Positions 1 through 64,000 of a DNA stretch of 64,000 nt are shown in pieces. The stretch's first letter is position 1. Each line of letters starts with the position of its first letter. The notes below the pieces were generated by a model. That model was given only the letters and a program-made list of their open reading frames with translations. It was not told the origin of the DNA and did not search any database. Origin of the DNA: Caldisericum exile AZM16c01 (lineage in GTDB: Bacteria; Caldisericota; Caldisericia; Caldisericales; Caldisericaceae); NCBI RefSeq assembly GCF_000284335.1, contig NC_017096.1, positions 186,001 through 250,000 of the forward strand, read 5' to 3'. The translations under genes were made by a program, and so were the position numbers.

Positions 1-559
1 CGCCGAAGCCTCTTTTAATTAGATCCTCCAAGTCCCACCCAACGCAATAGCTTCCTAAGAAGGAGAGATTGTGGATATGCACAAATCCATCTTTGTGGTA
101 ATCAGAAATCTTCTTTGGATAGACTTTCTCAAGCCAGTATATCTCCTCTGCTTTACCGGTAATATATGCTTTCAAGCCTTGTATTGAGTAGTTTATGTTA
201 GCATTTTCGTGAATTTCCCAGGTTTCTTCTCCTATGTATTTATCAAAAAGTTCAGGTATATCTAAATGTTTTCTTAATTCCCTTAATTCCCTTCTCTTTT
301 CTCTATATATAATGAATGCCTTTGCTGTTTGATAAAATCCTTTTCGCATTAATATTTCTTCAATTTTGTTTTGAATAATCTCAATGTTAATGGGTTCGGA
401 TTCGTCAATCAGTTCATTTAATACAATGTTTGTAAGATATTCTGCTACATCTTCTCCAAATTCGTGAGTTGCAATCCCAGCTTTTAAAATTGCCCTAGTT
501 ATCTTTTCTTTTTGGAAAGGAACAATTCTTCCATCTCTTTTTTGGACAAATTTTATCAT
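1..559 (-). CDS. nrdD: Anaerobic ribonucleoside-triphosphate reductase, N-terminal part (cut by the window edge)
   Basis: The minus strand encodes 186 residues from ATG at 559-557 and runs off the left edge. The start MIKFVQKRDGRIVPF followed by a helical stretch is an ATP-cone, the allosteric nucleotide-binding domain of class III ribonucleotide reductases. The glycyl-radical enzyme core begins after about residue 95, with the conserved stretch DGFVHIHNL and then SYCVGWDLEDL. The enzyme makes deoxynucleotides without oxygen, which fits an anaerobe. An AGGAG Shine-Dalgarno precedes the start at good spacing. The C-terminal glycyl-radical loop and any nrdG activase lie outside the window. Assignment is by motif recognition and is strong for the family. 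Confidence 0.9.
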   Translation of the reverse strand, partial: MIKFVQKRDGRIVPFQKEKITRAILKAGIATHEFGEDVAEYLTNIVLNELIDESEPINIEIIQNKIEEILMRKGFYQTAKAFIIYREKRRELRELRKHLDIPELFDKYIGEETWEIHENANINYSIQGLKAYITGKAEEIYWLEKVYPKKISDYHKDGFVHIHNLSFLGSYCVGWDLEDLIKRGFG

Positions 560-582
560 CTCTATCACTCCTTTATATGGAT

Positions 583-621
583 AGGATAAACTAATTTAGC
601 CTAAAATCAAATACCATTTGA
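583..621 (-). promoter_or_regulatory. nrdD promoter with a palindrome over the -35
   Basis: Reading the minus strand, TTGATT (610-605) and TATCCT (588-583) are 16 bp apart and sit just upstream of the nrdD Shine-Dalgarno. A perfect inverted repeat TCAAAT-ACC-ATTTGA (607-621) overlaps the -35 and could be an operator. It does not match the NrdR-box consensus that I know. The rest of 622-749 shows nothing I can name. Confidence 0.4.
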
Positions 622-749
622 ATAATAATGTTTAAAAAGTTAAGTTTAATAAAGCCTCTTTTAAAAAAATCACCACAAACGGAACTGCTTTAACACGATG
701 CGATTTCAAAAAAGTATTAAAAAAATTGCAAAAATCCCCCTAAAACCTA

Positions 750-777
750 TTGACATAAAGTAAAATTCGTATATATT
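750..777 (+). promoter_or_regulatory. Promoter of the HU gene
   Basis: TTGACA (750-755) and TATATT (772-777) are separated by 16 bp. TATTAA (774-779) with 18 bp spacing is an alternative -10. The start of transcription would fall at about 784, just before a large hairpin. Confidence 0.65.
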
Positions 778-786
778 AAAATTAAG

Positions 787-831
787 CAAGTATTTATGCG
801 GTGTCCTTAAGAGAGACTGCATAAATACTTG
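787..831 (+). promoter_or_regulatory. 13-bp perfect hairpin in the HU leader
   Basis: CAAGTATTTATGC (787-799) is repeated exactly in inverted form at 819-831 with a 19-nt loop. It lies at the very 5' end of the predicted HU transcript and upstream of the Shine-Dalgarno, with no T-tract behind it, so it is not a terminator. It may protect the mRNA end or act as a protein-binding site. Confidence 0.55.
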
Positions 832-863
832 AAAAATTGATATAGGAAAGGAGGTGAAAACGG

Positions 864-1139
864 ATGAACAAGCCAGAACTCATTACGGCAGTTGCTGAGA
901 AAACCGGCATGAAGAAGAAAGATGTCGAAGCAATGCTTGATGCATTCATCGATGTCGTAAAAGAAACCCTCAAGAAAGGTGACAAAGTAGCACTTATTGG
1001 CTTCGGCACCTGGGCAACAAGGGAGAGAGCAAAGAGGAATGGTGTTAACCCCAGAACCGGAAAGAAGATTTCTATTCCAGCAAAAGTAGTTCCTTACTTC
1101 AAAGTCGGTAAAGAGTTAAAAGATGCAGTTTCCAAGTAG
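864..1139 (+). CDS. hup: HU-family DNA-binding protein
   Basis: This is a full-length 91-residue HU/IHF-family nucleoid protein that bends and packages DNA as a dimer. The N-terminal helices (about 1-38) are followed by the hallmark GFGTW (46-50), the beta-arm with NPRTG (62-66) whose proline intercalates in DNA, and the C-terminal PAKVVPYF segment. The start is fixed by AAAGGAGGTG at 847-856. The gene is monocistronic: it has its own promoter, a long leader with a strong hairpin, and a terminator directly behind it. A second, reduced HU-like protein is encoded at 58749-58970. Confidence 0.96.
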   Translation: MNKPELITAVAEKTGMKKKDVEAMLDAFIDVVKETLKKGDKVALIGFGTWATRERAKRNGVNPRTGKKISIPAKVVPYFKVGKELKDAVSK

Positions 1140-1161
1140 TTCCTAAGCCTTTTTTTGTTAT

Positions 1162-1190
1162 GGGGGCCTTTAAGGCCCCTTTATTTATAA
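1162..1190 (+). terminator. Intrinsic terminator after HU
   Basis: GGGGCCTT (1163-1170) pairs with AAGGCCCC (1172-1179), followed by TTTATTTAT. It separates HU from the liv operon. Confidence 0.85.
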
Positions 1191-1245
1191 ACAATAAAAT
1201 CTACATAACCGTTAATATCTTTCAGAGTATAATCCATAAGAATAA

Positions 1246-1260
1246 TTTACATGATGTAAA
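1246..1260 (+). promoter_or_regulatory. Palindrome upstream of the liv promoter (operator candidate)
   Basis: TTTACAT-G-ATGTAAA is a perfect 7-1-7 palindrome ending 10 bp before the liv -35 element. The position fits a regulator of amino-acid uptake, but the factor is unknown. Confidence 0.45.
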
Positions 1261-1270
1261 AAATAAACTC

Positions 1271-1298
1271 TTGACTTTATAATTTTTTTTCATATAAT
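1271..1298 (+). promoter_or_regulatory. Promoter of the liv operon
   Basis: TTGACT (1271-1276) and TATAAT (1293-1298) are 16 bp apart, about 50 bp before the livJ start codon. Confidence 0.7.
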
Positions 1299-1348
1299 TC
1301 TTGCAACAAATTTAGTAGGGGTAAAAAAAACGGAAGAGGAGGCGAAAG

Positions 1349-2485
1349 ATGGCAAAGAAGTTTTTAGTTGTGCTACTTCTTATCGTAGCACTCGTAAGCA
1401 CGACATTTACAGGTTGTACGTCGAAAGGACCAAGCACAATCAAAATTGGAGGAATTGGTCCTGTAACTGGTGAAGCATCCACTTTTGGTGTTTCAACAAA
1501 AAACGGCTATGAGATGATGATCGAGGAGTGGAACGCAAAGGGCGGAGTTTTGGGTAAGAAAATCGAATTGGTCTTTGCAGATGACAAAGGAGACCCAACA
1601 GAAGGTGCAACAGCGGCACAGAAACTCATTAATGAGGACAAAGTAGTTGCTATTGCAGGTACAGTTATGAGTAAAGTATCCCTTGCAATTGCACCTATTT
1701 GTCAGAGTGCAGGAATACCTATGGTTTCGCCTACATCAACAAACCCCAAGGTTACACAAGTTGGAGATTATATCTTCAGGGCATGCTTCATCGACCCGTT
1801 CCAAGGGACAGTTGGCGCACTATTTGCGTACAACAATCTTGGCGCAAAGAAAGCGGGAGTCCTCTTTGATAACAGTAATGATTACACAAAGGGACTCGCA
1901 GAGTTCTTTAGAGACAAGTTTAATGCTCTTGGTGGGACCATTGTTGCATTTGAAGGTCACCCAGCAGGAACAACTGACTTTACTCCCTTCTTAACAAAGA
2001 TTCTTGCTGGCAACCCTGATGTAATTTATTGTTCAGATTACTATAACGACGACGGTCTTATGGCAAAACAGGCAAGGCAACTTGGCTATAAAGGACCATT
2101 CCTTGGTGGCGATGGTTGGGATTCACCAGATTTGGTAAAGATTGGTGGAGATGCAGTTAATAACTCCTACTTTACAAACCACTTCTCTAAAGATGACCAA
2201 AGACCTGAAGTTCAGGAGTTTGTAAAGAAGTATACTCAAAAGTATGGTCAAGCACCAGATGCTCTTGCAGCACTTGGATATGATGCTATGGGTCTTATTC
2301 TTCAGGCAATCCAAAATGCAGGCTCAACAGATGGCGCAAAAATTAGAGATGCTTTGAAGAACATAGAATACCATGGTGTTTCAGGTGTAATCAAGTTTGA
2401 TGAAAATAGGAATCCTGTAAAATCTGCAGTTATAATAAAGATCGAAAACGGACAGCAAGTATACGTAACAACTGTAAATCCATAA
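1349..2485 (+). CDS. livJ: Branched-chain amino-acid ABC transporter, substrate-binding lipoprotein
   Basis: A 378-residue extracellular ligand-binding protein of the LivJ/LivK type (periplasmic-binding fold I). The hydrophobic signal ends at TFTGC with the lipidated Cys23, so the protein is membrane-anchored outside the cell. The mature part begins with IGGIGPVTGEASTFG, typical of amino-acid-binding receptors, and continues with a two-lobe fold. It heads the operon livJ-H-M-G-F, which supports leucine/isoleucine/valine or a related amino acid as substrate; the exact ligand cannot be read from the sequence. A hairpin terminator immediately downstream probably gives more receptor than permease transcript. 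Confidence 0.92.
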   Translation: MAKKFLVVLLLIVALVSTTFTGCTSKGPSTIKIGGIGPVTGEASTFGVSTKNGYEMMIEEWNAKGGVLGKKIELVFADDKGDPTEGATAAQKLINEDKVVAIAGTVMSKVSLAIAPICQSAGIPMVSPTSTNPKVTQVGDYIFRACFIDPFQGTVGALFAYNNLGAKKAGVLFDNSNDYTKGLAEFFRDKFNALGGTIVAFEGHPAGTTDFTPFLTKILAGNPDVIYCSDYYNDDGLMAKQARQLGYKGPFLGGDGWDSPDLVKIGGDAVNNSYFTNHFSKDDQRPEVQEFVKKYTQKYGQAPDALAALGYDAMGLILQAIQNAGSTDGAKIRDALKNIEYHGVSGVIKFDENRNPVKSAVIIKIENGQQVYVTTVNP

Positions 2486-2498
2486 GATTCTTCTTTAA

Positions 2499-2525
2499 GG
2501 CAGGGGTGAAACCCCTGCCATTTTT
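2499..2525 (+). terminator. Partial terminator between livJ and livH
   Basis: GGCAGGGGT (2499-2507) pairs with ACCCCTGCC (2511-2519) around a GAA loop, followed by ATTTTTA. The livH start is only 16 bp further on, so read-through must supply the permease genes. Confidence 0.75.
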
Positions 2526-2541
2526 AGAAAGAAGGTGAAAA

Positions 2542-3450
2542 ATGAGCGGGATATTTAATCTTCAGCAGTTAATTAACGGTATCCAACTTGGAAGCGTCTA
2601 TGCGTTGATTGCAATAGGATACACTCTTGTCTATGGAATAATACGATTGGTGAACTTTGCTCATGGCGATTTCTACATGCTTGGTGCATATGCTGCCTAT
2701 TTTACAATTAATTTTCTAATGGCGCAGCGTATGGGGCAAAATACATTAATCGTAATAGCGCTCCTTGCGAGTATGTCTGTAGGTTCACTTGTTGCTTTCC
2801 TTTCAAATAGGATTGCATATAGAAAGTTAAGATACAAACCAAGACTTTCTGCGCTCATTACAGCAATTGGTGTTTCAATGTTTCTTGAATACTTTTCATC
2901 AGCAATTCCTGCAATTGGGCCATCCTATAGGCCATTCCCGCAATTTATCTCAATAAAGGATTTTAACATTGGGACAGTCCATTTTACAAACTATCAAATA
3001 ATTAATGTTTCAATTGCAATTGTTCTAATGATAATCCTTACTTACATTATTTTCTATACACGCCTTGGAATGGCAATGAGGGCATCAGCTCAGGACAAGG
3101 ACGCACTGAGACTTATGGGTATTGACCTTGAAAGAATTATTGATCTTACTTTTATCATTGGTGGTGCGCTTGCAGGTGCAGCAGGATTACTTGCAGGACT
3201 CACATATCCAAGAATTATGCCTTATATGGGTATTGTACCAGGATTGAAAGCATTTATTGCAGCGGTTTTAGGCGGTATTGGGAATGTAGTTGGTGCTATG
3301 CTTGGTGCATTCATACTTGGTATTGCTGAGGTTTTGGGATATGCTATAAACTCTATCGTAGGGGAAGGAATCGCATACGCAATTCTAATAATTGTTCTCA
3401 TTTTCCTTCCTCAGGGATTATTTGGCAAGAAGACAGGAGAAAAGGTGTAA
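2542..3450 (+). CDS. livH: Branched-chain amino-acid ABC transporter permease LivH
   Basis: A 302-residue polytopic membrane protein of the LivH family, one half of the membrane channel for branched-chain amino-acid import. It opens with the family signature LQQLINGIQLGSVYALIAIG and VNFAHGDFYMLGAY, has about eight hydrophobic segments and shows the cytoplasmic coupling region RASAQDKDALRLMGID used to contact the ATPases. It is preceded by GAAGGTG and the livJ/livH hairpin. Length is normal for the family. Confidence 0.93.
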   Translation: MSGIFNLQQLINGIQLGSVYALIAIGYTLVYGIIRLVNFAHGDFYMLGAYAAYFTINFLMAQRMGQNTLIVIALLASMSVGSLVAFLSNRIAYRKLRYKPRLSALITAIGVSMFLEYFSSAIPAIGPSYRPFPQFISIKDFNIGTVHFTNYQIINVSIAIVLMIILTYIIFYTRLGMAMRASAQDKDALRLMGIDLERIIDLTFIIGGALAGAAGLLAGLTYPRIMPYMGIVPGLKAFIAAVLGGIGNVVGAMLGAFILGIAEVLGYAINSIVGEGIAYAILIIVLIFLPQGLFGKKTGEKV

Positions 3451-3451
3451 T

Positions 3452-4492
3452 ATGAAAGTGCTAACTAAAAACAGGTTACTTTTTATATATGCTTTAATTC
3501 TTTTTGTAGTTATTCAAATTCTTTATTCGGTAGGCATTCTTAATAATTACTATATGCAAATTATCGATATTGCTCTTATTAATATTATTCTTGCAACGAG
3601 TTTAAATATTATTAATGGCTTCACGGGGCAATTCTCTTTGGGCCATGGCGGATTTATGGCAGTTGGTGCATATACTGCAGGTGTCCTAACAACATTAATT
3701 TGGAAAGTTGGGCAGATGCAAGCACTCCCTAAATTTAGCCTCTTTATCATTGCGGTTCTTCTTGGAGGCGTAGTTGCTGCAATAATCGGCATTCTTTTGG
3801 GGATTCCTTCTTTGAGGTTAAGAGGCGATTATCTTGCGATAGTTACTCTTGCATTCCAAGAAATTGTAAGAGTCGGAATAAATGCAATTGATTACGTGGG
3901 TGGTCCGAGAGGTCTATTGGGTATCCCAAGGCTTTCAACATTTGCTATGATTTACTTCTTTACATTGATTTCAATTTTTATCATGAAAAATATTGTTTAT
4001 TCAACAGTAGGAAGAGCGATGAAATCAATTAGAGAAGATGAAGTTGCTTCAGAACTTGTTGGTGTAAATACCACAAAATACAAGGTTATGGCATTTTCAA
4101 TTGGTGCATTCTTTGCCGGTGTTGCAGGAGCCTTGCTTGTGCATGTTCTTCAACTTGCACATCCTACGATGTTTGGCTTTACAAGTCCAAGTATCGCAGG
4201 TCCATTAAGTATCCTTGTTATGGTGTATATTGGTGGTGCAGGAAGTTTAAGTGGTTCGATAATTGCAGCTGTTGTTCTTACTGTTTTATCAGAGCTTTTA
4301 AGGCTTGGAATAGACTCATTGAACGGACTTCATATATTCCCATTCACAATTGGTCCTGAGTGGAGAATGGTTGTTTATGCAGTGCTTCTCATTGTGGTAA
4401 TGCTCTACCGAACCGAGGGAATTATGGGTCAAAGAGAATTTAAGATACTTGTTCCGGAAGAGGAGGAGAAAAATGCAACGGGTAGTGCTTAA
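3452..4492 (+). CDS. livM: Branched-chain amino-acid ABC transporter permease LivM
   Basis: A 346-residue polytopic membrane protein, the LivM partner of LivH. It shows SLGHGGFMAVGAYTAG, the equivalent of the LivH signature, and the coupling region MKSIREDEVASELVGVN. I take the start at ATG 3452, one base after the livH stop, because AGGAGAAAAGGTG in the end of livH provides the ribosome site; a longer reading frame from 3392 would overlap livH and has no support. The C-terminus overlaps the start of livG. Confidence 0.92.
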   Translation: MKVLTKNRLLFIYALILFVVIQILYSVGILNNYYMQIIDIALINIILATSLNIINGFTGQFSLGHGGFMAVGAYTAGVLTTLIWKVGQMQALPKFSLFIIAVLLGGVVAAIIGILLGIPSLRLRGDYLAIVTLAFQEIVRVGINAIDYVGGPRGLLGIPRLSTFAMIYFFTLISIFIMKNIVYSTVGRAMKSIREDEVASELVGVNTTKYKVMAFSIGAFFAGVAGALLVHVLQLAHPTMFGFTSPSIAGPLSILVMVYIGGAGSLSGSIIAAVVLTVLSELLRLGIDSLNGLHIFPFTIGPEWRMVVYAVLLIVVMLYRTEGIMGQREFKILVPEEEEKNATGSA

Positions 4493-5255
4493 ACTTGACT
4501 CTGTAACTCACTACTTTGGAGGCCTTCGTGCTGTTCATAATTTCAATCTTGAACTTCCAGAAGGTGCATTGTGGGGACTCATTGGTCCAAATGGTGCAGG
4601 TAAAACAACGATCTTTAACCTCATTACGGGTGTTTATATTCCAACAGAGGGCAAAATCTATTTATATGATAAAGATATTACGACATATAAACCGCACGAT
4701 GTTGTTGCGGTTGGTATTGCAAGAACATTTCAGAATTTAAGAATTTTCGGAAACCTTACAGTACTTGACAACATTCGAATCGCAGGTCACTACAGGTTAA
4801 AATATGGTCTTGTTGATTCAATAATAAGAACACCTTCTTATTACAAAGAGGAAAAGTCCGTTACAGAAGAAAGTCTTGAACTCCTTGAGCTTTTTAAACT
4901 TAAAGATAAGGCATATTTACCTGCAAAGGCACTTCCTTATGGGGAACTACGAAGGCTTGAAATTGCTCGTGCTCTTGCAACACATCCGAAACTGCTTCTT
5001 CTTGATGAGCCAGCAGCAGGAATGAACCCAAAGGAAGTTTCAGAACTCATGGAAATGATTCTCTGGATTAGGAACCATTTTAAAGTTACTGTTTATCTTA
5101 TTGAACACCATATGCAGGTTGTAATGGGTATTTGCGAGCGAATTAAGGTTATGGATTTTGGAGAAACAATTGCCGAAGGCACTCCTACAGAGATCCAGAA
5201 CAACCCTCGTGTAATTGAAGCGTATCTTGGAAGGAGGGCAAATGTTAAAGGTTAA
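4473..5255 (+). CDS. livG: Branched-chain amino-acid ABC transporter ATPase LivG
   Basis: A 260-residue ABC ATPase that energises the LivHM channel. Walker A is GPNGAGKTT, the signature region is [15 protein letters not shown] (the LivG form rather than canonical LSGGQ) and Walker B is [13 protein letters not shown]. The start at 4473 is chosen for GAGGAGG just upstream, inside the end of livM. Coding overlap on both sides shows translational coupling within the operon. Confidence 0.94.
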
Positions 5256-5946
5256 TAATCTCGAAGTTTATTATGGTGCAATCAAAGCCTTGAAGGGCAT
5301 AAGTTTTGAGGTTAAGAGTGGCACGATTGTTACTCTTATTGGTGCGAATGGTGCAGGCAAAACCACCACATTGAGGACAATCTCAGGACTTGTAAAACCG
5401 AAGGCAGGCACAATATTTTTTAAGGATATTGATATAACGAAAATGGAACCTCATATGATCGTCCAACTTGGAGTTGTGCATGTACCAGAAGGGAGAAGAG
5501 TTTTCCCTGACTTAACGGTAAAAGAAAACCTTGAACTTGCAGCATGGACTTTAAAGGACAAAAATAGATTTAAAGAAAAACTTGAAGATGTTTTTGAACT
5601 TTTCCCGAGACTCAAGGAAAGAGAAAAACAACTTGCAGGAACTCTTTCAGGTGGAGAACAACAGATGTTAGCCTTTGGGCGTGCGCTCATGGTGGATGCA
5701 GACCTCATTATGATGGATGAGCCATCAATGGGACTTGCGCCAGTTTTGGTAGAGGAAATTTTTGATACAATTGTAAAAATAAACAAGGAAGGAAAAACTA
5801 TTTTACTTGTTGAGCAGAATGCCGAGATGGCTTTGGAAATTGCACACTATGCATATGTTCTTGAGGTTGGAAATATTGTTTTTGAAGGTCCTGCAAAAGA
5901 GGTAAAAGAAGATCCAAAGGTAAAGGCAGCGTATCTTGGTGCTTAA
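5242..5946 (+). CDS. livF: Branched-chain amino-acid ABC transporter ATPase LivF
   Basis: A 234-residue ABC ATPase of the LivF type: [19 protein letters not shown], Walker [10 protein letters not shown], signature [15 protein letters not shown], Walker [14 protein letters not shown]. The ATG at 5242 overlaps the livG stop by 14 bases and follows GGAAGGAGGG. It is the last gene of the liv operon and is closed by a terminator about 25 bp downstream. Confidence 0.95.
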
Positions 5947-5970
5947 TTTATAGAAAGATGAAAATATTCA

Positions 5971-5999
5971 TGGGCACCGAATGGTGCCCATTTTTATTT
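5971..5999. terminator. Bidirectional terminator between livF and yqeY
   Basis: TGGGCACC (5971-5978) and GGTGCCCA (5983-5990) form an 8-bp stem with a GAAT loop. T-rich sequence follows to the right; A-rich sequence lies to the left. It closes livF on the plus strand and lies just behind the stop codon of the convergent yqeY gene. Confidence 0.85.
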
Positions 6000-6446
6000 C
6001 AAAATACTTTCAACTATTTCTTTAATCTTATTTCCGTCAACTACACCTTTAAATTTCTCCATTGCAACTTTCATAACTTTTCCAAAATCTTGCTTCCCTT
6101 TTGCGTTAACTTCCTGAACAATTTTCTCAATTTCAGTTCTTAACTCTTCGATTGAGGGTTCTTTTGGTAGATAACTTTTGAGTATTTCAAGTTCTTTTTC
6201 TTCCTTTGAAAGGAGATCCTCTCTTTTTGCTTCCGTATACATTACAATTGCTTCTTCTCTTTTCTTAATTTCCTTTCTGATGAGGTCAACAATATCACTA
6301 TCAGTAATTTCTTTTTGAAGCCCTTTTAATTCTATTTCTCGGTATTTAATTTGTGATCTCAGCATGTTTAATACACTTGCCTTTATTTCATCCTTTTCCT
6401 TCATTGCTTGAATGTATTCTTTTTGAATTTGTTCAAGTAATCCCAT
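5994..6446 (-). CDS. yqeY: GatB/YqeY domain protein
   Basis: A 150-residue, mostly helical protein with the YqeY pattern: an N-terminal LLEQIQKEYIQAMK helix, LNMLRSQIKYREIE, and the C-terminal KGKQDFGKVMKVAMEKFKG followed by DGNKIKEIVESIL. The domain is also found at the C-terminus of the amidotransferase subunit GatB, where it contacts tRNA; the role of the free-standing form is not settled. AGGAGGT lies directly before the ATG, and the predicted 5' leader is only about 12 nt. It is transcribed alone, divergent from the butyrate kinase operon. Confidence 0.88.
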   Translation of the reverse strand: MGLLEQIQKEYIQAMKEKDEIKASVLNMLRSQIKYREIELKGLQKEITDSDIVDLIRKEIKKREEAIVMYTEAKREDLLSKEEKELEILKSYLPKEPSIEELRTEIEKIVQEVNAKGKQDFGKVMKVAMEKFKGVVDGNKIKEIVESILK

Positions 6447-6464
6447 GTTTACCTCCTATATCAT

Positions 6465-6486
6465 ATTATACCATTTATGCTATAAT
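6465..6486. promoter_or_regulatory. Back-to-back extended -10 promoters for yqeY (minus) and buk (plus)
   Basis: Plus strand: TGCTATAAT (6478-6486). Minus strand: TGGTATAAT (6473-6465). Both are TGN-TATAAT extended -10 elements, separated by only 4 bp and pointing apart. Neither has a convincing -35; each would place its -35 region over the other promoter. Confidence 0.6.
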
Positions 6487-6495
6487 ATATTGGTT

Positions 6496-6648
6496 ATGGA
6501 ATATTTTTTGTGTCCTTTACATAAAAGTATTTTTGGATTCCATTATCTTTTTGCTTTGTTTATTATTATAGTATTTATAATAGGCATTACATACTTTAAA
6601 AAGGGACTCATTAGTGAGTCCCTATATTTATTTTTAGGGAGGTTTTGA
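6496..6648 (+). CDS. Possible 50-residue membrane micro-protein in the buk leader
   Basis: ATG at 6496 opens a 50-codon frame whose stop overlaps the butyrate kinase start as TGATG. The peptide has one hydrophobic stretch ([17 protein letters not shown]) followed by two lysines. There is no Shine-Dalgarno; the predicted transcription start (about 6493) is only some 3 nt upstream, so it could be translated as a leaderless message. The frame also crosses a hairpin at 6602-6623. It could be a chance frame; evidence is positional only. Confidence 0.25.
6602..6623 (+). terminator. Hairpin in the buk leader (attenuator candidate)
   Basis: AGGGACTCA (6602-6610) pairs with TGAGTCCCT (6615-6623) around a TTAG loop. 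An A/T-rich but interrupted T stretch follows. It lies 13 bp before the buk Shine-Dalgarno and may attenuate transcription or translation. Confidence 0.5.
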
Positions 6649-7718
6649 TGAAGGTTCTTGTCATTAATCCAGGCTCGACTTCAACAAAGGTTGCAGTATT
6701 TGAGGATGAGAGTTCGCTTTTAGAAAAAACTATCAGACATTCTTCAGATGAATTAAAAGACTTTAAAAGTATCATAGAACAGTACGATTTTAGGGTAAAT
6801 GTAGTTGAAAAGGAACTAAATGCAAGTGGATTTAACCTAAAGGATTTTGATGCTTTTGTTGGGCGCGGCGGACTATTACACCCAATTGAGTCTGGCACTT
6901 ATAGGGTTAACGAGGATATGCTCCAAGACCTAAAGGAATGTCGATATGGGGAGCATGCCTCAAACCTTGGTGCAATAATTGCTTATAACCTTGCGCAAAA
7001 AGTAGGTAAGCCTGCATACATTGTTGATCCAGTCGTTGTCGACGAAATGGAACCACTTGCTCGATATTCAGGGCTTAAAGGCATCGAAAGAAAATCCATT
7101 TGGCATGCGCTTAACCAAAAGGCTGTTGCAAGGAGGGCCGCAAAGGATCTTGGAAAGCGTTACGAAGATGTTAACCTTATTGTTGTCCATCTTGGTGGTG
7201 GAATTTCCGTTGCAGCGCACAAAAAAGGAAAAACCATTGATGTGAATAATGCTCTTAATGGTGATGGGCCCTTTGCGCCAGAGAGAGCAGGAGGACTTCC
7301 AACGATTAGCCTTGTAGATCTTTGCATGAGTGGTAAATACACGTATGAAGAAATGAAAAAACTCCTTGCAGGTAAGGGAGGTCTTGTGTCTCACCTTGGA
7401 ACAAATAACGCAATTGAAGTTGAGGAGCGTATTAATAAAGGTGATGAATATGCAAAGCTTGTCTACGAAGCAATGGCATATCAGATTGCTAAAACAATTG
7501 GAGAAATGGCGACAGTACTTTATGGAGAAGTTGATGCGATTGTTTTAACTGGCGGTATTGCAAGGTCCCAAATGCTTGTAGACTGGATCAAAGAGCGTGT
7601 AAGTTTTATAGCAAAAGTGTTAATATATCCAGGCGAAGATGAAATGCGTGCCCTTTTAGAAGGTGCACTCCGTGTTTTGAAAGGAGAGGAAAAAGAAAAA
7701 TTTTATGAAAGAATTTGA
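6648..7718 (+). CDS. buk: Butyrate kinase (first copy)
   Basis: A 356-residue acetate/butyrate kinase-family enzyme that transfers phosphate from butyryl- or branched acyl-phosphate to ADP. The phosphate-binding start [16 protein letters not shown], the [13 protein letters not shown] motif and [15 protein letters not shown] are characteristic of Buk rather than acetate kinase. ATG 6648 is favoured over TTG 6645 because AGGGAGG sits 5 nt upstream. It heads the run containing the 2-oxoacid oxidoreductase, so its substrate is probably isobutyryl/isovaleryl phosphate from amino-acid breakdown. No phosphate butyryltransferase gene is in the window. A paralogue lies at 40332. Confidence 0.93.
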
Positions 7719-8391
7719 TGTAAGAACCCTTTTAGAAAAAAGGACTCAGATTATTACTGGACGTATTGGCTCTGGAAAAACAGAGATTGCAATAAATCTT
7801 GCAATAAAACTAAGCAATTTGCAAGTTCCTGTAAAACTATTTGATCTTGACATTGTAAAGCCTTATGTAAGGATTAGAGATGTAGAAGAGAAATTAAAAG
7901 AGTATAACCTTGACCTTATCTTACCACCGCCTTTAACAAGAGTACTTGATGTGCCTGTTTTCCCACCAAATGTTGTATCTGAACTCATGGATAAAACTTC
8001 AATACATGTAATCGACGTTGGTGGCGATGCATATGGTGCAGGAAGTATTGCTCAGTTTAGAAACTTTTTTGAGGATTCATATAACATGCTTTTTGTTGTA
8101 AACACAAAACGGCCTTATACGGAAACAAAAGAACAAATCCTAAAAGAACTTGAAACAATTCAAAATGCTTCAAAATTGAAGGTGACGCATCTTGTATTAA
8201 ACACGAACTTGCGGTGGGAAACAACAAAAGAGATCATTAAAGAAGGGTATGAAGTTTTAAAAAACGTTTCTTATGAATTGTCACTACCAATTATTTTTGC
8301 AGGCGTTGATGAATCTAAATTGGCGTTAATGGACTCTCTTGATGTGGATGTTTTTCCACTCAAACTATTTGTTAGTCCAATTCCAATATAA
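7705..8391 (+). CDS. P-loop ATPase of unknown role in the 2-oxoacid oxidoreductase cluster
   Basis: A 228-residue protein overlapping the end of buk by 14 bases. Walker A is GRIGSGKT (19-26); [17 protein letters not shown] and [13 protein letters not shown] (about 94-106) resemble the switch regions of MinD/CobQ-type ATPases, and VLNTN near residue 167 may contact the base. There is no transmembrane segment. From memory, such an ATPase also occurs between buk and the oxidoreductase genes in some fermentative thermophiles, suggesting a maturation or regulatory job for this complex; that link is inference. Function unknown. Confidence 0.7.
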
Positions 8392-8404
8392 GGAGGTTTG
8401 GTTA

Positions 8405-8632
8405 ATGGAACCAAAGGTAATTATTGACGAAGAGAGGTGCAAAAGTTGCGGCCTCTGTGTAAGTGTATGTCCAAAACATGTTTTGAGAATCTCTGACAGA
8501 ATTAACCTTAAAGGGTATCATCCTGTGGAACTTTTTGACAATGAAGGATGTATTTCTTGCGGCTTCTGTTACATTATCTGTCCCGACAGAGCAATCGTTG
8601 AAGTAAGAAGACCTGAGAAAGCACAGGTTTAA
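8405..8632 (+). CDS. 2-oxoacid:ferredoxin oxidoreductase, ferredoxin-like delta subunit
   Basis: A 75-residue protein with two CxxCxxCxxxCP motifs (Cys12/15/18/22 and Cys49/52/55/59), binding two [4Fe-4S] clusters. It passes electrons from the TPP centre to external ferredoxin. The start at 8405 follows AAGGAGG; an upstream extension in the same frame would run back into the ATPase gene and is not supported. The next gene starts 11 bp after the stop, as expected for the four-gene oxidoreductase. Confidence 0.9.
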
Positions 8633-8643
8633 TGGAGGTTATT

Positions 8644-9705
8644 ATGGGTGAAAGACTATTAATGAAAGGTGCCGAGGCACTTGCTGAGGCAGCAATAAGA
8701 GCAGGTGCCCAGATTTTCTTTGGTTATCCTATTACGCCTCAAAACGAAACACCAGAGTATTTTTCAAGAAGAATGCCAGAGTTAGGCAGAAAGTATGTGC
8801 AGGCAGAAAGCGAGGTTGCTTCTATTAATATGGTTTATGGTGCAGCCTCAACTGGAACAAGGGTAATTACTTCTTCCTCAAGCCCTGGCATTAGCCTTAT
8901 GCAAGAAGGTTTTAGTTACATTGGAAACTCAGATGTGCCATGTGTTGTTGTAAATGTTATGCGTGGTGGCCCTGGCCTTGGAAACATTGCCCCTGCACAG
9001 GCTGACTACTTCCAGGCAACAAAGGGTGGGGGACATGGTGATTATCACTCAATTGTATTAGCACCACATACAGTTCAAGAGCAGTGCGATCTTATGTATG
9101 ATGCCTTTGAACTTGCAGAGAAATATAGAATTATGGTTGTTGTTCTTTCAGATGGACTTTTAGGGCAGATGATGGAACCAGTTGAGTTTAAAGATTGGGT
9201 TGATGTCAGCAAACTCAAAACACCTGACTGGGCAATCGTTGGTAAAGGTGATAGACCAAGAAATCTCATAACTTCATTTAATCTCGATCCAGAAGGCCTT
9301 GAAAAGATGAACCTTGCCTTACAGGAAAAGTATAAGAAGATTGCAGAAAATGAAACAAGATACGAGTTATTTATGATGGACGATGCAGAATATGCCCTCA
9401 CTGGCTTTGGAACTGTAGCAAGAATTATGAAAACAACGGTTAAGATGTTGAGAGAAAAAGGCATTAAGGCAGGACTGATAAGGCCGATTACTGTGTGGCC
9501 TTTCCCATATAAGGTTTATGAAGAATTTGCAGATAAAGTAAAGTTCTTCCTCGACGTGGAGATGAACGAGGGTCAGATGCTTGAAGATGTTAAACTTGGA
9601 GTTAATGGCAAGAAACCAGTTCAGTTCTACGGTAGATTTGGTGGGGTTGTCCCTACTGCGGAAGAAATTTATAAAGCTTTTAGATTGCACTTGGGAGGTT
9701 GCTAA
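8644..9705 (+). CDS. vorB: 2-oxoacid:ferredoxin oxidoreductase, alpha subunit (VorB-like)
   Basis: A 353-residue alpha subunit of the 2-oxoisovalerate/2-oxoglutarate ferredoxin oxidoreductase family. It opens with [18 protein letters not shown] and the substrate-side motif GYPITPQNE, then shows [21 protein letters not shown] and [13 protein letters not shown]. It pairs with the TPP-binding beta subunit to decarboxylate 2-oxoacids to acyl-CoA. ATG 8644 is preferred to 8632 because GGAGG at 8635-8639 serves it. With Liv upstream and butyrate kinase in the operon, branched 2-oxoacids are the likely substrates; 2-oxoglutarate cannot be excluded. Confidence 0.88.
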
Positions 9706-10451
9706 TGAAACTCATATATAAAGCACCGGAAACGTTTACAAAAAAGCCTACAACTTATTGTCCAGGATGCACACATGGCATAGCACACCGTATTATTTCA
9801 GAATTGCTTGAAGAGATGGATTTGGTAAAGAAGGCAGTAATTATTTGGCCGGTTGGATGTGCCGTATTTGGATACGATTTTATTGATACGGACGCTGCAG
9901 TTGCAGCGCACGGAAGAGCATGTGCAATGGCAACTGGTATAAAAAGAGCACATCCAGAAAGTTTTGTTATTACATATCAGGGAGACGGTGACCTTGCTTC
10001 CATAGGAATGGCTGAGACGGTGCATGCTGCGGCAAGAGGCGAATTAATCACAACAATTTTTATTAACAACGGAAACTTTGGTATGACAGGTGGGCAAATG
10101 GCACCTACAACGCTAATAGGACAGGTTACAACAACATCTCCTTATGGAAGAAAACCAGAGGTAAGCGGATTTCCTATTCATGTTGCAGAGATGCTTGCAA
10201 CACTTGATGGTCCTGCTTACATTGCACGGGCATCACTTGATTCACCGCAGCACATAAATCAGGCAAAGAACTTCATAAGGAAGGCATTTAAAGCGCAATT
10301 GCTTGGGCTTGGTTATTCGCTTGTTGAACTTGTTTCAACGTGTCCTACAAATTGGAAGATGACACCAGTTGAATCACTTGAGAGAGTAAGAAAAGAAGTG
10401 CTTCCCGTTTTCCCTATTGGTGAATTTAGGGTTGTAAAGGGGGTTGAGTAA
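9705..10451 (+). CDS. 2-oxoacid:ferredoxin oxidoreductase, TPP-binding beta subunit
   Basis: A 248-residue beta subunit. TTYCPGCTHGIAHRII is the family N-terminus with cysteines near the cluster, WPVGCAVFGYDFID follows, and YQGDGDLASIGMAE with NNGNFGMTGGQMAPTT forms the TPP/Mg2+ site (GDG...NN). The start codon overlaps the alpha-subunit stop (TAATG) and has GGGAGG upstream. It catalyses the oxidative decarboxylation step together with the alpha subunit. Confidence 0.91.
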   Translation: MKLIYKAPETFTKKPTTYCPGCTHGIAHRIISELLEEMDLVKKAVIIWPVGCAVFGYDFIDTDAAVAAHGRACAMATGIKRAHPESFVITYQGDGDLASIGMAETVHAAARGELITTIFINNGNFGMTGGQMAPTTLIGQVTTTSPYGRKPEVSGFPIHVAEMLATLDGPAYIARASLDSPQHINQAKNFIRKAFKAQLLGLGYSLVELVSTCPTNWKMTPVESLERVRKEVLPVFPIGEFRVVKGVE

Positions 10452-10452
10452 A

Positions 10453-11004
10453 ATGGAAAAGGGAGTGGTTATAGCAGGTTTTGGCGGTCAAGGCGTAATG
10501 CTTGCAGGGGAAATTCTTGCAGAAGCAGGAAAGGACGAAGGAAAGTTTGTTACATTCCTTCCATCATATGGTCCAGAACAACGTGGTGGCACTGCAAATT
10601 GTCATGTAATAGTCTCTGATGAAGAAATCGCATCACCCGTTATTGATAGGCCAGAAGCAGCAATAATTCTTAATCTTCCCTCCTTAGACAAATATGAACC
10701 GATGATGAAAGAGAATGGTATCATGATTCTTAATAAGACCCTTATCCCAAGAGAAGTTAAAAGATCTGATGTAAGGGTTCTTCAAATTGATGCGCATGAT
10801 GTTGCACGTAAACTTGGTTCGGAAAGAGTTGTTAATATGATTCTCCTTGGTGCATATGTCGAAGTTGAGAAACCTGTGTCATTAGAATCTATAAAAGAGG
10901 CACTTAAAAAGTATCTAACAGGAAGAAAAGCAGAACTTCTTGAGATAAATATTCGCGCAGTAGAAGAGGGAAGTAAAATTGCAAGGGAGTTTTTGGGAGG
11001 CTAA
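10453..11004 (+). CDS. 2-oxoacid:ferredoxin oxidoreductase, gamma subunit
   Basis: A 183-residue gamma subunit with the hallmark VVIAGFGGQGVMLAGEILAEA and the following SYGPEQRGGTANCHVIVSD. It binds CoA and completes the alpha-beta-gamma-delta enzyme. The ATG at 10453 is preferred to the upstream TTG at 10444 because AAGGGGGTTGAG precedes it. The stop lies one base before the next gene's start codon. Confidence 0.91.
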   Translation: MEKGVVIAGFGGQGVMLAGEILAEAGKDEGKFVTFLPSYGPEQRGGTANCHVIVSDEEIASPVIDRPEAAIILNLPSLDKYEPMMKENGIMILNKTLIPREVKRSDVRVLQIDAHDVARKLGSERVVNMILLGAYVEVEKPVSLESIKEALKKYLTGRKAELLEINIRAVEEGSKIAREFLGG

Positions 11005-11005
11005 A

Positions 11006-11356
11006 GTGAAAACAATAAAACCGGAAGAATTAAAGCCAGAACCGGTTGAATTTAATGGGGCATACATCCCTGGCGTGACGATTCGGTGGCTTATTAAAAA
11101 AGAGGACGGGGCAGAGCGTTTTGCGATGAGGTATTTTGAATTGGAGCCTGGTGCAGTTATACCAGAGCACCACCACGAGTGGGAGCATGAGATTTTTATC
11201 CTTCAAGGTAAGCTCATTATAACCGAGGGCGACGAAGAAAGAACTGTGGAAAGTGGAACAGCAGTCTTTATAAAGCCAAATGCACCTCACTCTTACAAAA
11301 ACATTGGTGATACGAAGGCTTTAATGCTCTGCCTTATTCCTTACTTAAAAATCTAA
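11006..11356 (+). CDS. Cupin-domain protein
   Basis: A 116-residue single-domain cupin starting at GTG 11006, 1 bp after the gamma-subunit stop, with GGGAGG five bases upstream. The metal-binding motif 1 is EHHHEWEHE (three to four His plus Glu) and motif 2 is PNAPHSYKNIGD. Small cupins of this type act as metal-dependent sensors or isomerases; the substrate is not predictable. Its place behind the oxidoreductase suggests a link to acyl-CoA or organic-acid metabolism, but this is only context. Confidence 0.75.
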   Translation: MKTIKPEELKPEPVEFNGAYIPGVTIRWLIKKEDGAERFAMRYFELEPGAVIPEHHHEWEHEIFILQGKLIITEGDEERTVESGTAVFIKPNAPHSYKNIGDTKALMLCLIPYLKI

Positions 11357-11357
11357 G

Positions 11358-12092
11358 ATGGACTTTTTGGGGAAGTCTATCTTAGTTGTAGGTGGCTCTT
11401 CTGGAATTGGGAGGGCCACCTCCTTACTTTTAGATAATCTTGGTGCAAAGGTTATTGCAACTGGCAGAACCAAGAAGCACATTGATGAAACTTTGAGATT
11501 AAGCGCTCGAATTGTTTTAGGACAGTTTAATCTTCCTTACGATATAAATGAACTACTAAACTGGGTGAAAGAAAAAACAGACAGTCTCAACGGTATTGTT
11601 TTTTCTCAGGGGGTAATTTTTACAGAACCTTTTGAAACTTTTAGAGATCACGAACTCGAAAGTATGTGGAAAATAAATGTTGAGTCTTCTTTTAAGATTT
11701 TAAGAGACCTTCTTCCATTGTTTAAGAACGGTGGAAGCGTTGTATTTGTTTCCTCTATTGATGCATTTTTTGGGGAACGAGAGCCTTCCTCTGGCTACGC
11801 TTTAACAAAATCGGCTATAATAGGTTTAACAAATGCCCTTGCGTATGAACTTGGAAAGTATAAAATAAGAGTTAACAGTATTTTGCCAGGGCTTATAAGA
11901 ACAAATATGACAGAGGATTTTTTTAAAAGCGAATTTGATAGTGTGCGTGAAGAATTTTTAAGGAGAGTTCCTCTTGGGCGTGAAGGAAGTCCCACTGAGG
12001 TTGCAAAACTCATTACATTTTTGCTCTCTGATGACGCCTCATACATTACGGGTGATAGTATTTTTATTGATGGAGGGTACCATACGGCATGA
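11358..12092 (+). CDS. Short-chain dehydrogenase/reductase
   Basis: A 244-residue classical SDR. The NAD(P) motif is VGGSSGIG (11-18); the catalytic Ser (132/133), Tyr147 and Lys151 are present (VSSID...GYALTK), as is Asn107. The NNAG-like strand reads FSQG. The C-terminal YITGDSIFIDGGYHTA is typical for FabG-like reductases. The substrate is unknown. It starts one base after the cupin stop and overlaps the next gene by four bases (ATGA), so it belongs to the same transcript. A decayed relative is at 39428-39685. Confidence 0.85.
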   Translation: MDFLGKSILVVGGSSGIGRATSLLLDNLGAKVIATGRTKKHIDETLRLSARIVLGQFNLPYDINELLNWVKEKTDSLNGIVFSQGVIFTEPFETFRDHELESMWKINVESSFKILRDLLPLFKNGGSVVFVSSIDAFFGEREPSSGYALTKSAIIGLTNALAYELGKYKIRVNSILPGLIRTNMTEDFFKSEFDSVREEFLRRVPLGREGSPTEVAKLITFLLSDDASYITGDSIFIDGGYHTA

Positions 12093-13249
12093 GATTTTTT
12101 CACCTTGCAGACTTACACATTGGTTTTCCTCTTAAAAGTGGAGAAAACAATTTTAACTTTCAAAATACGCTTGATTTTGTTGTTGAAAAGGCAAAAGAGT
12201 ATAAAATTGATGTTGTTGTCATCGCAGGGGATGTTTTTCACAAAAGAGACCCTGAAGTAAAAGACGAAAGACTCTTTGCAAGATTTATAAATGCTCTTGC
12301 AAATTTAGGTATAGAAATTTTGGTCGTGACAGGCAATCACGAAGGAGCACCATTTAGAGAGCGCATAATTCACCTTGATCTCTATTCTGAACTTTCTCTT
12401 GGATTTATAAATATAAGTAAGATACCGGAAGTTATAAACATAAAAGGTTTTAATTTTTTAACACTTCCATATCCATTTAAGACAAACATTCTTTCAAAAG
12501 AAGAATTTAGGGATTTAAGCGAGGACGAGGTATTAGTAAAGTTAAACGAGAGATTGCTTAAAATTATTGATGAACTTTTAGAAAGCGTTAGAGATAAGAA
12601 TAACATTCTTGTTGCACATATTCCTGTATCTGAAGGGACTGTTGGCTATGAGCAATTTATAAATTTTTCCAAATATCTTCCACTTTCAATTAACGAATTA
12701 GATAGAGAGAATATTCTCTACTTTGCCTTGGGGCACCTTCATAAAAATCAGGTTTTGGAAAGCCAAAAATATAAGCATAAATTTGTGTATCCAGGATCTC
12801 TTGACAGGCTTGATTTTAGCGAGGAAAATGATCCTAAAGGCTTTTTCTTTGTGGAAGTTTTAGATTCAGTAAAGAATACAGAGTTCATAGAAAATCCTTT
12901 CGCGCGTAAATTTTACACAGTTGAAATTTTCGACGATAAGTCATTCGAGCAAATTGATTTTGACCGCGCAAAACAGTCTATAGTTCGTGTTGTTGTGAAA
13001 GGAAACGTTGAAGATGAGGGGAAATTACGTGCAGCCGTTAATAAATTAAAAGAGGTGTCATACGTATTTACCCAAGTAATAGACGAGAGGTCTGAAAGTA
13101 CCCCGGTTTTATCGTCAATCTACGAGGTAAAAGATCCAATAAAGGCTATAGAAGAATATCTTGACAAATCCGAAAATCAAAAGTATAAAAAGATAAAGGA
13201 ACAAATTCTTGAAGAGGCACGCAATATAATGGAGCAAATAAATGAGTAG
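12089..13249 (+). CDS. sbcD: SbcD/Mre11-like DNA exonuclease
   Basis: A 386-residue calcineurin-fold phosphoesterase of the SbcD/Mre11 family. The metal ligands are visible in order: DLH (8-10), AGDVFHKRD (about 46-54), TGNHEG (81-86), AHIP and GHLHKN. SbcD with the SMC-like ATPase SbcC opens and trims DNA hairpins and ends, but no sbcC partner is present in the window, so this may work with an unlinked SbcC or as a stand-alone YhaM/YhaO-like nuclease. It overlaps its neighbours on both sides by 4 and 8 bases. Confidence 0.8.
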   Translation: MRFFHLADLHIGFPLKSGENNFNFQNTLDFVVEKAKEYKIDVVVIAGDVFHKRDPEVKDERLFARFINALANLGIEILVVTGNHEGAPFRERIIHLDLYSELSLGFINISKIPEVINIKGFNFLTLPYPFKTNILSKEEFRDLSEDEVLVKLNERLLKIIDELLESVRDKNNILVAHIPVSEGTVGYEQFINFSKYLPLSINELDRENILYFALGHLHKNQVLESQKYKHKFVYPGSLDRLDFSEENDPKGFFFVEVLDSVKNTEFIENPFARKFYTVEIFDDKSFEQIDFDRAKQSIVRVVVKGNVEDEGKLRAAVNKLKEVSYVFTQVIDERSESTPVLSSIYEVKDPIKAIEEYLDKSENQKYKKIKEQILEEARNIMEQINE

Positions 13250-16118
13250 AAGAAAAGGCTTTGCAAGTTTAAGTGTTGTCCTTTTGGTTACCGTTATGAT
13301 TTTTGATACTCTTGTTTTGCTGTCAATTCCACCAAACCCTTCGGATAGTGTCCTTAGAGCAAAATTCATAGAAATTGCAAAGAAATATAATATACCATCT
13401 GTGATTCTTATGGGAATTGCTTACACAGAATCTGGTTGGAAACAATTTGATGCAAATGGAAATCCAATAATTCATACGAACACCGATGGGTCAATTGATA
13501 TTGGAATTATGCAAATAAATTCTACAGGTAGATCAGACCTTGACAGGTTAAAAACGGATATTTTTTACAATATTGAAGTTGGTGCAAAGATCCTTGACGG
13601 AAAATGGAAAATTACTCCTGCAATTGGTGATTCTGATAGAAATATCCTCGAGAATTGGTATTACGCAATTTGGGCTTATAACGGATTTTCCTACATAAAC
13701 CACCCAGCAAACCCAACAGGAAGGCGTTATCAGGATAAAGTTATCGACAACATTGCAAAACTCATCATAGGTGACGATGGACAGCCCCTGTGGACACCAG
13801 TAAGTATTACAAAGCCAGATCCATCTAAAATTACAAATCCACCCTCTTACATTGATACGCCAACACCTTACCACTTTGGTGATTTGTATCAAAACCCTTC
13901 CGATAACGCTCGTATAGTTCAAGCAAATACAGACCTTATAATGCCTACAAATACAGATACGCATCTTCAATTTCTTATTCAGAATGTTGGCACATCCACA
14001 TGGAGCGGAACAATATTTAGCAATCCTTATTCAGCGAAACTTACCCTTATAGGCGAAAATGTTAAAGTCGAAAAGTCAATTCCTATTTCAAACAGAGTTC
14101 AACCAGGCGAAACTTACTTGTGCGATTTTGTTGTAAACATTGGGACATCAGGCACTTATGATTTAACGCTTGAATTTTTTAACAGCAACAATCCGTTTGG
14201 ACAAAGAGTTAAATCAAGTATTACTTTTGCAAACTTTTCAATATTGGACCAAAATGACATTACTCAAAATGTTTCAAACTACACGATAAATCTTAATTAC
14301 AAGGCGGATCTAAATATGAATTTCACACCATATTTATTTGTGAAATATACTAATAATGGCACTGTTTTGTCAACAGACCTAATTCAAGGCACCTATGCAA
14401 ATGGAGAAATTTATTTTACATTTCTACCAAACTTTAAAGTTCCACCGAGCGTTAACCTTGAAACATATCTTGTATTTTCCACTTCAATGAACTTAACAAA
14501 CACCTTCTCATATTTCTATAAGGCAAATTACACACTTTCTTTTACCCCTGTTGATGGTATTGTTATCGATTCTTATCCCAATGCCTTGATAACTGTTGAC
14601 GGCAATAATACAAATTTAACTACACGTGCCTTTGTGCCTTTAACATTGGGAACCCACACAATATCTCTTACAAGAGACGGTTATAACCCATACACCTTAA
14701 CTTATAATTACTCTGGTTTTGATTATGTCTTTTCAAATCTTACGCAAAGCACAAATAGTAAGCCACAAGCAAGCCTAACTAATTTTGATTTCCAAAAGCT
14801 TGTTGGAAGTGATGCAAAATTTGTAAATGTGCTTGTGAGTGCTCCTGATATGAATACCACAATGTTTTTCATGTCAACCTCGAAGATGTTTTCCTTTTAC
14901 CCTGCTTCCGTCAAGGGTCAAGGTGTAATAACACTCATTGCTGATGCAAGATGGGGAAATGTAGGTAATAATAATGGAAGTATCACGTTCTCTTACAATG
15001 GTGTAAAAAATGCGATAAATTTAACTGCTTTAGTTCAGGTTGTCGGTGCAAACATTTCAACGAATCCAGCAAGCCTTACAGTAAGAGTGCCTGATTTAAT
15101 TTCTTTCGATGTCATTTTGAATACAAATACTCTACTTTCAGATATTTCATTTACGGTTTCTTATCCAATGCAAAATCTTGAATTTGTAAGTTACTCATCA
15201 CATTATCTTACAAAGTTAAATGACTCAATCACATTTACAGGTGATGTGTCAAACGTCCAAAATGGCTCATCAATTCTTACGCTTACTTTTAAGGCGATTT
15301 CGGAAAGCACAAATAAAGTGATTATAAACTTTACAAACGTGAGCACAACAAATGGCACAAATGTGTACTCAACACCCCTTGAACTTACAATTTTTCCAGT
15401 ATTTGTAAAGCCATCGAAGGTTACAGGTATAACACTAATGAACAATGTCTCAAAGGTTGAATTTTCATTTAACGAAAGTAGGGCAGGGTCCTACAAAATA
15501 AAGGATTATGAGATATACCGAAATAAAAAAGATGACTTGTCGTCTGCAATGTATGTGGGAGCAACAGTTGCTACTCACTTTATAGATTCCGGACCTTTTG
15601 AGCAAAACACGACTTATTACTACTGGGTAATAGCAGTTGACGAGAAAGGGAATTCTTCAGATCCATCAGATACATTTACTGTTAAGCCAATTATTTTCTC
15701 TGATACAAAAGTAAATTCAATAAAACTCGAGTTTTACATAGGGTCTCAGAATTATTATATAAATGGCATACAAATGAAAATGGATACAGCTCCTATCATT
15801 ATTGGTGGAAGAACTTTTGTGCCTGTTAGGTTTATCGCGGAGCCCCTTTATGCTCAGGTTGTGTGGAAGGCAGAAACAAAAACTGTCATTATCGCGCTTA
15901 AAGATAAAATAATCGAACTTTATATAGGAAATCCACTTGCATCCGTTAATGGAGTTCAAACGCCAATTGATAAAGATAACCCTCAAGTTGCACCGTTCAT
16001 AAAGGACGGGAGAACAATGCTTCCTTTAAGATTTATTGCGGAGAATTTTGGTTCAGTTGTACTTTGGGATAATTCAACAAAAAAGGTTACAATTCTATAC
16101 AATTCTTCAACTCATTGA
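13242..16118 (+). CDS. Secreted multidomain protein: lytic transglycosylase-like domain, PEGA, cohesin-like, FN3 and stalk domains
   Basis: A 958-residue surface protein. Residues 1-30 are an uncleaved anchor or signal peptide. Residues 38-185 form an SLT-type transglycosylase domain with catalytic Glu63 in AYTESGW and GIMQIN (88-93). An Ig-like segment with QNVGTSTWSG follows (about 225-335), then a PEGA domain (about 437-490), a cohesin-like domain (about 597-719, NISTNPASLTVRVPDLISF), one FN3 domain (721-815) and a C-terminal copper-amine-oxidase-N ('stalk') module (825-958) with RTFVPVRFIAE and RTMLPLRFIAEN. It probably acts on, and is retained at, the cell wall. The start overlaps sbcD and has GGAG upstream. 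The domain order is unusual. Confidence 0.78.
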   Translation: MSRRKGFASLSVVLLVTVMIFDTLVLLSIPPNPSDSVLRAKFIEIAKKYNIPSVILMGIAYTESGWKQFDANGNPIIHTNTDGSIDIGIMQINSTGRSDLDRLKTDIFYNIEVGAKILDGKWKITPAIGDSDRNILENWYYAIWAYNGFSYINHPANPTGRRYQDKVIDNIAKLIIGDDGQPLWTPVSITKPDPSKITNPPSYIDTPTPYHFGDLYQNPSDNARIVQANTDLIMPTNTDTHLQFLIQNVGTSTWSGTIFSNPYSAKLTLIGENVKVEKSIPISNRVQPGETYLCDFVVNIGTSGTYDLTLEFFNSNNPFGQRVKSSITFANFSILDQNDITQNVSNYTINLNYKADLNMNFTPYLFVKYTNNGTVLSTDLIQGTYANGEIYFTFLPNFKVPPSVNLETYLVFSTSMNLTNTFSYFYKANYTLSFTPVDGIVIDSYPNALITVDGNNTNLTTRAFVPLTLGTHTISLTRDGYNPYTLTYNYSGFDYVFSNLTQSTNSKPQASLTNFDFQKLVGSDAKFVNVLVSAPDMNTTMFFMSTSKMFSFYPASVKGQGVITLIADARWGNVGNNNGSITFSYNGVKNAINLTALVQVVGANISTNPASLTVRVPDLISFDVILNTNTLLSDISFTVSYPMQNLEFVSYSSHYLTKLNDSITFTGDVSNVQNGSSILTLTFKAISESTNKVIINFTNVSTTNGTNVYSTPLELTIFPVFVKPSKVTGITLMNNVSKVEFSFNESRAGSYKIKDYEIYRNKKDDLSSAMYVGATVATHFIDSGPFEQNTTYYYWVIAVDEKGNSSDPSDTFTVKPIIFSDTKVNSIKLEFYIGSQNYYINGIQMKMDTAPIIIGGRTFVPVRFIAEPLYAQVVWKAETKTVIIALKDKIIELYIGNPLASVNGVQTPIDKDNPQVAPFIKDGRTMLPLRFIAENFGSVVLWDNSTKKVTILYNSSTH

Positions 16119-16127
16119 GGTGATATT

Positions 16128-17105
16128 ATGAAAAAAGTTGATGTCCACGATGCAGTGAATAAGAGGCTTGCAACAGATGTTACAATTATTGATGGCCTCA
16201 AGAAAAGTGTGCTTTTCAAACGTGGTTATGTTATTTCTGAGAGCGATGTTCCTAAACTTCTTTCAATTGGAAGGCACTACGTGTGGATTGAAGATGAGAG
16301 TAGCACTCTTGTTCACGAGGATGATGCAGGTATTTTTTTAATGGAATCAATAAAAGGTGAAAACCTTACCTTAACGAAGCCGGAAGAGTCAAAGGTAAAA
16401 ATTGTTGCCGAGACCGATGGCGTTTTAATCGTAAATACAGATGGGCTTTTCAAGATAAATGAAATTGACGATGTTGTTGTTGCAACAAAAAGACCTTTTA
16501 CTTTTGTTAAAAGTGGTATGTCTGTTGCAATTGGTAAGATTATGCCGAAAGAAATTTCAAAAGATGTTCTTTTGGAAGTTGAAAGTATCGCAAATATGTT
16601 TAAACCAATTGTCAGCTTGAGACCGATTGTTCCTCACAAAATTGCGCTCTTCCCCGTTGGAAACGAGTTTATTGAAGGCTTAAGGGAGGAGATATTAAGT
16701 TTTAGGATTAAGGAATATCTTGAAAGCCTTGGCCAGGAAATTATTTTAAGAGAAATCCTTGAAGATGATGAGATAAAAATAAAAAATGCAGGATTAAAAG
16801 CATTAGAGATGGGTGCAGACATCGTTATCTACATGGGAGGAATGGCAGTTGACCCTGACGATAGAACGGTTCCTGGTATAAAACTTATGGGAGTTGAAGT
16901 TATAAAATACGGTGTTCCAGTATTTCCAGGATTCACCTTTCTTGTAGGTTATTTGGAAAATAAGGTTGTTCTCGGTATTCCGTCTTCCTCTGGCATTGCA
17001 AAAGAAGGCACAAGTTTTCACTTTCTTATGCCAATAATATTGTCAAATTACAGATTGTTGAAAGATGACCTTATTAAATTTTCTCTCGGCGGGTACATAG
17101 GTTAA
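16128..17105 (+). CDS. Molybdopterin-binding protein (MoeA/MoaB-like domain)
   Basis: A 325-residue protein whose C-terminal half matches the molybdopterin-binding fold: VPHKIALFPVGNEFIEG, a central GADIVIYMGGMAVDPDDRTVPGI and VVLGIPSSSGI. The N-terminal half (MKKVDVHDAVNKRLATDVTII) resembles MoeA domain 1, which handles the cofactor during molybdenum insertion. Proteins like this accompany molybdenum hydroxylase genes, matching the Xdh-type operon that begins 0.9 kb downstream. It follows the surface-protein gene by 9 bp with GAGGTGA as ribosome site, so it is the last gene of the buk transcript. Confidence 0.75.
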   Translation: MKKVDVHDAVNKRLATDVTIIDGLKKSVLFKRGYVISESDVPKLLSIGRHYVWIEDESSTLVHEDDAGIFLMESIKGENLTLTKPEESKVKIVAETDGVLIVNTDGLFKINEIDDVVVATKRPFTFVKSGMSVAIGKIMPKEISKDVLLEVESIANMFKPIVSLRPIVPHKIALFPVGNEFIEGLREEILSFRIKEYLESLGQEIILREILEDDEIKIKNAGLKALEMGADIVIYMGGMAVDPDDRTVPGIKLMGVEVIKYGVPVFPGFTFLVGYLENKVVLGIPSSSGIAKEGTSFHFLMPIILSNYRLLKDDLIKFSLGGYIG

Positions 17106-17189
17106 GAGAAACTATCAAGGCTTTTCCTAACTTTTCTTTTGTTTAATGGGAGACACATTCCTTTTCAACCATTTATAGTGGACTTACAA

Positions 17190-17545
17190 GTTCTCCCTCT
17201 AACTCCCCCTAAAAAATGAAGAGATTTTTTGTTTTCCGGTGGAGTTGGAGGAGGGTGTCCCTCCTCCATTTTGTGTCATGTCGAGCGAAGCGAGACATCT
17301 CTAATTTAGAGGGGAATTAACAATTCCCCTCTCTAACTCCCCTTTAAAGGAGAAAAGAATTTTTATGGGGGAGTACTGAGGGGGGTTGTTGCCCCCTCAG
17401 ATTTAACTGAGGAGATCCCTCACATTCGTTCGGGATGACTTCAATTAGAAAGGGGTATATCCCCTTTCTAACTTACCCCTAAGGATAAAAAGATTTTTAA
17501 TTCTTTGGGGGAGTGCTGAGGGGGGTTGTTTCCCACTCAGATTGA
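17190..17545. repeat. Cluster of three imperfect palindromic units with an inverted 27-bp bracket
   Basis: Three related units (about 17190-17270, 17308-17405, 17447-17545) each carry a CTCTAACT-CCCC segment, an A/T-rich AGATTTTT-like core and a G-rich segment. Units 2 and 3 each start with a palindrome (AGAGGGGAATT/AATTCCCCTCT at 17308-17332; AGAAAGGGG/CCCCTTTCT at 17447-17469) and end with CTGAGGGGG hairpins (17376-17400 and 17516-17540). Unit 2 is bracketed by inverted copies of a 27-28 bp sequence (17275-17301 and 17412-17439). These resemble dispersed intergenic repeats or a small non-autonomous element; no transposase is present. Confidence 0.65.
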
Positions 17546-17665
17546 TGAGAGGTAAGAAATTTAAAAAAAATTGAAAAAAGTCAAAGAAAAGTTTAGAAAT
17601 AGAACAAAATCTTAAAAAAGGAGGTATTTAAATTTTTTTTCTATCGATACTCCGAGAGAAAAATA

Positions 17666-17693
17666 GCCTTTAATTGTGGGAAAGGCATTTTTT
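17666..17693 (+). terminator. Weak terminator-like hairpin
   Basis: GCCTTT (17666-17671) and AAAGGC (17681-17686) with a 9-nt loop are followed by ATTTTTT. It could end transcripts coming from the buk run. Confidence 0.4.
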
Positions 17694-17933
17694 CATGAAA
17701 AAAATAAGCAAATGCTTATAGATACAATTTCAACTATTTTATTTTGTCTATCTCAAATTTAAGAATTGGATACTGTTATAGTTGTTCGTAACCCTGAGAT
17801 TTCATTTTGTTTTAGGATTTGCATCGTGGTGCTTCCTGTAATAAAGAGAAAGAAATAAAGGAATGGTAGGTTTTTAATGACTTCTGCCGCAATAAATTTT
17901 AATACTTTCAATTAGAATTCTCAAACCAAGGTG

Positions 17934-17977
17934 TTTTGTTAACCCTCTTTAACAAAATGGCAAAGAATTAATATAAT
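17934..17977 (+). promoter_or_regulatory. Promoter of the purine/pyrimidine operon with an overlapping operator
   Basis: TTAACA (17949-17954) and TATAAT (17972-17977) are 17 bp apart. The inverted repeat TTTTGTTAA (17934-17942) / TTAACAAAA (17949-17957), spacer CCCTCT, covers the -35. This is where a repressor that senses substrate would bind. Confidence 0.65.
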
Positions 17978-18012
17978 ATAAGTATGAGAAAAAATTCAAA
18001 GGAGGTATAAAA

Positions 18013-19275
18013 GTGGAAAGAAAACTTGACCAAACGCAGGCTTTAATTGAAGCAGAACGATGTTTATACTGTTATGATGCTCCATGTGAAAAGGCGTGTC
18101 CTGCACATGTGCCTGTGCCTGAATTTATACAATCAATTCGAAGCGGTAATCTTAAAGGTGCAAGAGAACTTATAAGCCTTGCAAATCCATCAATTGAGGT
18201 TTGCGGAGAAGTTTGTCCTGAAGAGCAATTTTGCCAATCTGTTTGCACCAGAACAAAGATTGATACCCCTATAAAGATTAGAGAGCTCCATAAATTTGTT
18301 ACAGACAATGTGAAGCTAAAAGATCTTGAACTTGATTTGCCTCCCCTAAACGGAAGGAAAGTTGCAATAATTGGAGGAGGGCCGGCAGGACTTGCATGTG
18401 CAAGAGAATTAAGAAGATTCGGCGTTAAGTCTGTAATTTTCGAGAAGAAGGAACTTGGTGGAATCCCTGTTCAAGAAATCTCAAAAGAGCGACTCTCAGA
18501 TGAAATATCGAGAAGTGAGGCAAAACAGATTCTCGAATTGTTTAATGCCGAAGTGAGGGACAAGAAAATTACAAGCATAAATGAACTTCATGGGGAATTC
18601 GATGCTGTTTTTATCTCAACAGGTTTGACAGAGGAACTCGAGCTTGATGTAAAAGGTGTAAACCTTCAAAATGTATATACCGCACGAAAACTCTTAAAGA
18701 CAATTAAGTCTGGTATGAAAACAGGTCTTGGAAAAAGAGTTGGTGTTATCGGTGGCGGAAATGTTGCAGTAGAAGTTGCCGCAGCCTTGAAGCGAGAGGA
18801 TCCTTCAAGAGATGTTGAGGTTGTCTACAGAAGGGGGTTAAAGGAATTAAGGGCATTTAGGGATGAAATTGAAGAAGCACTTGAATTAGGAGTCGCATTC
18901 CAGTTCCTTGCAATTCCACTTGAAATTAAGGGAACAGAAAAAGTTGAAGGGCTATTATGCAGAAGAGCACGTCTTGGAGAAACTGATTCAAGCGGGAGGC
19001 GCACATTTGAAGAAGTACCGAACTCTGATTTCTTTATCCCATTTGATACTATTGTAATTGCAATTGGACAAAAGCCATCGGATATATTCTCGGAACTTGA
19101 GAAGACAAATAACGGCCTTATTAAGACAAATGAAGATCTTGAAACTTCAATGAAAGGCGTTTTTGCAGGTGGTGATATTGTAAGGGGTGCTTCAACGATT
19201 GTAGAGTCTGTTGCTGACGGAAAGAAGGCAGCACAGTCAATTTTAAAATATCTTGAAGGAGGAAAAAATGTTTAA
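18013..19275 (+). CDS. preT: NAD-dependent dihydropyrimidine dehydrogenase subunit PreT (FAD/Fe-S oxidoreductase)
   Basis: A 420-residue glutamate-synthase-small-subunit-like flavoprotein starting at GTG 18013 behind AAAGGAGGT. The N-terminal domain II fold carries CLYCYDAPCEKACPAH and CGEVCPEEQFCQSVC cysteine sets for [4Fe-4S] clusters. GGGPAGLACARELRRFG binds FAD and GGGNVAVEVAAALK binds NAD(P)H. PreT feeds electrons to PreA, encoded next with an 8-base overlap, to reduce uracil/thymine or run the reverse reaction. In this cluster it might instead serve a purine-ring reduction, as the related YgfK is thought to. It heads an operon of eight genes. Confidence 0.88.
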   Translation: MERKLDQTQALIEAERCLYCYDAPCEKACPAHVPVPEFIQSIRSGNLKGARELISLANPSIEVCGEVCPEEQFCQSVCTRTKIDTPIKIRELHKFVTDNVKLKDLELDLPPLNGRKVAIIGGGPAGLACARELRRFGVKSVIFEKKELGGIPVQEISKERLSDEISRSEAKQILELFNAEVRDKKITSINELHGEFDAVFISTGLTEELELDVKGVNLQNVYTARKLLKTIKSGMKTGLGKRVGVIGGGNVAVEVAAALKREDPSRDVEVVYRRGLKELRAFRDEIEEALELGVAFQFLAIPLEIKGTEKVEGLLCRRARLGETDSSGRRTFEEVPNSDFFIPFDTIVIAIGQKPSDIFSELEKTNNGLIKTNEDLETSMKGVFAGGDIVRGASTIVESVADGKKAAQSILKYLEGGKNV

Positions 19276-20503
19276 GAAAGTTGATATATCAATTGACTTT
19301 TTAGGCATTCATCTTGATTCTCCTTTTATTCTCTCTGCTGCCCCTCCAACTGACGAACTTGAAATGGCAGAGAGAGGACTTGAGGAAGGTTGGGCTGGTG
19401 TAATCCTTAAGACAACATCTGTTGAGGGAAATCCCGTTGACCTCAAAAACCCTATGATGTCTTCTTTTGGACCAATGAGTAGAAAGGTTGTAGGCCTTGG
19501 TAATATTGACCTAATCTCTCATCACCACATTGATGTTGTTGAAGAAAGAGTTAAGTATCTAAAAAAGAAATTTCCCAATAAGATGATTGCAGCATCCATC
19601 ATGGGTGCATCAAAGGAGGATTGGCAAACGCTTGTTTGGAGATTGAAGAAAGCTCAAGTAGATCTTATTGAATGTTCCTTCAGTTGTCCGCAGGGAAGTA
19701 TGGGAGAAGAGCCAGGAAAAATGCTTGCACAAAGTATTGAGGCAACAGAGAAAGTCACTCGTTGGGTAAAAGAAGCTGCCGACACAACGCCAGTTCTCAT
19801 TAAGATTACACCACAGGTAACTGATATCGTTGAAGTTGCAAAAGCAGTCAAACGCGGCGGAGCAGATGGCATTACTGCATCAAATACTATTCCTTCTCTA
19901 ACGGGTGTTGACATCTACACATTCGAACCATATCCAACACTCTTTGGTGAAGGAGCATACTCTGGCTTGTCTGGTCCTGCAATTAAGCCTATTACCTTAA
20001 GAACCATAGCGGAAATTGCAAGAAACGTGGATATTGTCATTTCTGGAAATGGCGGTGCATTTAACTGGAGAGATGCTGTTGAATTTATGGCGGTTGGTGC
20101 ATCAAACGTTCAATTCTGCACACTTCCAATGCACTATGGTTTTAGGACAATAAGAGACCTTAGAAGCGGCCTTGAACATTATCTTAAAGAAATGGGATTT
20201 GCATCCCCTATGGAAATTATTGGTAGGGCATTGAAGAACATAAAGAATCAAGAGGATCTTGTAAAACCGGAAACAAGGTCTGAAATTAACTATGATAAGT
20301 GTATTGGTTGTGGTCTCTGCTATGCTGCTTGTAACGACGGAGGGCACATGGCAATATCCTGGGATTCGGAATTACGTAAACCAACTGTAAATGAAGACAA
20401 GTGCACAGGTTGTGCAATGTGTATGCAGGTTTGTCCTGTTGATGCAATAAGGATGAAAGAAAAACTCGATTCTAAGGTTCACTATTTTGCAGAAAGAAGG
20501 TGA
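19268..20503 (+). CDS. preA: NAD-dependent dihydropyrimidine dehydrogenase subunit PreA
   Basis: A 411-residue protein: an FMN-dependent dihydroorotate-dehydrogenase-like barrel (about 5-310; IDFLGIHLDSPFILSAAPPT, SFSCPQGSMGEEPGKM, GADGITASNT) followed by a ferredoxin tail with two cluster motifs (CIGCGLCYAAC and CTGCAMCMQVCPVDAI). The family reduces uracil or thymine to the dihydro form. The ATG at 19268 is used because GAAGGAGG precedes it. The Cys in SFSCPQG occupies the catalytic position expected for the pyrimidine site. Confidence 0.9.
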   Translation: MFKKVDISIDFLGIHLDSPFILSAAPPTDELEMAERGLEEGWAGVILKTTSVEGNPVDLKNPMMSSFGPMSRKVVGLGNIDLISHHHIDVVEERVKYLKKKFPNKMIAASIMGASKEDWQTLVWRLKKAQVDLIECSFSCPQGSMGEEPGKMLAQSIEATEKVTRWVKEAADTTPVLIKITPQVTDIVEVAKAVKRGGADGITASNTIPSLTGVDIYTFEPYPTLFGEGAYSGLSGPAIKPITLRTIAEIARNVDIVISGNGGAFNWRDAVEFMAVGASNVQFCTLPMHYGFRTIRDLRSGLEHYLKEMGFASPMEIIGRALKNIKNQEDLVKPETRSEINYDKCIGCGLCYAACNDGGHMAISWDSELRKPTVNEDKCTGCAMCMQVCPVDAIRMKEKLDSKVHYFAERR

Positions 20504-20507
20504 GAAC

Positions 20508-20981
20508 TTGAAAGAAGTAAATATTAACTTCAAATTGAACGGCAAAGAATATAACCTCACGGTGCCGTCAAATCTTACGCTTCTTCAAATTATACGTGAG
20601 AAAATTGGTTTAACTGGCACAAAAAGAGGATGTGGTAAAGGCGAATGTGGTGCATGCACTGTAATTTTTAATGGAAAAACTGTTACATCGTGTCTTGTCC
20701 TTGCGCCAAAGGTTGATGGTGCAGATATTACAACTGTTGAAGGAATTGGAACATTTGAAAATCCTCACCCGATACAAAAGGCCTTTGTTGAAGAAGGAGC
20801 AGTGCAGTGTGGTTTCTGTACGCCTGGATTTGTTGTGTCTGCATATGACCTTCTTTCTAAAAATCCCCATCCAACAGAAGATGATATTAGGGAGGGTCTC
20901 TCTGGAAATCTCTGCAGATGCACAGGTTATATAAAGATTATAAACGCTGTTAAAAAGGCTTCGGAAGAACTAAATGGATAA
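20508..20981 (+). CDS. Molybdenum hydroxylase (xanthine dehydrogenase-type), 2Fe-2S subunit
   Basis: A 157-residue small subunit with two [2Fe-2S] domains: CGKGECGAC (42-50) with Cys62 for the plant-type cluster, and CGFCTPG with CRCTGY for the second. It moves electrons from the Mo site to the FAD subunit. I see no ATG near the start; TTG at 20508 has GAAGGTGAG in front and gives the usual length, whereas TTG 20487 lies inside preA. The stop overlaps the following mocA start by 8 bases. Confidence 0.9.
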   Translation: MKEVNINFKLNGKEYNLTVPSNLTLLQIIREKIGLTGTKRGCGKGECGACTVIFNGKTVTSCLVLAPKVDGADITTVEGIGTFENPHPIQKAFVEEGAVQCGFCTPGFVVSAYDLLSKNPHPTEDDIREGLSGNLCRCTGYIKIINAVKKASEELNG

Positions 20982-21576
20982 CAAAATTTCAGGAGTCCTT
21001 TTGTCTGCTGGCAAATCAGAAAGAATGGGGGAGATGAAGGCGCTTCTCTCCCTAAAAGATAAACTTGTTATTGAAAAACTTATTGAAGAGTATTTAAATG
21101 CTCCTATTGACGAACTTGTTGTTGTAGTTGGTTTTAACGGCGAAAAACTTGAATCAGTTATAAAAAGCCTGTTTCCCACTGATAAAGTAAGAATTATCCA
21201 CAACGAAGATTATGAACAAGGTATGTTTTCTTCAATTGTTAAAGGTGTTGGATCTGCCACTTTTGATAACATTCTTCTTGGGCTTGTCGATAATCCCCTT
21301 ATAAATAGCGAAATCATTAATAAGATTCTTAAAGCATTTGATTTTGAACACATCGTTATCCCATCTTATAACAAGAGAGGCGGACATCCAGTTTTATTTC
21401 CAAAGTTTATTAAAGACGCAATATTATCAAGTAAATACGAAACTTTAAGGGAAGTTTTTGATTCATTCAAAGACAAAATCATTTATATCGATGCACCAAT
21501 TGAAGTTACTATTGACATGGATACAAAAGAGGATTACGAAAAAATCCTCCGATATTTAGAGGGAGGTAGCATATGA
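20974..21576 (+). CDS. mocA: Molybdenum cofactor cytidylyltransferase MocA-like
   Basis: A 200-residue nucleotidyltransferase with GVLLSAGKSERMGEMKALL at the N-terminus (the LxAGxSxRMGxxK signature), DELVVVVGFNG, GLVDNPLI and KRGGHPVLF. MocA joins CMP to molybdopterin, making the dinucleotide cofactor used by xanthine dehydrogenase-family enzymes. Its place between the small and FAD subunit genes supports that role rather than protein glycosylation or MobA-type GMP transfer. Confidence 0.85.
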   Translation: MDNKISGVLLSAGKSERMGEMKALLSLKDKLVIEKLIEEYLNAPIDELVVVVGFNGEKLESVIKSLFPTDKVRIIHNEDYEQGMFSSIVKGVGSATFDNILLGLVDNPLINSEIINKILKAFDFEHIVIPSYNKRGGHPVLFPKFIKDAILSSKYETLREVFDSFKDKIIYIDAPIEVTIDMDTKEDYEKILRYLEGGSI

Positions 21577-22397
21577 TTAATGTATACGAAAAGATTGCAG
21601 AACTTATAAAAAGTGGCACTGAATTTGTTTTTGTTGTCGTTGTAAATGCAGAAGAATCAACTTCAGGCAAAAAGGGCTTCAAGATGGTTGTTCTTAAAGA
21701 TGGCTCTTTCTACGGGACGGTTGGTGGTGGGACTCTTGAAAAAGATGCACTTAGTATTGCAAAAGAACTTTTTAAGACAAAAGGGACCTACTATAAAAAA
21801 TATGTTCTCAAAGAAGGTGATCCACTTTCTTTGGGTATGGTGTGCGGTGGGGAGGCCGAGTTGTACTTTGAATATGTTGGCACGAAAAGGCAGTTGGTAA
21901 TTTTTGGAGCAGGACATCTTGGGAAGGCAATTTACGAAGTTGCCAAAGTTTCGAATGATTATGACTTTCTTGTTGTTGATGAGCGTGTGGATTTTGCAAA
22001 TGTTGAAAATTTTCCCAATACAACAGTATTTAACGGTGAGGGGATTTACAAAAGAGTTTCAGAACTTCCCATTTGTGATGGTGCAGAGGTCATTATCGTT
22101 ACTCCTGGCGGCGAAAACGACCCATACATTCTAAAAGGACTATACGACAAAGGTGTTTCTTACACCTACATTGGAATGATTGGAAGCCTTAATCGAAGGA
22201 ATAAGTGCTTTGAAAAGGCAATGGAATTAGGGGTGCCAAAGGAATTTTTGGATAAGATTTTTGCACCTGTTGGTCTTGCGATTGGTTCCGAAACGCCATT
22301 TGAGATTGCAATAGCAATTTTAGGAGAAATTATTGCCCTTAAAAAGGGGTATATTGATAAAGTTTTAACTGAAAGGAGTGCCCATGAAAGAGCTTGA
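21573..22397 (+). CDS. xdhC: XdhC/CoxI-family molybdenum hydroxylase maturation factor
   Basis: A 274-residue protein of the XdhC family, which carries the matured (often sulfurated) molybdenum cofactor to the hydroxylase. The N-terminal part shows VNAEESTSGKKGFKMVVLKDG and GTVGGGTLEKDA; the C-terminal Rossmann-like domain has LVIFGAGHLGKAIYEVA and YIGMIGSLNRRNK followed by PVGLAIGSETPFEIAIAILGEI, the classical XdhC ending. It overlaps mocA by 4 bases and the FAD-subunit gene by 14. It should act in the cytoplasm on the neighbouring enzyme. Confidence 0.9.
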   Translation: MINVYEKIAELIKSGTEFVFVVVVNAEESTSGKKGFKMVVLKDGSFYGTVGGGTLEKDALSIAKELFKTKGTYYKKYVLKEGDPLSLGMVCGGEAELYFEYVGTKRQLVIFGAGHLGKAIYEVAKVSNDYDFLVVDERVDFANVENFPNTTVFNGEGIYKRVSELPICDGAEVIIVTPGGENDPYILKGLYDKGVSYTYIGMIGSLNRRNKCFEKAMELGVPKEFLDKIFAPVGLAIGSETPFEIAIAILGEIIALKKGYIDKVLTERSAHERA

Positions 22398-23259
22398 TTA
22401 TTTTTTCCCTAAAACATTGGAAGAAGCACTTCAAATTAAAAATGACCTTAAGGGAAGCATTAAGGTCATCGCAGGCGGGACTGACCTTGTTGTCCACTTA
22501 AAGCAAGATCAGGTAAATGAGGATAAATTGCTTGATGTATCAAGGTTAGAAGAACTAAAAGGGGTTGTTGATAAAGGTGATACAATTTACATTGGTGCAG
22601 GAACAACTCACACAGAAATTCTTGAAAACACTTTAATTAAAGACTCTGTGCCTATCCTTTTTGATGCTATTAAATCCATTGGTTCACCTCAGATAAGAAA
22701 CATTGGCACAATTGGTGGAAATATTGCAAATGCATCTCCTGCAGGTGATTCAATCCCTGCACTTTTCGTGCTTCTATCAAAGTTGCATGTAAAAAGTGTT
22801 GAAGGTAGTCGCGAAATTCCAATCGAGGACTTTTTCCTTGGTCCTGGAAAGACTGCCTTAAAGGAAAACGAAATAATAATGGGTGTTGAATTTGAGAAGA
22901 TGAAAGATAACGATATCGGTTTCTTTAGAAAAGTTGGTCAAAGAAAAGGTACTGCAATTTCTGTTGTAAATGCTGCAGTACGTCTTACAAAAGATAGTAT
23001 ACCCAACAAATTCTCAAAAGCATACGTCGCCTTAGGTGCAGTTGCGCCAACAGTTGTTAGAGCAAAAATTGTTGAAAATGCTCTTACAAGTGAAATTCTT
23101 GATTCTCTTGACAAGATTATGTATATTGCACGATTAGTTTATAGAGAAGTTTCTCCTATAACTGATGTAAGAGGCTCTCTTGAATACAGGCGCGATGTCT
23201 CTATAAACATTGTGTATGAAGGGATTGCAGACCTCTTTTTAAAAGGGTTCAGGAGGTAA
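22384..23259 (+). CDS. Molybdenum hydroxylase, FAD subunit
   Basis: A 291-residue FAD-binding subunit of the CoxM/XdhB type. Signatures are KVIAGGTDLVVHLK, IRNIGTIGGNIANASPAGDSIP, and a C-terminal CO-dehydrogenase-like domain. It receives electrons from the 2Fe-2S subunit and hands them to NAD+ or another acceptor. ATG 22384 is chosen over GTG 22378 because AAAGGAG precedes it. It stops 3 bases before the start of the Mo subunit. Confidence 0.92.
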   Translation: MKELDYFFPKTLEEALQIKNDLKGSIKVIAGGTDLVVHLKQDQVNEDKLLDVSRLEELKGVVDKGDTIYIGAGTTHTEILENTLIKDSVPILFDAIKSIGSPQIRNIGTIGGNIANASPAGDSIPALFVLLSKLHVKSVEGSREIPIEDFFLGPGKTALKENEIIMGVEFEKMKDNDIGFFRKVGQRKGTAISVVNAAVRLTKDSIPNKFSKAYVALGAVAPTVVRAKIVENALTSEILDSLDKIMYIARLVYREVSPITDVRGSLEYRRDVSINIVYEGIADLFLKGFRR

Positions 23260-23262
23260 GAA

Positions 23263-25551
23263 ATGGAAGAGTTGAAATATATCGGGAAGCCTATACCTCG
23301 AATTGATGCACTCGAAAAGGCAACAGGGAAAATTAAATACATGTCTGATCTAAAATTCCCAAATATGGCGTTTGGGAAAATCCTTAGAGCAAAATATCCC
23401 CATGCAAAAATTTTAAAAATCGATACCTCAAAGGCTGAGGCACTTCCAGGAGTTGTAGCGGTAATAACACACAAAGATGTGCCAGGTGTAAATGGTTTTG
23501 GTATTGTTGTCCCTGATATGCCAGTACTCTGCAAGGATAAAGTGCGATACATTGGTGATGCGGTTGCAGCAGTTGCAGCTGAAACAGAAGAGATTGCAGA
23601 GAAAGCAATTAAACTAATCGATGTTGAATACGAGCCATTGCCTGTGGTTGAGGATCCAGAAGAAGCAATGGAAGAGGATGCACCGAAAATTCACGAAGAG
23701 GGAAACATACATCTTCATACTGAGATAACCCGAGGAGATGTGGAGAGTGCGTTTAAAGAGGCTGATTTGATAATTGAAGAGACATTCTTTACAGGAAGGC
23801 AAGACCATACGCCACTTGAAACCGAAGGCGGTGTAGCCTTTGTAGATGAAGAAGGGGTTTTACATGTTTATGTTGGCTCTCAATATCCTCAAAGGGACCA
23901 ACTACAACTTGCAAGATGTCTCAACTGGAATCCAAAGAAAATTCATGTTGTATCGTATCCAGTCGGTGGTGCTTTTGGTCGTAAAGATGAACTTTCCATT
24001 CAACCGATTCTTGCACTTCTTGCAATAAAGGCAAAACGCCCTGTTAAAATAACTCTTTCAAGAGAAGAATCAATCATTGCTTACTGGAAAAGGCATCCTT
24101 TTAAGATGCGTTATAAGGTTGCATTCAAAAAAGATGGAACACTTCTTGGCGTTGATGCATATCTTGTTGAAGATAAAGGTGCGTATTCTTCATTGGGTGG
24201 ACCTGTTTTAAATCTTGCAGTTGAGCATGCTTGTGGCCCCTATCGGGTGGATAATGTACATGTTGACGGCTATGCTGTATTTACAAATAATGGTATTGCA
24301 GGCGCATTCCGTGGTTTTGGAGCACCTCAAACAGCATTTGCAATTGAGACAATAATGGATATTGCATCTCGTAAATTAGGAATCGATCCAATTGAACTTA
24401 GAAAGAAGAATGCACTACGAAAAGGTGACAGAACTTCCATTGGGAATGTCCTCACAACATCTGTTGGAACTGAACTTGTCCTTGATGCAATAAAAGAATC
24501 GTATATCTGGAAAAATAGAGATGCGTTGCGGAAAGAGCAATCCAAACCATGGCTTAGGCGTGGGGTTGGAATGGCTCTAACCTATCAGGGGACTGGTCTT
24601 GGTGTTGGCATTCCTGATTATGGTGGTGCGATTCTCAATATGAACGAAGATGGAGGATTTACTGTAAGAATTGGTACTGTTGATTACGGCCAAGGAATTG
24701 GCACATCCTATGCGCAGATTGTTGCAGAAGCAATGCATGTCCCGATTGAAAAGGTAAAGGTTATTTTAGGCGATAGTTTCTTAACAGCAGATTCGGGACC
24801 TACAAGTGCATCACGTGGAGTTTATACAGGTGGAAAGGCTGCAGTTATTGCGGCAGATAAGATGAAGGAAATTTTGAAAGAGAAGGCAGCAGAATTATTG
24901 AAAGTAAGCACTGATAGACTTGATTTTGACTTTGGATATGTTTTTGACAAAGATAGTGGAAACAAAGTTTCCTATGAAGAACTGGCACAGGCCTTTAAGG
25001 AGGTTGGATCTCTTCCTGAAACTGAAGGATACTTCCTTGTGCCAACTGCAGATATAAAATTGGAAAATGCCTTTGGGCTTCCACACCATATCTTTGCATT
25101 TTCAGCACATGCAGCGTATGTTGAGGTTAATACACTAACAGGTGAAGTTTCTGTGATTGAAGGCGCAGAAGCAGTTGATGGTGGTGTTATTATTAATAGA
25201 CAAGGATACGAAGCACAGGTTGAAGGTGGCTTTGTTATGGGTATGGGATACGGCCTTATGGAACATACTATTATTGAAAAAGGTATTGTCAAGAATCCTA
25301 ACTTTTCAACTTACATAATCCCAACAATAAAGGATGCACCAAGACGCATTGAAGCAATTCCTGTGATAAATCCCGAAGATACCGGACCATTTAGATCTAA
25401 GGGTATTGCAGAAACCGTTATGGTGGCAACACCCCCTGCAGTAACCAACGCAATTTATGATGCAACAGGTGCAAGAATCTTTAGAATCCCTGCAACACCA
25501 GAGGTTGTATATTTTGCAATCAAGGAGAGTCAAAATGAGGACATTGATTAA
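23263..25551 (+). CDS. xdhA: Molybdenum hydroxylase, molybdopterin-binding large subunit (xanthine dehydrogenase-like)
   Basis: A 762-residue catalytic subunit. The N-terminal a/b-hammerhead (KYIGKPIPRIDALEKATGKI) is followed by the Mo-cofactor-binding parts: YPVGGAFGRKDELS, AFRGFGAPQTAFAIE, TVDYGQGIGTSYAQI and PTSASRGVYTGGKA. The conserved active-site Glu is in SKGIAETVM near the C-terminus. Oxidation of xanthine, hypoxanthine or a purine analogue is the best guess, given the adjacent 8-oxoguanine deaminase; aldehyde or nicotinate substrates remain possible. The start follows AGGAGG. Confidence 0.9.
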   Translation: MEELKYIGKPIPRIDALEKATGKIKYMSDLKFPNMAFGKILRAKYPHAKILKIDTSKAEALPGVVAVITHKDVPGVNGFGIVVPDMPVLCKDKVRYIGDAVAAVAAETEEIAEKAIKLIDVEYEPLPVVEDPEEAMEEDAPKIHEEGNIHLHTEITRGDVESAFKEADLIIEETFFTGRQDHTPLETEGGVAFVDEEGVLHVYVGSQYPQRDQLQLARCLNWNPKKIHVVSYPVGGAFGRKDELSIQPILALLAIKAKRPVKITLSREESIIAYWKRHPFKMRYKVAFKKDGTLLGVDAYLVEDKGAYSSLGGPVLNLAVEHACGPYRVDNVHVDGYAVFTNNGIAGAFRGFGAPQTAFAIETIMDIASRKLGIDPIELRKKNALRKGDRTSIGNVLTTSVGTELVLDAIKESYIWKNRDALRKEQSKPWLRRGVGMALTYQGTGLGVGIPDYGGAILNMNEDGGFTVRIGTVDYGQGIGTSYAQIVAEAMHVPIEKVKVILGDSFLTADSGPTSASRGVYTGGKAAVIAADKMKEILKEKAAELLKVSTDRLDFDFGYVFDKDSGNKVSYEELAQAFKEVGSLPETEGYFLVPTADIKLENAFGLPHHIFAFSAHAAYVEVNTLTGEVSVIEGAEAVDGGVIINRQGYEAQVEGGFVMGMGYGLMEHTIIEKGIVKNPNFSTYIIPTIKDAPRRIEAIPVINPEDTGPFRSKGIAETVMVATPPAVTNAIYDATGARIFRIPATPEVVYFAIKESQNEDID

Positions 25552-26899
25552 AAATATTGATACCCTTGCAACCTTTGATAGTGAGGAAAGGGAATTAAAA
25601 AACGCTTGGATTGAGATTGAAGATAACATCATAAAGGAAATTGGGGTTAATACGCCTCCTCAGGGCGAGTTTGGTAAAGTTATTGATGCAAAAGGAATGG
25701 TAATGCTTCCAGGATTTGTAAATACACATCACCATTTTTACCAGTCACTTTTTAGGGCGGTTCGACAGGTGCAAGATGCAAAACTCTTTGATTGGCTTGT
25801 GTTCCTGTATGAGCGTTGGAAGTACATCGATGAAGAGGCAGTCTATATCTCTTCAATTGTTGCAATCCTTGAGATGATGAAATCTGGCGTTACAACCACA
25901 ACAGACCATTTGTATTTGTTCCCTAAAGGACACCCAAATCTCTATGATGCGGAAGTTGAAGGTGCAAGGTTAACTGGTGTAAGGTTCTACGGTACAAGGG
26001 GGAGTATGTCCCTTTCAAAAAAAGATGGTGGTCTTCCGCCAGATTCAGTTGTGCAAACAGAAGAAGAAATTTTAAAGGATTACGAACGTGTGGTAAAACT
26101 CTATCACGATCCGAAACCATTCTCAATGAGTAGAGTTGCTCTTGCACCATGCTCTCCTTTCTCTGTTACAAAAGAACTTATGATTCTTACAAGAGAGTTT
26201 GCAGAGAAGCATGATCTTCTACTCCATACTCACCTTGCAGAGACAAAAGATGAGGACGAATTTTGCATCGAAAAATTTGGAAAACGCCCTGTAGACTATA
26301 TGGAAGAATTAGGATGGCTTTCAGACAGAGTATGGTTTGCTCATCTTGTACACCTTACGGATATTGACATAAAGAAACTTTCCGATGCTCGTGTTGGTAT
26401 GGCACACTGCCCCACATCAAACATGCGCCTTGGCTCTGGCATTTCACCAGTTTATAAAATGAAAAATACAAATATGCGTATTGGCCTTGCAGTTGATGGA
26501 AGTTCTTCAAACGACACGGGAAACTTCCTTCTTGAAATAAGAAATGCAATGCTTCTTCAAAGGGTTGCATTTGGAGAAAGTGCATTAACTGCTTCCGAAG
26601 CACTTAAATTGGGAACATTTGGTGGTGCATCGGTTCTCAGGATGGAAAAAGAAATTGGTTCAATTGAAGTTGGTAAGGCTGCAGATATCATTGGCTTTAA
26701 ACTTGATGATCGTCTTGAATTTGCAGGAGGACTTTCAGATCCAGTTCGCGCACTTGTCTTTTGTGATGCAAAAGGTGTTGATTTTTCAATGATAAATGGA
26801 AATGTGGTAATCGAGGATGGGCGTTTTGTCCACATTGACGAAGAAAAATACATCCAAAAACAAAACGAAATTTCAAGAAAGTTGCTATCGATGGAGTGA
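25535..26899 (+). CDS. 8-Oxoguanine deaminase-like amidohydrolase
   Basis: A 454-residue metal-dependent amidohydrolase of the ATZ/TRZ group. Metal ligands are in NTHHHFYQSL (63-72), HTHLAET and AHLVHL. The stretches KLFDWLVFLYERW, TRGSMSLSKKDGGLPPDS, LAPCSPFSVTKELM and HCPTSNMRLGSGISPV match 8-oxoguanine deaminase well, and SsnA-type or guanine deaminases less well. The product from 8-oxoguanine would be urate. ATG 25535 overlaps the Mo-subunit gene and follows AAGGAGAG. It is the last gene of the operon. Confidence 0.85.
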   Translation: MRTLIKNIDTLATFDSEERELKNAWIEIEDNIIKEIGVNTPPQGEFGKVIDAKGMVMLPGFVNTHHHFYQSLFRAVRQVQDAKLFDWLVFLYERWKYIDEEAVYISSIVAILEMMKSGVTTTTDHLYLFPKGHPNLYDAEVEGARLTGVRFYGTRGSMSLSKKDGGLPPDSVVQTEEEILKDYERVVKLYHDPKPFSMSRVALAPCSPFSVTKELMILTREFAEKHDLLLHTHLAETKDEDEFCIEKFGKRPVDYMEELGWLSDRVWFAHLVHLTDIDIKKLSDARVGMAHCPTSNMRLGSGISPVYKMKNTNMRIGLAVDGSSSNDTGNFLLEIRNAMLLQRVAFGESALTASEALKLGTFGGASVLRMEKEIGSIEVGKAADIIGFKLDDRLEFAGGLSDPVRALVFCDAKGVDFSMINGNVVIEDGRFVHIDEEKYIQKQNEISRKLLSME

Positions 26900-26923
26900 G
26901 ATTTTGGTAGATTCATGTTTTTT

Positions 26924-26945
26924 GGGGGGCAAAAGCCCCCTTTTA
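26924..26945 (+). terminator. Intrinsic terminator of the purine operon
   Basis: GGGGGC (26925-26930), loop AAAA, GCCCCC (26935-26940), then TTTTAA. Confidence 0.85.
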
Positions 26946-26988
26946 ATGTCTTTATACAAATCTTTTCAAAAGAGGCTCTTGATATTTA

Positions 26989-27017
26989 TTGACAAAGTGA
27001 AACTTATGCGTTAAACT
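26989..27017 (+). promoter_or_regulatory. Promoter of the ABC exporter operon
   Basis: TTGACA (26989-26994) and TAAACT (27012-27017) are 17 bp apart. The leader is about 20 nt and lacks a clear Shine-Dalgarno before the ATG at 27045. Confidence 0.55.
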
Positions 27018-27044
27018 ATCTTTGTGCCTTGAAAGATTACTTAC

Positions 27045-28037
27045 ATGGATAAAGCAATCGTTGTTGAGAATTTAAAAAGAGTATATAAAAAAGGGAAAGA
27101 TAGTTTTTTCGCACTTGATGGTATCTCATTTGAGGTTCATTACGGTGAAATTTTTGGTTTTTTAGGTCCGAACGGTGCAGGCAAAACTACAACTATAAAA
27201 ATTCTCTCCACGCTTTTGTATCCAACCTCTGGCAAGGCCTTTGTAGGAGGTTTTGATGTCGAAAAGGAAGTTCAAAAAATAAGGGAAATTATAAATCTTG
27301 TTTCAGGAGGTGAATCTGCAGGATATGGTATTTTAACAGTTAAAGAATCTCTCTGGATGTTTTCTCAATTCTACGGCATACCGACGAATGAAGCAAGTAA
27401 GAGGATTGAGCATTACCTTAAACTTGTAGGCATGTGGGACTCAAAAGATACACTTTTAAACAGACTTTCAACTGGTATGATGCAAAAGGTAAATCTTGTT
27501 CGAGGGCTTATAACAGATCCAAAGATTTTGTTTTTAGATGAGCCAACCATTGGGCTTGATGTTGAAGCAGCACGTACCATCCGAAGTATTGTCTCAGAAT
27601 GGGTAAAAGAAAAGCCGACTAGAACCGTTCTTCTTACAACACATTATATGGCAGAAGCAGATGAACTGTGCGACAGGATTGCAATAATAAACAAAGGTAG
27701 GATAGTTGCACTTGATACGCCAGAAAACCTTAAAAAAGCGATTTCAGATGAGATATTTTTTGAAATAGAAACTTCCATTGTTCCAAAAGAAACTTCTCAA
27801 ATTCTTACAAATGATCTCAAAGAATTCGGTATTAATTGTTTAATAAAAGATCATATTGAGCGTGGGGTAAGTACTTTAAGTGTGATTTTGAAAGAAGAGA
27901 AGGACATCGCAAAAGTCATTCAAAAAATTGTTGAAGTTAACAAAGAGATTTTGAGTTTGCGTAAGATTGAACCGACACTTGAGGATGTCTTTATTAAACT
28001 TGTCGGAAAAAGACTTGAAGATGAAGAAACAAATTGA
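27045..28037 (+). CDS. ABC exporter ATP-binding protein
   Basis: A 330-residue ATPase of the DrrA/CcmA-like group. Walker [11 protein letters not shown], signature LSTGMMQKVNL (instead of LSGGQ), Walker B ILFLDEPTIGLD and H-loop LLTTHYM are all present. The C-terminal 90 residues form the extra domain typical of drug or polyketide exporters, ending TLEDVFIKLVG. It is followed by two ABC-2 permeases with overlapping reading frames. The exported substrate is unknown. Only GAAAGA, a weak ribosome site, precedes the ATG. Confidence 0.88.
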   Translation: MDKAIVVENLKRVYKKGKDSFFALDGISFEVHYGEIFGFLGPNGAGKTTTIKILSTLLYPTSGKAFVGGFDVEKEVQKIREIINLVSGGESAGYGILTVKESLWMFSQFYGIPTNEASKRIEHYLKLVGMWDSKDTLLNRLSTGMMQKVNLVRGLITDPKILFLDEPTIGLDVEAARTIRSIVSEWVKEKPTRTVLLTTHYMAEADELCDRIAIINKGRIVALDTPENLKKAISDEIFFEIETSIVPKETSQILTNDLKEFGINCLIKDHIERGVSTLSVILKEEKDIAKVIQKIVEVNKEILSLRKIEPTLEDVFIKLVGKRLEDEETN

Positions 28038-28839
28038 ATTGTACCTTAGGACTGTTTGGGCAAGAGCATACGTGAGAATTTTCGCTCAGTTTAAAAGAGA
28101 CATTAACTGGATAATAAGTTCTGTTATTGGCGCATTCCTTACGATGGCAACATTCATTTATGTATTTAGAAGTATTAACGCACCAGAGGAATTTTCAGGG
28201 ATTGTTCTTCTTGGCGGTTTTATGACACCATATTGGCTTAATGTACTCTGGTCTGTTGCATCGCAACTCTACTGGGAAAAAGAAATGGGGAACCTTCAAC
28301 TGATTGTTCTTTCCCCTGCGTCGCTTTCTGCGTTCCTTCTTGGGCTTACGATTGGAGGTTTTATTCATACAACATTCAGAGCACTCCTTGTCCTTTTTGT
28401 TGGTATTGTCATATTTAAGATTCCCATAGTTGTTTCAAGCCCTTTTACTTTGGTTTTTGTATTTTTTATTTCGATATACGCACTTTACTCTGTTGGAATG
28501 ATGTTTTCTGCGCTTTTTCTTTTTTATGGAAGAGAACTTTGGCGTGTGATGGTTCTCATTCAAGATCCTGTATCGATTATCTCTGGCTTTTATTTCCCTA
28601 TAAAGGTTTTGGGGACGACATTTGCAGCAATTGTTTCAGCAATTCCTCTTACACTCGGACTTGACGCCTTGAGACAAATACTCCTTCCAAGCTACAATAT
28701 GTTGTTTTTGAATTGGAAAATCGAAACGATAATCCTTGCTATCCTTGGTTCTATCTTCTTGTTTATTGCCTTACGTATGCTTGTTTTTATTGAAAATCTC
28801 TCCAAAAAAGAGGGAAGGCTTACTTTAAAATGGCAGTGA
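28021..28839 (+). CDS. ABC-2 type permease (first)
   Basis: A 272-residue membrane protein with about six hydrophobic segments and the ABC-2 pattern: a cytoplasmic N-terminus, WEKEMGNLQLIVLSPAS before a membrane pair, and a C-terminal hairpin. I use ATG 28021, which overlaps the ATPase gene by 17 bases; earlier codons in the frame lie deep within the ATPase gene. It should form a heterodimeric channel with the next gene product. Confidence 0.8.
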   Translation: MKKQIELYLRTVWARAYVRIFAQFKRDINWIISSVIGAFLTMATFIYVFRSINAPEEFSGIVLLGGFMTPYWLNVLWSVASQLYWEKEMGNLQLIVLSPASLSAFLLGLTIGGFIHTTFRALLVLFVGIVIFKIPIVVSSPFTLVFVFFISIYALYSVGMMFSALFLFYGRELWRVMVLIQDPVSIISGFYFPIKVLGTTFAAIVSAIPLTLGLDALRQILLPSYNMLFLNWKIETIILAILGSIFLFIALRMLVFIENLSKKEGRLTLKWQ

Positions 28840-29657
28840 TACGAGGTTTGCTTGCAGCAATTTACATTGGTATACAAATAGAAAGTAACTGGACTAAGAA
28901 GTGGCTCTATGCTCTTTATATATTGCTTTTCTCGTTTTCTACGACACTTCCTGTGATAATTATTTATGGATTTCTTGGTGGAGGTTTTGATAAGGATATT
29001 TTCAGGTTTGCTTTTGTTGGATCTTTATTTTACTTTGTTTTTTCTTCGATATTTTTCAACACATCTTTTACAGTGATTGACGATAGGGAGCATTACAGGA
29101 TGCTAAAGTACATTATTGTCTCGAAAACGAACTACATCATTTATGCGCTTGGAAGAGCCTTGGGGTATGTGCTTTTACAGATTTCAAGCAGTGCCATAGT
29201 CCTTGTCTTATTTATTCCCATATTTAAAGTTAGTCTTTCAGTTAACTTTTTGCTATTAATCTTTTCAGTTATTACAGGATTTGTTGGGTCATTTGGCATT
29301 GCGCTTATGTTTGCAAGTTATTACCTTCTTTCTGTAAGAGAAGAAACAAGTCTTATGGACATACTATTTGGAGCACTCTTTTTGATAAGTGGTGCGATGT
29401 TTCCACCGACGATTCTTCCAAAATTTGGCTATATTATTTCTCTTTATTTTCCTCTCTCTTCTGCAATTGAACTTGGAAGGTATGCCCTCTTCGGGAAGCA
29501 TCTTACAGCGTTCTTTAGTGGATATTCAACTTCTGCTCTTGTATCTTTTGCATTCCTTGTTAATATTTTGTATTTTGTCTTAGGTCTTATTCTTTTAAAT
29601 TTTGCCCTCAAAAGCGCTATTAAAAAAGGTTATATCGACATAACAACAGCGTTTTAA
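28830..29657 (+). CDS. ABC-2 type permease (second)
   Basis: A 275-residue six-helix membrane protein overlapping the first permease by 10 bases. DDREHYRMLKYIIVSKTN occupies the position of the cytoplasmic coupling segment, and GALFLISGAMFPPTILPK is the ABC-2 signature-like stretch. Together with the preceding ATPase it forms an export system. No accessory gene hints at the cargo. No terminator is obvious behind it. Confidence 0.8.
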   Translation: MAVIRGLLAAIYIGIQIESNWTKKWLYALYILLFSFSTTLPVIIIYGFLGGGFDKDIFRFAFVGSLFYFVFSSIFFNTSFTVIDDREHYRMLKYIIVSKTNYIIYALGRALGYVLLQISSSAIVLVLFIPIFKVSLSVNFLLLIFSVITGFVGSFGIALMFASYYLLSVREETSLMDILFGALFLISGAMFPPTILPKFGYIISLYFPLSSAIELGRYALFGKHLTAFFSGYSTSALVSFAFLVNILYFVLGLILLNFALKSAIKKGYIDITTAF

Positions 29658-30129
29658 AAATTAAATTGTGGAGTATTTTAGAGCATTTGTTGTTATTTAA
29701 CATATGAGAAGTAATTGAAACTTATTGATCCAGATAATTTTTAAAGATAGTTAGTTAGTTCAATGAAGGAAAATGCAGGGATTTTTACCAAAATCAACTG
29801 AAAAGTTAATAACTGTTTTTTTCGGTCACTTCATGATATAGTCAAAAACCGAAAGCAACGATTAACTCAACTCCATTTTTTAAAAGCTTTTTTTGCTTTA
29901 ATATATCCTTAGTTTTGTTTGCTATTTTTGTATTTTTAGTCTTCATGAGTTCATCCGCAGCTAAAATAAATTTATGAGGCAAAGAATCTCTTAAAAGTTA
30001 AATTTGTCCATTTCGGTGAGTTTTTAGAAGATTTTTTGTTTCTTAACTCATATACTTTCCTGCATTGATGTTAAATTTTACGAAGCGCTTTTCTTTATAA
30101 GATGAGCTTATTTCGGCAAACTATTTAGT
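29658..30129. other. Non-coding, AT-rich stretch with decayed coding-like fragments
   Basis: No intact gene. On the minus strand about 50 codons at roughly 29840-29993 read like protein (…PHKFILAADELMK…), and at 30043-30120 another short frame ends with NAGKYMS before a stop, similar to the last residues of the SDR remnant at 39428. Both are too short to name. The stretch looks like relics at the edge of the accessory region. Confidence 0.4.
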
Positions 30130-33100
30130 TTAGTTTGACATGTTTTTTATAAATGCGTCAGTCCACGGTTCAGGATTTAAATAAAAATCTGCGTATGAAA
30201 TAAATGCTTTCATTGCCCCTCTGCCTGGATCGAAAATCACAACTTGTTTTTCTCTATCGCAAAAACATGTTCCGTAGAGTTCGCCGTAGCGCTCTTTTTG
30301 AATAGTTAACCAAACGAACACTCGTATGTCCTCAACAGGTATCTCGTCGCGGCTCATCCCAAAAGTCCTACTTGTTGCATTTTCTGAATCTTGGGTTATA
30401 AAGTTGTTATACCACTGCATCCTATTGCTGTAGTATATTTCATGAGTTTTGCAGTTCACGATATCTATCCCATCAACTCTTACGACTGTGTTTTCTACAC
30501 TATGTCCACCTATTACAGCAGGTATCGCAAAACTTGTTGGAATTGATTTTACAAAGTCTTTTGCCGAGTCGAAAGGATGATCCCAGTCCCATGAAGGAAG
30601 AACAACAAAATCCTCCAGTGATTGTTTCCATGTTAAAACCTCGGCACTTTGTCCAAGAACAATCCATTCGTCATCGGAAGTCCAAGCTTCCTTAAGATCT
30701 TTTGCACCTTTAATTATTTCTTTAGTTAAATCAATTTCATCTTTATGTTCTTCATAAAATTTGTATATTGTTTTTCCTGCTTTTTTCCACCACGGAAGAT
30801 TAGCATCACTTTTTTCTCCCATTGCTTCTGGAAGTTTTTTCTCTTTTCCTCCTGTTAAATCTTCGCCCTCTACATCAAGTTCTATCTCACCTTTTGTAAC
30901 ATGAGTCTCATATGTTCCACCCCAGATTGTAACAGTAACTGCATCCAGTTCTCTTGATTTATCCCAATATCGTGTTGAAACTTGTATCGCATAGTTCCCA
31001 AACCAAACATAGATTGTTGTTCCACCAAGATCCAAAAAACCTGGCCAACCTGCTTTTATCATCCAGGAAGTAAAACCATTTGTTATTGATCTTTCTGCAA
31101 GTTTACCTCTTCCGGGAATCAACTCAATGATGGTTGAATTTACTTCTCCTCCAGTTAGAAGAACGTTTTCAGTAACTTTCAAATTGCCATTTTTAGCCTC
31201 AATTTCGTAATATCCGCTAGGTTTAACTAATAATTCAAGAGGTCCAAATTCCCCTTTGTTATTTGTAAATCCATCAAATACTGTCTCTCTTTTGTAGTTC
31301 TTTATTGTAATCTTTGTATTGTTAGCACCTTCGAAACTTTTTTGAACTACTTCCCCCTTAAGATTGCCGTTGTTAATTCTTTTAATGTTATCGTTACAGT
31401 TTTTTCTTTACTAAGTTCTACATAATAAACTGAAGGCGGTATCGCTTGATATCCGGCTTTCTTAAATGCGATTCTATAAGTACCTTTAGGAATATTGAAA
31501 GTGATTTCGCCATTTTTGTCCGTATCCGTTTGGTATTCATGGTCAACAAGATAAACTGTTACGTTGGAAAGTTTTTCTCCTTTTTCATCTTGTATAATTA
31601 TTTTCAGTCTTCCATGATTGTTCATCCTTACACTTGCATTTACAATTGGTTTTGTCCGTGTCGTTTCTATTTCAAATGAAACATCATTGTAGCTATTTTT
31701 TTTGAATTTTATTATTCCTTTGCCAAATTCTACGTTTTCAATCGTGAAAAATCCGTTCTTATCGGTATAAGTTTTAATTCCTTGAAACGAAACTTCCACT
31801 CCTTCAAGGCCTGCAGTGTACCACGTTGGATCAGTTACACCACTCCCCTCGGATACTCTTCCAAACACTACCCCTTTCCGTAGAACGTCTAGCATAAATG
31901 TTTCCTTATCATTTTTTGTTGCGAACTGTTTTGAATTAGTAATTAAAGAAATTTCTACGTTAATTCTGTCTTTTGTGAGTGTATCACTTACGTTATAAAT
32001 CTTTGCGAAACTCACGCTATCAAATGGTTGAATATTACCAAGATCTAATGATCCTATATTAGTATCATCAATTTTGAAGAATGCAGTAACGTTATTCGCT
32101 GTTTGCCCACCCCTATTATAAGCCGTTCCCTGTATTAGCAAAGGCGATCCACAAATTGCCTTTTTGGGGTTAGTTTTTAGCGAAGTCCTTTCTATCAGTA
32201 TGTCAGCGTAAACTGGTTGCCCTCCTTTTAAAATGATTTGTTCTCCGAAGGGCCCGTTTTCATTAAAAGGTTGAAGTATGAAATTATTTCTGTTTTCGCT
32301 TATGAAAAGAAGGTGTGGTATATTGTTAATATTTATAAACTCGGAATAGCAATGGTCTAAATTAAAGTTTTGGATTCCTTTTGGATATTTTTCTCTCCAG
32401 GTAACGGTATATCTTCCAGAATTCAGGTTGACAGTATATAGAGTTTCATATTGGTTTTCGGAAAATACAAAAACATAAGCCTTGTTATTACTAGTAGCCA
32501 AAGACAAATCTAAAATTTCATAAAAATTAGCATACGATATAAGTTTAGTGTTGAATCTTACTGTACCATCAGCATTTATTGAAGTGATAAAGAAGTCTTT
32601 TTTACTGGAATCACAAACTGTATAAACGAAAACAACCGAGTTTGTAGATTCATCATATAAAAGATCAATTGGATACTGTTTTTTACCCTCAAAAGAATTT
32701 GTTGTAAATAGAATTTTCGATAGTATTGGAATTGTTGTACCACTAAATTCAAGGATACCAATTCGACCTCCTTCTTTGCTTATTTTACCTTCAGGAGGAA
32801 AGTATGAAGTAATCCAAATTTTGTTTTCTCCGTCTGTAGCAATAAAAGTGTTGTCTTTGCCTTTGGTTGCGAAAGTCGGTCGTTCAGTTGATCAAGATTC
32901 TTATTATAAGTTGCAAGATATATACCTTTATCATTTTCAAATGCTACGACAGTGTTATCCTTCACCTGTACTGCATCAAGAACCTCAACATCATCGCACA
33001 AATTCTTAATGGACCTTTTCCATTTAAGTTTGCCGCCTCCAAATGATGGAGTGTTTATTTGATTGCCGTTTTTATCGTACTTTTCCCAAATAATCCATCT

Positions 33101-33573
33101 TGAACTTCCACCACTATAAAGCAAGACAAGATCATCTTTATTTTCAACAAGAGAGAAATCAATAATGCGATTTTTAACTTTGAATGGTGCAACTCCTCCG
33201 ATTGCTTCGTCTAAAATTTCAATTTCATTAAGTGTGCTTAATTCCATTATTGATAAGGTAGCATCACTTTCACCAATTTTTAAAAAGTTTATTTTTAAGT
33301 CGCTTATCCCATCTTTATCAATGTCTATTTCCTCCCATAGATTTTTAGTAAGTATTTCCGTTTCGTTAGAATCGCTTTCAAAAACAATTTTCGCAGTATT
33401 TCCTTTTACCTCGACAAGCGTTGCTTTACATGTTTTTCCTTTGTAGAGGGTTGTAGATGAGTTCTTGCTTATTTTTATTATTGTTTCGTTAGTGTTTATT
33501 GTTTCTTTTTTTGACATCCCAATACGTTTGTTGCGATAGAAATAAGAATTATTAAAATAAAAATCTTTTTCAT
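30130..33573 (-). pseudogene. Large lipoprotein gene broken by three frameshifts (CARDB-like and carboxypeptidase-regulatory-like domains)
   Basis: Joining three shifts gives one protein of about 1,148 residues. It starts at ATG 33573 behind GGGGAGGGG with a lipoprotein signal ending VLGC (Cys20). The frame breaks at the A7 run 33506-33512 directly after the lipobox, near 32877-32890, and near 31380-31383 (a short A run on the coding strand). Each break is repaired by adding one base. Domains in order: an N-terminal beta region, a propeller-like section (33100-32250), a CARDB-like domain (about 32200-31870), two to three carboxypeptidase-regulatory-like domains (31850-31180), and an unrecognised C-terminal domain of about 350 residues. 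It is probably a dead gene. Sequencing error in homopolymers, or phase variation at the A7 tract, are alternatives. Confidence 0.75.
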
Positions 33574-33641
33574 CTTTCCCCTCCCCTTTTTTGATTTCTT
33601 CTTCAACAAAATTATAATATTTTTCTGGATTCAAAATATCC

Positions 33642-33669
33642 TTGACATTTATTGAAAAAAAATTAGAAT
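33642..33669 (+). promoter_or_regulatory. Promoter of the FN3-repeat protein gene
   Basis: TTGACA (33642-33647) and TAGAAT (33664-33669) with 16 bp spacing, 28 bp before the ATG. It lies in the divergent gap to the broken lipoprotein gene. Confidence 0.6.
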
Positions 33670-33696
33670 GGGTTATAAACATGAAAGGAGGCAACA

Positions 33697-36600
33697 ATGA
33701 GAAATTTAAGGGGGAGTATTTTGTTGGTAATTATTTCTATTTTCTTTTTGATCATCGTTCGTCTTTCTTCAGTTTGTGCTATTGGAACCGATGTTCCCAT
33801 GCCTGTTGATTATTGCGCATATGCTTCTGATCAGAATATAACTATAACCTGGAAATACGTTTGTCCGAGTGGTTTTTCTTGTTTCGTAGAAATAGAAGAA
33901 TACCAGAGTGGTGCTTGGAATAAAATTGCAACGGAAAATGCGGCAACTTTTACAAAAACATTTACAGGTCAACCCTACGGGGAACATCGTTATAGGATGA
34001 GAGCAAAACTCATATATGGTCTAATTACTTTGACGAGTAATTATACTCCAATTTTTTATGCCTATGTAATAAAACAACCAAGTGGGTTTACGGTTAGTGT
34101 AAATCCTCCTGATCCAATTTTTTTGACTGGTGGAAGTTCAGGTCTTACGCTCAAATGGAACCCAAATTCAAATGCTTCAAGTGTCGAAATTTGGAGAAGC
34201 AAACAAGGTTCTATCATTTTTGGAAGAATTGCTACTATTAGTGCCGCTCTATCATCCTTTAACGACAATGTAGATCCAAACACAAATTATAGTTACTATA
34301 TTAAATTTATCCACAAGGATGATACGAATATTAAGGACGATGTCTCACTTGCTTCGGCTGTAGTTTCAAAACTTTCTCTTCCTGCAACACCTACTAACTT
34401 TAGGGCTAATGCAATAGACAAGAACATCTTAATGACGTGGTCTCACACTAAAGCTTGCGATGGATATAAAATTTATCGATGGAAGACACTTCCTACAATC
34501 GGGTGGAGCGTGATTGCAACTCTTGACAAAAATACTTTATCGTACAATTTAACCGTTTCAGAGTATGGTCAATATTCATTTAAGGTTACTGCATACAATT
34601 CAAGTGGAGACTCTCCATCACCTCCTGAGCAAGAGGTTTATTCCTTGATGAAGCCCTTAGGTTTAGTTGCGACCCCTCTTTCTTCTACTTCAATGAAACT
34701 AACATGGAGTTCAATTGATCCAAATGCAACCTCCATAAGAGTTAGTTACAGTAAAGATGGAATTACTTATTATTTTTTGTCAGAATTTGCTTTGCCGAGA
34801 ACTCAAATAGTCGTTGAGAGTCTAACTCCAGACACAAAATATTGGTTTAAAATTATTGCAGCAAGGTGGACGAATTGGTCCAACAGTTCAGATCCAGTTT
34901 CAGAAAAGACACTTCCTCAAGGCACACCTCCTGCGCCACCCTCTGAACTTATTGCAACCGCTTCATCTTGTAGTAAGGTTGAACTTTCGTGGAAAGACAA
35001 TTCCCTTGACGAAACCGGTTTCGTTATTGAAAGGAAAGAAGGATCAGGAACTTTTGGCGAAATTGCAACAGTTTCCTCGGGTGTTAATACTTTTGATGAT
35101 TTAACAGTATCTCCTTTAACCACATATACATATAGAGTAAGAGCTTTTAATAGTTTTGGTAAATCAGTGTATACTGATGAAATTTCAGTTTCAACCCCTG
35201 CCTGTGGTATACTTCCTAATCCCCCGTCCGACTTAAAGGTGAATCTTGTTTCTCGGGCAGAGGTTCATCTTACTTGGAAAGATAATTCTAACGACGAAGA
35301 CTCATTCACTCTTGAAAGAAAAACTGAAGGTACCTCTTATAGTGTTGTTAAAAATCTTAGTGCAAATACTATTGAAACAAATGATACAGGACTTATACCC
35401 GGTACAAAGTATTACTATAGAATTAGAACTCATAACACTTATGGTTTTTCTGATTATTCAAACGAAGTTTCTGTTGAACCCCCTTCTTTAACTGCAAAAC
35501 CAGAAGCACCTTCAGAATTATCCATAGATCAATCATCTTGTAGCGAGGTTACACTCAACTGGAAGGACAATTCAGTTATCGAAGAGAATTTTATTCTTGA
35601 AAGAAAAATCGAAGGAGAAACATATGGAGTAATCTCAAGTTCTATTTCACCAAATACTACTTCATACAAGGACAATACCGTTGAGGAAGGTAAAAGATAT
35701 TACTACAGGATTAAAGCAAGGAACAGTAACGGAGATTCAGAATATTCAAATGAAGTTAGCCTTGTTATACAGCCTTGTGGTCATCCACCTAATGCGCCGT
35801 CTAATCTTACATTGGAAATAGCTTCTTCAACCGAGATTCAGATTAGATTTCAGGATAATTCAGACAACGAAGATGGTTTTAAGATTGAGCGTAAAGAGCC
35901 AGGAGGTACCTATGAATTGATTGTAGTACTGCCTGCAAATTTAACTTTATACCGAGACTCTAATCTACAGCAAAACAAGATCTATTATTATAGAGTAAGT
36001 GCCTACAATTCTTATGGAGTTTCTTTATATTCTAACGAATCAAGCATAACTACACCAAAGGAAACAACTCTACCAAGCAAACCCACAAATCTGATTGCAA
36101 CAGCAATCTCTCAAAATGAAATAAGGGTTACTTTTACTGATACTTCCGATAACGAGGATGGTTTTAGATTAGAAAGAAAAATTTTTGGGGGAAGTTACGT
36201 AGAAACAGCAACTTTACCTCCGAATACTACAACTTTTAGTGATAAAGGCTTGCAACCAAATACAACATATTACTATAGAGTTAGAGCCTATAACACCAAA
36301 GGAGATTCTGATTATTCTAATGAAGCGAATGCAACTACCTTACAAGAGGTTTCAAAGGTTGTAATTCGACTTTACATTGATAAACTTACTTTCTATGTCA
36401 ATGATACATTGAAAAACATGGACGTAGCACCAATTATAAAAGAATCAAGGACACTACTTCCTATAAGATATGTTGCTGAGGCGTTAGGTGCGAATGTTGT
36501 TTGGGATGCAATTGAAAAGAAGGTGACTATAACATTCAAAGAGACGATAATTGAGCTTTGGATAGACAAAAATTTGGCAAAAGTAAATGGAGAGTATAAA

Positions 36601-36753
36601 CTCATTGATCCAGCAAATCCAAAAGTTGTGCCAGTGATTATTCCACCAGGAAGAACCATGCTTCCTATAAGATTTATCGCAGAAAACCTTGGATGTGACG
36701 TTCAGTGGAATGGAGAACTAAGAGAAGTTAAGATAACCTACCCAGGTAGATAA
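33697..36753 (+). CDS. Secreted FN3-repeat protein with C-terminal stalk domain
   Basis: A 1,018-residue exported protein. The signal peptide is about residues 1-28 (LLVIISIFFLIIVRLSSVCA). Nine fibronectin type III-like domains follow, the last five strongly similar with the recurring WKDNS-x-DE-x-GF-x-LERK and YYYRVRA-N patterns. The last about 135 residues are a copper-amine-oxidase-N ('stalk') module with RTLLPIRYVAEALGANVVW and RTMLPIRFIAENLGCDVQW. It has GAAAGGAGG before ATG 33697. No enzyme domain is visible, so adhesion or envelope structure is likely. It shares the C-terminal module with the proteins at 13242 and 36809. Confidence 0.85.
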   Translation: MRNLRGSILLVIISIFFLIIVRLSSVCAIGTDVPMPVDYCAYASDQNITITWKYVCPSGFSCFVEIEEYQSGAWNKIATENAATFTKTFTGQPYGEHRYRMRAKLIYGLITLTSNYTPIFYAYVIKQPSGFTVSVNPPDPIFLTGGSSGLTLKWNPNSNASSVEIWRSKQGSIIFGRIATISAALSSFNDNVDPNTNYSYYIKFIHKDDTNIKDDVSLASAVVSKLSLPATPTNFRANAIDKNILMTWSHTKACDGYKIYRWKTLPTIGWSVIATLDKNTLSYNLTVSEYGQYSFKVTAYNSSGDSPSPPEQEVYSLMKPLGLVATPLSSTSMKLTWSSIDPNATSIRVSYSKDGITYYFLSEFALPRTQIVVESLTPDTKYWFKIIAARWTNWSNSSDPVSEKTLPQGTPPAPPSELIATASSCSKVELSWKDNSLDETGFVIERKEGSGTFGEIATVSSGVNTFDDLTVSPLTTYTYRVRAFNSFGKSVYTDEISVSTPACGILPNPPSDLKVNLVSRAEVHLTWKDNSNDEDSFTLERKTEGTSYSVVKNLSANTIETNDTGLIPGTKYYYRIRTHNTYGFSDYSNEVSVEPPSLTAKPEAPSELSIDQSSCSEVTLNWKDNSVIEENFILERKIEGETYGVISSSISPNTTSYKDNTVEEGKRYYYRIKARNSNGDSEYSNEVSLVIQPCGHPPNAPSNLTLEIASSTEIQIRFQDNSDNEDGFKIERKEPGGTYELIVVLPANLTLYRDSNLQQNKIYYYRVSAYNSYGVSLYSNESSITTPKETTLPSKPTNLIATAISQNEIRVTFTDTSDNEDGFRLERKIFGGSYVETATLPPNTTTFSDKGLQPNTTYYYRVRAYNTKGDSDYSNEANATTLQEVSKVVIRLYIDKLTFYVNDTLKNMDVAPIIKESRTLLPIRYVAEALGANVVWDAIEKKVTITFKETIIELWIDKNLAKVNGEYKLIDPANPKVVPVIIPPGRTMLPIRFIAENLGCDVQWNGELREVKITYPGR

Positions 36754-36808
36754 TTTTTTCTCAGATTTGATTTTTAAAAGGAGTATATAATTTTATAGGA
36801 GGTAACAT

Positions 36809-39358
36809 ATGAGGAAAAAACTTATAATTACAATTTTGGCACTTACTTTGTTGGTCTTCTTTCTTGCTATTAACGAAGGCACAAAAGGGGGCAAATATGA
36901 CTTCGTTGGCGTTAGTTCTGGTCTCCCATCGATTAACCATAGTGCTATTGCGACAAGTCCTGTCAATCCAAAGTTAATTTATGTTGGTACAAAAATTGGC
37001 TTGTATGTTTCTGACGATAGTGGAGAATCATTTTGGCAAAGGACAATCGATCCTTCTCAGGAAGAAGTTTGGGTCAAGGCAGCATGTCCGAGTCCTGTTG
37101 AGGAAAAAACAGTTTTCATTGGAACATATGGAAAAGGATTATTTTTATCAAAAGATGGTGGTTTTTCTTGGGAACCCATGAATAACGGTTTAACTTCGCA
37201 AGATATTGAAACTATAGCGATTGATCCAAAGAACACAAATGTAATATATGTTGGAACTTATGGCTCTGGAATTTTCAAATCAGTCAACGGAGGAAAAAGC
37301 TTCTCATTAAAGAGTAAAGATCTGCCTACTTTACGAATAAAAAAGATTGTGTTAAGCCCGCAAGATAGTAATATTGTCTATGCTGTGCTTTATGATAACG
37401 CAGGTATCTTTAGATCTGATGACTGTGGAAATAACTGGACTGAAATCAATAACGGCATTTCTGGATCAGACAAAGACATCTCATCTTTTGCTATTGATCC
37501 TATAAACGATGGCACAATTTATGCCGGAACTCACACTTACGGAAAATTATTCAAATCAACCGATTATGGCGAAACATGGAATCAGGTTAATAAAAAATTT
37601 ACTGAGTCATTTATAAGCGATATTGTCGTTGATTTCAAAAACCCAAACTTAATTTATGTTGCAACTGGAGAAGGCTTGTTCAGGTCCGAAGACGGAGGAG
37701 TGGTTTTTAAGAAGAGTAGCAACGGTTTACCTAATTCCTACCTTACACACCTATTAATCAATCCAAAAGACCAAAATATCCTTTTCACAAGCACATTTGA
37801 CGCTGGTTTGTATAAGTCAACGGATGCCGGTAAGAACTGGATCTCCAAAAATAAAGGACTTCCATTTTATTCTGTTGAGATGTTAAAATTTAACCCAAAG
37901 GACTCGTCGCTTATAATTGCAACTGATAATGGGTTATTTCTTTCAAAAGATAGACAGGTATTTTCAAAGGTTGGACCGGAAGGAGTATTTTTTACATGTA
38001 TATCATTTGATCCTTCTGATCCGAATTACGTCTATGCTGGTACTTATTATAAAGGATTGTATAAGTCTGATGATGGTGGTAGTACCTGGAAGAGACTTAC
38101 TACTGCTTTTGATAATTTGGATCTTTGGGATATAGAGATTGACTCGAAAGATTACAAAGTCATTTATGTTGCAACTTATAATAACGGAGTTTACAAATCT
38201 ACCGACATGGGCAATAGTTTCAAACAGATTAATTCTGGTTTAAAAAGTAAAGATGTGTATGCACTTTCAATTGATCCAACAAATACCCAAATTATATATG
38301 CCGCAACTGGCCTTGGTGCATTTAAGAGTACTAACGGTGGAACAACATGGAGCGAAATCAACAAAGGAATTTCGAATCTTTTTCTTTTCGATATAGAGGT
38401 AAACCCAAAAGATCCCAAAATTATTTATGCTGCATCAAATGGTGGTGGTGTTTATAAGAGCACTGATTCGGGTGCTTCTTGGATTGATTTCAGCAGCGGT
38501 CTTGAAAATAAAAAAGTTTATGATATTACCTTAAATCCCAGATATCCGAACGTACTTGCTGCAGGTACGGAAGGAGGCGTATTTTTCTTAGAAAATTATA
38601 CTACAACTTGGGAAAAGATGAGCGATGGCCTGACCGACCTTAAAGTTTATTCGCTTGTATTCAATCCAAACAATATTAGTTTTCTTTATGCGGGTACCTA
38701 CCAAGGCGGGTTATTTAGAAAACAGGTTACTCGTACAATAAAAGTATTGCAAGCAGAAGGCGGTATGGTAGATCCTTCAGGTACGCTTGAAGTTGTATTT
38801 GGTTCGGAAGTAGTATTTAATATATCACCTGATCCTGGATATAAACTAAAAGAAATTTATGTAGGATCAAATAAGTACGAAAACCCTGCTACAATATTTA
38901 AAGTTACTTTGGGGACTACATACAACTCAACTTTTAGAGCTGTTTTTGAAAAGGTAGTACCCTCAAATATCGTTATTACCCTTCAGATTGGAAATCAAAT
39001 TTTTACTGTCAACGGCGAAAAAAGGACGCTTGACTCCCCACCAATAATAAAAAATAACAGAACACTTCTTCCGATAAGAGCAGTTGTGGAGGTGTTAGGG
39101 GGAACTGTAGGATGGGATGGGACTGAACGCAAAGTTACAGTCTCTCTTGGAAGTAAAATATTGGAACTCTGGATAGGTAAGCCAACTGCAAAGCTAAATG
39201 GCAAAGATACCCCAATTGATGCTACTAATACCAATGTTGTCCCGGAGATTATCAATTCAAGGACAATGTTACCCTTAAGATTTGTCGCAGAATCTCTTGG
39301 TGCAGATGTACAGTGGGATGGTACAACAAAAACCATTACTATAACATATACTCCGTAA
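36809..39358 (+). CDS. Secreted beta-propeller (BNR/sortilin-like repeat) protein with C-terminal stalk domain
   Basis: An 849-residue exported protein. An N-terminal signal anchor is followed to about residue 635 by many repeats of roughly 45 residues with the pattern VIYVGTYGSGIFKSVNGG, as in BNR/VPS10 or HCF136-like propellers. A short bacterial repeat region with AEGGMVDPSG and SPDPGYKLKEIYVG (about 640-715) precedes the terminal stalk module (about 724-849) containing RTLLPIRAVVEVLGG and RTMLPLRFVAESLGADVQW. ATAGGAGGT precedes the start. Function unknown; ligand binding at the surface is plausible. A decayed propeller fragment is at 56960-57453. Confidence 0.85.
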   Translation: MRKKLIITILALTLLVFFLAINEGTKGGKYDFVGVSSGLPSINHSAIATSPVNPKLIYVGTKIGLYVSDDSGESFWQRTIDPSQEEVWVKAACPSPVEEKTVFIGTYGKGLFLSKDGGFSWEPMNNGLTSQDIETIAIDPKNTNVIYVGTYGSGIFKSVNGGKSFSLKSKDLPTLRIKKIVLSPQDSNIVYAVLYDNAGIFRSDDCGNNWTEINNGISGSDKDISSFAIDPINDGTIYAGTHTYGKLFKSTDYGETWNQVNKKFTESFISDIVVDFKNPNLIYVATGEGLFRSEDGGVVFKKSSNGLPNSYLTHLLINPKDQNILFTSTFDAGLYKSTDAGKNWISKNKGLPFYSVEMLKFNPKDSSLIIATDNGLFLSKDRQVFSKVGPEGVFFTCISFDPSDPNYVYAGTYYKGLYKSDDGGSTWKRLTTAFDNLDLWDIEIDSKDYKVIYVATYNNGVYKSTDMGNSFKQINSGLKSKDVYALSIDPTNTQIIYAATGLGAFKSTNGGTTWSEINKGISNLFLFDIEVNPKDPKIIYAASNGGGVYKSTDSGASWIDFSSGLENKKVYDITLNPRYPNVLAAGTEGGVFFLENYTTTWEKMSDGLTDLKVYSLVFNPNNISFLYAGTYQGGLFRKQVTRTIKVLQAEGGMVDPSGTLEVVFGSEVVFNISPDPGYKLKEIYVGSNKYENPATIFKVTLGTTYNSTFRAVFEKVVPSNIVITLQIGNQIFTVNGEKRTLDSPPIIKNNRTLLPIRAVVEVLGGTVGWDGTERKVTVSLGSKILELWIGKPTAKLNGKDTPIDATNTNVVPEIINSRTMLPLRFVAESLGADVQWDGTTKTITITYTP

Positions 39359-39385
39359 CGTTTAAATACATATTATGTATATTTA

Positions 39386-39414
39386 TGGCTGGGAGAATTT
39401 CCCAGCCACTTTGT
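39386..39414 (+). terminator. Terminator after the propeller gene
   Basis: TGGCTGGGA (39386-39394) pairs with TCCCAGCCA (39400-39408), loop GAATT. The downstream T-run is short (CTTTG), so termination may be leaky. Confidence 0.65.
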
Positions 39415-39427
39415 TATAAAATTCTAT

Positions 39428-39685
39428 TTAATTCATATATCCTCCTGCGTTGGTGTTTACAACTTCTTTTAGGACATAATCGTTTTCGATGAGTAAAACT
39501 ATTGCATGGGCAATTTCTTCAGGATAGGTGAATCGTCCAATTGGCGAAAGTTTCTTAAGATTCTTTAGTGCATCTTCCCAAAGCTCTAAAAAACAAAGTC
39601 AGTATAAACTGGACCTCACGCAACTGCATTTACTAAAATACCTTTTGAGGTAAATCCTATTGCAAGTACTTGCGTTAAGTTATAA
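39428..39685 (-). pseudogene. Remnant of a short-chain dehydrogenase/reductase gene (C-terminal part)
   Basis: On the minus strand, frames with internal stops and a shift read GFTSKGILVNAVA-stop-GPVYTDFV, then LSPIGRFTYPEEIAHAIVLL and finally NTNAGGYMN before TAA (39430-39428). This matches the end of FabG-like reductases (xVNAVAPGPV…PIGRxxxPEEIA…NGGxxM). The N-terminal half, including the NAD motif and catalytic Tyr/Lys, is absent. It is a dead relic. Confidence 0.8.
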
Positions 39686-39746
39686 CCCTAAAATCTTTTG
39701 GAACTTTTCTCAAATTTGTAATATCTAATAAGTGGAGGTGAGGGAT

Positions 39747-40247
39747 ATGAGATGGAAAATTATAATAGTGTTTATTCTCCTTTTTGCTATTACTTCTATA
39801 GGATGCGTTTCCAAACAAGAAAATTATACTGATAAGTTGAAAGAATCCTGTATTGAAGCAACTATAACAGGTATAAAACTTGACATAGAAAGACTTGAAG
39901 GGTATCTCAAATTGCCTGACCTAAAAAATAGAAGTGAAGTTGAAAAAGCTTTATCTAAACTCTATGAAGATTTGAGGAAATATCAAAATATGAATGTAAA
40001 AGATTACGAACTTCCAAAACCTTTAAAAATTAGAGGATACATAAGCGAGCCTTATGTTGTCGATTCCATTATTTATCTTGAAAAGCAATCAAAGTCAGGG
40101 CCCTTTTACCATGCGGTAAAAGTAATGGGCGATAAAGAAAACGACATCAAGCCTAAAGAAATATACGAGTTTACAATTTATCCTGTTTATCGAAGGTATT
40201 ATCCCTTTGAGGCGTGGTATGTTTTGATTGAAAGTTTCGAAAAGTAA
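39747..40247 (+). CDS. Small lipoprotein of unknown function
   Basis: A 166-residue predicted lipoprotein: a hydrophobic signal of 19 residues ending SIG before Cys20. The mature part begins with helical sequence rich in Lys, Glu and Leu (about 25-85), followed by beta-like sequence with GYISEPYVVDSIIYLEKQ and YEFTIYPVYRRYYPFEAW. I do not recognise the family. ATG 39747 is chosen over GTG 39732 because GGAGGTGAG lies between them. The gene stands alone between the SDR remnant and the second butyrate kinase. Confidence 0.65.
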   Translation: MRWKIIIVFILLFAITSIGCVSKQENYTDKLKESCIEATITGIKLDIERLEGYLKLPDLKNRSEVEKALSKLYEDLRKYQNMNVKDYELPKPLKIRGYISEPYVVDSIIYLEKQSKSGPFYHAVKVMGDKENDIKPKEIYEFTIYPVYRRYYPFEAWYVLIESFEK

Positions 40248-40331
40248 AAATATTTCTTTTAATCCCTTTTCTTTTTGAAAATATTCTTATACAATTAATG
40301 ATAAGAAATTGAAACAAGGAGGCAAATTGCC

Positions 40332-41396
40332 ATGAAAATTTTAGTTATTAATCCAGGTTCAACTTCAACAAAAATTGCAGTCTATGATATGGAAAAAGAG
40401 TTATTTTCAAAATCAATTGAGCACTCAAAAGAAGAACTTGCACCATTTAAAAAAATCTCCGATCAACTTGAATTTAGGAAAGAGACAATTCTAAATGCTC
40501 TTAAAGAAGCAGGATTTGACCTCAAAGAATTTGCCTGTATCTCTGCAAGGGGAGGAAATATCCACCCTGTTCCATCAGGTACATATGTAGTAAATGAAAA
40601 GATGGTTCAGGATATGCTTTCTCTTAAATATGGTGCGCATCCTTCAAATCTTGGAGCACCAATTGCATACGAACTTTCAAAGCAATATAGCATTCCTGCT
40701 TTTATCGTTGATCCAGTTGTGGTTGATGAGATGGAAATGGTGAATAAAATTACAGGACTAAGAGGCATCTTAAGACAAGCAAAAGACCATCCATTAAATC
40801 AAAAGGCAGTTTCAAGAGAGGTTGCAAAATTTTTGGGAAAGAAATACGAAGAATGTAATTTTATAGTTGCACATCTTGGTGGTGGTATTTCAGTTGCAGC
40901 ACATAAAAAGGGGAAAATTGTTGATGTAAATAATGCTCTAAATGGCGATGGCCCTTTTTCACCAGAAAGAGCGGGTGATCTTCCCAACGTGGCCGTTGTT
41001 GAGATGTGCTTTTCAGGAAATTACACAAAAGAGGAAATTCTTAAGATGCTTGCAGGAAATGGCGGTTTTGTATCACACCTTGGCACAAACTCCTTAAAGG
41101 AAGTCTTATTGAAGATTGAACAAGGTGATGAGTACGCAAAACTTGTTTATGACGCAATGGTTTTACAGATTGCAAAGTGGATAGGGATTATGGCAGTCGT
41201 CCTTAAAGGCTTCGTTGATGGCATTATTCTCACAGGTGGCATGGCAAAATCAGAAAAACTTGTTTCCGATATAAAAGAATATGTTGGATTTATTGCACCT
41301 GTCTACACAGTGCCTGGAGAATTTGAAATGAAAGCACTCATGGAGGGTGCACTTCGAGTACTCAAAGGTGAGGAAGAAGCAAAAACATACGAGTAG
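40332..41396 (+). CDS. buk: Butyrate kinase (second copy)
   Basis: A 354-residue homologue of the kinase at 6648, with [29 protein letters not shown] and [15 protein letters not shown] all conserved. The two proteins diverge across their length, so this is an old duplication or separate acquisition rather than a recent copy. It has its own AAGGAGG site and no metabolic neighbour, sitting among surface-protein genes. A preference for a different acyl phosphate is plausible but not readable from the sequence. Confidence 0.92.
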   Translation: MKILVINPGSTSTKIAVYDMEKELFSKSIEHSKEELAPFKKISDQLEFRKETILNALKEAGFDLKEFACISARGGNIHPVPSGTYVVNEKMVQDMLSLKYGAHPSNLGAPIAYELSKQYSIPAFIVDPVVVDEMEMVNKITGLRGILRQAKDHPLNQKAVSREVAKFLGKKYEECNFIVAHLGGGISVAAHKKGKIVDVNNALNGDGPFSPERAGDLPNVAVVEMCFSGNYTKEEILKMLAGNGGFVSHLGTNSLKEVLLKIEQGDEYAKLVYDAMVLQIAKWIGIMAVVLKGFVDGIILTGGMAKSEKLVSDIKEYVGFIAPVYTVPGEFEMKALMEGALRVLKGEEEAKTYE

Positions 41397-41406
41397 ATAA
41401 AAAATC

Positions 41407-41434
41407 TTGTTTTTTTTTATTTTTGTTTTATAAT
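41407..41434 (+). promoter_or_regulatory. Possible promoter of the giant surface protein gene
   Basis: TTGTTT (41407-41412) and a perfect TATAAT (41429-41434) with 16 bp spacing. The -35 is poor. The AAAGGCCTTT palindrome (41440-41449) lies just before the AAGGAGG ribosome site. Confidence 0.4.
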
Positions 41435-41461
41435 TTTTAAAGGCCTTTTAAGGAGGTGAAT

Positions 41462-44400
41462 ATGAGAAAAAAGCTGTTATCTTTGTATGTTGCGGCTATA
41501 ATGGTGTTAAATCTTGTCCCATGGGGGAAGGTAATTGCAGCACCAAGCTTATCAGTTTTGCCATCAACTTCGCAACAAGTGGAAGTTAATACAGATGCTA
41601 TATATAAAGTAACTATTACAAATCCATGTAGTGAAAATGATGTAATAAATATTACCTTTTCAACTCCCTCTTCAGGCTGGAATGTAGCACTTTACGATTC
41701 GGATAATGCAACTCTACTTTCTGACCACAATGGCGATGGAATTCCTGATACAGGTTCTTTACAAAGAGATGAAAGTAAAGATATCTATGTTCATGTAAGA
41801 CCATCTTCATCAGTTTGCAATGGTTCACAACTTCAAACCACTATTACTGCTACATCAACAAACGGAAATTGTGGTGGAAGTGCTACAGTAACTTTGACAA
41901 CTACGGCAGTGAATGAAGGAATACTTGTTATTACAGAAGAAGTTTCCCCTAATGAGGCAAAGGTAGGAGACACGGTTACATGGACAATTCATATAAAAAA
42001 TGTGAGTTCAAATCCAATAGGAAATGTTCATATATCTGATACGCTTGGTTCTGGTATTTCTTATCCAACAAATTTCACTTTTTATCCTCAACCATCGTCT
42101 GGTACTTTTCCAAATTGGGTATATAATGAAATTCCTACAAATACTGAATACACTATCTCATTTAATACGGTTATTTTAGGTTGTAAAGAAGCTCAAAATG
42201 TAGTTGATGCGTGGTGGGGAGTTGAAGAAAACAGTGCTTGCCAAACACAACATGTACTTTCCTCTGTTAAAATTAAGCCAACAGTTCCTAATATTCAATT
42301 TTCTGCACCAAATATTTCAGTGCCTTATTGCGGTTCTACAGATGTTACTATTCCTATAACAAATAACGGTGATGGAGTTGCAAAGAATTTTAAATTGAAG
42401 ATAGATACAATACCTTCAGGTTATCAAATTTCAAATTTTGGACAAAATTGGAATTATAATTCACAAACTGGAGAGTTTATATATTTGGGAGGGAACCCAC
42501 AAGGGACAATAAATCCAAACGAAACAGTTAATCTTGCATTTACAGTTTCTATGCCACAAGGTGCTTGTTCACTTCCATCTGCAACTCTTAAATTCTTCTC
42601 AGAGTATCTTGACCCATGTGGCGATCCTTATACAACTCCTTCACTTCTTGGCTCAATATCAGTTTCGGGAAGTGGAGCATATTTTACAATTTCAAAAGAA
42701 GGACCAGATCCAGTAGATATTGGTGAAACTAATAAAACATACACAATTTTTGTCACATATCACAAAGGAAATTGCTCAAGCGACACTGTTACTGTTGATA
42801 TTAAAGATACACTGCCAAATCCTTTTATCCCTCAAAGTGCTTCTGATTCTGGACAAATAAACGGACAAACAGTAATCTGGGATAATATTATATTACAAGA
42901 TGGTGTATTAAAGAAACTAACAATTACATTTAATGTCTCAACAGAGCCTTGTTATGCAGGACAAGAATATACAAATACAGTTCAGATAACAGGACCAAAC
43001 GGTGAAACTTTAACTGACTGCTGTGGCTGTCCAATTCAAAATGTTAGTGCAACATGGAAAACTTACGTTAACGATCCATCATTAGCAATTGTAGATTCAA
43101 AGAAGTCTGCAAGTCCCTCATCTATTGAAATAGATTGTTCAACTGATGTTGGCCCATACACTAATCCATCAGGAAACGCAGACTCTCATAACGACAGGAG
43201 ATACACAGTAGAATACGACTTTAACACAGGAACTAATGCGCCGTCAAGTTGGAATAATACTGATGGAAATGGTGGGCATATTATCTTTAGAGATCAGTTA
43301 AATAATAATCAGTTTACAAATGCACAGATTGGAAATGTGAAAATTGAGGTAAGTTGTGACGGTGGTAATTCTTGGAATGATTTATCAAATTATGCAACTG
43401 TTACATATCCAGCAAATATCGGGGATCCTCTTGTAATTGATTTAGCTCAACTTGAAGGTCATGCATGCCCTCCAAATAGTGGTGCAAAACTAAGAATATC
43501 ATTTACTGCAAGAGCAACGCAAACAAATGATCTAAACAATTCTAAAGTTTCGTATGATTATATTGATTGGTCAACACTTGAAATTCCAGGGTTCCCAAGA
43601 GGTTGTTTTACTGACCCTAAATATTACGAAGGAGTAAGAGTAACTGATATAAGGGCAAATTTAACAATATCGGCAAATTTAACTCAAACTGTTGAAAAGT
43701 GTGCAATCTATAACCTTACAATTAATTTCTCAAAGGATAATGCAAATGTTGATCATGCAGATTTAACCCTTACTTTAAATGGTTTCACCTATATTTCGAA
43801 TTCGACAACATACAGTGATGGAGGTTTATGGTGCTCTGGAACCAAAGGAGAACCATCTGTATCTCAAGACGGAAAGACATTAACATGGGCATACTCTCAA
43901 ATAAATGAAGTATCCTCAAATGGCTCTATTACTATACAAGTTAAAAAGGATTGTTCTAATAATGCGTCAATTGTATTTTCATCAAACTATCTTGATAACT
44001 GCGGAAAATCTCATACCTCTTCTGGAAGTGAATCTTCTATCTTGATAAAATCTGCGGTGCTTTATACAAAGCTTACTCCACAATATAACTTCGCATATGC
44101 ACATACTGTTGATTGGAAAGTTTATGTTATAAACGGTGGGGATGGAACAGCAAGAGAAATTATACTTACAACTATCTTAGGAAATGGTCTTTCGTTTAGT
44201 TCTCAAGATGCTTATATAAAAATTGGAAATACAACCTATTATTATGGAGACACAAATATTACATGGCCTTCAAATGGTTCAACAGGAACATTAACATGGG
44301 GCTTAAATAATCTTTCAATAGACCCTGCGCAACAAGTTGAAGTTTACTTTAAAACTGATGTGAATACCTGTGATATTACTAATTTAAAAGTAGAAGCTTA

Positions 44401-47400
44401 TTCAAATTGGTGTACTTGCCAAGAATCAAACCATGATGAAGGGCAAGTTGAATTACCAACTTCATATGCTCTTGTTATTGTAAACTCTGCTAATTTTACA
44501 ATGTGCAGCGGAGGAAGTGTCGAAGTTCAAATAAGCAATCCTGGTATAACAAATATATACAATGCAAGTTTAACTGTTTTAATACCGAAGTATATTTCTT
44601 ATTCTGCTAATTCAACAACTTATTCTTATAATGGAGGTCCTCCTCAATCTGCAGGAGACCCAATGATATCTCCTATTTCAGGTGGAGATTACGATGGAGG
44701 TTATGAACTTGTCTGGGATAAAACTAAAATTTCACAACTTCAAGACCTTGCCCCAAATGACAATATTGTTTTGAAGTTTAACATTGCACCTGATAATAGT
44801 CAGCAATACTCTTCATGTGCTTTTCTCAAAAGTGGTTTTAAGAAAGTTAAGGCATATGCAAACTTTGCAAAACCATGTGATGTAAATAACCCATCTCTAT
44901 CTTCCAATATATTTGAAAAAGATTTTGAAACTTCTGCACCGGATTTGTTAATGACTAAGAAGGTTGTACAGATTGATAACCACGACATCTTACAGCCAGT
45001 TGAATACTTTCCACAAGAACTTGGCAAAGAGATAATTTTTGAAATTAAAATTACTAATAACGGAAAAGCAAGCACAATAAAGACAAATTTTGCAGATGTA
45101 TTAAAAGCACCCAATAGGCATCCTCTTATACTCCAATCTGCAGAGTACTCCTATGATGGTGGAACTTATAATTCTATTCCTTGGAGCGCTTCAACAGATG
45201 ACTCAAATAATACGATATACATCTGGAACAATATTGAAGGAACCTTAGGTCATGGAATTGAACCAAACAAGACGCTTACAATTAGAGTAAAGACAAAAAT
45301 TTCAGAAACTTGTACACAATATGTAGCGCATGAAATCTCGGAGTTGTGGACTGGTTGTTCAGACTTGCCTGATATGGGATTTTATGGAAACGGAAAAGAT
45401 TTGCTACTGTGGTCTGATCCATCTGTATGGAGTGGATTTGACGGAACTCTTTCTTCGGCGGATTGTCCTATTTACCAAGGAAAGTTTGCAAGAACTTATG
45501 GACATAAGGACTCTTGGGCTGTAGTATATAGTAATGATATACCTTCAAACATTAATGTTTGTGACCAAAACGTTCAGTTTGAGGTTGGATTTAAGAACGG
45601 TGAGGTTTATCAAGGTGCAACAACAATATATGGACCTTTAACAATTTTTGATGTTTTACCAAGAGGATTTGAATATGTATCCGGTTCAACTGAATTTCTT
45701 TTGCCTGGGCAAAATATTTGGATACCTGGGCTGGATCCAACTATTTCAACTCAAAATTGGATAACCTCAACTAACATAGATTGGAATGGGACATTTACGG
45801 TTTTGGAGTGGAACAAAGATAATAACTTAATTTTACAATCAATAAATATATCACCAGGTCAAGAGATTCATGTTAGATTTAAGGTGAACCTTAATTCATG
45901 TGTTAATGTAAAAGATGTAGATATAAACAGGCAAAGATTGGAAGGAAACGATTGTAGTGGTACTTTTAAATATTATTTTCCTGCAGGAAATGAACAGAAT
46001 TTTGACTGGTGGGAAAAAGACTACTGGCCTTATATACCTGATTACCCATGGATAAAGCAAGTAGATATTTTGAAACCAAAAATAACGATTGAAAAGACAG
46101 TTGATAAATCTTTTGCTTCACCTTCGGATTCGCTTCTATTTATGATTCACATAAAGAATACAGGCGATGGAGATTCTCGTCATTTTAAGATAATAGATAA
46201 AATTCCAAATGGATTTATTTTAGATTCTTCTTCAATTACTGATGGTCCACCACCAGGATATGGGACAACTTACACTTGGATGACACATACATATGATTCA
46301 AACACAAATACAATTACATGGCAGAGTAATCAGAGTCCAAATTACGAGTTTCCACATGGTGCAGAAACAACTGTATCTTTCAGAGTTCTTGTTTCTGGAA
46401 GCGCTTCAGGTGAAATAACAAATGAAGCAAAATTTGAAGACAATTGTTGTTACTCGGGAAGTAATATACTAACAAGCACAAAAACAGTAAAGATAACTTC
46501 AACACCAATAAGGGTTATTAAAGAAATTGTTGATGTAAATGGTATACCAGTAACGAGTCGTCCTGTAAGGACACAGCCAGGAGACCTTGTAAGATTCAGA
46601 ATAAAAGTCGAAAACAGAGGAAGTTTGCCAATTTACAATGTTGACGTCTATGATACATTGCCTAACGGAATTCAATATCAAGTAGGTTCATCAAGGTATG
46701 CTTTAACAAACGGAAGTCTTCCAACTACATGGACAAATACTACGGATCCACATGGTGCGCCGTATGACACGCCCCCAAGTCCTCCTCAGGGGTTCAGCGG
46801 ATTACAGTGGCATATCCAACAAACTCTTTTGGCAACAGACGATAACGGCGGTACAACTGGTGGAAATCTTGATACGCTTTACCTCGAATTCGTTGCAAAA
46901 GTTACAAGTGATGCACAGGGGTCACCTTCCGGAGAATATAATGTTAACACTTCAAACATGTCTGGGACAACTGACCAATTGGGGAATACTCCTATAGAAA
47001 GAAGTATAATTGAAACATCAAATGCATCAGACTGGTTCCTTGTGTATAAGCCGAGTTTGCTTATAACTAAAACTGTAACAAAAATTAACTCAAACGCTTC
47101 AAACACGACAAGAGTTGCACCTAACGACACTGTTACTTACCAAATAACAATTACCAACACTTCTTCGTTTGCAAAAGCCAAAAATATTACAATAAATGAT
47201 ACTTTACCTTACGGATTTTCGTATATCGATAATTCGTCATCTATATCTTGGTCTGAAGGAGGAAGTTCTAACGCAAATCCTACAATCTCGGGACAAAATC
47301 TAACATGGAATCTTATAAATGCAGTTATAAACTCTGGAGAATCTCTTATCCTTACATTCAATGCAAAAGTTACATCAAATGCAAACATTGGGCAAAACGA

Positions 47401-50400
47401 AAACATTGCTTCTGCCTTAGGATATGACCTCGATACGGGATCTTACTCTGCGAATTCTTTGGATGGGACAGGTGTTGCAAAGACATATGTTGTAGTTACC
47501 AAACCTGAAATTAGAGTTTCTAAGTTTGCTTCCATTTCAAATGTACCTGTTCAAACTCCGGTTACATTTACTATAAAGATTGAAAGTCTTGATTCATATG
47601 CAAAGCCAACTATTGTAGCAATCGTTGATAATTTACCCGTAGGGTGGGAGTATGTTCAAGGGTCCTCCTATTTAGTTAAAAATAATGGTGCAACTCCAAT
47701 TAATTGGGGAAGCGCAATTGTAGATCCATCATCTATAGCACAAACACTTACATGGAATGTCAATCAAATCTTAGATGCAACAGACGATCAGGGAGGTTCT
47801 TCTGGTAGTGCAAGCGATACTCTTTGGCTCAAGTTTCAGGCAACTCCTACAAATTCTTCCTTAGGGTGTTCTAACACAAATACTGTTTCTGTAAGTTGGG
47901 AAGATGGCTATGGCACCACGATGGCAGATGTGTCTTCTTCAACTAATGTTTGTGTTTGTTATCCAAAACTTGACATAGAAAAGAGTGCTAATAAAACCGA
48001 GGCAAGGATAAATGAAGATGTTGAGTTTACTATAAAGGTTTCAAACAAAAATCCTGTTGATGCATTCAATGTTGATGTGTATGATTATTTGTGGGGAGGT
48101 TCACAGTTTGTTCTAAATTCTGCTCAATATGCTTTAACAAATGGTTCAACTCCTTCAAGTTGGAATAATGCCCCAAATCCTTCTATTGATGGCACAACCT
48201 TACACTTTTACCTGAATATAACTATTGAAGGAACAGATGATAATGGTGGAGCAACTGGAAGCAAAAACGATACCCTATTCCTAAGATTCAAAGCACATCC
48301 AACAAGCGCATCTTCGTATGGAATAAATACAAATATGGCAGTTGCCGAAGGGAAAGATTCTGGTGGAAATCTTATTGGCTCACCTGTTGCAAGTGTTAGT
48401 ATTAATGTAAGGAAACCTGATATAACAATAACAAAATCAAGTAATCCAACATCTCAAAATGTTAATGGCACTATCACTTACACGATAACTGCAACAAACA
48501 ACGGGAATGAAAACCTTATAAATGGAACAATTATAGATACTCTACCTAACGGCGTAACCTATGTGTCAAGTGGTGGCGGAGGAGTTTATAACGCTGGACC
48601 TCCAGCAACCGTGACCTGGAACGGCGTTTCTATACCTGCAAACGGTGGAACATGGAGTGCAACAGTTTCTGTAAAGATAACAAAGAACGTTACGGATGGA
48701 GAAATTCTTACTAATTCTGTTTCAGGCTCTGGGACTGACACACAAGGCAACAATTACTCGTTTGGTCCTGCAACGGCTCAAACAACTGTAAATGCACCAA
48801 AACTTACGATTTCAAAAGTTGATTCTCCAGACCCTGTCAAAGCAGGGGGAAATATAACATATACAATAACTGTTTCAAATAACGGTTCAGCCCCGGCTTC
48901 TAATGTTGTAATAACTGATACCATACCTACGAATACTACTTTTGTTTCAGCATCATTCATTGCTGGTAGTGGGACAATTACAGATCCGGGCGTTGGTAAT
49001 ACTGGCACAGTTACCTGGGCCCTTGCAGGTACACTTGATGCAGGAAATTCAGTTATTGTTCAACTTGTAGTAAAAGTTAATTCACCGATAAATGACAATA
49101 CCATAATTCACAATACTGCAACTGTTGATTCCGAAGAACAAGGGCCTTTATTAGATACAGAGCAAACAATTGTCTCTTCTCTTCCAAATTTAGTTATTAC
49201 AAAGAGTGCGTCTGAAAATCCAGTAAGACAAGATAGAGATCTTACATACACAATTAGATGCGAAAATAGCGGAACAATGAATCTTACAAATGTTGTCGTT
49301 ACTGATACTCTGCCGAATGGAATAACATTTGTTTCGGCAACGCCTAATCCAACGAATATAAATGGTCAAACATTAACTTGGAATATTGGATCTCTTCCTT
49401 CAGGCTCATCTTTTAACATTATTGTTACAGTACATGTAAATCAAAATGTTCCTAGCGGCACTGTCTTAACAAACAGTGTTAATGCAACGTCGGATCAGGT
49501 TAGTGCAAGTGCAACTTGTGATACAACAATTGGTGCACCTGCTAATTTAACTATTTCCAAGTCAGATAATATTGACCCAGTTCCTGCTGGTCAAAATATT
49601 ATTTATACAATTAAGTATCAGAATACAGGTGGACAAACAGCAACAGGAGTTATGATTACTGATATACTTCCTTCTAATGTTATTTATGTCTCTTCAAATC
49701 CTTCTGGAACTTACAATTCAGGACCTCCTGCAACACTTACTTGGAATATTGGGTCTCTTCCTGCAGGTTCATCGGGTACAATTACAGTAACTGTTCAGGT
49801 GCCAGTTAATACTACAAACGGAACAGTGTTTACAAATAATGCAACCATTTCAAGTGATAATACAAATCCTGTAAGTGATTCTGAAGATACAACAGTTTTA
49901 AGTGCACCTGTTCTTACAATTAATAAAACTTCTACAATGCCACATAACCCAGCACAACCTGGAGATACTGTAACCTATACAATCACATATGGAAATAATG
50001 GAAACCTTACTGCAGCAAATACATTTATTGTTGATAAAATTCCTGCTAATACAAAATTTATAGTAGGAAGCGTTACAGGAGAGCAAGGAGTTTCAATTGA
50101 GTATTCAAATGATAATGGGACCACTTGGACCTATACTCCAGTTGACTCTGGTGATGGAACAGATCTAAATGTGACAGATATAAGATGGACTATTGGAAGC
50201 CTTGCTCCTAATATTACAAATCAAACTGCTTCATTTAAGGTTAAGATTAATTCTCCTCTTCCAAATGGAACAATTATTACAAACACAGCAACTATTGATT
50301 GTGATCAAACCAATCCTGTAAACGCACAAAATGATTTTATGGTTGGTTCAACACCTAACCTTCACATTACAAAGACAGGACCATCAAATGTTAATGCAGG

Positions 50401-53400
50401 CGATACTATTACATACACCGTAGAATACTGGAACGATGGTAATATGACAGCAACAGGTGTTGTTATTACAGAAACATACGATGCAAATGTAGAATTTATT
50501 TCAGCAACGCCATCTCCTGATACAGGTACAAATAACAGATGGACAATAGGTAATGTTTTTGTAGATAACACACACCATACAATAACGATAACAGTTAAGG
50601 TAAAATCTCCTCTACCTAATGGCACTGTAATCCATAACACAGTAACTATCGATTCAGATCAAACTGATCCAAAAGATGCAACATTTGATACAACAGTTGG
50701 TTCTGCACCAATCTTAACTATTACAAAGGTAGATACGCAAGACCCAGTACAAGCAGGTGATAACATCATATATACAATAACAGTAGGTAATACTGGTAAT
50801 GCACCTGCAACAAATGTCGTAGTTATAGACACAATTCCAGCAAATACTACATTTGTCTCTGCAAGATTCATTTCAAAAGCAGGCACAATTGATGCTCCAA
50901 CTGTAGGTGGAACAGGCACAGTGAAGTGGACTCTTACAGGAAGTCTCAACCCAAATGAAGAATTCGTCGTTGAACTCATCGTAAAAGTTAATAAACCTCT
51001 TGATAACGGAACGATTATTCATAATACTGCACATGTATCTTGTGCAGAAGATACCTCAGGTAAAGATTCCTCGACTGACACAAAAGTGGAAAGTGCTCCC
51101 ATTCTTTTGATAGACAAAGTTGATCTCCATGATCCGGTAAATGCAGGAGACAATATTACCTACCGAATTACCATTTCAAATACGGGCAATATGAATGCCC
51201 ACAATGTTATCATAACTGATACAGTGCCAAACAACACAACATTTGTTTCAGCATCATTCATAACTGGCAGTGGAACGATTACTGCACCTAACCCAGGTTC
51301 TACAGGCACTGTAACCTATACTTTATCAAATACCCTTGACATTGGCACATCAGTTGTGGTTGAGCTTGTTGTCAAGACAAACACACCTCTTCCAAACGGC
51401 ACACAGATTCAAAATACAGCATCTGTAAAATCTTCAGAAATTCAAACACCCATTACCGACTCTGAGATTACAACGATAGGCTCTTCACCAGTTCTTCAAA
51501 TTGCAAAGGTTGGTTCTCCAAATCCTGTGTCTGCTGGTCAGAATATAACTTATACAATTACCGTCAAGAATGTCGGTAATATGGATGCAACACAATTTAT
51601 AATAACTGATTCAGTACCTCCAAATACGACATTTGTCTCTGCAAGATTTGTCAGTGGGGCAACTGGCGCTATAAATGCACCTCAGGTAGGGGGTAGTGGA
51701 ACTGTCGAATGGATTCCCAATCCTAATACACTTCCAGTTGGTGCTACTGTTGTTGTAGAATTAGTTGTAAAAACTTACAATTCGCTTCCATCAGGCACAG
51801 TTATTACTAATACTGCTTATGCAGATTCTGCGCAAACTCAGCAAATTGCTTCTTCAACTACAACTACTGTGGGTGGCGAACCCATTCTTAAGATTTTCAA
51901 GAGTGCATATCCAACAGAACAAGCACCAAAAGGAGTTATAATTTACTCAATTAGATATGTAAACGAAGGAAATGCACCTGCAACGAATGTAGTAATTCAG
52001 GAAAGCTATCCTCCAGAAGTTGAATTCTTTTATGCAAACCCTATGCCAACATATAATACAAATACTTGGGTAATTCCTAAACTGGATGCAAGTAGTGAAG
52101 GCTACATTACGGTTGCCGTTAAAGTGAAAGAGAATATCCCCCTTACAATTCCGCCAGTTAAAGTTACAAATACTGTGAGCATCCGTTCGACTGAGGTTCA
52201 AAATCCTGTATCTGCAAGTGCTTCATTTGAAGTTAAAGCACCTAATTTCTGGGATCCAGCGAATGTGACCCAAAGAAAAGAAGTAGACCCAAAGGGAAAT
52301 GTAGCTCCAGGTATGTGGCTTACTTATACGAACTATTTTGGCAATTCAGGTAATGCACCTGCAACTAATGTCTATATCATAGATACTCTTGATACAAACC
52401 TTGATGAGACTACACTACAAATTTCTGATGGCACAATTCCTGGTACAACCCACACTTATAATGCGATCAGAAGAGAGATAATATGGCATATACCAGTAAT
52501 TCAACCTGGCGAAAATGGTTCAGTTTCATTCAAGGTAATGGTAAGGAGCACGATTAACGGATATACGCTAATTTCTAATACGACAACAATCAAATCAGAT
52601 CAGAATCCAGAAGGAGTGCAAACGAATACTGTTTATAACACAGTTATTGCGCCTTGCCCTGTTACTCCCATACCTCCTACTCCACCAACCCCTTCTTACT
52701 CAATCAATCTCTCCATTAATGTGCCGGAAACAATTTGTGCTTCTGCTATCCAAAAGTATGTATTTACCTTTACAAATGGAACTCCACCTTATGTTTATGA
52801 AATTGACTTTGGCGATAATTCGATGATAATTAAAGGAGAAGAGAGTGGTAACTTCATCACACTTGAACACATCTATCAAAAGTCAGGTAATTACGAAATT
52901 AACCTCAAGGTTAAAGATAAGAGCGGAAAAGAAGCAACATTATCATACCCTATTCAGGTGAAAGATTGCATTGAAGAAATTTCTATCTATCACCACAACT
53001 TCATTATAGGGTATCCAGATAACACAGTAAGGCCAGAAAGGAACGTCTCAAGAGTAGAAGTTGCAGCAATGATTTTAAGAGCATTAGGTATAAGCGTTAA
53101 CAACATAAGAGATGACATAATTCCATTCAAAGATATTCCCATAACTCATTGGGGCTATAACTTCACAAGGCAGATATACCTTGAAGGTCTAATGCAAGGT
53201 GATGAAAAAGGAAATTTCAATGCGGATAGGTTTGCAACAAGGGCAGAAATTGCAGCAGTTCTTGTTAGACTAAAAGGAATTTCAATAGATACAGGCGATC
53301 CGCTCTTCAAGGATACCGAACCCAAAAAATGGTATACTCCATATATCACAGCAGCAGTAAAAGCTGGTCTTATAACGGGCTATCCTGATAAGACATTCAA

Positions 53401-53788
53401 ACCTAACAATAATGTTACAAGGGCAGAATTTGTTGCAATGCTTGAAAGAGTCCTTTATAGAACAGATGTGCCGCAAGTTAAAAATTTAATCTCTACGGAA
53501 AACATTATAAACTGGAAAGATATTACAAAAGCTCATTGGGCATACTACATCATGCTTGAAGCATGGCAACCTCATATTGTGAAAAACGTCGTCCTTATAG
53601 ACACCGTTATTAAGGTTAAATCCAAAATCATTCCTGTTTATCTGCCAAAGCCAAATACAGTTATAGAATTTCCTAAGATAGGCACAACCATTTCTTCTGT
53701 CATTGTGCCTGTTGTCGGTATTGTTAACGACAAATTGCCTCAACCTCGAAACGTCTTTGTTAAAATAATCAATACCGAATCGCCATAA
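41462..53788 (+). CDS. Giant S-layer-anchored surface protein (DUF11 repeats, PKD-like domain, three SLH domains)
   Basis: A 4,108-residue exported protein. ATG 41462 is used because AAGGAGGTG precedes it. The signal peptide ends near residue 27. About 1,650 residues of diverse DUF11-like beta domains follow, with many cysteines, often as CG, CC or C-x-G pairs. Four longer domains lie at about 46500-48410, three of them carrying the pattern DDNGG-x-x-GS/GN-x-DTL. Then come 11 tandem DUF11 repeats (48413-52650), a proline linker, one PKD-like domain (about 52700-52970) and three SLH domains (about 52975-53470). SLH domains bind pyruvylated cell-wall polymer, so the C-terminus is cell-attached and the repeats project outwards, as an S-layer, sheath or adhesin. 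The last 100 residues are of unknown fold. Confidence 0.88.
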   Translation: MRKKLLSLYVAAIMVLNLVPWGKVIAAPSLSVLPSTSQQVEVNTDAIYKVTITNPCSENDVINITFSTPSSGWNVALYDSDNATLLSDHNGDGIPDTGSLQRDESKDIYVHVRPSSSVCNGSQLQTTITATSTNGNCGGSATVTLTTTAVNEGILVITEEVSPNEAKVGDTVTWTIHIKNVSSNPIGNVHISDTLGSGISYPTNFTFYPQPSSGTFPNWVYNEIPTNTEYTISFNTVILGCKEAQNVVDAWWGVEENSACQTQHVLSSVKIKPTVPNIQFSAPNISVPYCGSTDVTIPITNNGDGVAKNFKLKIDTIPSGYQISNFGQNWNYNSQTGEFIYLGGNPQGTINPNETVNLAFTVSMPQGACSLPSATLKFFSEYLDPCGDPYTTPSLLGSISVSGSGAYFTISKEGPDPVDIGETNKTYTIFVTYHKGNCSSDTVTVDIKDTLPNPFIPQSASDSGQINGQTVIWDNIILQDGVLKKLTITFNVSTEPCYAGQEYTNTVQITGPNGETLTDCCGCPIQNVSATWKTYVNDPSLAIVDSKKSASPSSIEIDCSTDVGPYTNPSGNADSHNDRRYTVEYDFNTGTNAPSSWNNTDGNGGHIIFRDQLNNNQFTNAQIGNVKIEVSCDGGNSWNDLSNYATVTYPANIGDPLVIDLAQLEGHACPPNSGAKLRISFTARATQTNDLNNSKVSYDYIDWSTLEIPGFPRGCFTDPKYYEGVRVTDIRANLTISANLTQTVEKCAIYNLTINFSKDNANVDHADLTLTLNGFTYISNSTTYSDGGLWCSGTKGEPSVSQDGKTLTWAYSQINEVSSNGSITIQVKKDCSNNASIVFSSNYLDNCGKSHTSSGSESSILIKSAVLYTKLTPQYNFAYAHTVDWKVYVINGGDGTAREIILTTILGNGLSFSSQDAYIKIGNTTYYYGDTNITWPSNGSTGTLTWGLNNLSIDPAQQVEVYFKTDVNTCDITNLKVEAYSNWCTCQESNHDEGQVELPTSYALVIVNSANFTMCSGGSVEVQISNPGITNIYNASLTVLIPKYISYSANSTTYSYNGGPPQSAGDPMISPISGGDYDGGYELVWDKTKISQLQDLAPNDNIVLKFNIAPDNSQQYSSCAFLKSGFKKVKAYANFAKPCDVNNPSLSSNIFEKDFETSAPDLLMTKKVVQIDNHDILQPVEYFPQELGKEIIFEIKITNNGKASTIKTNFADVLKAPNRHPLILQSAEYSYDGGTYNSIPWSASTDDSNNTIYIWNNIEGTLGHGIEPNKTLTIRVKTKISETCTQYVAHEISELWTGCSDLPDMGFYGNGKDLLLWSDPSVWSGFDGTLSSADCPIYQGKFARTYGHKDSWAVVYSNDIPSNINVCDQNVQFEVGFKNGEVYQGATTIYGPLTIFDVLPRGFEYVSGSTEFLLPGQNIWIPGLDPTISTQNWITSTNIDWNGTFTVLEWNKDNNLILQSINISPGQEIHVRFKVNLNSCVNVKDVDINRQRLEGNDCSGTFKYYFPAGNEQNFDWWEKDYWPYIPDYPWIKQVDILKPKITIEKTVDKSFASPSDSLLFMIHIKNTGDGDSRHFKIIDKIPNGFILDSSSITDGPPPGYGTTYTWMTHTYDSNTNTITWQSNQSPNYEFPHGAETTVSFRVLVSGSASGEITNEAKFEDNCCYSGSNILTSTKTVKITSTPIRVIKEIVDVNGIPVTSRPVRTQPGDLVRFRIKVENRGSLPIYNVDVYDTLPNGIQYQVGSSRYALTNGSLPTTWTNTTDPHGAPYDTPPSPPQGFSGLQWHIQQTLLATDDNGGTTGGNLDTLYLEFVAKVTSDAQGSPSGEYNVNTSNMSGTTDQLGNTPIERSIIETSNASDWFLVYKPSLLITKTVTKINSNASNTTRVAPNDTVTYQITITNTSSFAKAKNITINDTLPYGFSYIDNSSSISWSEGGSSNANPTISGQNLTWNLINAVINSGESLILTFNAKVTSNANIGQNENIASALGYDLDTGSYSANSLDGTGVAKTYVVVTKPEIRVSKFASISNVPVQTPVTFTIKIESLDSYAKPTIVAIVDNLPVGWEYVQGSSYLVKNNGATPINWGSAIVDPSSIAQTLTWNVNQILDATDDQGGSSGSASDTLWLKFQATPTNSSLGCSNTNTVSVSWEDGYGTTMADVSSSTNVCVCYPKLDIEKSANKTEARINEDVEFTIKVSNKNPVDAFNVDVYDYLWGGSQFVLNSAQYALTNGSTPSSWNNAPNPSIDGTTLHFYLNITIEGTDDNGGATGSKNDTLFLRFKAHPTSASSYGINTNMAVAEGKDSGGNLIGSPVASVSINVRKPDITITKSSNPTSQNVNGTITYTITATNNGNENLINGTIIDTLPNGVTYVSSGGGGVYNAGPPATVTWNGVSIPANGGTWSATVSVKITKNVTDGEILTNSVSGSGTDTQGNNYSFGPATAQTTVNAPKLTISKVDSPDPVKAGGNITYTITVSNNGSAPASNVVITDTIPTNTTFVSASFIAGSGTITDPGVGNTGTVTWALAGTLDAGNSVIVQLVVKVNSPINDNTIIHNTATVDSEEQGPLLDTEQTIVSSLPNLVITKSASENPVRQDRDLTYTIRCENSGTMNLTNVVVTDTLPNGITFVSATPNPTNINGQTLTWNIGSLPSGSSFNIIVTVHVNQNVPSGTVLTNSVNATSDQVSASATCDTTIGAPANLTISKSDNIDPVPAGQNIIYTIKYQNTGGQTATGVMITDILPSNVIYVSSNPSGTYNSGPPATLTWNIGSLPAGSSGTITVTVQVPVNTTNGTVFTNNATISSDNTNPVSDSEDTTVLSAPVLTINKTSTMPHNPAQPGDTVTYTITYGNNGNLTAANTFIVDKIPANTKFIVGSVTGEQGVSIEYSNDNGTTWTYTPVDSGDGTDLNVTDIRWTIGSLAPNITNQTASFKVKINSPLPNGTIITNTATIDCDQTNPVNAQNDFMVGSTPNLHITKTGPSNVNAGDTITYTVEYWNDGNMTATGVVITETYDANVEFISATPSPDTGTNNRWTIGNVFVDNTHHTITITVKVKSPLPNGTVIHNTVTIDSDQTDPKDATFDTTVGSAPILTITKVDTQDPVQAGDNIIYTITVGNTGNAPATNVVVIDTIPANTTFVSARFISKAGTIDAPTVGGTGTVKWTLTGSLNPNEEFVVELIVKVNKPLDNGTIIHNTAHVSCAEDTSGKDSSTDTKVESAPILLIDKVDLHDPVNAGDNITYRITISNTGNMNAHNVIITDTVPNNTTFVSASFITGSGTITAPNPGSTGTVTYTLSNTLDIGTSVVVELVVKTNTPLPNGTQIQNTASVKSSEIQTPITDSEITTIGSSPVLQIAKVGSPNPVSAGQNITYTITVKNVGNMDATQFIITDSVPPNTTFVSARFVSGATGAINAPQVGGSGTVEWIPNPNTLPVGATVVVELVVKTYNSLPSGTVITNTAYADSAQTQQIASSTTTTVGGEPILKIFKSAYPTEQAPKGVIIYSIRYVNEGNAPATNVVIQESYPPEVEFFYANPMPTYNTNTWVIPKLDASSEGYITVAVKVKENIPLTIPPVKVTNTVSIRSTEVQNPVSASASFEVKAPNFWDPANVTQRKEVDPKGNVAPGMWLTYTNYFGNSGNAPATNVYIIDTLDTNLDETTLQISDGTIPGTTHTYNAIRREIIWHIPVIQPGENGSVSFKVMVRSTINGYTLISNTTTIKSDQNPEGVQTNTVYNTVIAPCPVTPIPPTPPTPSYSINLSINVPETICASAIQKYVFTFTNGTPPYVYEIDFGDNSMIIKGEESGNFITLEHIYQKSGNYEINLKVKDKSGKEATLSYPIQVKDCIEEISIYHHNFIIGYPDNTVRPERNVSRVEVAAMILRALGISVNNIRDDIIPFKDIPITHWGYNFTRQIYLEGLMQGDEKGNFNADRFATRAEIAAVLVRLKGISIDTGDPLFKDTEPKKWYTPYITAAVKAGLITGYPDKTFKPNNNVTRAEFVAMLERVLYRTDVPQVKNLISTENIINWKDITKAHWAYYIMLEAWQPHIVKNVVLIDTVIKVKSKIIPVYLPKPNTVIEFPKIGTTISSVIVPVVGIVNDKLPQPRNVFVKIINTESP
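48413..52650 (+). repeat. Eleven tandem DUF11 repeat units inside the giant gene
   Basis: Each unit is about 350-450 nt and starts near P-x-L-x-I-x-K followed by D-P-V-x-AG-x-x-I-x-YTI and a later VVITDT-IP-NTTFVSA. Starts are near 48413, 48797, 49183, 49543, 49910, 50355, 50709, 51099, 51490, 51880 and 52243. Units beginning at 48797, 50709, 51099 and 51490 are closest to each other. Confidence 0.8.
52975..53470 (+). other. Three SLH (S-layer homology) domains in the giant protein
   Basis: SLH1 contains GYPDNTVRPERNVSRVEVA, SLH2 THWGYNFTRQIYLEGLMQG and ATRAEIAAVLVRL, SLH3 YITAAVKAGLITGYPDKTF and VTRAEFVAMLERVL. A partial fourth WKDITKAHWAYYIMLEAW follows. These attach the protein to the secondary cell-wall polymer. 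Confidence 0.9.
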
Positions 53789-53811
53789 TAATTAAATACG
53801 GTAATTAGAAA

Positions 53812-53838
53812 AAGGGGGCTTTTGCCCCCTTATAAACT
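53812..53838. terminator. Terminator after the giant gene
   Basis: AAGGGGGC (53812-53819), loop TTTT, GCCCCCTT (53824-53831), then TATAAACTTT. Confidence 0.8.
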
Positions 53839-53869
53839 TTGTCTTGAATAACCTTGACTTTTTTAGAAT

Positions 53870-53889
53870 ATATGCGAAAATGTGCATAT
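53870..53889 (+). promoter_or_regulatory. Operator-like inverted repeat over the arsR start codon
   Basis: ATATGC (53870-53875) and GCATAT (53884-53889) are separated by 8 bp; the right arm covers the A and T of the start codon at 53888. TTGACT (53854-53859) lies just upstream. The ATG has no Shine-Dalgarno, which suggests a leaderless or very short-leader message. Confidence 0.5.
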
Positions 53890-54271
53890 GAGCAAATATG
53901 ATAGTATTTTTAAAGCAATTGGGGACGAAAAGCGGCTAAAACTATTACTTCTCATTATAAAAGGTGGAAAAGAATATTATGTTTGTGAACTAACCTATGC
54001 AATGGGGGAAAACCAATACAACATTTCCAAGTATTTGAGGGAGTTAAAATTAGCGGGACTCTTGAAAGAAAGAAAAATTGGTCGTGGAGTGCTTTACTCC
54101 CTTGAAAATGGAGATGAATTTAACAATCGCTTATTTGCACTCTTAAATGGAATACCAAACGAGTATATCAAAGATGCTATTATAAGGCTTAATTATGTTG
54201 TATCAAATAGAGCTAATGATCAATGTGTAAATATTGCAAAATTAGATAATATCAAATCAAAATTTAATTGA
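53888..54271 (+). CDS. ArsR-family winged-helix repressor
   Basis: A 127-residue ArsR/SmtB-type regulator: KYDSIFKAIGDEKRLKLLLLI, then YYVCELTYAMGENQYNISKYLRELKLAGLLKERKIGRGVLY, covering the DNA-recognition helix and wing. One cysteine sits in the alpha3 position (VCEL) where metal- or thiol-sensing members have CVC; another lies near the C-terminus (DQCVN). It probably controls itself and the zinc-binding protein gene 12 bp downstream. The inducer is unknown. Confidence 0.85.
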   Translation: MSKYDSIFKAIGDEKRLKLLLLIIKGGKEYYVCELTYAMGENQYNISKYLRELKLAGLLKERKIGRGVLYSLENGDEFNNRLFALLNGIPNEYIKDAIIRLNYVVSNRANDQCVNIAKLDNIKSKFN

Positions 54272-54283
54272 GGAGGTCAAGTT

Positions 54284-54724
54284 ATGGAAGAAGAAAAGAA
54301 AGAAGTAACTCAGTTTGAAAATTAGAATCTTTTACCATCATGCGGTAAGGAATCGGCAAACCTCGACATTATTTTTGCATGTGATGGTGCTGCAAGTGTT
54401 GGACAGATTGGAAACGAAGTTGCAAAGGACTTAACGAGGAGAGGTGTTGGAGCAAGAATGTGTTGCACTGCGGCAGTTGGGGCAGGCTCAGAAACGCATG
54501 TAAACATTGGTAAAAACGCAAAGCGTGTCATTGTTATAAATGGATGTTCAATGAAATGCGCTTCGAAAATTATGGAGCAAAGAGGCATTAAGATTGATTA
54601 TGAGTTCACTATTAGTGAAATGGGCGTAAAGAAAATTCCAACTCTTGATTTCAATCAAGAAAATGTTGATAGAATTGCAGAAATTATAGGAGACACAGTT
54701 GGGTATAATAACAATATGAAGTAA
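54284..54724 (+). pseudogene. Putative zinc-binding (DGC-type) protein gene with an in-frame TAG
   Basis: ATG 54284 behind GAGGAGGTC opens a 147-codon frame interrupted only by TAG at codon 14 (54323-54325). After it the frame runs without fault to TAA: PSCGKE, IIFACDGAASVGQIGNE, ARMCCTAAVGAG and VINGCSMKCASKIMEQRG, the conserved cysteine blocks of a small thiol/zinc-binding family often paired with ArsR regulators. No ATG, GTG or TTG lies between the stop and codon 59. It is either a freshly inactivated gene (one substitution, for example CAG to TAG) or is expressed by readthrough. Confidence 0.75.
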
Positions 54725-54752
54725 ATTCGTATGTTGATTTTTCAAAGTAAAC

Positions 54753-54780
54753 GGGGACATACAAGTCCCCTTACTTTTAT
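54753..54780 (+). terminator. Terminator of the arsR pair
   Basis: GGGGAC (54753-54758) and GTCCCC (54765-54770), followed by TTACTTTTATT. Confidence 0.75.
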
Positions 54781-54845
54781 TAACAATTATGGATTGTTTA
54801 CATTTTATGTTATAAATTGTTAGAACTTAAAAAAGGAGGTGCATT

Positions 54846-55241
54846 ATGATTAGCAATGTTTTGTTGCACATTGTGGTTATGGCTGTCGGGTTTATTTTTG
54901 TTCTAATTGGTGCTGTTATTGGGGCAAAGGACGTAGGAGAAAAAAAGATAAATTTACACAAAACCATTGGGGTTTTAGGCGTTTTGATTTTCCTTTTGGG
55001 ATTTATTGGACTTCTTGCAACAGGCAGTTTAAAGCCAAATCTACCTCACTTCTACTTTGCAATCTTGTCATTAATTTTTGCCATTCTAACAATTATTGGT
55101 GGTATAGCTTACACGAGGGCTCAGATAGAAAACAAACTCCCATTGAGGAAGTCACACAGAGCAGATGCTATTCTCACAATTATGCTTGTTCTTATAACTA
55201 CTTTTTTTGGTGTAATCGGGTTGCAATTTTTGTCTAAGTAA
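54846..55241 (+). CDS. Small four-helix membrane protein, unknown function
   Basis: A 131-residue integral membrane protein with four hydrophobic segments (about 5-27, 41-60, 67-90 and 108-128). Histidines stand close to the membrane segments (H8, H39, H68, H103), a layout that resembles small haem-binding membrane proteins such as cytochrome b561 relatives, but I cannot confirm this. AAAAGGAGGTG precedes the ATG at 54846. It is flanked by a terminator upstream and a hydrolase remnant downstream, so it is probably transcribed alone. Confidence 0.7.
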   Translation: MISNVLLHIVVMAVGFIFVLIGAVIGAKDVGEKKINLHKTIGVLGVLIFLLGFIGLLATGSLKPNLPHFYFAILSLIFAILTIIGGIAYTRAQIENKLPLRKSHRADAILTIMLVLITTFFGVIGLQFLSK

Positions 55242-55297
55242 TCTTTTACAAAAAAGTTTTTAAAAATGCTTGATAGTAGGGGATTAAAGAATTTAAA

Positions 55298-55836
55298 GTG
55301 AAAGAAGAATTTATTGTAATTCCTAATTCGAAATTCGTTGATGTATTTAACATAAAAATACACTACAAAGATATTGGTTTTGGTAAAAATATATTTCTTC
55401 TCATTCATGGATTTGGTGCAGGCACTTTTTCGTTTGATCCTATTTTTGAAAACCTTTCAAGATTTGGACGTGTTGTTGCGTTGGACTTACCTGGCTTTGG
55501 ACTTTCCAAAAGGCCTCCTAAAAATTTAAATGGCATTAATCCATACAGTAGGTATGGTCAAGTTGAAGTTTTGAAGGCATTTATTGAGAAACTCGATCTC
55601 AAAGACATCGTCCTTATTGGCCATTCTATGGGTGGAAGTTTACTAAAAATTTTAATGTAAAAACGCTTGTAGTAGTTGGTTCAAATGATGAAATTATATC
55701 CAAAAATAGCATTATGAATTTTGCTTTATCGTTAAAAGAAGCGAAATTTGTTGAAATAAATGATTGTGGTCATATACCGCACGAGGAGAAACCAGAAGAA
55801 TTTCTCCGTGTATTACAGGAATTTTTGGGATTATAG
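55298..55836 (+). pseudogene. Alpha/beta-hydrolase gene with an internal deletion
   Basis: From GTG 55298 the frame encodes a normal hydrolase N-terminus: LLIHGFGAGTFSFDP, VALDLPGFGLSKRP and the nucleophile elbow LIGHSMGGSL. It then breaks near 55640-55648. Beyond the break another frame gives VVVGSNDEI (acid region) and NDCGHIPHEEKPEEFL (catalytic His), ending at TAG 55836. The lid domain and about 80-100 residues between nucleophile and acid are missing, and the join is out of frame. The enzyme cannot be made intact. Confidence 0.8.
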
Positions 55837-55966
55837 CACTTTTGTTTGTAAATTGTAAACAAATTAAGGTTTAAATCCTAATAAAGATTTTAAGGTGCAT
55901 TTTATTTTCTAAATTTTTGGAACTTTTTCGACACATCTTGTATCTAATATTATGGGAGATGGAAAA

Positions 55967-56959
55967 ATGGAGAATATTTTTAGAAGAAGAATTTTAAGCG
56001 TATTGGTATTTGTTTTAGTTGTTATTGTGGTTTTTGCGGGTTGTAGCGGTGTAAAAACTAATAAAAACCCAAAACCCATGCAGGGGCAAGGTAATATTGT
56101 TGTTCCTGAAGATAACGGAATTGTTGCAGTTTATCTTGCACCCAAGGATAACGGCGTATTGACTAATTCTGATTTAAAAGCACATCCAGAAATTCTTAAA
56201 GTAAGTGATTTTGAATCGCTTACCACTTTAACAAACAGATATATTATTCCTATTTGGATTGACAAAGATGCAATAGATTTACTTCCCAAGGGTTGGCTTA
56301 ATGAACCACCACAGAAATTCTACCCGATAATAGTTGTAGGATGTAGCGATGTGCTCTATGTAATGCGGGATAGACTTGGGCTTCCTATTTTTGGTCCGTA
56401 TGTGGATTGGGGTAAGAAAATCGTAGGATCTGGCTTTAGCGTCTGGATGATAACTGCAACTTCCGAAGGTTCCATCTCTTCAACTCTTAAAGGGTATGTG
56501 GGAGATATAGATATTTCTAAAATTCTTGAGGAGAGTAATGCACTTTTCAAGGAATGTTTTAGAACGCTTAAATACACAAATACAGAGTATGGTTTTAATT
56601 TTTACCTTCCTTTGACTTGGAGCAATTATAAGGTGATTGAAGACAAGTGGACTGGTTATAAAACTGGTGCAAGTGGTGGTGAAGTTACCGAAACTGGTCC
56701 TATGATACTCATAAGGAACCCTCAATGGGCAGAAAAAGAGCCAACTCAAGATATACCAATAATGATTTTTACAATTTCAGAGTGGAATGACCTTGAGAAC
56801 GAAAAGTTTCACATAGGTGCAGCGCCCATTGGCCCAACAGAACTTGGAAGAAACTCAAAATATGTTTTTGCACTTCCTGCACGCTATAATTATGCCTTTC
56901 CTAAGGGGTTTGAAATTGTTGATGAAATAATGCAAAGTAATCCACTTGAAGCGTTTTGA
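55967..56959 (+). CDS. Lipoprotein of unknown function
   Basis: A 330-residue predicted lipoprotein: RRR followed by a strongly hydrophobic segment ending VFAG before Cys26. Start 55967 is favoured over ATG 55952 because GGGAGATGG lies between them. The mature part has an alpha/beta-like section (IVVGCSDVLYVMRDRLGLP; about 125-145) and, from about residue 205, a section YTNTEYGFNFYLPLTWSNY that looks like the small PsbP/DUF-type domain found in other secreted proteins. I recognise no enzyme motif. It lies between two gene remnants. Confidence 0.65.
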   Translation: MENIFRRRILSVLVFVLVVIVVFAGCSGVKTNKNPKPMQGQGNIVVPEDNGIVAVYLAPKDNGVLTNSDLKAHPEILKVSDFESLTTLTNRYIIPIWIDKDAIDLLPKGWLNEPPQKFYPIIVVGCSDVLYVMRDRLGLPIFGPYVDWGKKIVGSGFSVWMITATSEGSISSTLKGYVGDIDISKILEESNALFKECFRTLKYTNTEYGFNFYLPLTWSNYKVIEDKWTGYKTGASGGEVTETGPMILIRNPQWAEKEPTQDIPIMIFTISEWNDLENEKFHIGAAPIGPTELGRNSKYVFALPARYNYAFPKGFEIVDEIMQSNPLEAF

Positions 56960-57453
56960 TTATGGAAACACTTTTAAAGAATGAGCGAAACGCTTGATAC
57001 ACTTGTAATAAATTGAGAGATCCCCGCTATTATTTTAGGATGGAGCAGGCAAAAGCCACAATACATTCTTGTGTCAAAGGATTTTGGAGCGCACTTTGAA
57101 AATGTGTCGAATGTCAATATCGGCCTTACGAATAATTTTGTTAAGCAAATAGCAATTGACCCAAAGAATCCTTACCGTGTTTACTTTGCAACATGGAAGG
57201 GGCTTTTTGTATCAAACGACTTTGAAAAAAGTTTTACGCTTCTTACAAGCGATTTTTGGTATCTTTAACGCTATTGTAATCGTTAACAGTTCCCCCAACC
57301 TTATTTTCTTATTAACAGAAAAAGGTATTGCAAAATCAAATGATCACGGCAAAACGTTTAAAATTGTTAAGACAAGCAGTGGTGATATCTTCAAAAGCAT
57401 ACTTTTTGCAAGTCCAGACAACCCTAAGGTTATTTTTGTAAGAAATGATTGAT
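56960..57453 (+). pseudogene. Fragments of a beta-propeller (BNR-type) protein gene
   Basis: Three broken frames carry propeller-type repeats: DYGNTFKE right after the lipoprotein stop; then SKDFGAHFENVSNVNIG and AIDPKNPYRVYFATWKGLF; then, in a shifted frame from about 57255, FLLTEKGIAKSNDHGKTFK and ASPDNPKVIFVRND. The pattern matches the protein at 36809. No start codon with a ribosome site and no complete domain remains. Confidence 0.75.
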
Positions 57454-57789
57454 GGGCTTACTGTTTCCTATGATGGGGATGAAATCTGACTAACTCTATA
57501 ATAGAGTTATATTTTCTTCTGTAGGTTCTCTTAAAATAAACAAGCATAAAATGGGTGAATACTTCATTATTAGGTTAAACATGGGAAACTCGCTTTTTTA
57601 AGAAAAAAGAATAAAATAATAAAGGAATTTGAAGTCCTTATCAAAGGCAACATAGTCATATAAATTGAGGATTTTTGGGATTTTTCTTTTATTTGTGCTT
57701 AATTTGATAACATTTTGTAATCGCGCAATCTTTTAGCTTGATTTTCAAAGTTGTCAACTTCCATAATAGCTTGTGTTTTCTAAATTTTT
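57454..57789. other. Gene-free AT-rich gap
   Basis: No gene. AACTCTA-TAA-TAGAGTT (about 57492-57508) is a small perfect inverted repeat. Otherwise I see nothing in it. Confidence 0.6.
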
Positions 57790-58482
57790 TTAGTTAAATT
57801 TGCTATTTTCGTTATCGTTATATAAATGCTCAATGAACAAAGCTACTCCAGTAATAAGTTTTGTATTTGTCCTGTAAGAATACTTAAAGTTATCACCATT
57901 TAGATAATATGTCGCTGGAAGATGAGCATTTTGACCATACCATGCATAAGCACTCGATGGTTCCAATGTTGCGTAGATTATGTCTTTTGCATTAACAGGC
58001 TGTATTACATCAATTGTTCCGTTAATTGCGTCTTCTACTATTAAAAGGTTATCTTTAATTATAAAACTTGAACCTGGTGTAAGTATTATACGTTTAAAAA
58101 TAATTATTGTGTCGGGGAATAGATTTAATGATGTTACAAAGTCATATTTTTTATAAAAGAAGGGAATTAAGCATAAACCAAATGTGGCGTTGCCTTCTCT
58201 TATTGTTGGCCAAGATGAATGTCCTATTGTTCTTATAAAAGTGAGTGCAAAGAATACTAAGCTTGCTAAAACAGTATAAACTATGGAATAAAGTAATAGT
58301 GATAAAATGGAAATATCTTTGGTAGGTAACAAAGAAGGAATAAGAAAGATTAACGACATTCCTAAAAAGACCAAAATGTAACATGTTAGTGATTCCCATA
58401 TAAGTATTACTATTTTTATTATTATAACTTCTATATTTGGATTTATTTTTTCCATATTCATAAAATTATACCTATTACTCAT
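57790..58482 (-). CDS. Divergent signal peptidase I-like membrane protein (S26 family)
   Basis: A 230-residue protein with two long hydrophobic regions (about 18-50 and 56-86). Directly behind them is GHSSWPTI (87-94), matching the SPase I box G-x-S-M-x-P-T with candidate nucleophile Ser89. Lys130 in IFKRIILTPGSS fits the catalytic Lys box (KRVIGLPGD), and LNGDN (194-198) matches the GDN box. The Ser-Lys gap of 41 is close to that of Gram-positive signal peptidases. Boxes C-E are degenerate, so activity is uncertain. The start is at 58482 with a poor GAAGAA site; ATG codons 8 and 10 are alternatives. It points away from the HU-like operon at 58749. Confidence 0.65.
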   Translation of the reverse strand: MSNRYNFMNMEKINPNIEVIIIKIVILIWESLTCYILVFLGMSLIFLIPSLLPTKDISILSLLLYSIVYTVLASLVFFALTFIRTIGHSSWPTIREGNATFGLCLIPFFYKKYDFVTSLNLFPDTIIIFKRIILTPGSSFIIKDNLLIVEDAINGTIDVIQPVNAKDIIYATLEPSSAYAWYGQNAHLPATYYLNGDNFKYSYRTNTKLITGVALFIEHLYNDNENSKFN

Positions 58483-58588
58483 TATTTCTTCAATATCAAT
58501 AAAAAATAGTTACGAATATAAAGCACACATTTTCAATTATATTATGATAGCGAATTTTTCTACAAAATCAATTTTGAGCAGTTATATT

Positions 58589-58610
58589 CGTAAAAGTTTT
58601 CTATTTTACG
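58589..58610. promoter_or_regulatory. Inverted repeat in the divergent gap
   Basis: CGTAAAA (58589-58595) and TTTTACG (58604-58610) with an 8-bp spacer. A second palindrome CTATTT-TAT-AAATAG is at 58668-58682, and a TATAAT at 58730-58735 sits before the HU-like gene. Confidence 0.35.
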
Positions 58611-58748
58611 GCTGATAACTCATAAGAGTATTTTTGAGTAGTGTTAATTAGTGCAATGTATTATTTCCTATTTTATAAATAGAAAAACAAAACAGTCATT
58701 TTTAAGCAAACTTTTTCCAAAATTTTTACTATAATAATAAGGAGAAAG

Positions 58749-58970
58749 ATGATTAAAAAGGGAGATTTTTTCATGCAACAAATCAAAAATTCTAACTTTT
58801 TAAAGACGGTTATTGAGGAATCCCTAAAGAATCACAATGCAGTGCATATTAAACACATAGGAACATTTTACCCTGTTGAATATATTTCTGAAAGAAATGG
58901 GAAAATCATAAAAACCCAAACATTTGCATATAAAAAAACGCATACACAAAGTTTAAAACAAAAAAGATAG
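58749..58970 (+). CDS. Mini HU-like protein
   Basis: A 73-residue basic protein (65 if ATG 58773 is used; GGAG serves the first start, AGGGAG the second). FLKTVIEESLKNHNAVHIKHIGTF followed by an R-x-GK turn resembles the second half of HU (helix 2 and the GFGTF strand), but the intercalating NP-TG arm is shortened. The C-terminus is rich in Lys, Thr and Gln. DNA binding is plausible but unproven. It is the first gene of a four-gene run, 11 bp before the helical-repeat protein. Confidence 0.6.
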   Translation: MIKKGDFFMQQIKNSNFLKTVIEESLKNHNAVHIKHIGTFYPVEYISERNGKIIKTQTFAYKKTHTQSLKQKR

Positions 58971-58981
58971 GAGATGATAAA

Positions 58982-59998
58982 ATGGATGCAAAGAAACTTG
59001 CCAAGCTTACTTATGATGAGTTTATTAAAAGTAAAAAAGCAATGACAGAAAACATTAATATCGAAATAGATCCACTTGCTAATGTAATTGTAAATTTTGA
59101 TTACTATTCTGAAAGCGAAAAGCATGAAATTTTGCAGAGACTTGAAAGAGTTTCACCTTACCACTACTATCTGTTTAAATCCCTTATGGTAGAAAATTTG
59201 GAAGACAAAATAGAATTTATTGATAAAGCAAAAGAAGAAAGTAAAAAACAGAAAATAATTTATATAGATGATTTAGCATTTGCCATTGCGAAACTTGAAT
59301 ATCTACTTAAGAAGAATAAAGACACGGATCGAATAGATGAAGAAACGGCAAAACAGATAGGAAAAGAAGCACATACGATTTATAAGAAAACCAATGAAAA
59401 GGATTTTGGTGAAATGGCATTGCATTACCTCTATATAGGCGGACACAAAGAAACTGCACTTCGCTTAATGTATGAAATGTTTCGAAAGCACAAAAACTTC
59501 TCACACAAGTTTTATATTGATGCTATAAATGTTTCTCTTACATTTTTCGATACAGAAACTGCAACAAAATTGCTTAGCATAGCAAAGTTTGTTTTACCTA
59601 AAAAACAGTATGCGATAGTTTTGACTAATTACTTCTACCGAACTACAGACAACATTCCAGACCAATTCATAAAAGAAGCGTATGAAAATATAAGCGAAAT
59701 TTTAAGCGAACCGTCTAATATTGAATATTTTGCAGAAGGTTTGTTTAAGAGGGGAGAATACAAAGAAGCAAGTAATTATTACATGAAAGCAGCGCGATTA
59801 TATCTTGAAAGAGAAAAAGAAGATGTTTTTAATCTCTTATTAGATCTTTCAAAAAGGTGTTATTTTAGAGCCATTGAATCTCTTGCTTTGGCAAACAATA
59901 AAGAAAAGGCTCGTAAAATATTAGAAGATGCAAAAGAATACTATCCTGACATTACAGAAACTGAAATTTCAGCCTTAAAAAAGGAGTATAACTTATGA
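58982..59998 (+). CDS. Helical-repeat (TPR-like) protein, unknown function
   Basis: A 338-residue soluble protein with no signal peptide. From about residue 60 it is almost all helix pairs, with TPR-like spacing near the C-terminus (YFAEGLFKRGEYKEASNYYMKAARLYLERE, about 250-280, then ALANNKEKARKILEDAKEYYP, about 307-327). The N-terminus (about 1-55) is separate and acidic. It is probably a scaffold for protein contacts. TAGGAGATG precedes the ATG, and its stop overlaps the next gene by 4 bases (ATGA), so the two products are likely coupled. Confidence 0.7.
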   Translation: MDAKKLAKLTYDEFIKSKKAMTENINIEIDPLANVIVNFDYYSESEKHEILQRLERVSPYHYYLFKSLMVENLEDKIEFIDKAKEESKKQKIIYIDDLAFAIAKLEYLLKKNKDTDRIDEETAKQIGKEAHTIYKKTNEKDFGEMALHYLYIGGHKETALRLMYEMFRKHKNFSHKFYIDAINVSLTFFDTETATKLLSIAKFVLPKKQYAIVLTNYFYRTTDNIPDQFIKEAYENISEILSEPSNIEYFAEGLFKRGEYKEASNYYMKAARLYLEREKEDVFNLLLDLSKRCYFRAIESLALANNKEKARKILEDAKEYYPDITETEISALKKEYNL

Positions 59999-60411
59999 AG
60001 GTATTGAAGCGATACTTTACAGAGCAATTTCTTTTTAATTATTTGTTGACTGTCACTTTAGCAATTATTATACCAGTGTTATTTATAAAGAGATTTCATA
60101 TTCCTTTTGATATAAAGACAATCGTTTTCTTTGCCGTTTCAATATTACTTACTGGTATAACATATGACATCTCTACAAGAGATAAGATTTTATTTGAAAG
60201 TGTGTTTAGTTATTTCTACTGTTTAGTAAGAGGATATAGCCCCAATGGAATTTCGCCATTTATGTATGTTATCCTGCTTGGATCAACGTTTTTTGTATTC
60301 CAAATACTTCTTATTAATGAAGTTGTAAGACACCTTAAGGAGTTATTCTTTTTTAAGATTGGCGCAGTTTTTATGGCTACATTTTTACTCCTTATTTTTT
60401 TCTTAATATGA
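59995..60411 (+). CDS. Four-helix membrane protein, unknown function
   Basis: A 138-residue integral membrane protein translated from the ATGA overlap with the helical-repeat gene. Hydrophobic segments lie at about 11-31, 40-58, 88-107 and 117-138, with a short basic N-terminus (MKVLKRYF). No family motif is recognised. The tight coupling to the preceding gene suggests a complex of a soluble scaffold and a membrane part. Confidence 0.7.
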   Translation: MKVLKRYFTEQFLFNYLLTVTLAIIIPVLFIKRFHIPFDIKTIVFFAVSILLTGITYDISTRDKILFESVFSYFYCLVRGYSPNGISPFMYVILLGSTFFVFQILLINEVVRHLKELFFFKIGAVFMATFLLLIFFLI

Positions 60412-60453
60412 GTTTACGAAATCTAAACCTTCGCGATATGGGGGGTGAGCGAT

Positions 60454-60843
60454 TTGAAATTTGTAATTATAGATGAAGAAAAAGAAATAGCATTGTACAA
60501 CGCCTTACCACAGAGTGTTATGCAAGTAATAAAATCTGAGGTTTTATTGCAAAGAAGACTATTAGGCCTTATCACATTTATAGATACTGGTGTCTATTTG
60601 CCTATCGTAGTTGCTATTCTTTATCCAAGATATGTGTATTTGTGTATTGCAATTACAGTATCTTCTTTTGTAATATCACTTTTTATTTGGAAAAAGATTT
60701 CAAACTTAGACATTCTTATGAAGACAAAGATACCATATCTTTCTTCATATCTTAAAGATCCTTATGTTGGTGCTTTTCAACAGACAGTGCCTCACAAAGT
60801 TTTGTTTTCGTTTAAGAAAGGTAAAAAAGTGAAGCAAGTTTAA
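60454..60843 (+). CDS. Two-helix membrane protein, unknown function
   Basis: A 129-residue protein with an N-terminal cytoplasmic-type part (about 1-35), two adjacent hydrophobic segments (about 36-56 and 59-77) and a basic C-terminal tail ending in KKGKKVKQV. The layout resembles small PrgI/DUF3137-like membrane proteins only in general shape. The start is taken as TTG 60454 because GGGGGTGAG lies six bases upstream and would overlap GTG 60445. The gene follows its neighbour by 42 bp and closes the four-gene run. Confidence 0.6.
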   Translation: MKFVIIDEEKEIALYNALPQSVMQVIKSEVLLQRRLLGLITFIDTGVYLPIVVAILYPRYVYLCIAITVSSFVISLFIWKKISNLDILMKTKIPYLSSYLKDPYVGAFQQTVPHKVLFSFKKGKKVKQV

Positions 60844-61272
60844 TTAAAAAATAGGAAGTGGCGAAAGATAGGCTATTACTTCCTTATGCTACAAATATCA
60901 TCTTTTTTCTTCGGAATGTATGAGACAAATTGCAGTAGTAGAAATTAAAAGCGTCTTCTAAAAGGTTTAAAAAATATCTTGTTTTGAACTTCCGATTTTA
61001 TGAGTTCTATTGCTTAAGTATGCCTCAATACCACTAAAAATTTCATTTTGGCGATGCTTATGAGTATAGACTCAGTAGTAAAAATGTTTATTAAGGATAT
61101 TTTTAATAACTCCATATGCGAAACTTCAGTTAAGAATTTTCATATTAGATATTCTACAAAAACAAATTTAAATTTATTACTTTTTTAAATGAAGTTTTTA
61201 CCAATCAATTTTGAATCTTTTTAATCCTATAAAAGCAAAAATGAGTTATAATATGAATGAAAGGAGGAAGTT
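60844..61272. other. Gene-free AT-rich gap with a hairpin and a promoter -10
   Basis: AGGAAGT (60853-60859) and ACTTCCT (60878-60884) flank an 18-nt loop behind the last gene of the run and may end its transcript. TATAAT at 61247-61252 lies 15 bp before the peroxiredoxin ribosome site. I see no gene. Confidence 0.55.
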
Positions 61273-61728
61273 ATGATAGAGATTGGCACAGTTGTTGAAG
61301 ATTTTGAGTTAAAGGATCAAAACGAGCAATCCTTTAAGTTGTCGGAGTTTAGAGGGAAGAAGGTTTTGCTATCCTTCCACCCGCTTGCATGGACATCTGT
61401 TTGCGAAAAACAGATGCAATCGCTTGAGGTAAACCAAGATGTTTTTGAGAGTTTAAACACCGTTGCAGTTGGCGTAAGCGTTGACTCAGTGCCGTGCAAA
61501 AAGGCATGGGCAGAGCATATCGGTATAAAGAAAACACGACTTCTTTGTGATTTTTGGCCACATGGAAAAGTTGCAGAGCTTTTAAAAGTCTTTAGACACT
61601 TTAACGGATTTTCAGAGAGAGCAAATATTATAGTTGACGAAAATGGAATTGTCATTTTTGCAAAGGTTTACCCAATTCATGAGTTGCCAGATATAAACGA
61701 GATTATAGAATTCTTGAAAGGAAGGTAA
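61273..61728 (+). CDS. Peroxiredoxin (AhpC/TSA family)
   Basis: A 151-residue thiol peroxidase. The thioredoxin fold carries the peroxidatic Cys44 in HPLAWTSVCEKQ, a variant of FYPLAFTPVCTxE in which the usual Tyr/Phe is His and the second Thr is Ser. Cys75 and a later Cys (RLLCDF) may resolve the disulfide. It reduces peroxides in the cytoplasm, useful to an anaerobe meeting oxygen. AAAGGAGG precedes the ATG. The nitroreductase gene follows 6 bp later, so both are probably co-transcribed. Confidence 0.9.
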   Translation: MIEIGTVVEDFELKDQNEQSFKLSEFRGKKVLLSFHPLAWTSVCEKQMQSLEVNQDVFESLNTVAVGVSVDSVPCKKAWAEHIGIKKTRLLCDFWPHGKVAELLKVFRHFNGFSERANIIVDENGIVIFAKVYPIHELPDINEIIEFLKGR

Positions 61729-61734
61729 GTTTTT

Positions 61735-62289
61735 ATGGATGTATCAAGGGCAATTGAGACACGTAGAGCATACCGCTCTCTTGAGCCATTCGAGATAACG
61801 GAAGACCTTATAAAAGACCTTGCACATCATGCTTCCCTTGCACCATCTTGCACCAATACACAACCTTGGCGATATGTTTTTGTTTACAAGAAGGAAGCGC
61901 TTGAAAAACTGTTTGAGGCACTTCCAAAAGGGAACCAGTGGGTAAGGCAAGCAGGAATGGTAATAGCAGTCTTTACCTCAAAGGACCTTGCCTGTAATAT
62001 GCGAAACGGAATTTATGCTTACTATGACACAGGCTTATCAAATGCATTTTTAATATTGCGTGCAACTGAACTTGGGCTTGTTGCACACCCTATTGCAGGA
62101 TACGATGAAAACATTGTAAAAAGTGCTTTGAATATCCCAGAAAATTTTGAAGTAATTGCTCTTATTGTTGTTGCAAAACATTCATCAACCATATCGCCAT
62201 TGCTATCTGAAAAACAAATTCAAACTGAGCACACTCGCCCAGAGCGTAAGAAATTCGAAGAGTTTTGCTATATGAATAAGGTTGAATAA
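61735..62289 (+). CDS. Nitroreductase-family flavoprotein
   Basis: A 184-residue FMN-dependent reductase. SRAIETRRAYRSL is the N-terminal FMN-phosphate motif, followed by LAPSCTNTQPWRYVFV and the C-terminal GLVAHPIAGYDE with IVVAKHS. Members reduce nitro compounds, quinones or flavin using NAD(P)H; the natural substrate here is unknown. It shares the run with peroxiredoxin, hinting at a redox-defence role. Its stop overlaps the next start (TAATG). Confidence 0.87.
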   Translation: MDVSRAIETRRAYRSLEPFEITEDLIKDLAHHASLAPSCTNTQPWRYVFVYKKEALEKLFEALPKGNQWVRQAGMVIAVFTSKDLACNMRNGIYAYYDTGLSNAFLILRATELGLVAHPIAGYDENIVKSALNIPENFEVIALIVVAKHSSTISPLLSEKQIQTEHTRPERKKFEEFCYMNKVE

Positions 62290-62858
62290 TGAAGCCAGCA
62301 CTTTTAATTATTGATATGCAGGAGGACTTTTTAGACGAGTCCTCCCCTCTTTTTGTAAAAGGTGGAAGAGAAATTATCCCCAACATTGAAATGCTTCTTT
62401 CCTTTTTTAGGAAACAAAATCTAAATCGCATTTTTATTAAAAGAGAACATCGCGGGAGCATAGACATTGATAAACCGCGTATACCTTACGGTGGCAAAGT
62501 GCTTTTGCCCAATTCGGAAGGTGCAAAAATTGTAAAAGAACTTTTCCCAATGGAGTCAGAAATTGTTGTCATAAAAAAGAGGTTTTCTGCATTCTTCCAT
62601 ACGGAACTTGACCTTATTTTAAGGCGCCTTCAAATTGATACCCTCATCTTAACAGGGGTTCAAACGCCAAATTGCATAAGAGCAACTGCCGTTGACGGAG
62701 TTTCGTATGACTATGATGTCATAGTTGTAAGTGATGGGACTGCATCAAGTTCAGATGAGGTGCAGAAAGCAAATCTCTTTGACCTTGAAAAAATGGGTAT
62801 AAAAATTCTCAATGTAAATGATGTAATAGAGTTTATAAAAAAACAACTGGTTGTATAA
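62289..62858 (+). CDS. Isochorismatase-like cysteine hydrolase
   Basis: A 189-residue hydrolase with the D-K-C triad: Asp9 in LIIDMQEDF, Lys in KKRFSAFF and Cys in GVQTPNCIRATA. The family includes nicotinamidases and ureidoacrylate hydrolases. Nicotinamidase usually has the metal ligands D-x-H and a following His; here IKREHRGSIDID sits in that region, so nicotinamidase is possible but not certain. It overlaps the nitroreductase gene by one base. Confidence 0.85.
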   Translation: MKPALLIIDMQEDFLDESSPLFVKGGREIIPNIEMLLSFFRKQNLNRIFIKREHRGSIDIDKPRIPYGGKVLLPNSEGAKIVKELFPMESEIVVIKKRFSAFFHTELDLILRRLQIDTLILTGVQTPNCIRATAVDGVSYDYDVIVVSDGTASSSDEVQKANLFDLEKMGIKILNVNDVIEFIKKQLVV

Positions 62859-62864
62859 TTTAGT

Positions 62865-63779
62865 ATGGCAAAGTGCTTGCGGTGTGGAAAACCTGCAACA
62901 ATTTTTCTTGAAGGACTTCGCTTTTGCAACGATTGTTTTAAAATTCATGTTGAAAAAGAATTTCAAAGCGCAATTGAAGGGCATGCAATAGGGACTCGTC
63001 TTATTAACGGAGAAGAGCAGGTAATGGTTGCTTTGTCAGGTGGAAAGGATTCAATGGTCCTCTGGTATCTTTTACGAAAATTTAATTTTAATGTTGTGCC
63101 AGTGCACCTTAATTTAAATTATGGTGTTTTTTCAGAGAAAAGCCTTGAAGTGATCCAGAAATTTTCAGAGAAAATTGGCGACAAAGTTCTTGTATATAAC
63201 ATAAAAGATGATTTTGGCATTGATATGTTGGAAGTTTTTAATAGAGCAAAAAAACGTCCAAGGTGCGGGGTTTGTGGCATCATAAAGCGATACCTTCTAA
63301 ACAAAATTGCACTTAACTTACAGGTTGATGTGATTGCAACTGGCCACAACCTTGATGACGGCGCTGCAACGACATTTAAGGCAATCCTCAACTGGGATTT
63401 TGATACACTTTCAAGAAATTATCCAATCGTCTCATCCTATAAGGACAAACTTGTTAAGAAAATTAAGCCACTCTATAGGCTTTCTGATAAAGAAATTAAA
63501 ATGTATGCAGACCTTGTTGGTATTGAATACACATCGGAAGCGTGCCCTTATAGAATTGGAAAAGTGACACTATCAAAAACAAAGGACATTTTAGACGAAA
63601 TAAGCGAAGATTACAAAGGCATAAAGCGCACTTTTTATTATGGGTATCTTCGCAATAAGGACATATTTCAAAAAGATGAAGCCGAGTTAAAGGAGTGTAA
63701 AATTTGTGGTATGCCTACAGCAAGCGAAGATGGTGTTTGCTCATTTTGTAAACTCACGAAAGGACTAAGCGATGGGTAA
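62865..63779 (+). CDS. ttuA: tRNA U54 2-sulfurtransferase TtuA-like
   Basis: A 304-residue PP-loop ATPase. An N-terminal zinc finger (Cys4, Cys7, Cys21, Cys24) is followed by the PP-loop SGGKDS (58-63), CGVCG, GHNLDDGAAT and EACPYR, whose cysteines hold the [4Fe-4S] cluster in TtuA, and a C-terminal zinc finger (CKICG…CSFC). TtuA adds sulfur to ribothymidine 54 in tRNA and raises thermostability. The downstream trmI-like gene modifies A58 in the same loop. A TtuB-type sulfur carrier is not in the window. NcsA-type U34 thiolases are the nearest alternative. Confidence 0.85.
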   Translation: MAKCLRCGKPATIFLEGLRFCNDCFKIHVEKEFQSAIEGHAIGTRLINGEEQVMVALSGGKDSMVLWYLLRKFNFNVVPVHLNLNYGVFSEKSLEVIQKFSEKIGDKVLVYNIKDDFGIDMLEVFNRAKKRPRCGVCGIIKRYLLNKIALNLQVDVIATGHNLDDGAATTFKAILNWDFDTLSRNYPIVSSYKDKLVKKIKPLYRLSDKEIKMYADLVGIEYTSEACPYRIGKVTLSKTKDILDEISEDYKGIKRTFYYGYLRNKDIFQKDEAELKECKICGMPTASEDGVCSFCKLTKGLSDG

Positions 63780-64000
63780 TAGATTTAAAGAAGGTGATTT
63801 AGTTGAAGTTATCGATTCAAAGGATAGAATTTTCCTCTTGAAACTTAAAAAGGGCGAAAAATCACACTTCCACTTTGGAATCCTCGAGCATGATTCAATC
63901 ATAGGAAAAGTTAACGGAAGTTTTGTAAAATCCCTCAAGGGAGACGAGGTTTTGGTTTTCAAAGTGCGCACTCCATTTTACACGGTGCATATGCGAAGGG
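63772..64000 (+). CDS. trmI: tRNA (adenine-58-N1)-methyltransferase TrmI, N-terminal part (cut by the window edge)
   Basis: The ATG at 63772 overlaps the ttuA end by 8 bases. The 76 visible residues form the N-terminal beta domain of TrmI: FKEGDLVEVIDSKDRIFLLKL, HFHFGILEHDSIIGK and VKSLKGDEVLVFKVRTPFY. The SAM-binding domain lies beyond the window. The family methylates A58 in the tRNA T-loop and is needed for full thiolation of U54 in Thermus, so coupling with ttuA makes biological sense. Confidence 0.85.
   Translation, partial: MGNRFKEGDLVEVIDSKDRIFLLKLKKGEKSHFHFGILEHDSIIGKVNGSFVKSLKGDEVLVFKVRTPFYTVHMRR

Follow-up and report, generated by a model that had tools for sequence, protein, structure and literature searches.

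A species-restricted, AT-rich gene cassette of Caldisericum exile encoding a putative divergent signal peptidase-like protein

The RRNPPA systems are built on TPR pheromone receptors whose peptides are matured by signal peptidase (PMC9765709), and a TPR protein located beside a signal peptidase-like protein is likewise encountered in a compact locus of Caldisericum exile AZM16c01. The second of these two proteins, P0001, shares with the type I signal peptidases (S26; TIGR02227) an N-terminal TM anchor and the box order Ser ... Lys-Arg ... Pro-Gly ... GDN...S. With an estimated probability of about 0.6, the five ORFs of this locus constitute a species-restricted, AT-rich accessory cassette of approximately 3-3.5 kb, situated in a rearranging and decaying 6.5-kb region and encoding a membrane-associated complex with an S26-like peptidase.

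Gene layout and the divergent control region

The window analysed here, a stretch of 64,000 nucleotides, comprises bases 186001-250000 of a single contig of 1,558,103 bases. All five ORFs of the preliminary description, one on the minus strand and four on the plus strand, are present at the coordinates it gave, and its features are numbered below from the first base of the window.

54729-61260, no strand: variable island, missing in the congener G011 from the interval that separates its ArsR/DGC genes from its peroxiredoxin operon
57790-58482, minus strand: P0001, membrane protein of 230 aa carrying SPase I (S26) boxes
58483-58748, no strand: divergent control region, 266 bp, 23% GC, with candidate promoters and operators
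58510-58521, plus strand: inverted repeat, left arm TTACGAATATAA, an exact 12-mer
58582-58593, minus strand: inverted repeat, right arm TTACGAATATAA, with 60 nt between the arms
58668-58682, no strand: short palindrome/hairpin CTATTTTATAAATAG
58749-58970, plus strand: P0002, basic protein of 73 aa, weakly similar to HU/IHF
58982-59998, plus strand: P0003, 338-aa all-helical TPR-like solenoid, soluble
59995-60411, plus strand: P0004, 138-aa polytopic orphan membrane protein, about four TM segments
60445-60843, plus strand: P0005, 132-aa orphan membrane protein, two TM segments

The five ORFs are real, well-bounded genes. Those of 230, 338, 138 and 132 aa exceed the longest ORF (113 aa) found in 300 mononucleotide shuffles of the block; the 73-aa ORF of P0002 is unremarkable in length against the same shuffles, and its ATG is preceded by a AAGGAGAAAG ribosome-binding site. 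The co-directional plus-strand genes are spaced by 11, -4 and 33 nt, and the ATGA overlap previously noted is real, with the stop of P0003 and the start of P0004 sharing positions 59995-59998. By direct reading, P0005 could begin at TTG 60454 instead of GTG 60445, and M8 or M10 are possible starts of P0001. The five-gene block has a GC content of 29%, compared to 36% for the window.

The two palindromes earlier placed in the divergent gap do exist, but an inverted repeat of at least 12 bp also appears in 8 of 400 shuffles of the 266-bp gap. The exact TTACGAATATAA 12-mer occurs only twice genome-wide, at 58510 and 58582, and the repeat it forms is a candidate operator; since 2% of shuffles of this AT-rich gap do as well, the assignment is a fair guess and not a result. 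The gap also holds the hairpin CGTAAAA..TTTTACG, and its RNA fold is ordinary (z=-0.93). Searches for Rfam families, tRNA and tandem repeats were all negative.

Features of the five proteins

The signal peptidase boxes that had been recognized in P0001 are boxes B, D and E, and they stand in order at S89, K130 and GDN196. Hydropathy places two N-terminal TM regions (residues 16-55 and 56-87) ahead of box B, which reads SSWPTIREGN and follows the second of them; box D (FKRIILTPGS) presents its Lys 41 residues past the Ser, and box E (GDNFKYS) lies a further 66 residues past this Lys. The strict box pattern was retained in none of 200,000 shuffles of P0001, and among the long frames of the window it is found in P0001 only. 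The match to TIGR02227 (E=0.016, 15.1 bits) falls far below the curated cut-off of 47 bits, and Pfam returns no family for the protein. A local profile built from 25 SPases of the phylum scores P0001 at 0.3 bits, which is not significant where shuffles reach 8.2 bits, and the evidence for an SPase is therefore positional. From its sequence, P0001 is read here as a putative S26-like peptidase that has diverged but keeps its dyad intact.

The description of P0002 as a reduced HU-like protein held in part. Two HU profiles match at E of about 0.003, namely PF00216 (HU/IHF; E=0.0038, 17.9 bits against a gathering score of 22.4) and PF14908 (HU-CCDC81; E=0.0031), both below their cut-offs, and HU is not among the top 50 Foldseek matches of the P0002 model. 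That single-sequence model displays two helices followed by three strands, with a core pLDDT of 82-88 and lacking a third helix, an order that fits a shortened HU and makes a weak HU identity possible. Elsewhere in the genome, near an intact HU at 65853-66122, a third match of HU type (G000:C1:67813-68049; L003) contains an internal TAA.

The view of P0003 as TPR-like was upheld by weak TPR profile fragments, an all-helix model and TPR superhelices among its Foldseek matches. The short TPR-like profile matches lie at residues 251-274 and 293-323, the best of them reaching 15.8 bits against a Pfam gathering score of 23.5. The single-sequence model folds into 19 helices, with a pLDDT of about 80-90 in the C-terminal part and low confidence in the N-terminal part, and its best structural matches include TPR superhelices at E of about 0.002-0.01. 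Whole-model TM-scores are about 0.2-0.37, a poor superposition that is expected because the N-terminus is of low confidence. A TPR-like solenoid is well supported.

The two small membrane proteins were also confirmed, with hydropathy assigning about four TM segments to P0004 and two to P0005. Neither belongs to a family in Pfam or PADLOC, nor convincingly to one in NCBIfam or the annotated PHROGs, and for P0003 the same four collections give nothing beyond TPR-type hints, in agreement with the earlier statement that none of the three larger operon products could be assigned to a known family. Weak hints include an IcmT/TraK match for P0005 (E=0.094) and, for P0004, a PHROG family of unknown function (E=0.003 over 31 residues). 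Among matches examined and discarded, one of P0004/P0005 in G107 crosses four stops and is attributed to chance, as is a 39-residue, TM-biased match of P0005 to ORF405 of a propeller cluster in G011, of a kind expected by chance over many queries.

A variable spot and a restricted distribution

The cassette lies in a variable spot. Where the window carries an island of 6.5 kb, the congener G011 has 85 bp; its ArsR and DGC genes match window positions 53853-54728, and the match resumes at 61261 with its peroxiredoxin operon. In three further congeners the spot is occupied by other genes, which as we read them are another small lipoprotein-like gene ahead of the peroxiredoxin in G009 and a kinase-like gene upstream in G010 and G012, and it is this differing content between the flanks that identifies the spot as variable. 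Before the island, positions 41456-53788 of the plus strand hold a giant ORF of 4110 aa that combines 17 DUF11 stretches with SLH domains at its C-terminus, likely an S-layer-anchored surface protein. The DGC-domain gene at the island's edge (54284-54724, plus strand) bears an in-frame TAG (MEEEKKEVTQFEN*NLLPSCGK...) where the G011 copy (L027) is open, and is either a pseudogene or the product of a sequencing error.

Decay is evident within the island itself. An alpha/beta hydrolase pseudogene (55298-55840, plus strand) follows a relative of 342 aa (L063) over residues 61-171 and, after a change of frame, over residues 275-334. A frameshifted fragment of a BNR/sortilin-like propeller lipoprotein (56966-57440, plus strand) covers residues 434-592 of the 744 that make up L060, and this family is present in many copies across the genus. 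The broken hydrolase, the propeller fragment and an intact 335-aa lipoprotein, also carried by the island, all have relatives elsewhere in the family; the five-gene block begins directly past the decaying genes, and no relatives of it were found. The idea that the block interrupts a propeller gene was dropped, as a search beyond the block for the gene's downstream half came up empty. In G011, lipoprotein/propeller cluster copies of identical score occur on two contigs of the one genome (L037 on C9 and L049 on C49), reflecting either a duplication or an assembly artefact.

The block is restricted to the species among the genomes searched. The phylum-level set comprises 54 genomes, and the 53 besides the source genome contain no relative of P0003 and no convincing relative of P0001, P0002, P0004 or P0005; one match to a query other than P0003, in G042 (E=0.006), crosses a stop and was not taken as a relative. 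Genomes of the family match the DNA of the block only over stretches of 26-59 bp. A sample of 386 genomes, in one search of which two candidates per genome were scored, yielded chance matches or short SPase-like matches and no convincing relative of the five; a match to the C-terminus of P0003 in G290 falls in an ORF read as a TolC-like outer-membrane factor and is regarded as chance helix similarity. Pattern scans of 85,000 genome species were negative, as were the searches of viral contigs, phages and plasmids; pattern scans detect close relatives only, and the concatenated-protein queries used in several of the searches are somewhat less sensitive than single-protein ones. Against the anti-phage defence models of PADLOC, none of the five matched a family at E<=1. 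The preliminary description had proposed to look for the same gene order in related genomes, but the searches turned up no convincing relative of these proteins and the gene set recurs in no other genome searched. Its reading as a conserved system is not supported. Because no second copy was found, gene order cannot test a joint function.

The cassette was probably acquired recently or is fast-evolving. No mobility gene or integrase, tRNA or terminal repeat was seen to mark the block, and acquisition is for this reason unproven against fast divergence or loss in relatives; because GC drops across the block, acquisition is judged the likelier course when set against loss elsewhere.

Possible joint role and relation to known systems

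If the five products act together, the plus-strand genes would be co-transcribed and would make a membrane-docked complex, with TPR-like P0003 as a cytosolic scaffold on P0004 and P0005. P0001, as an S26-like Ser-Lys peptidase, would work at the outer face of the membrane and trim a substrate that is either exported or membrane-bound, and the small HU-like P0002 may bind DNA, either in the AT-rich control region between the divergent genes or more generally. As a whole, this combination of scaffold complex, peptidase and DNA-binding protein is the likeliest mechanism, yet by itself a doubtful proposition. Most speculative is a stricter version, for which the odds are long: a horizontally acquired membrane device private to the lineage, in which a divergent S26 peptidase acts with two new small membrane proteins and a TPR scaffold, and a regulator with a reduced HU fold binds the TTACGAATATAA inverted repeat.

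Other explanations assign these parts no joint role. An integrated virus or plasmid remnant, in which membrane proteins, DNA-binding protein and peptidase are leftover cargo, would suit an AT-rich, orphan block in a variable spot adjoining decaying genes, but the phage, plasmid and viral collections hold no matches, neither integrase, tRNA nor end repeats were seen nearby, and structural or replication genes are missing from the block, all of which leaves such a remnant unlikely. Next in order of probability, and rather unlikely, are fast-evolving chance neighbours, a divergent SPase paralogue with its own role standing next to a separate TPR/membrane operon; the divergent orientation of P0001 and the lack of a second locus to show linkage agree with this account, against which the uniformly low GC and the common 266-bp control region with its genome-private inverted repeat argue modestly.

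An undescribed, dedicated processing/secretion or nucleoid-to-membrane device, along the lines of the preliminary description, is a further, still less probable explanation. Peptidase boxes, a scaffold, membrane proteins and a possible HU fold are the parts that such a device would employ, but it recurs in no genome searched, its HU assignment is weak and no substrate was seen. The accessory cassette remains the preferred explanation; with no second copy in any genome searched, it does not yet qualify as a system. Orphan cassettes of poorly known thermophile phyla may hide new membrane and processing systems, and this locus offers five well-bounded genes, two family-less membrane proteins and a clear comparison with an empty site. 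Its main value is as a starting point for searches as genomes of Caldisericota and mobile elements accumulate.

Each component can be compared with a better-known relative. An RRNPPA pheromone system was set aside, given that P0003 gives no HTH domain match and no propeptide gene was noted. The predicted fold of P0003 shares with TPR alpha-solenoid proteins (consensus TPR, LbcA) an all-helical superhelix of antiparallel helix pairs, but passes no curated TPR cut-off. P0002 shares the IGTF motif region, the predicted H-H-E-E-E order and a basic character with HU/IHF and HU-CCDC81, and differs from these families in its short N-terminal helices, shortened arm and unmodelled third helix. P0001 departs from the type I signal peptidases in reading SSWPT instead of SM.PT in box B, in the absence of DSR after box E, and in a stretch of 66 residues from Lys to GDN compared to 50 in SPase I. 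A canonical SPase I is encoded separately in the genome, at 583614-584075, and the boxes of this enzyme are collinear with those of P0001, with a Ser-Lys spacing of 43 residues compared to 41 in P0001.
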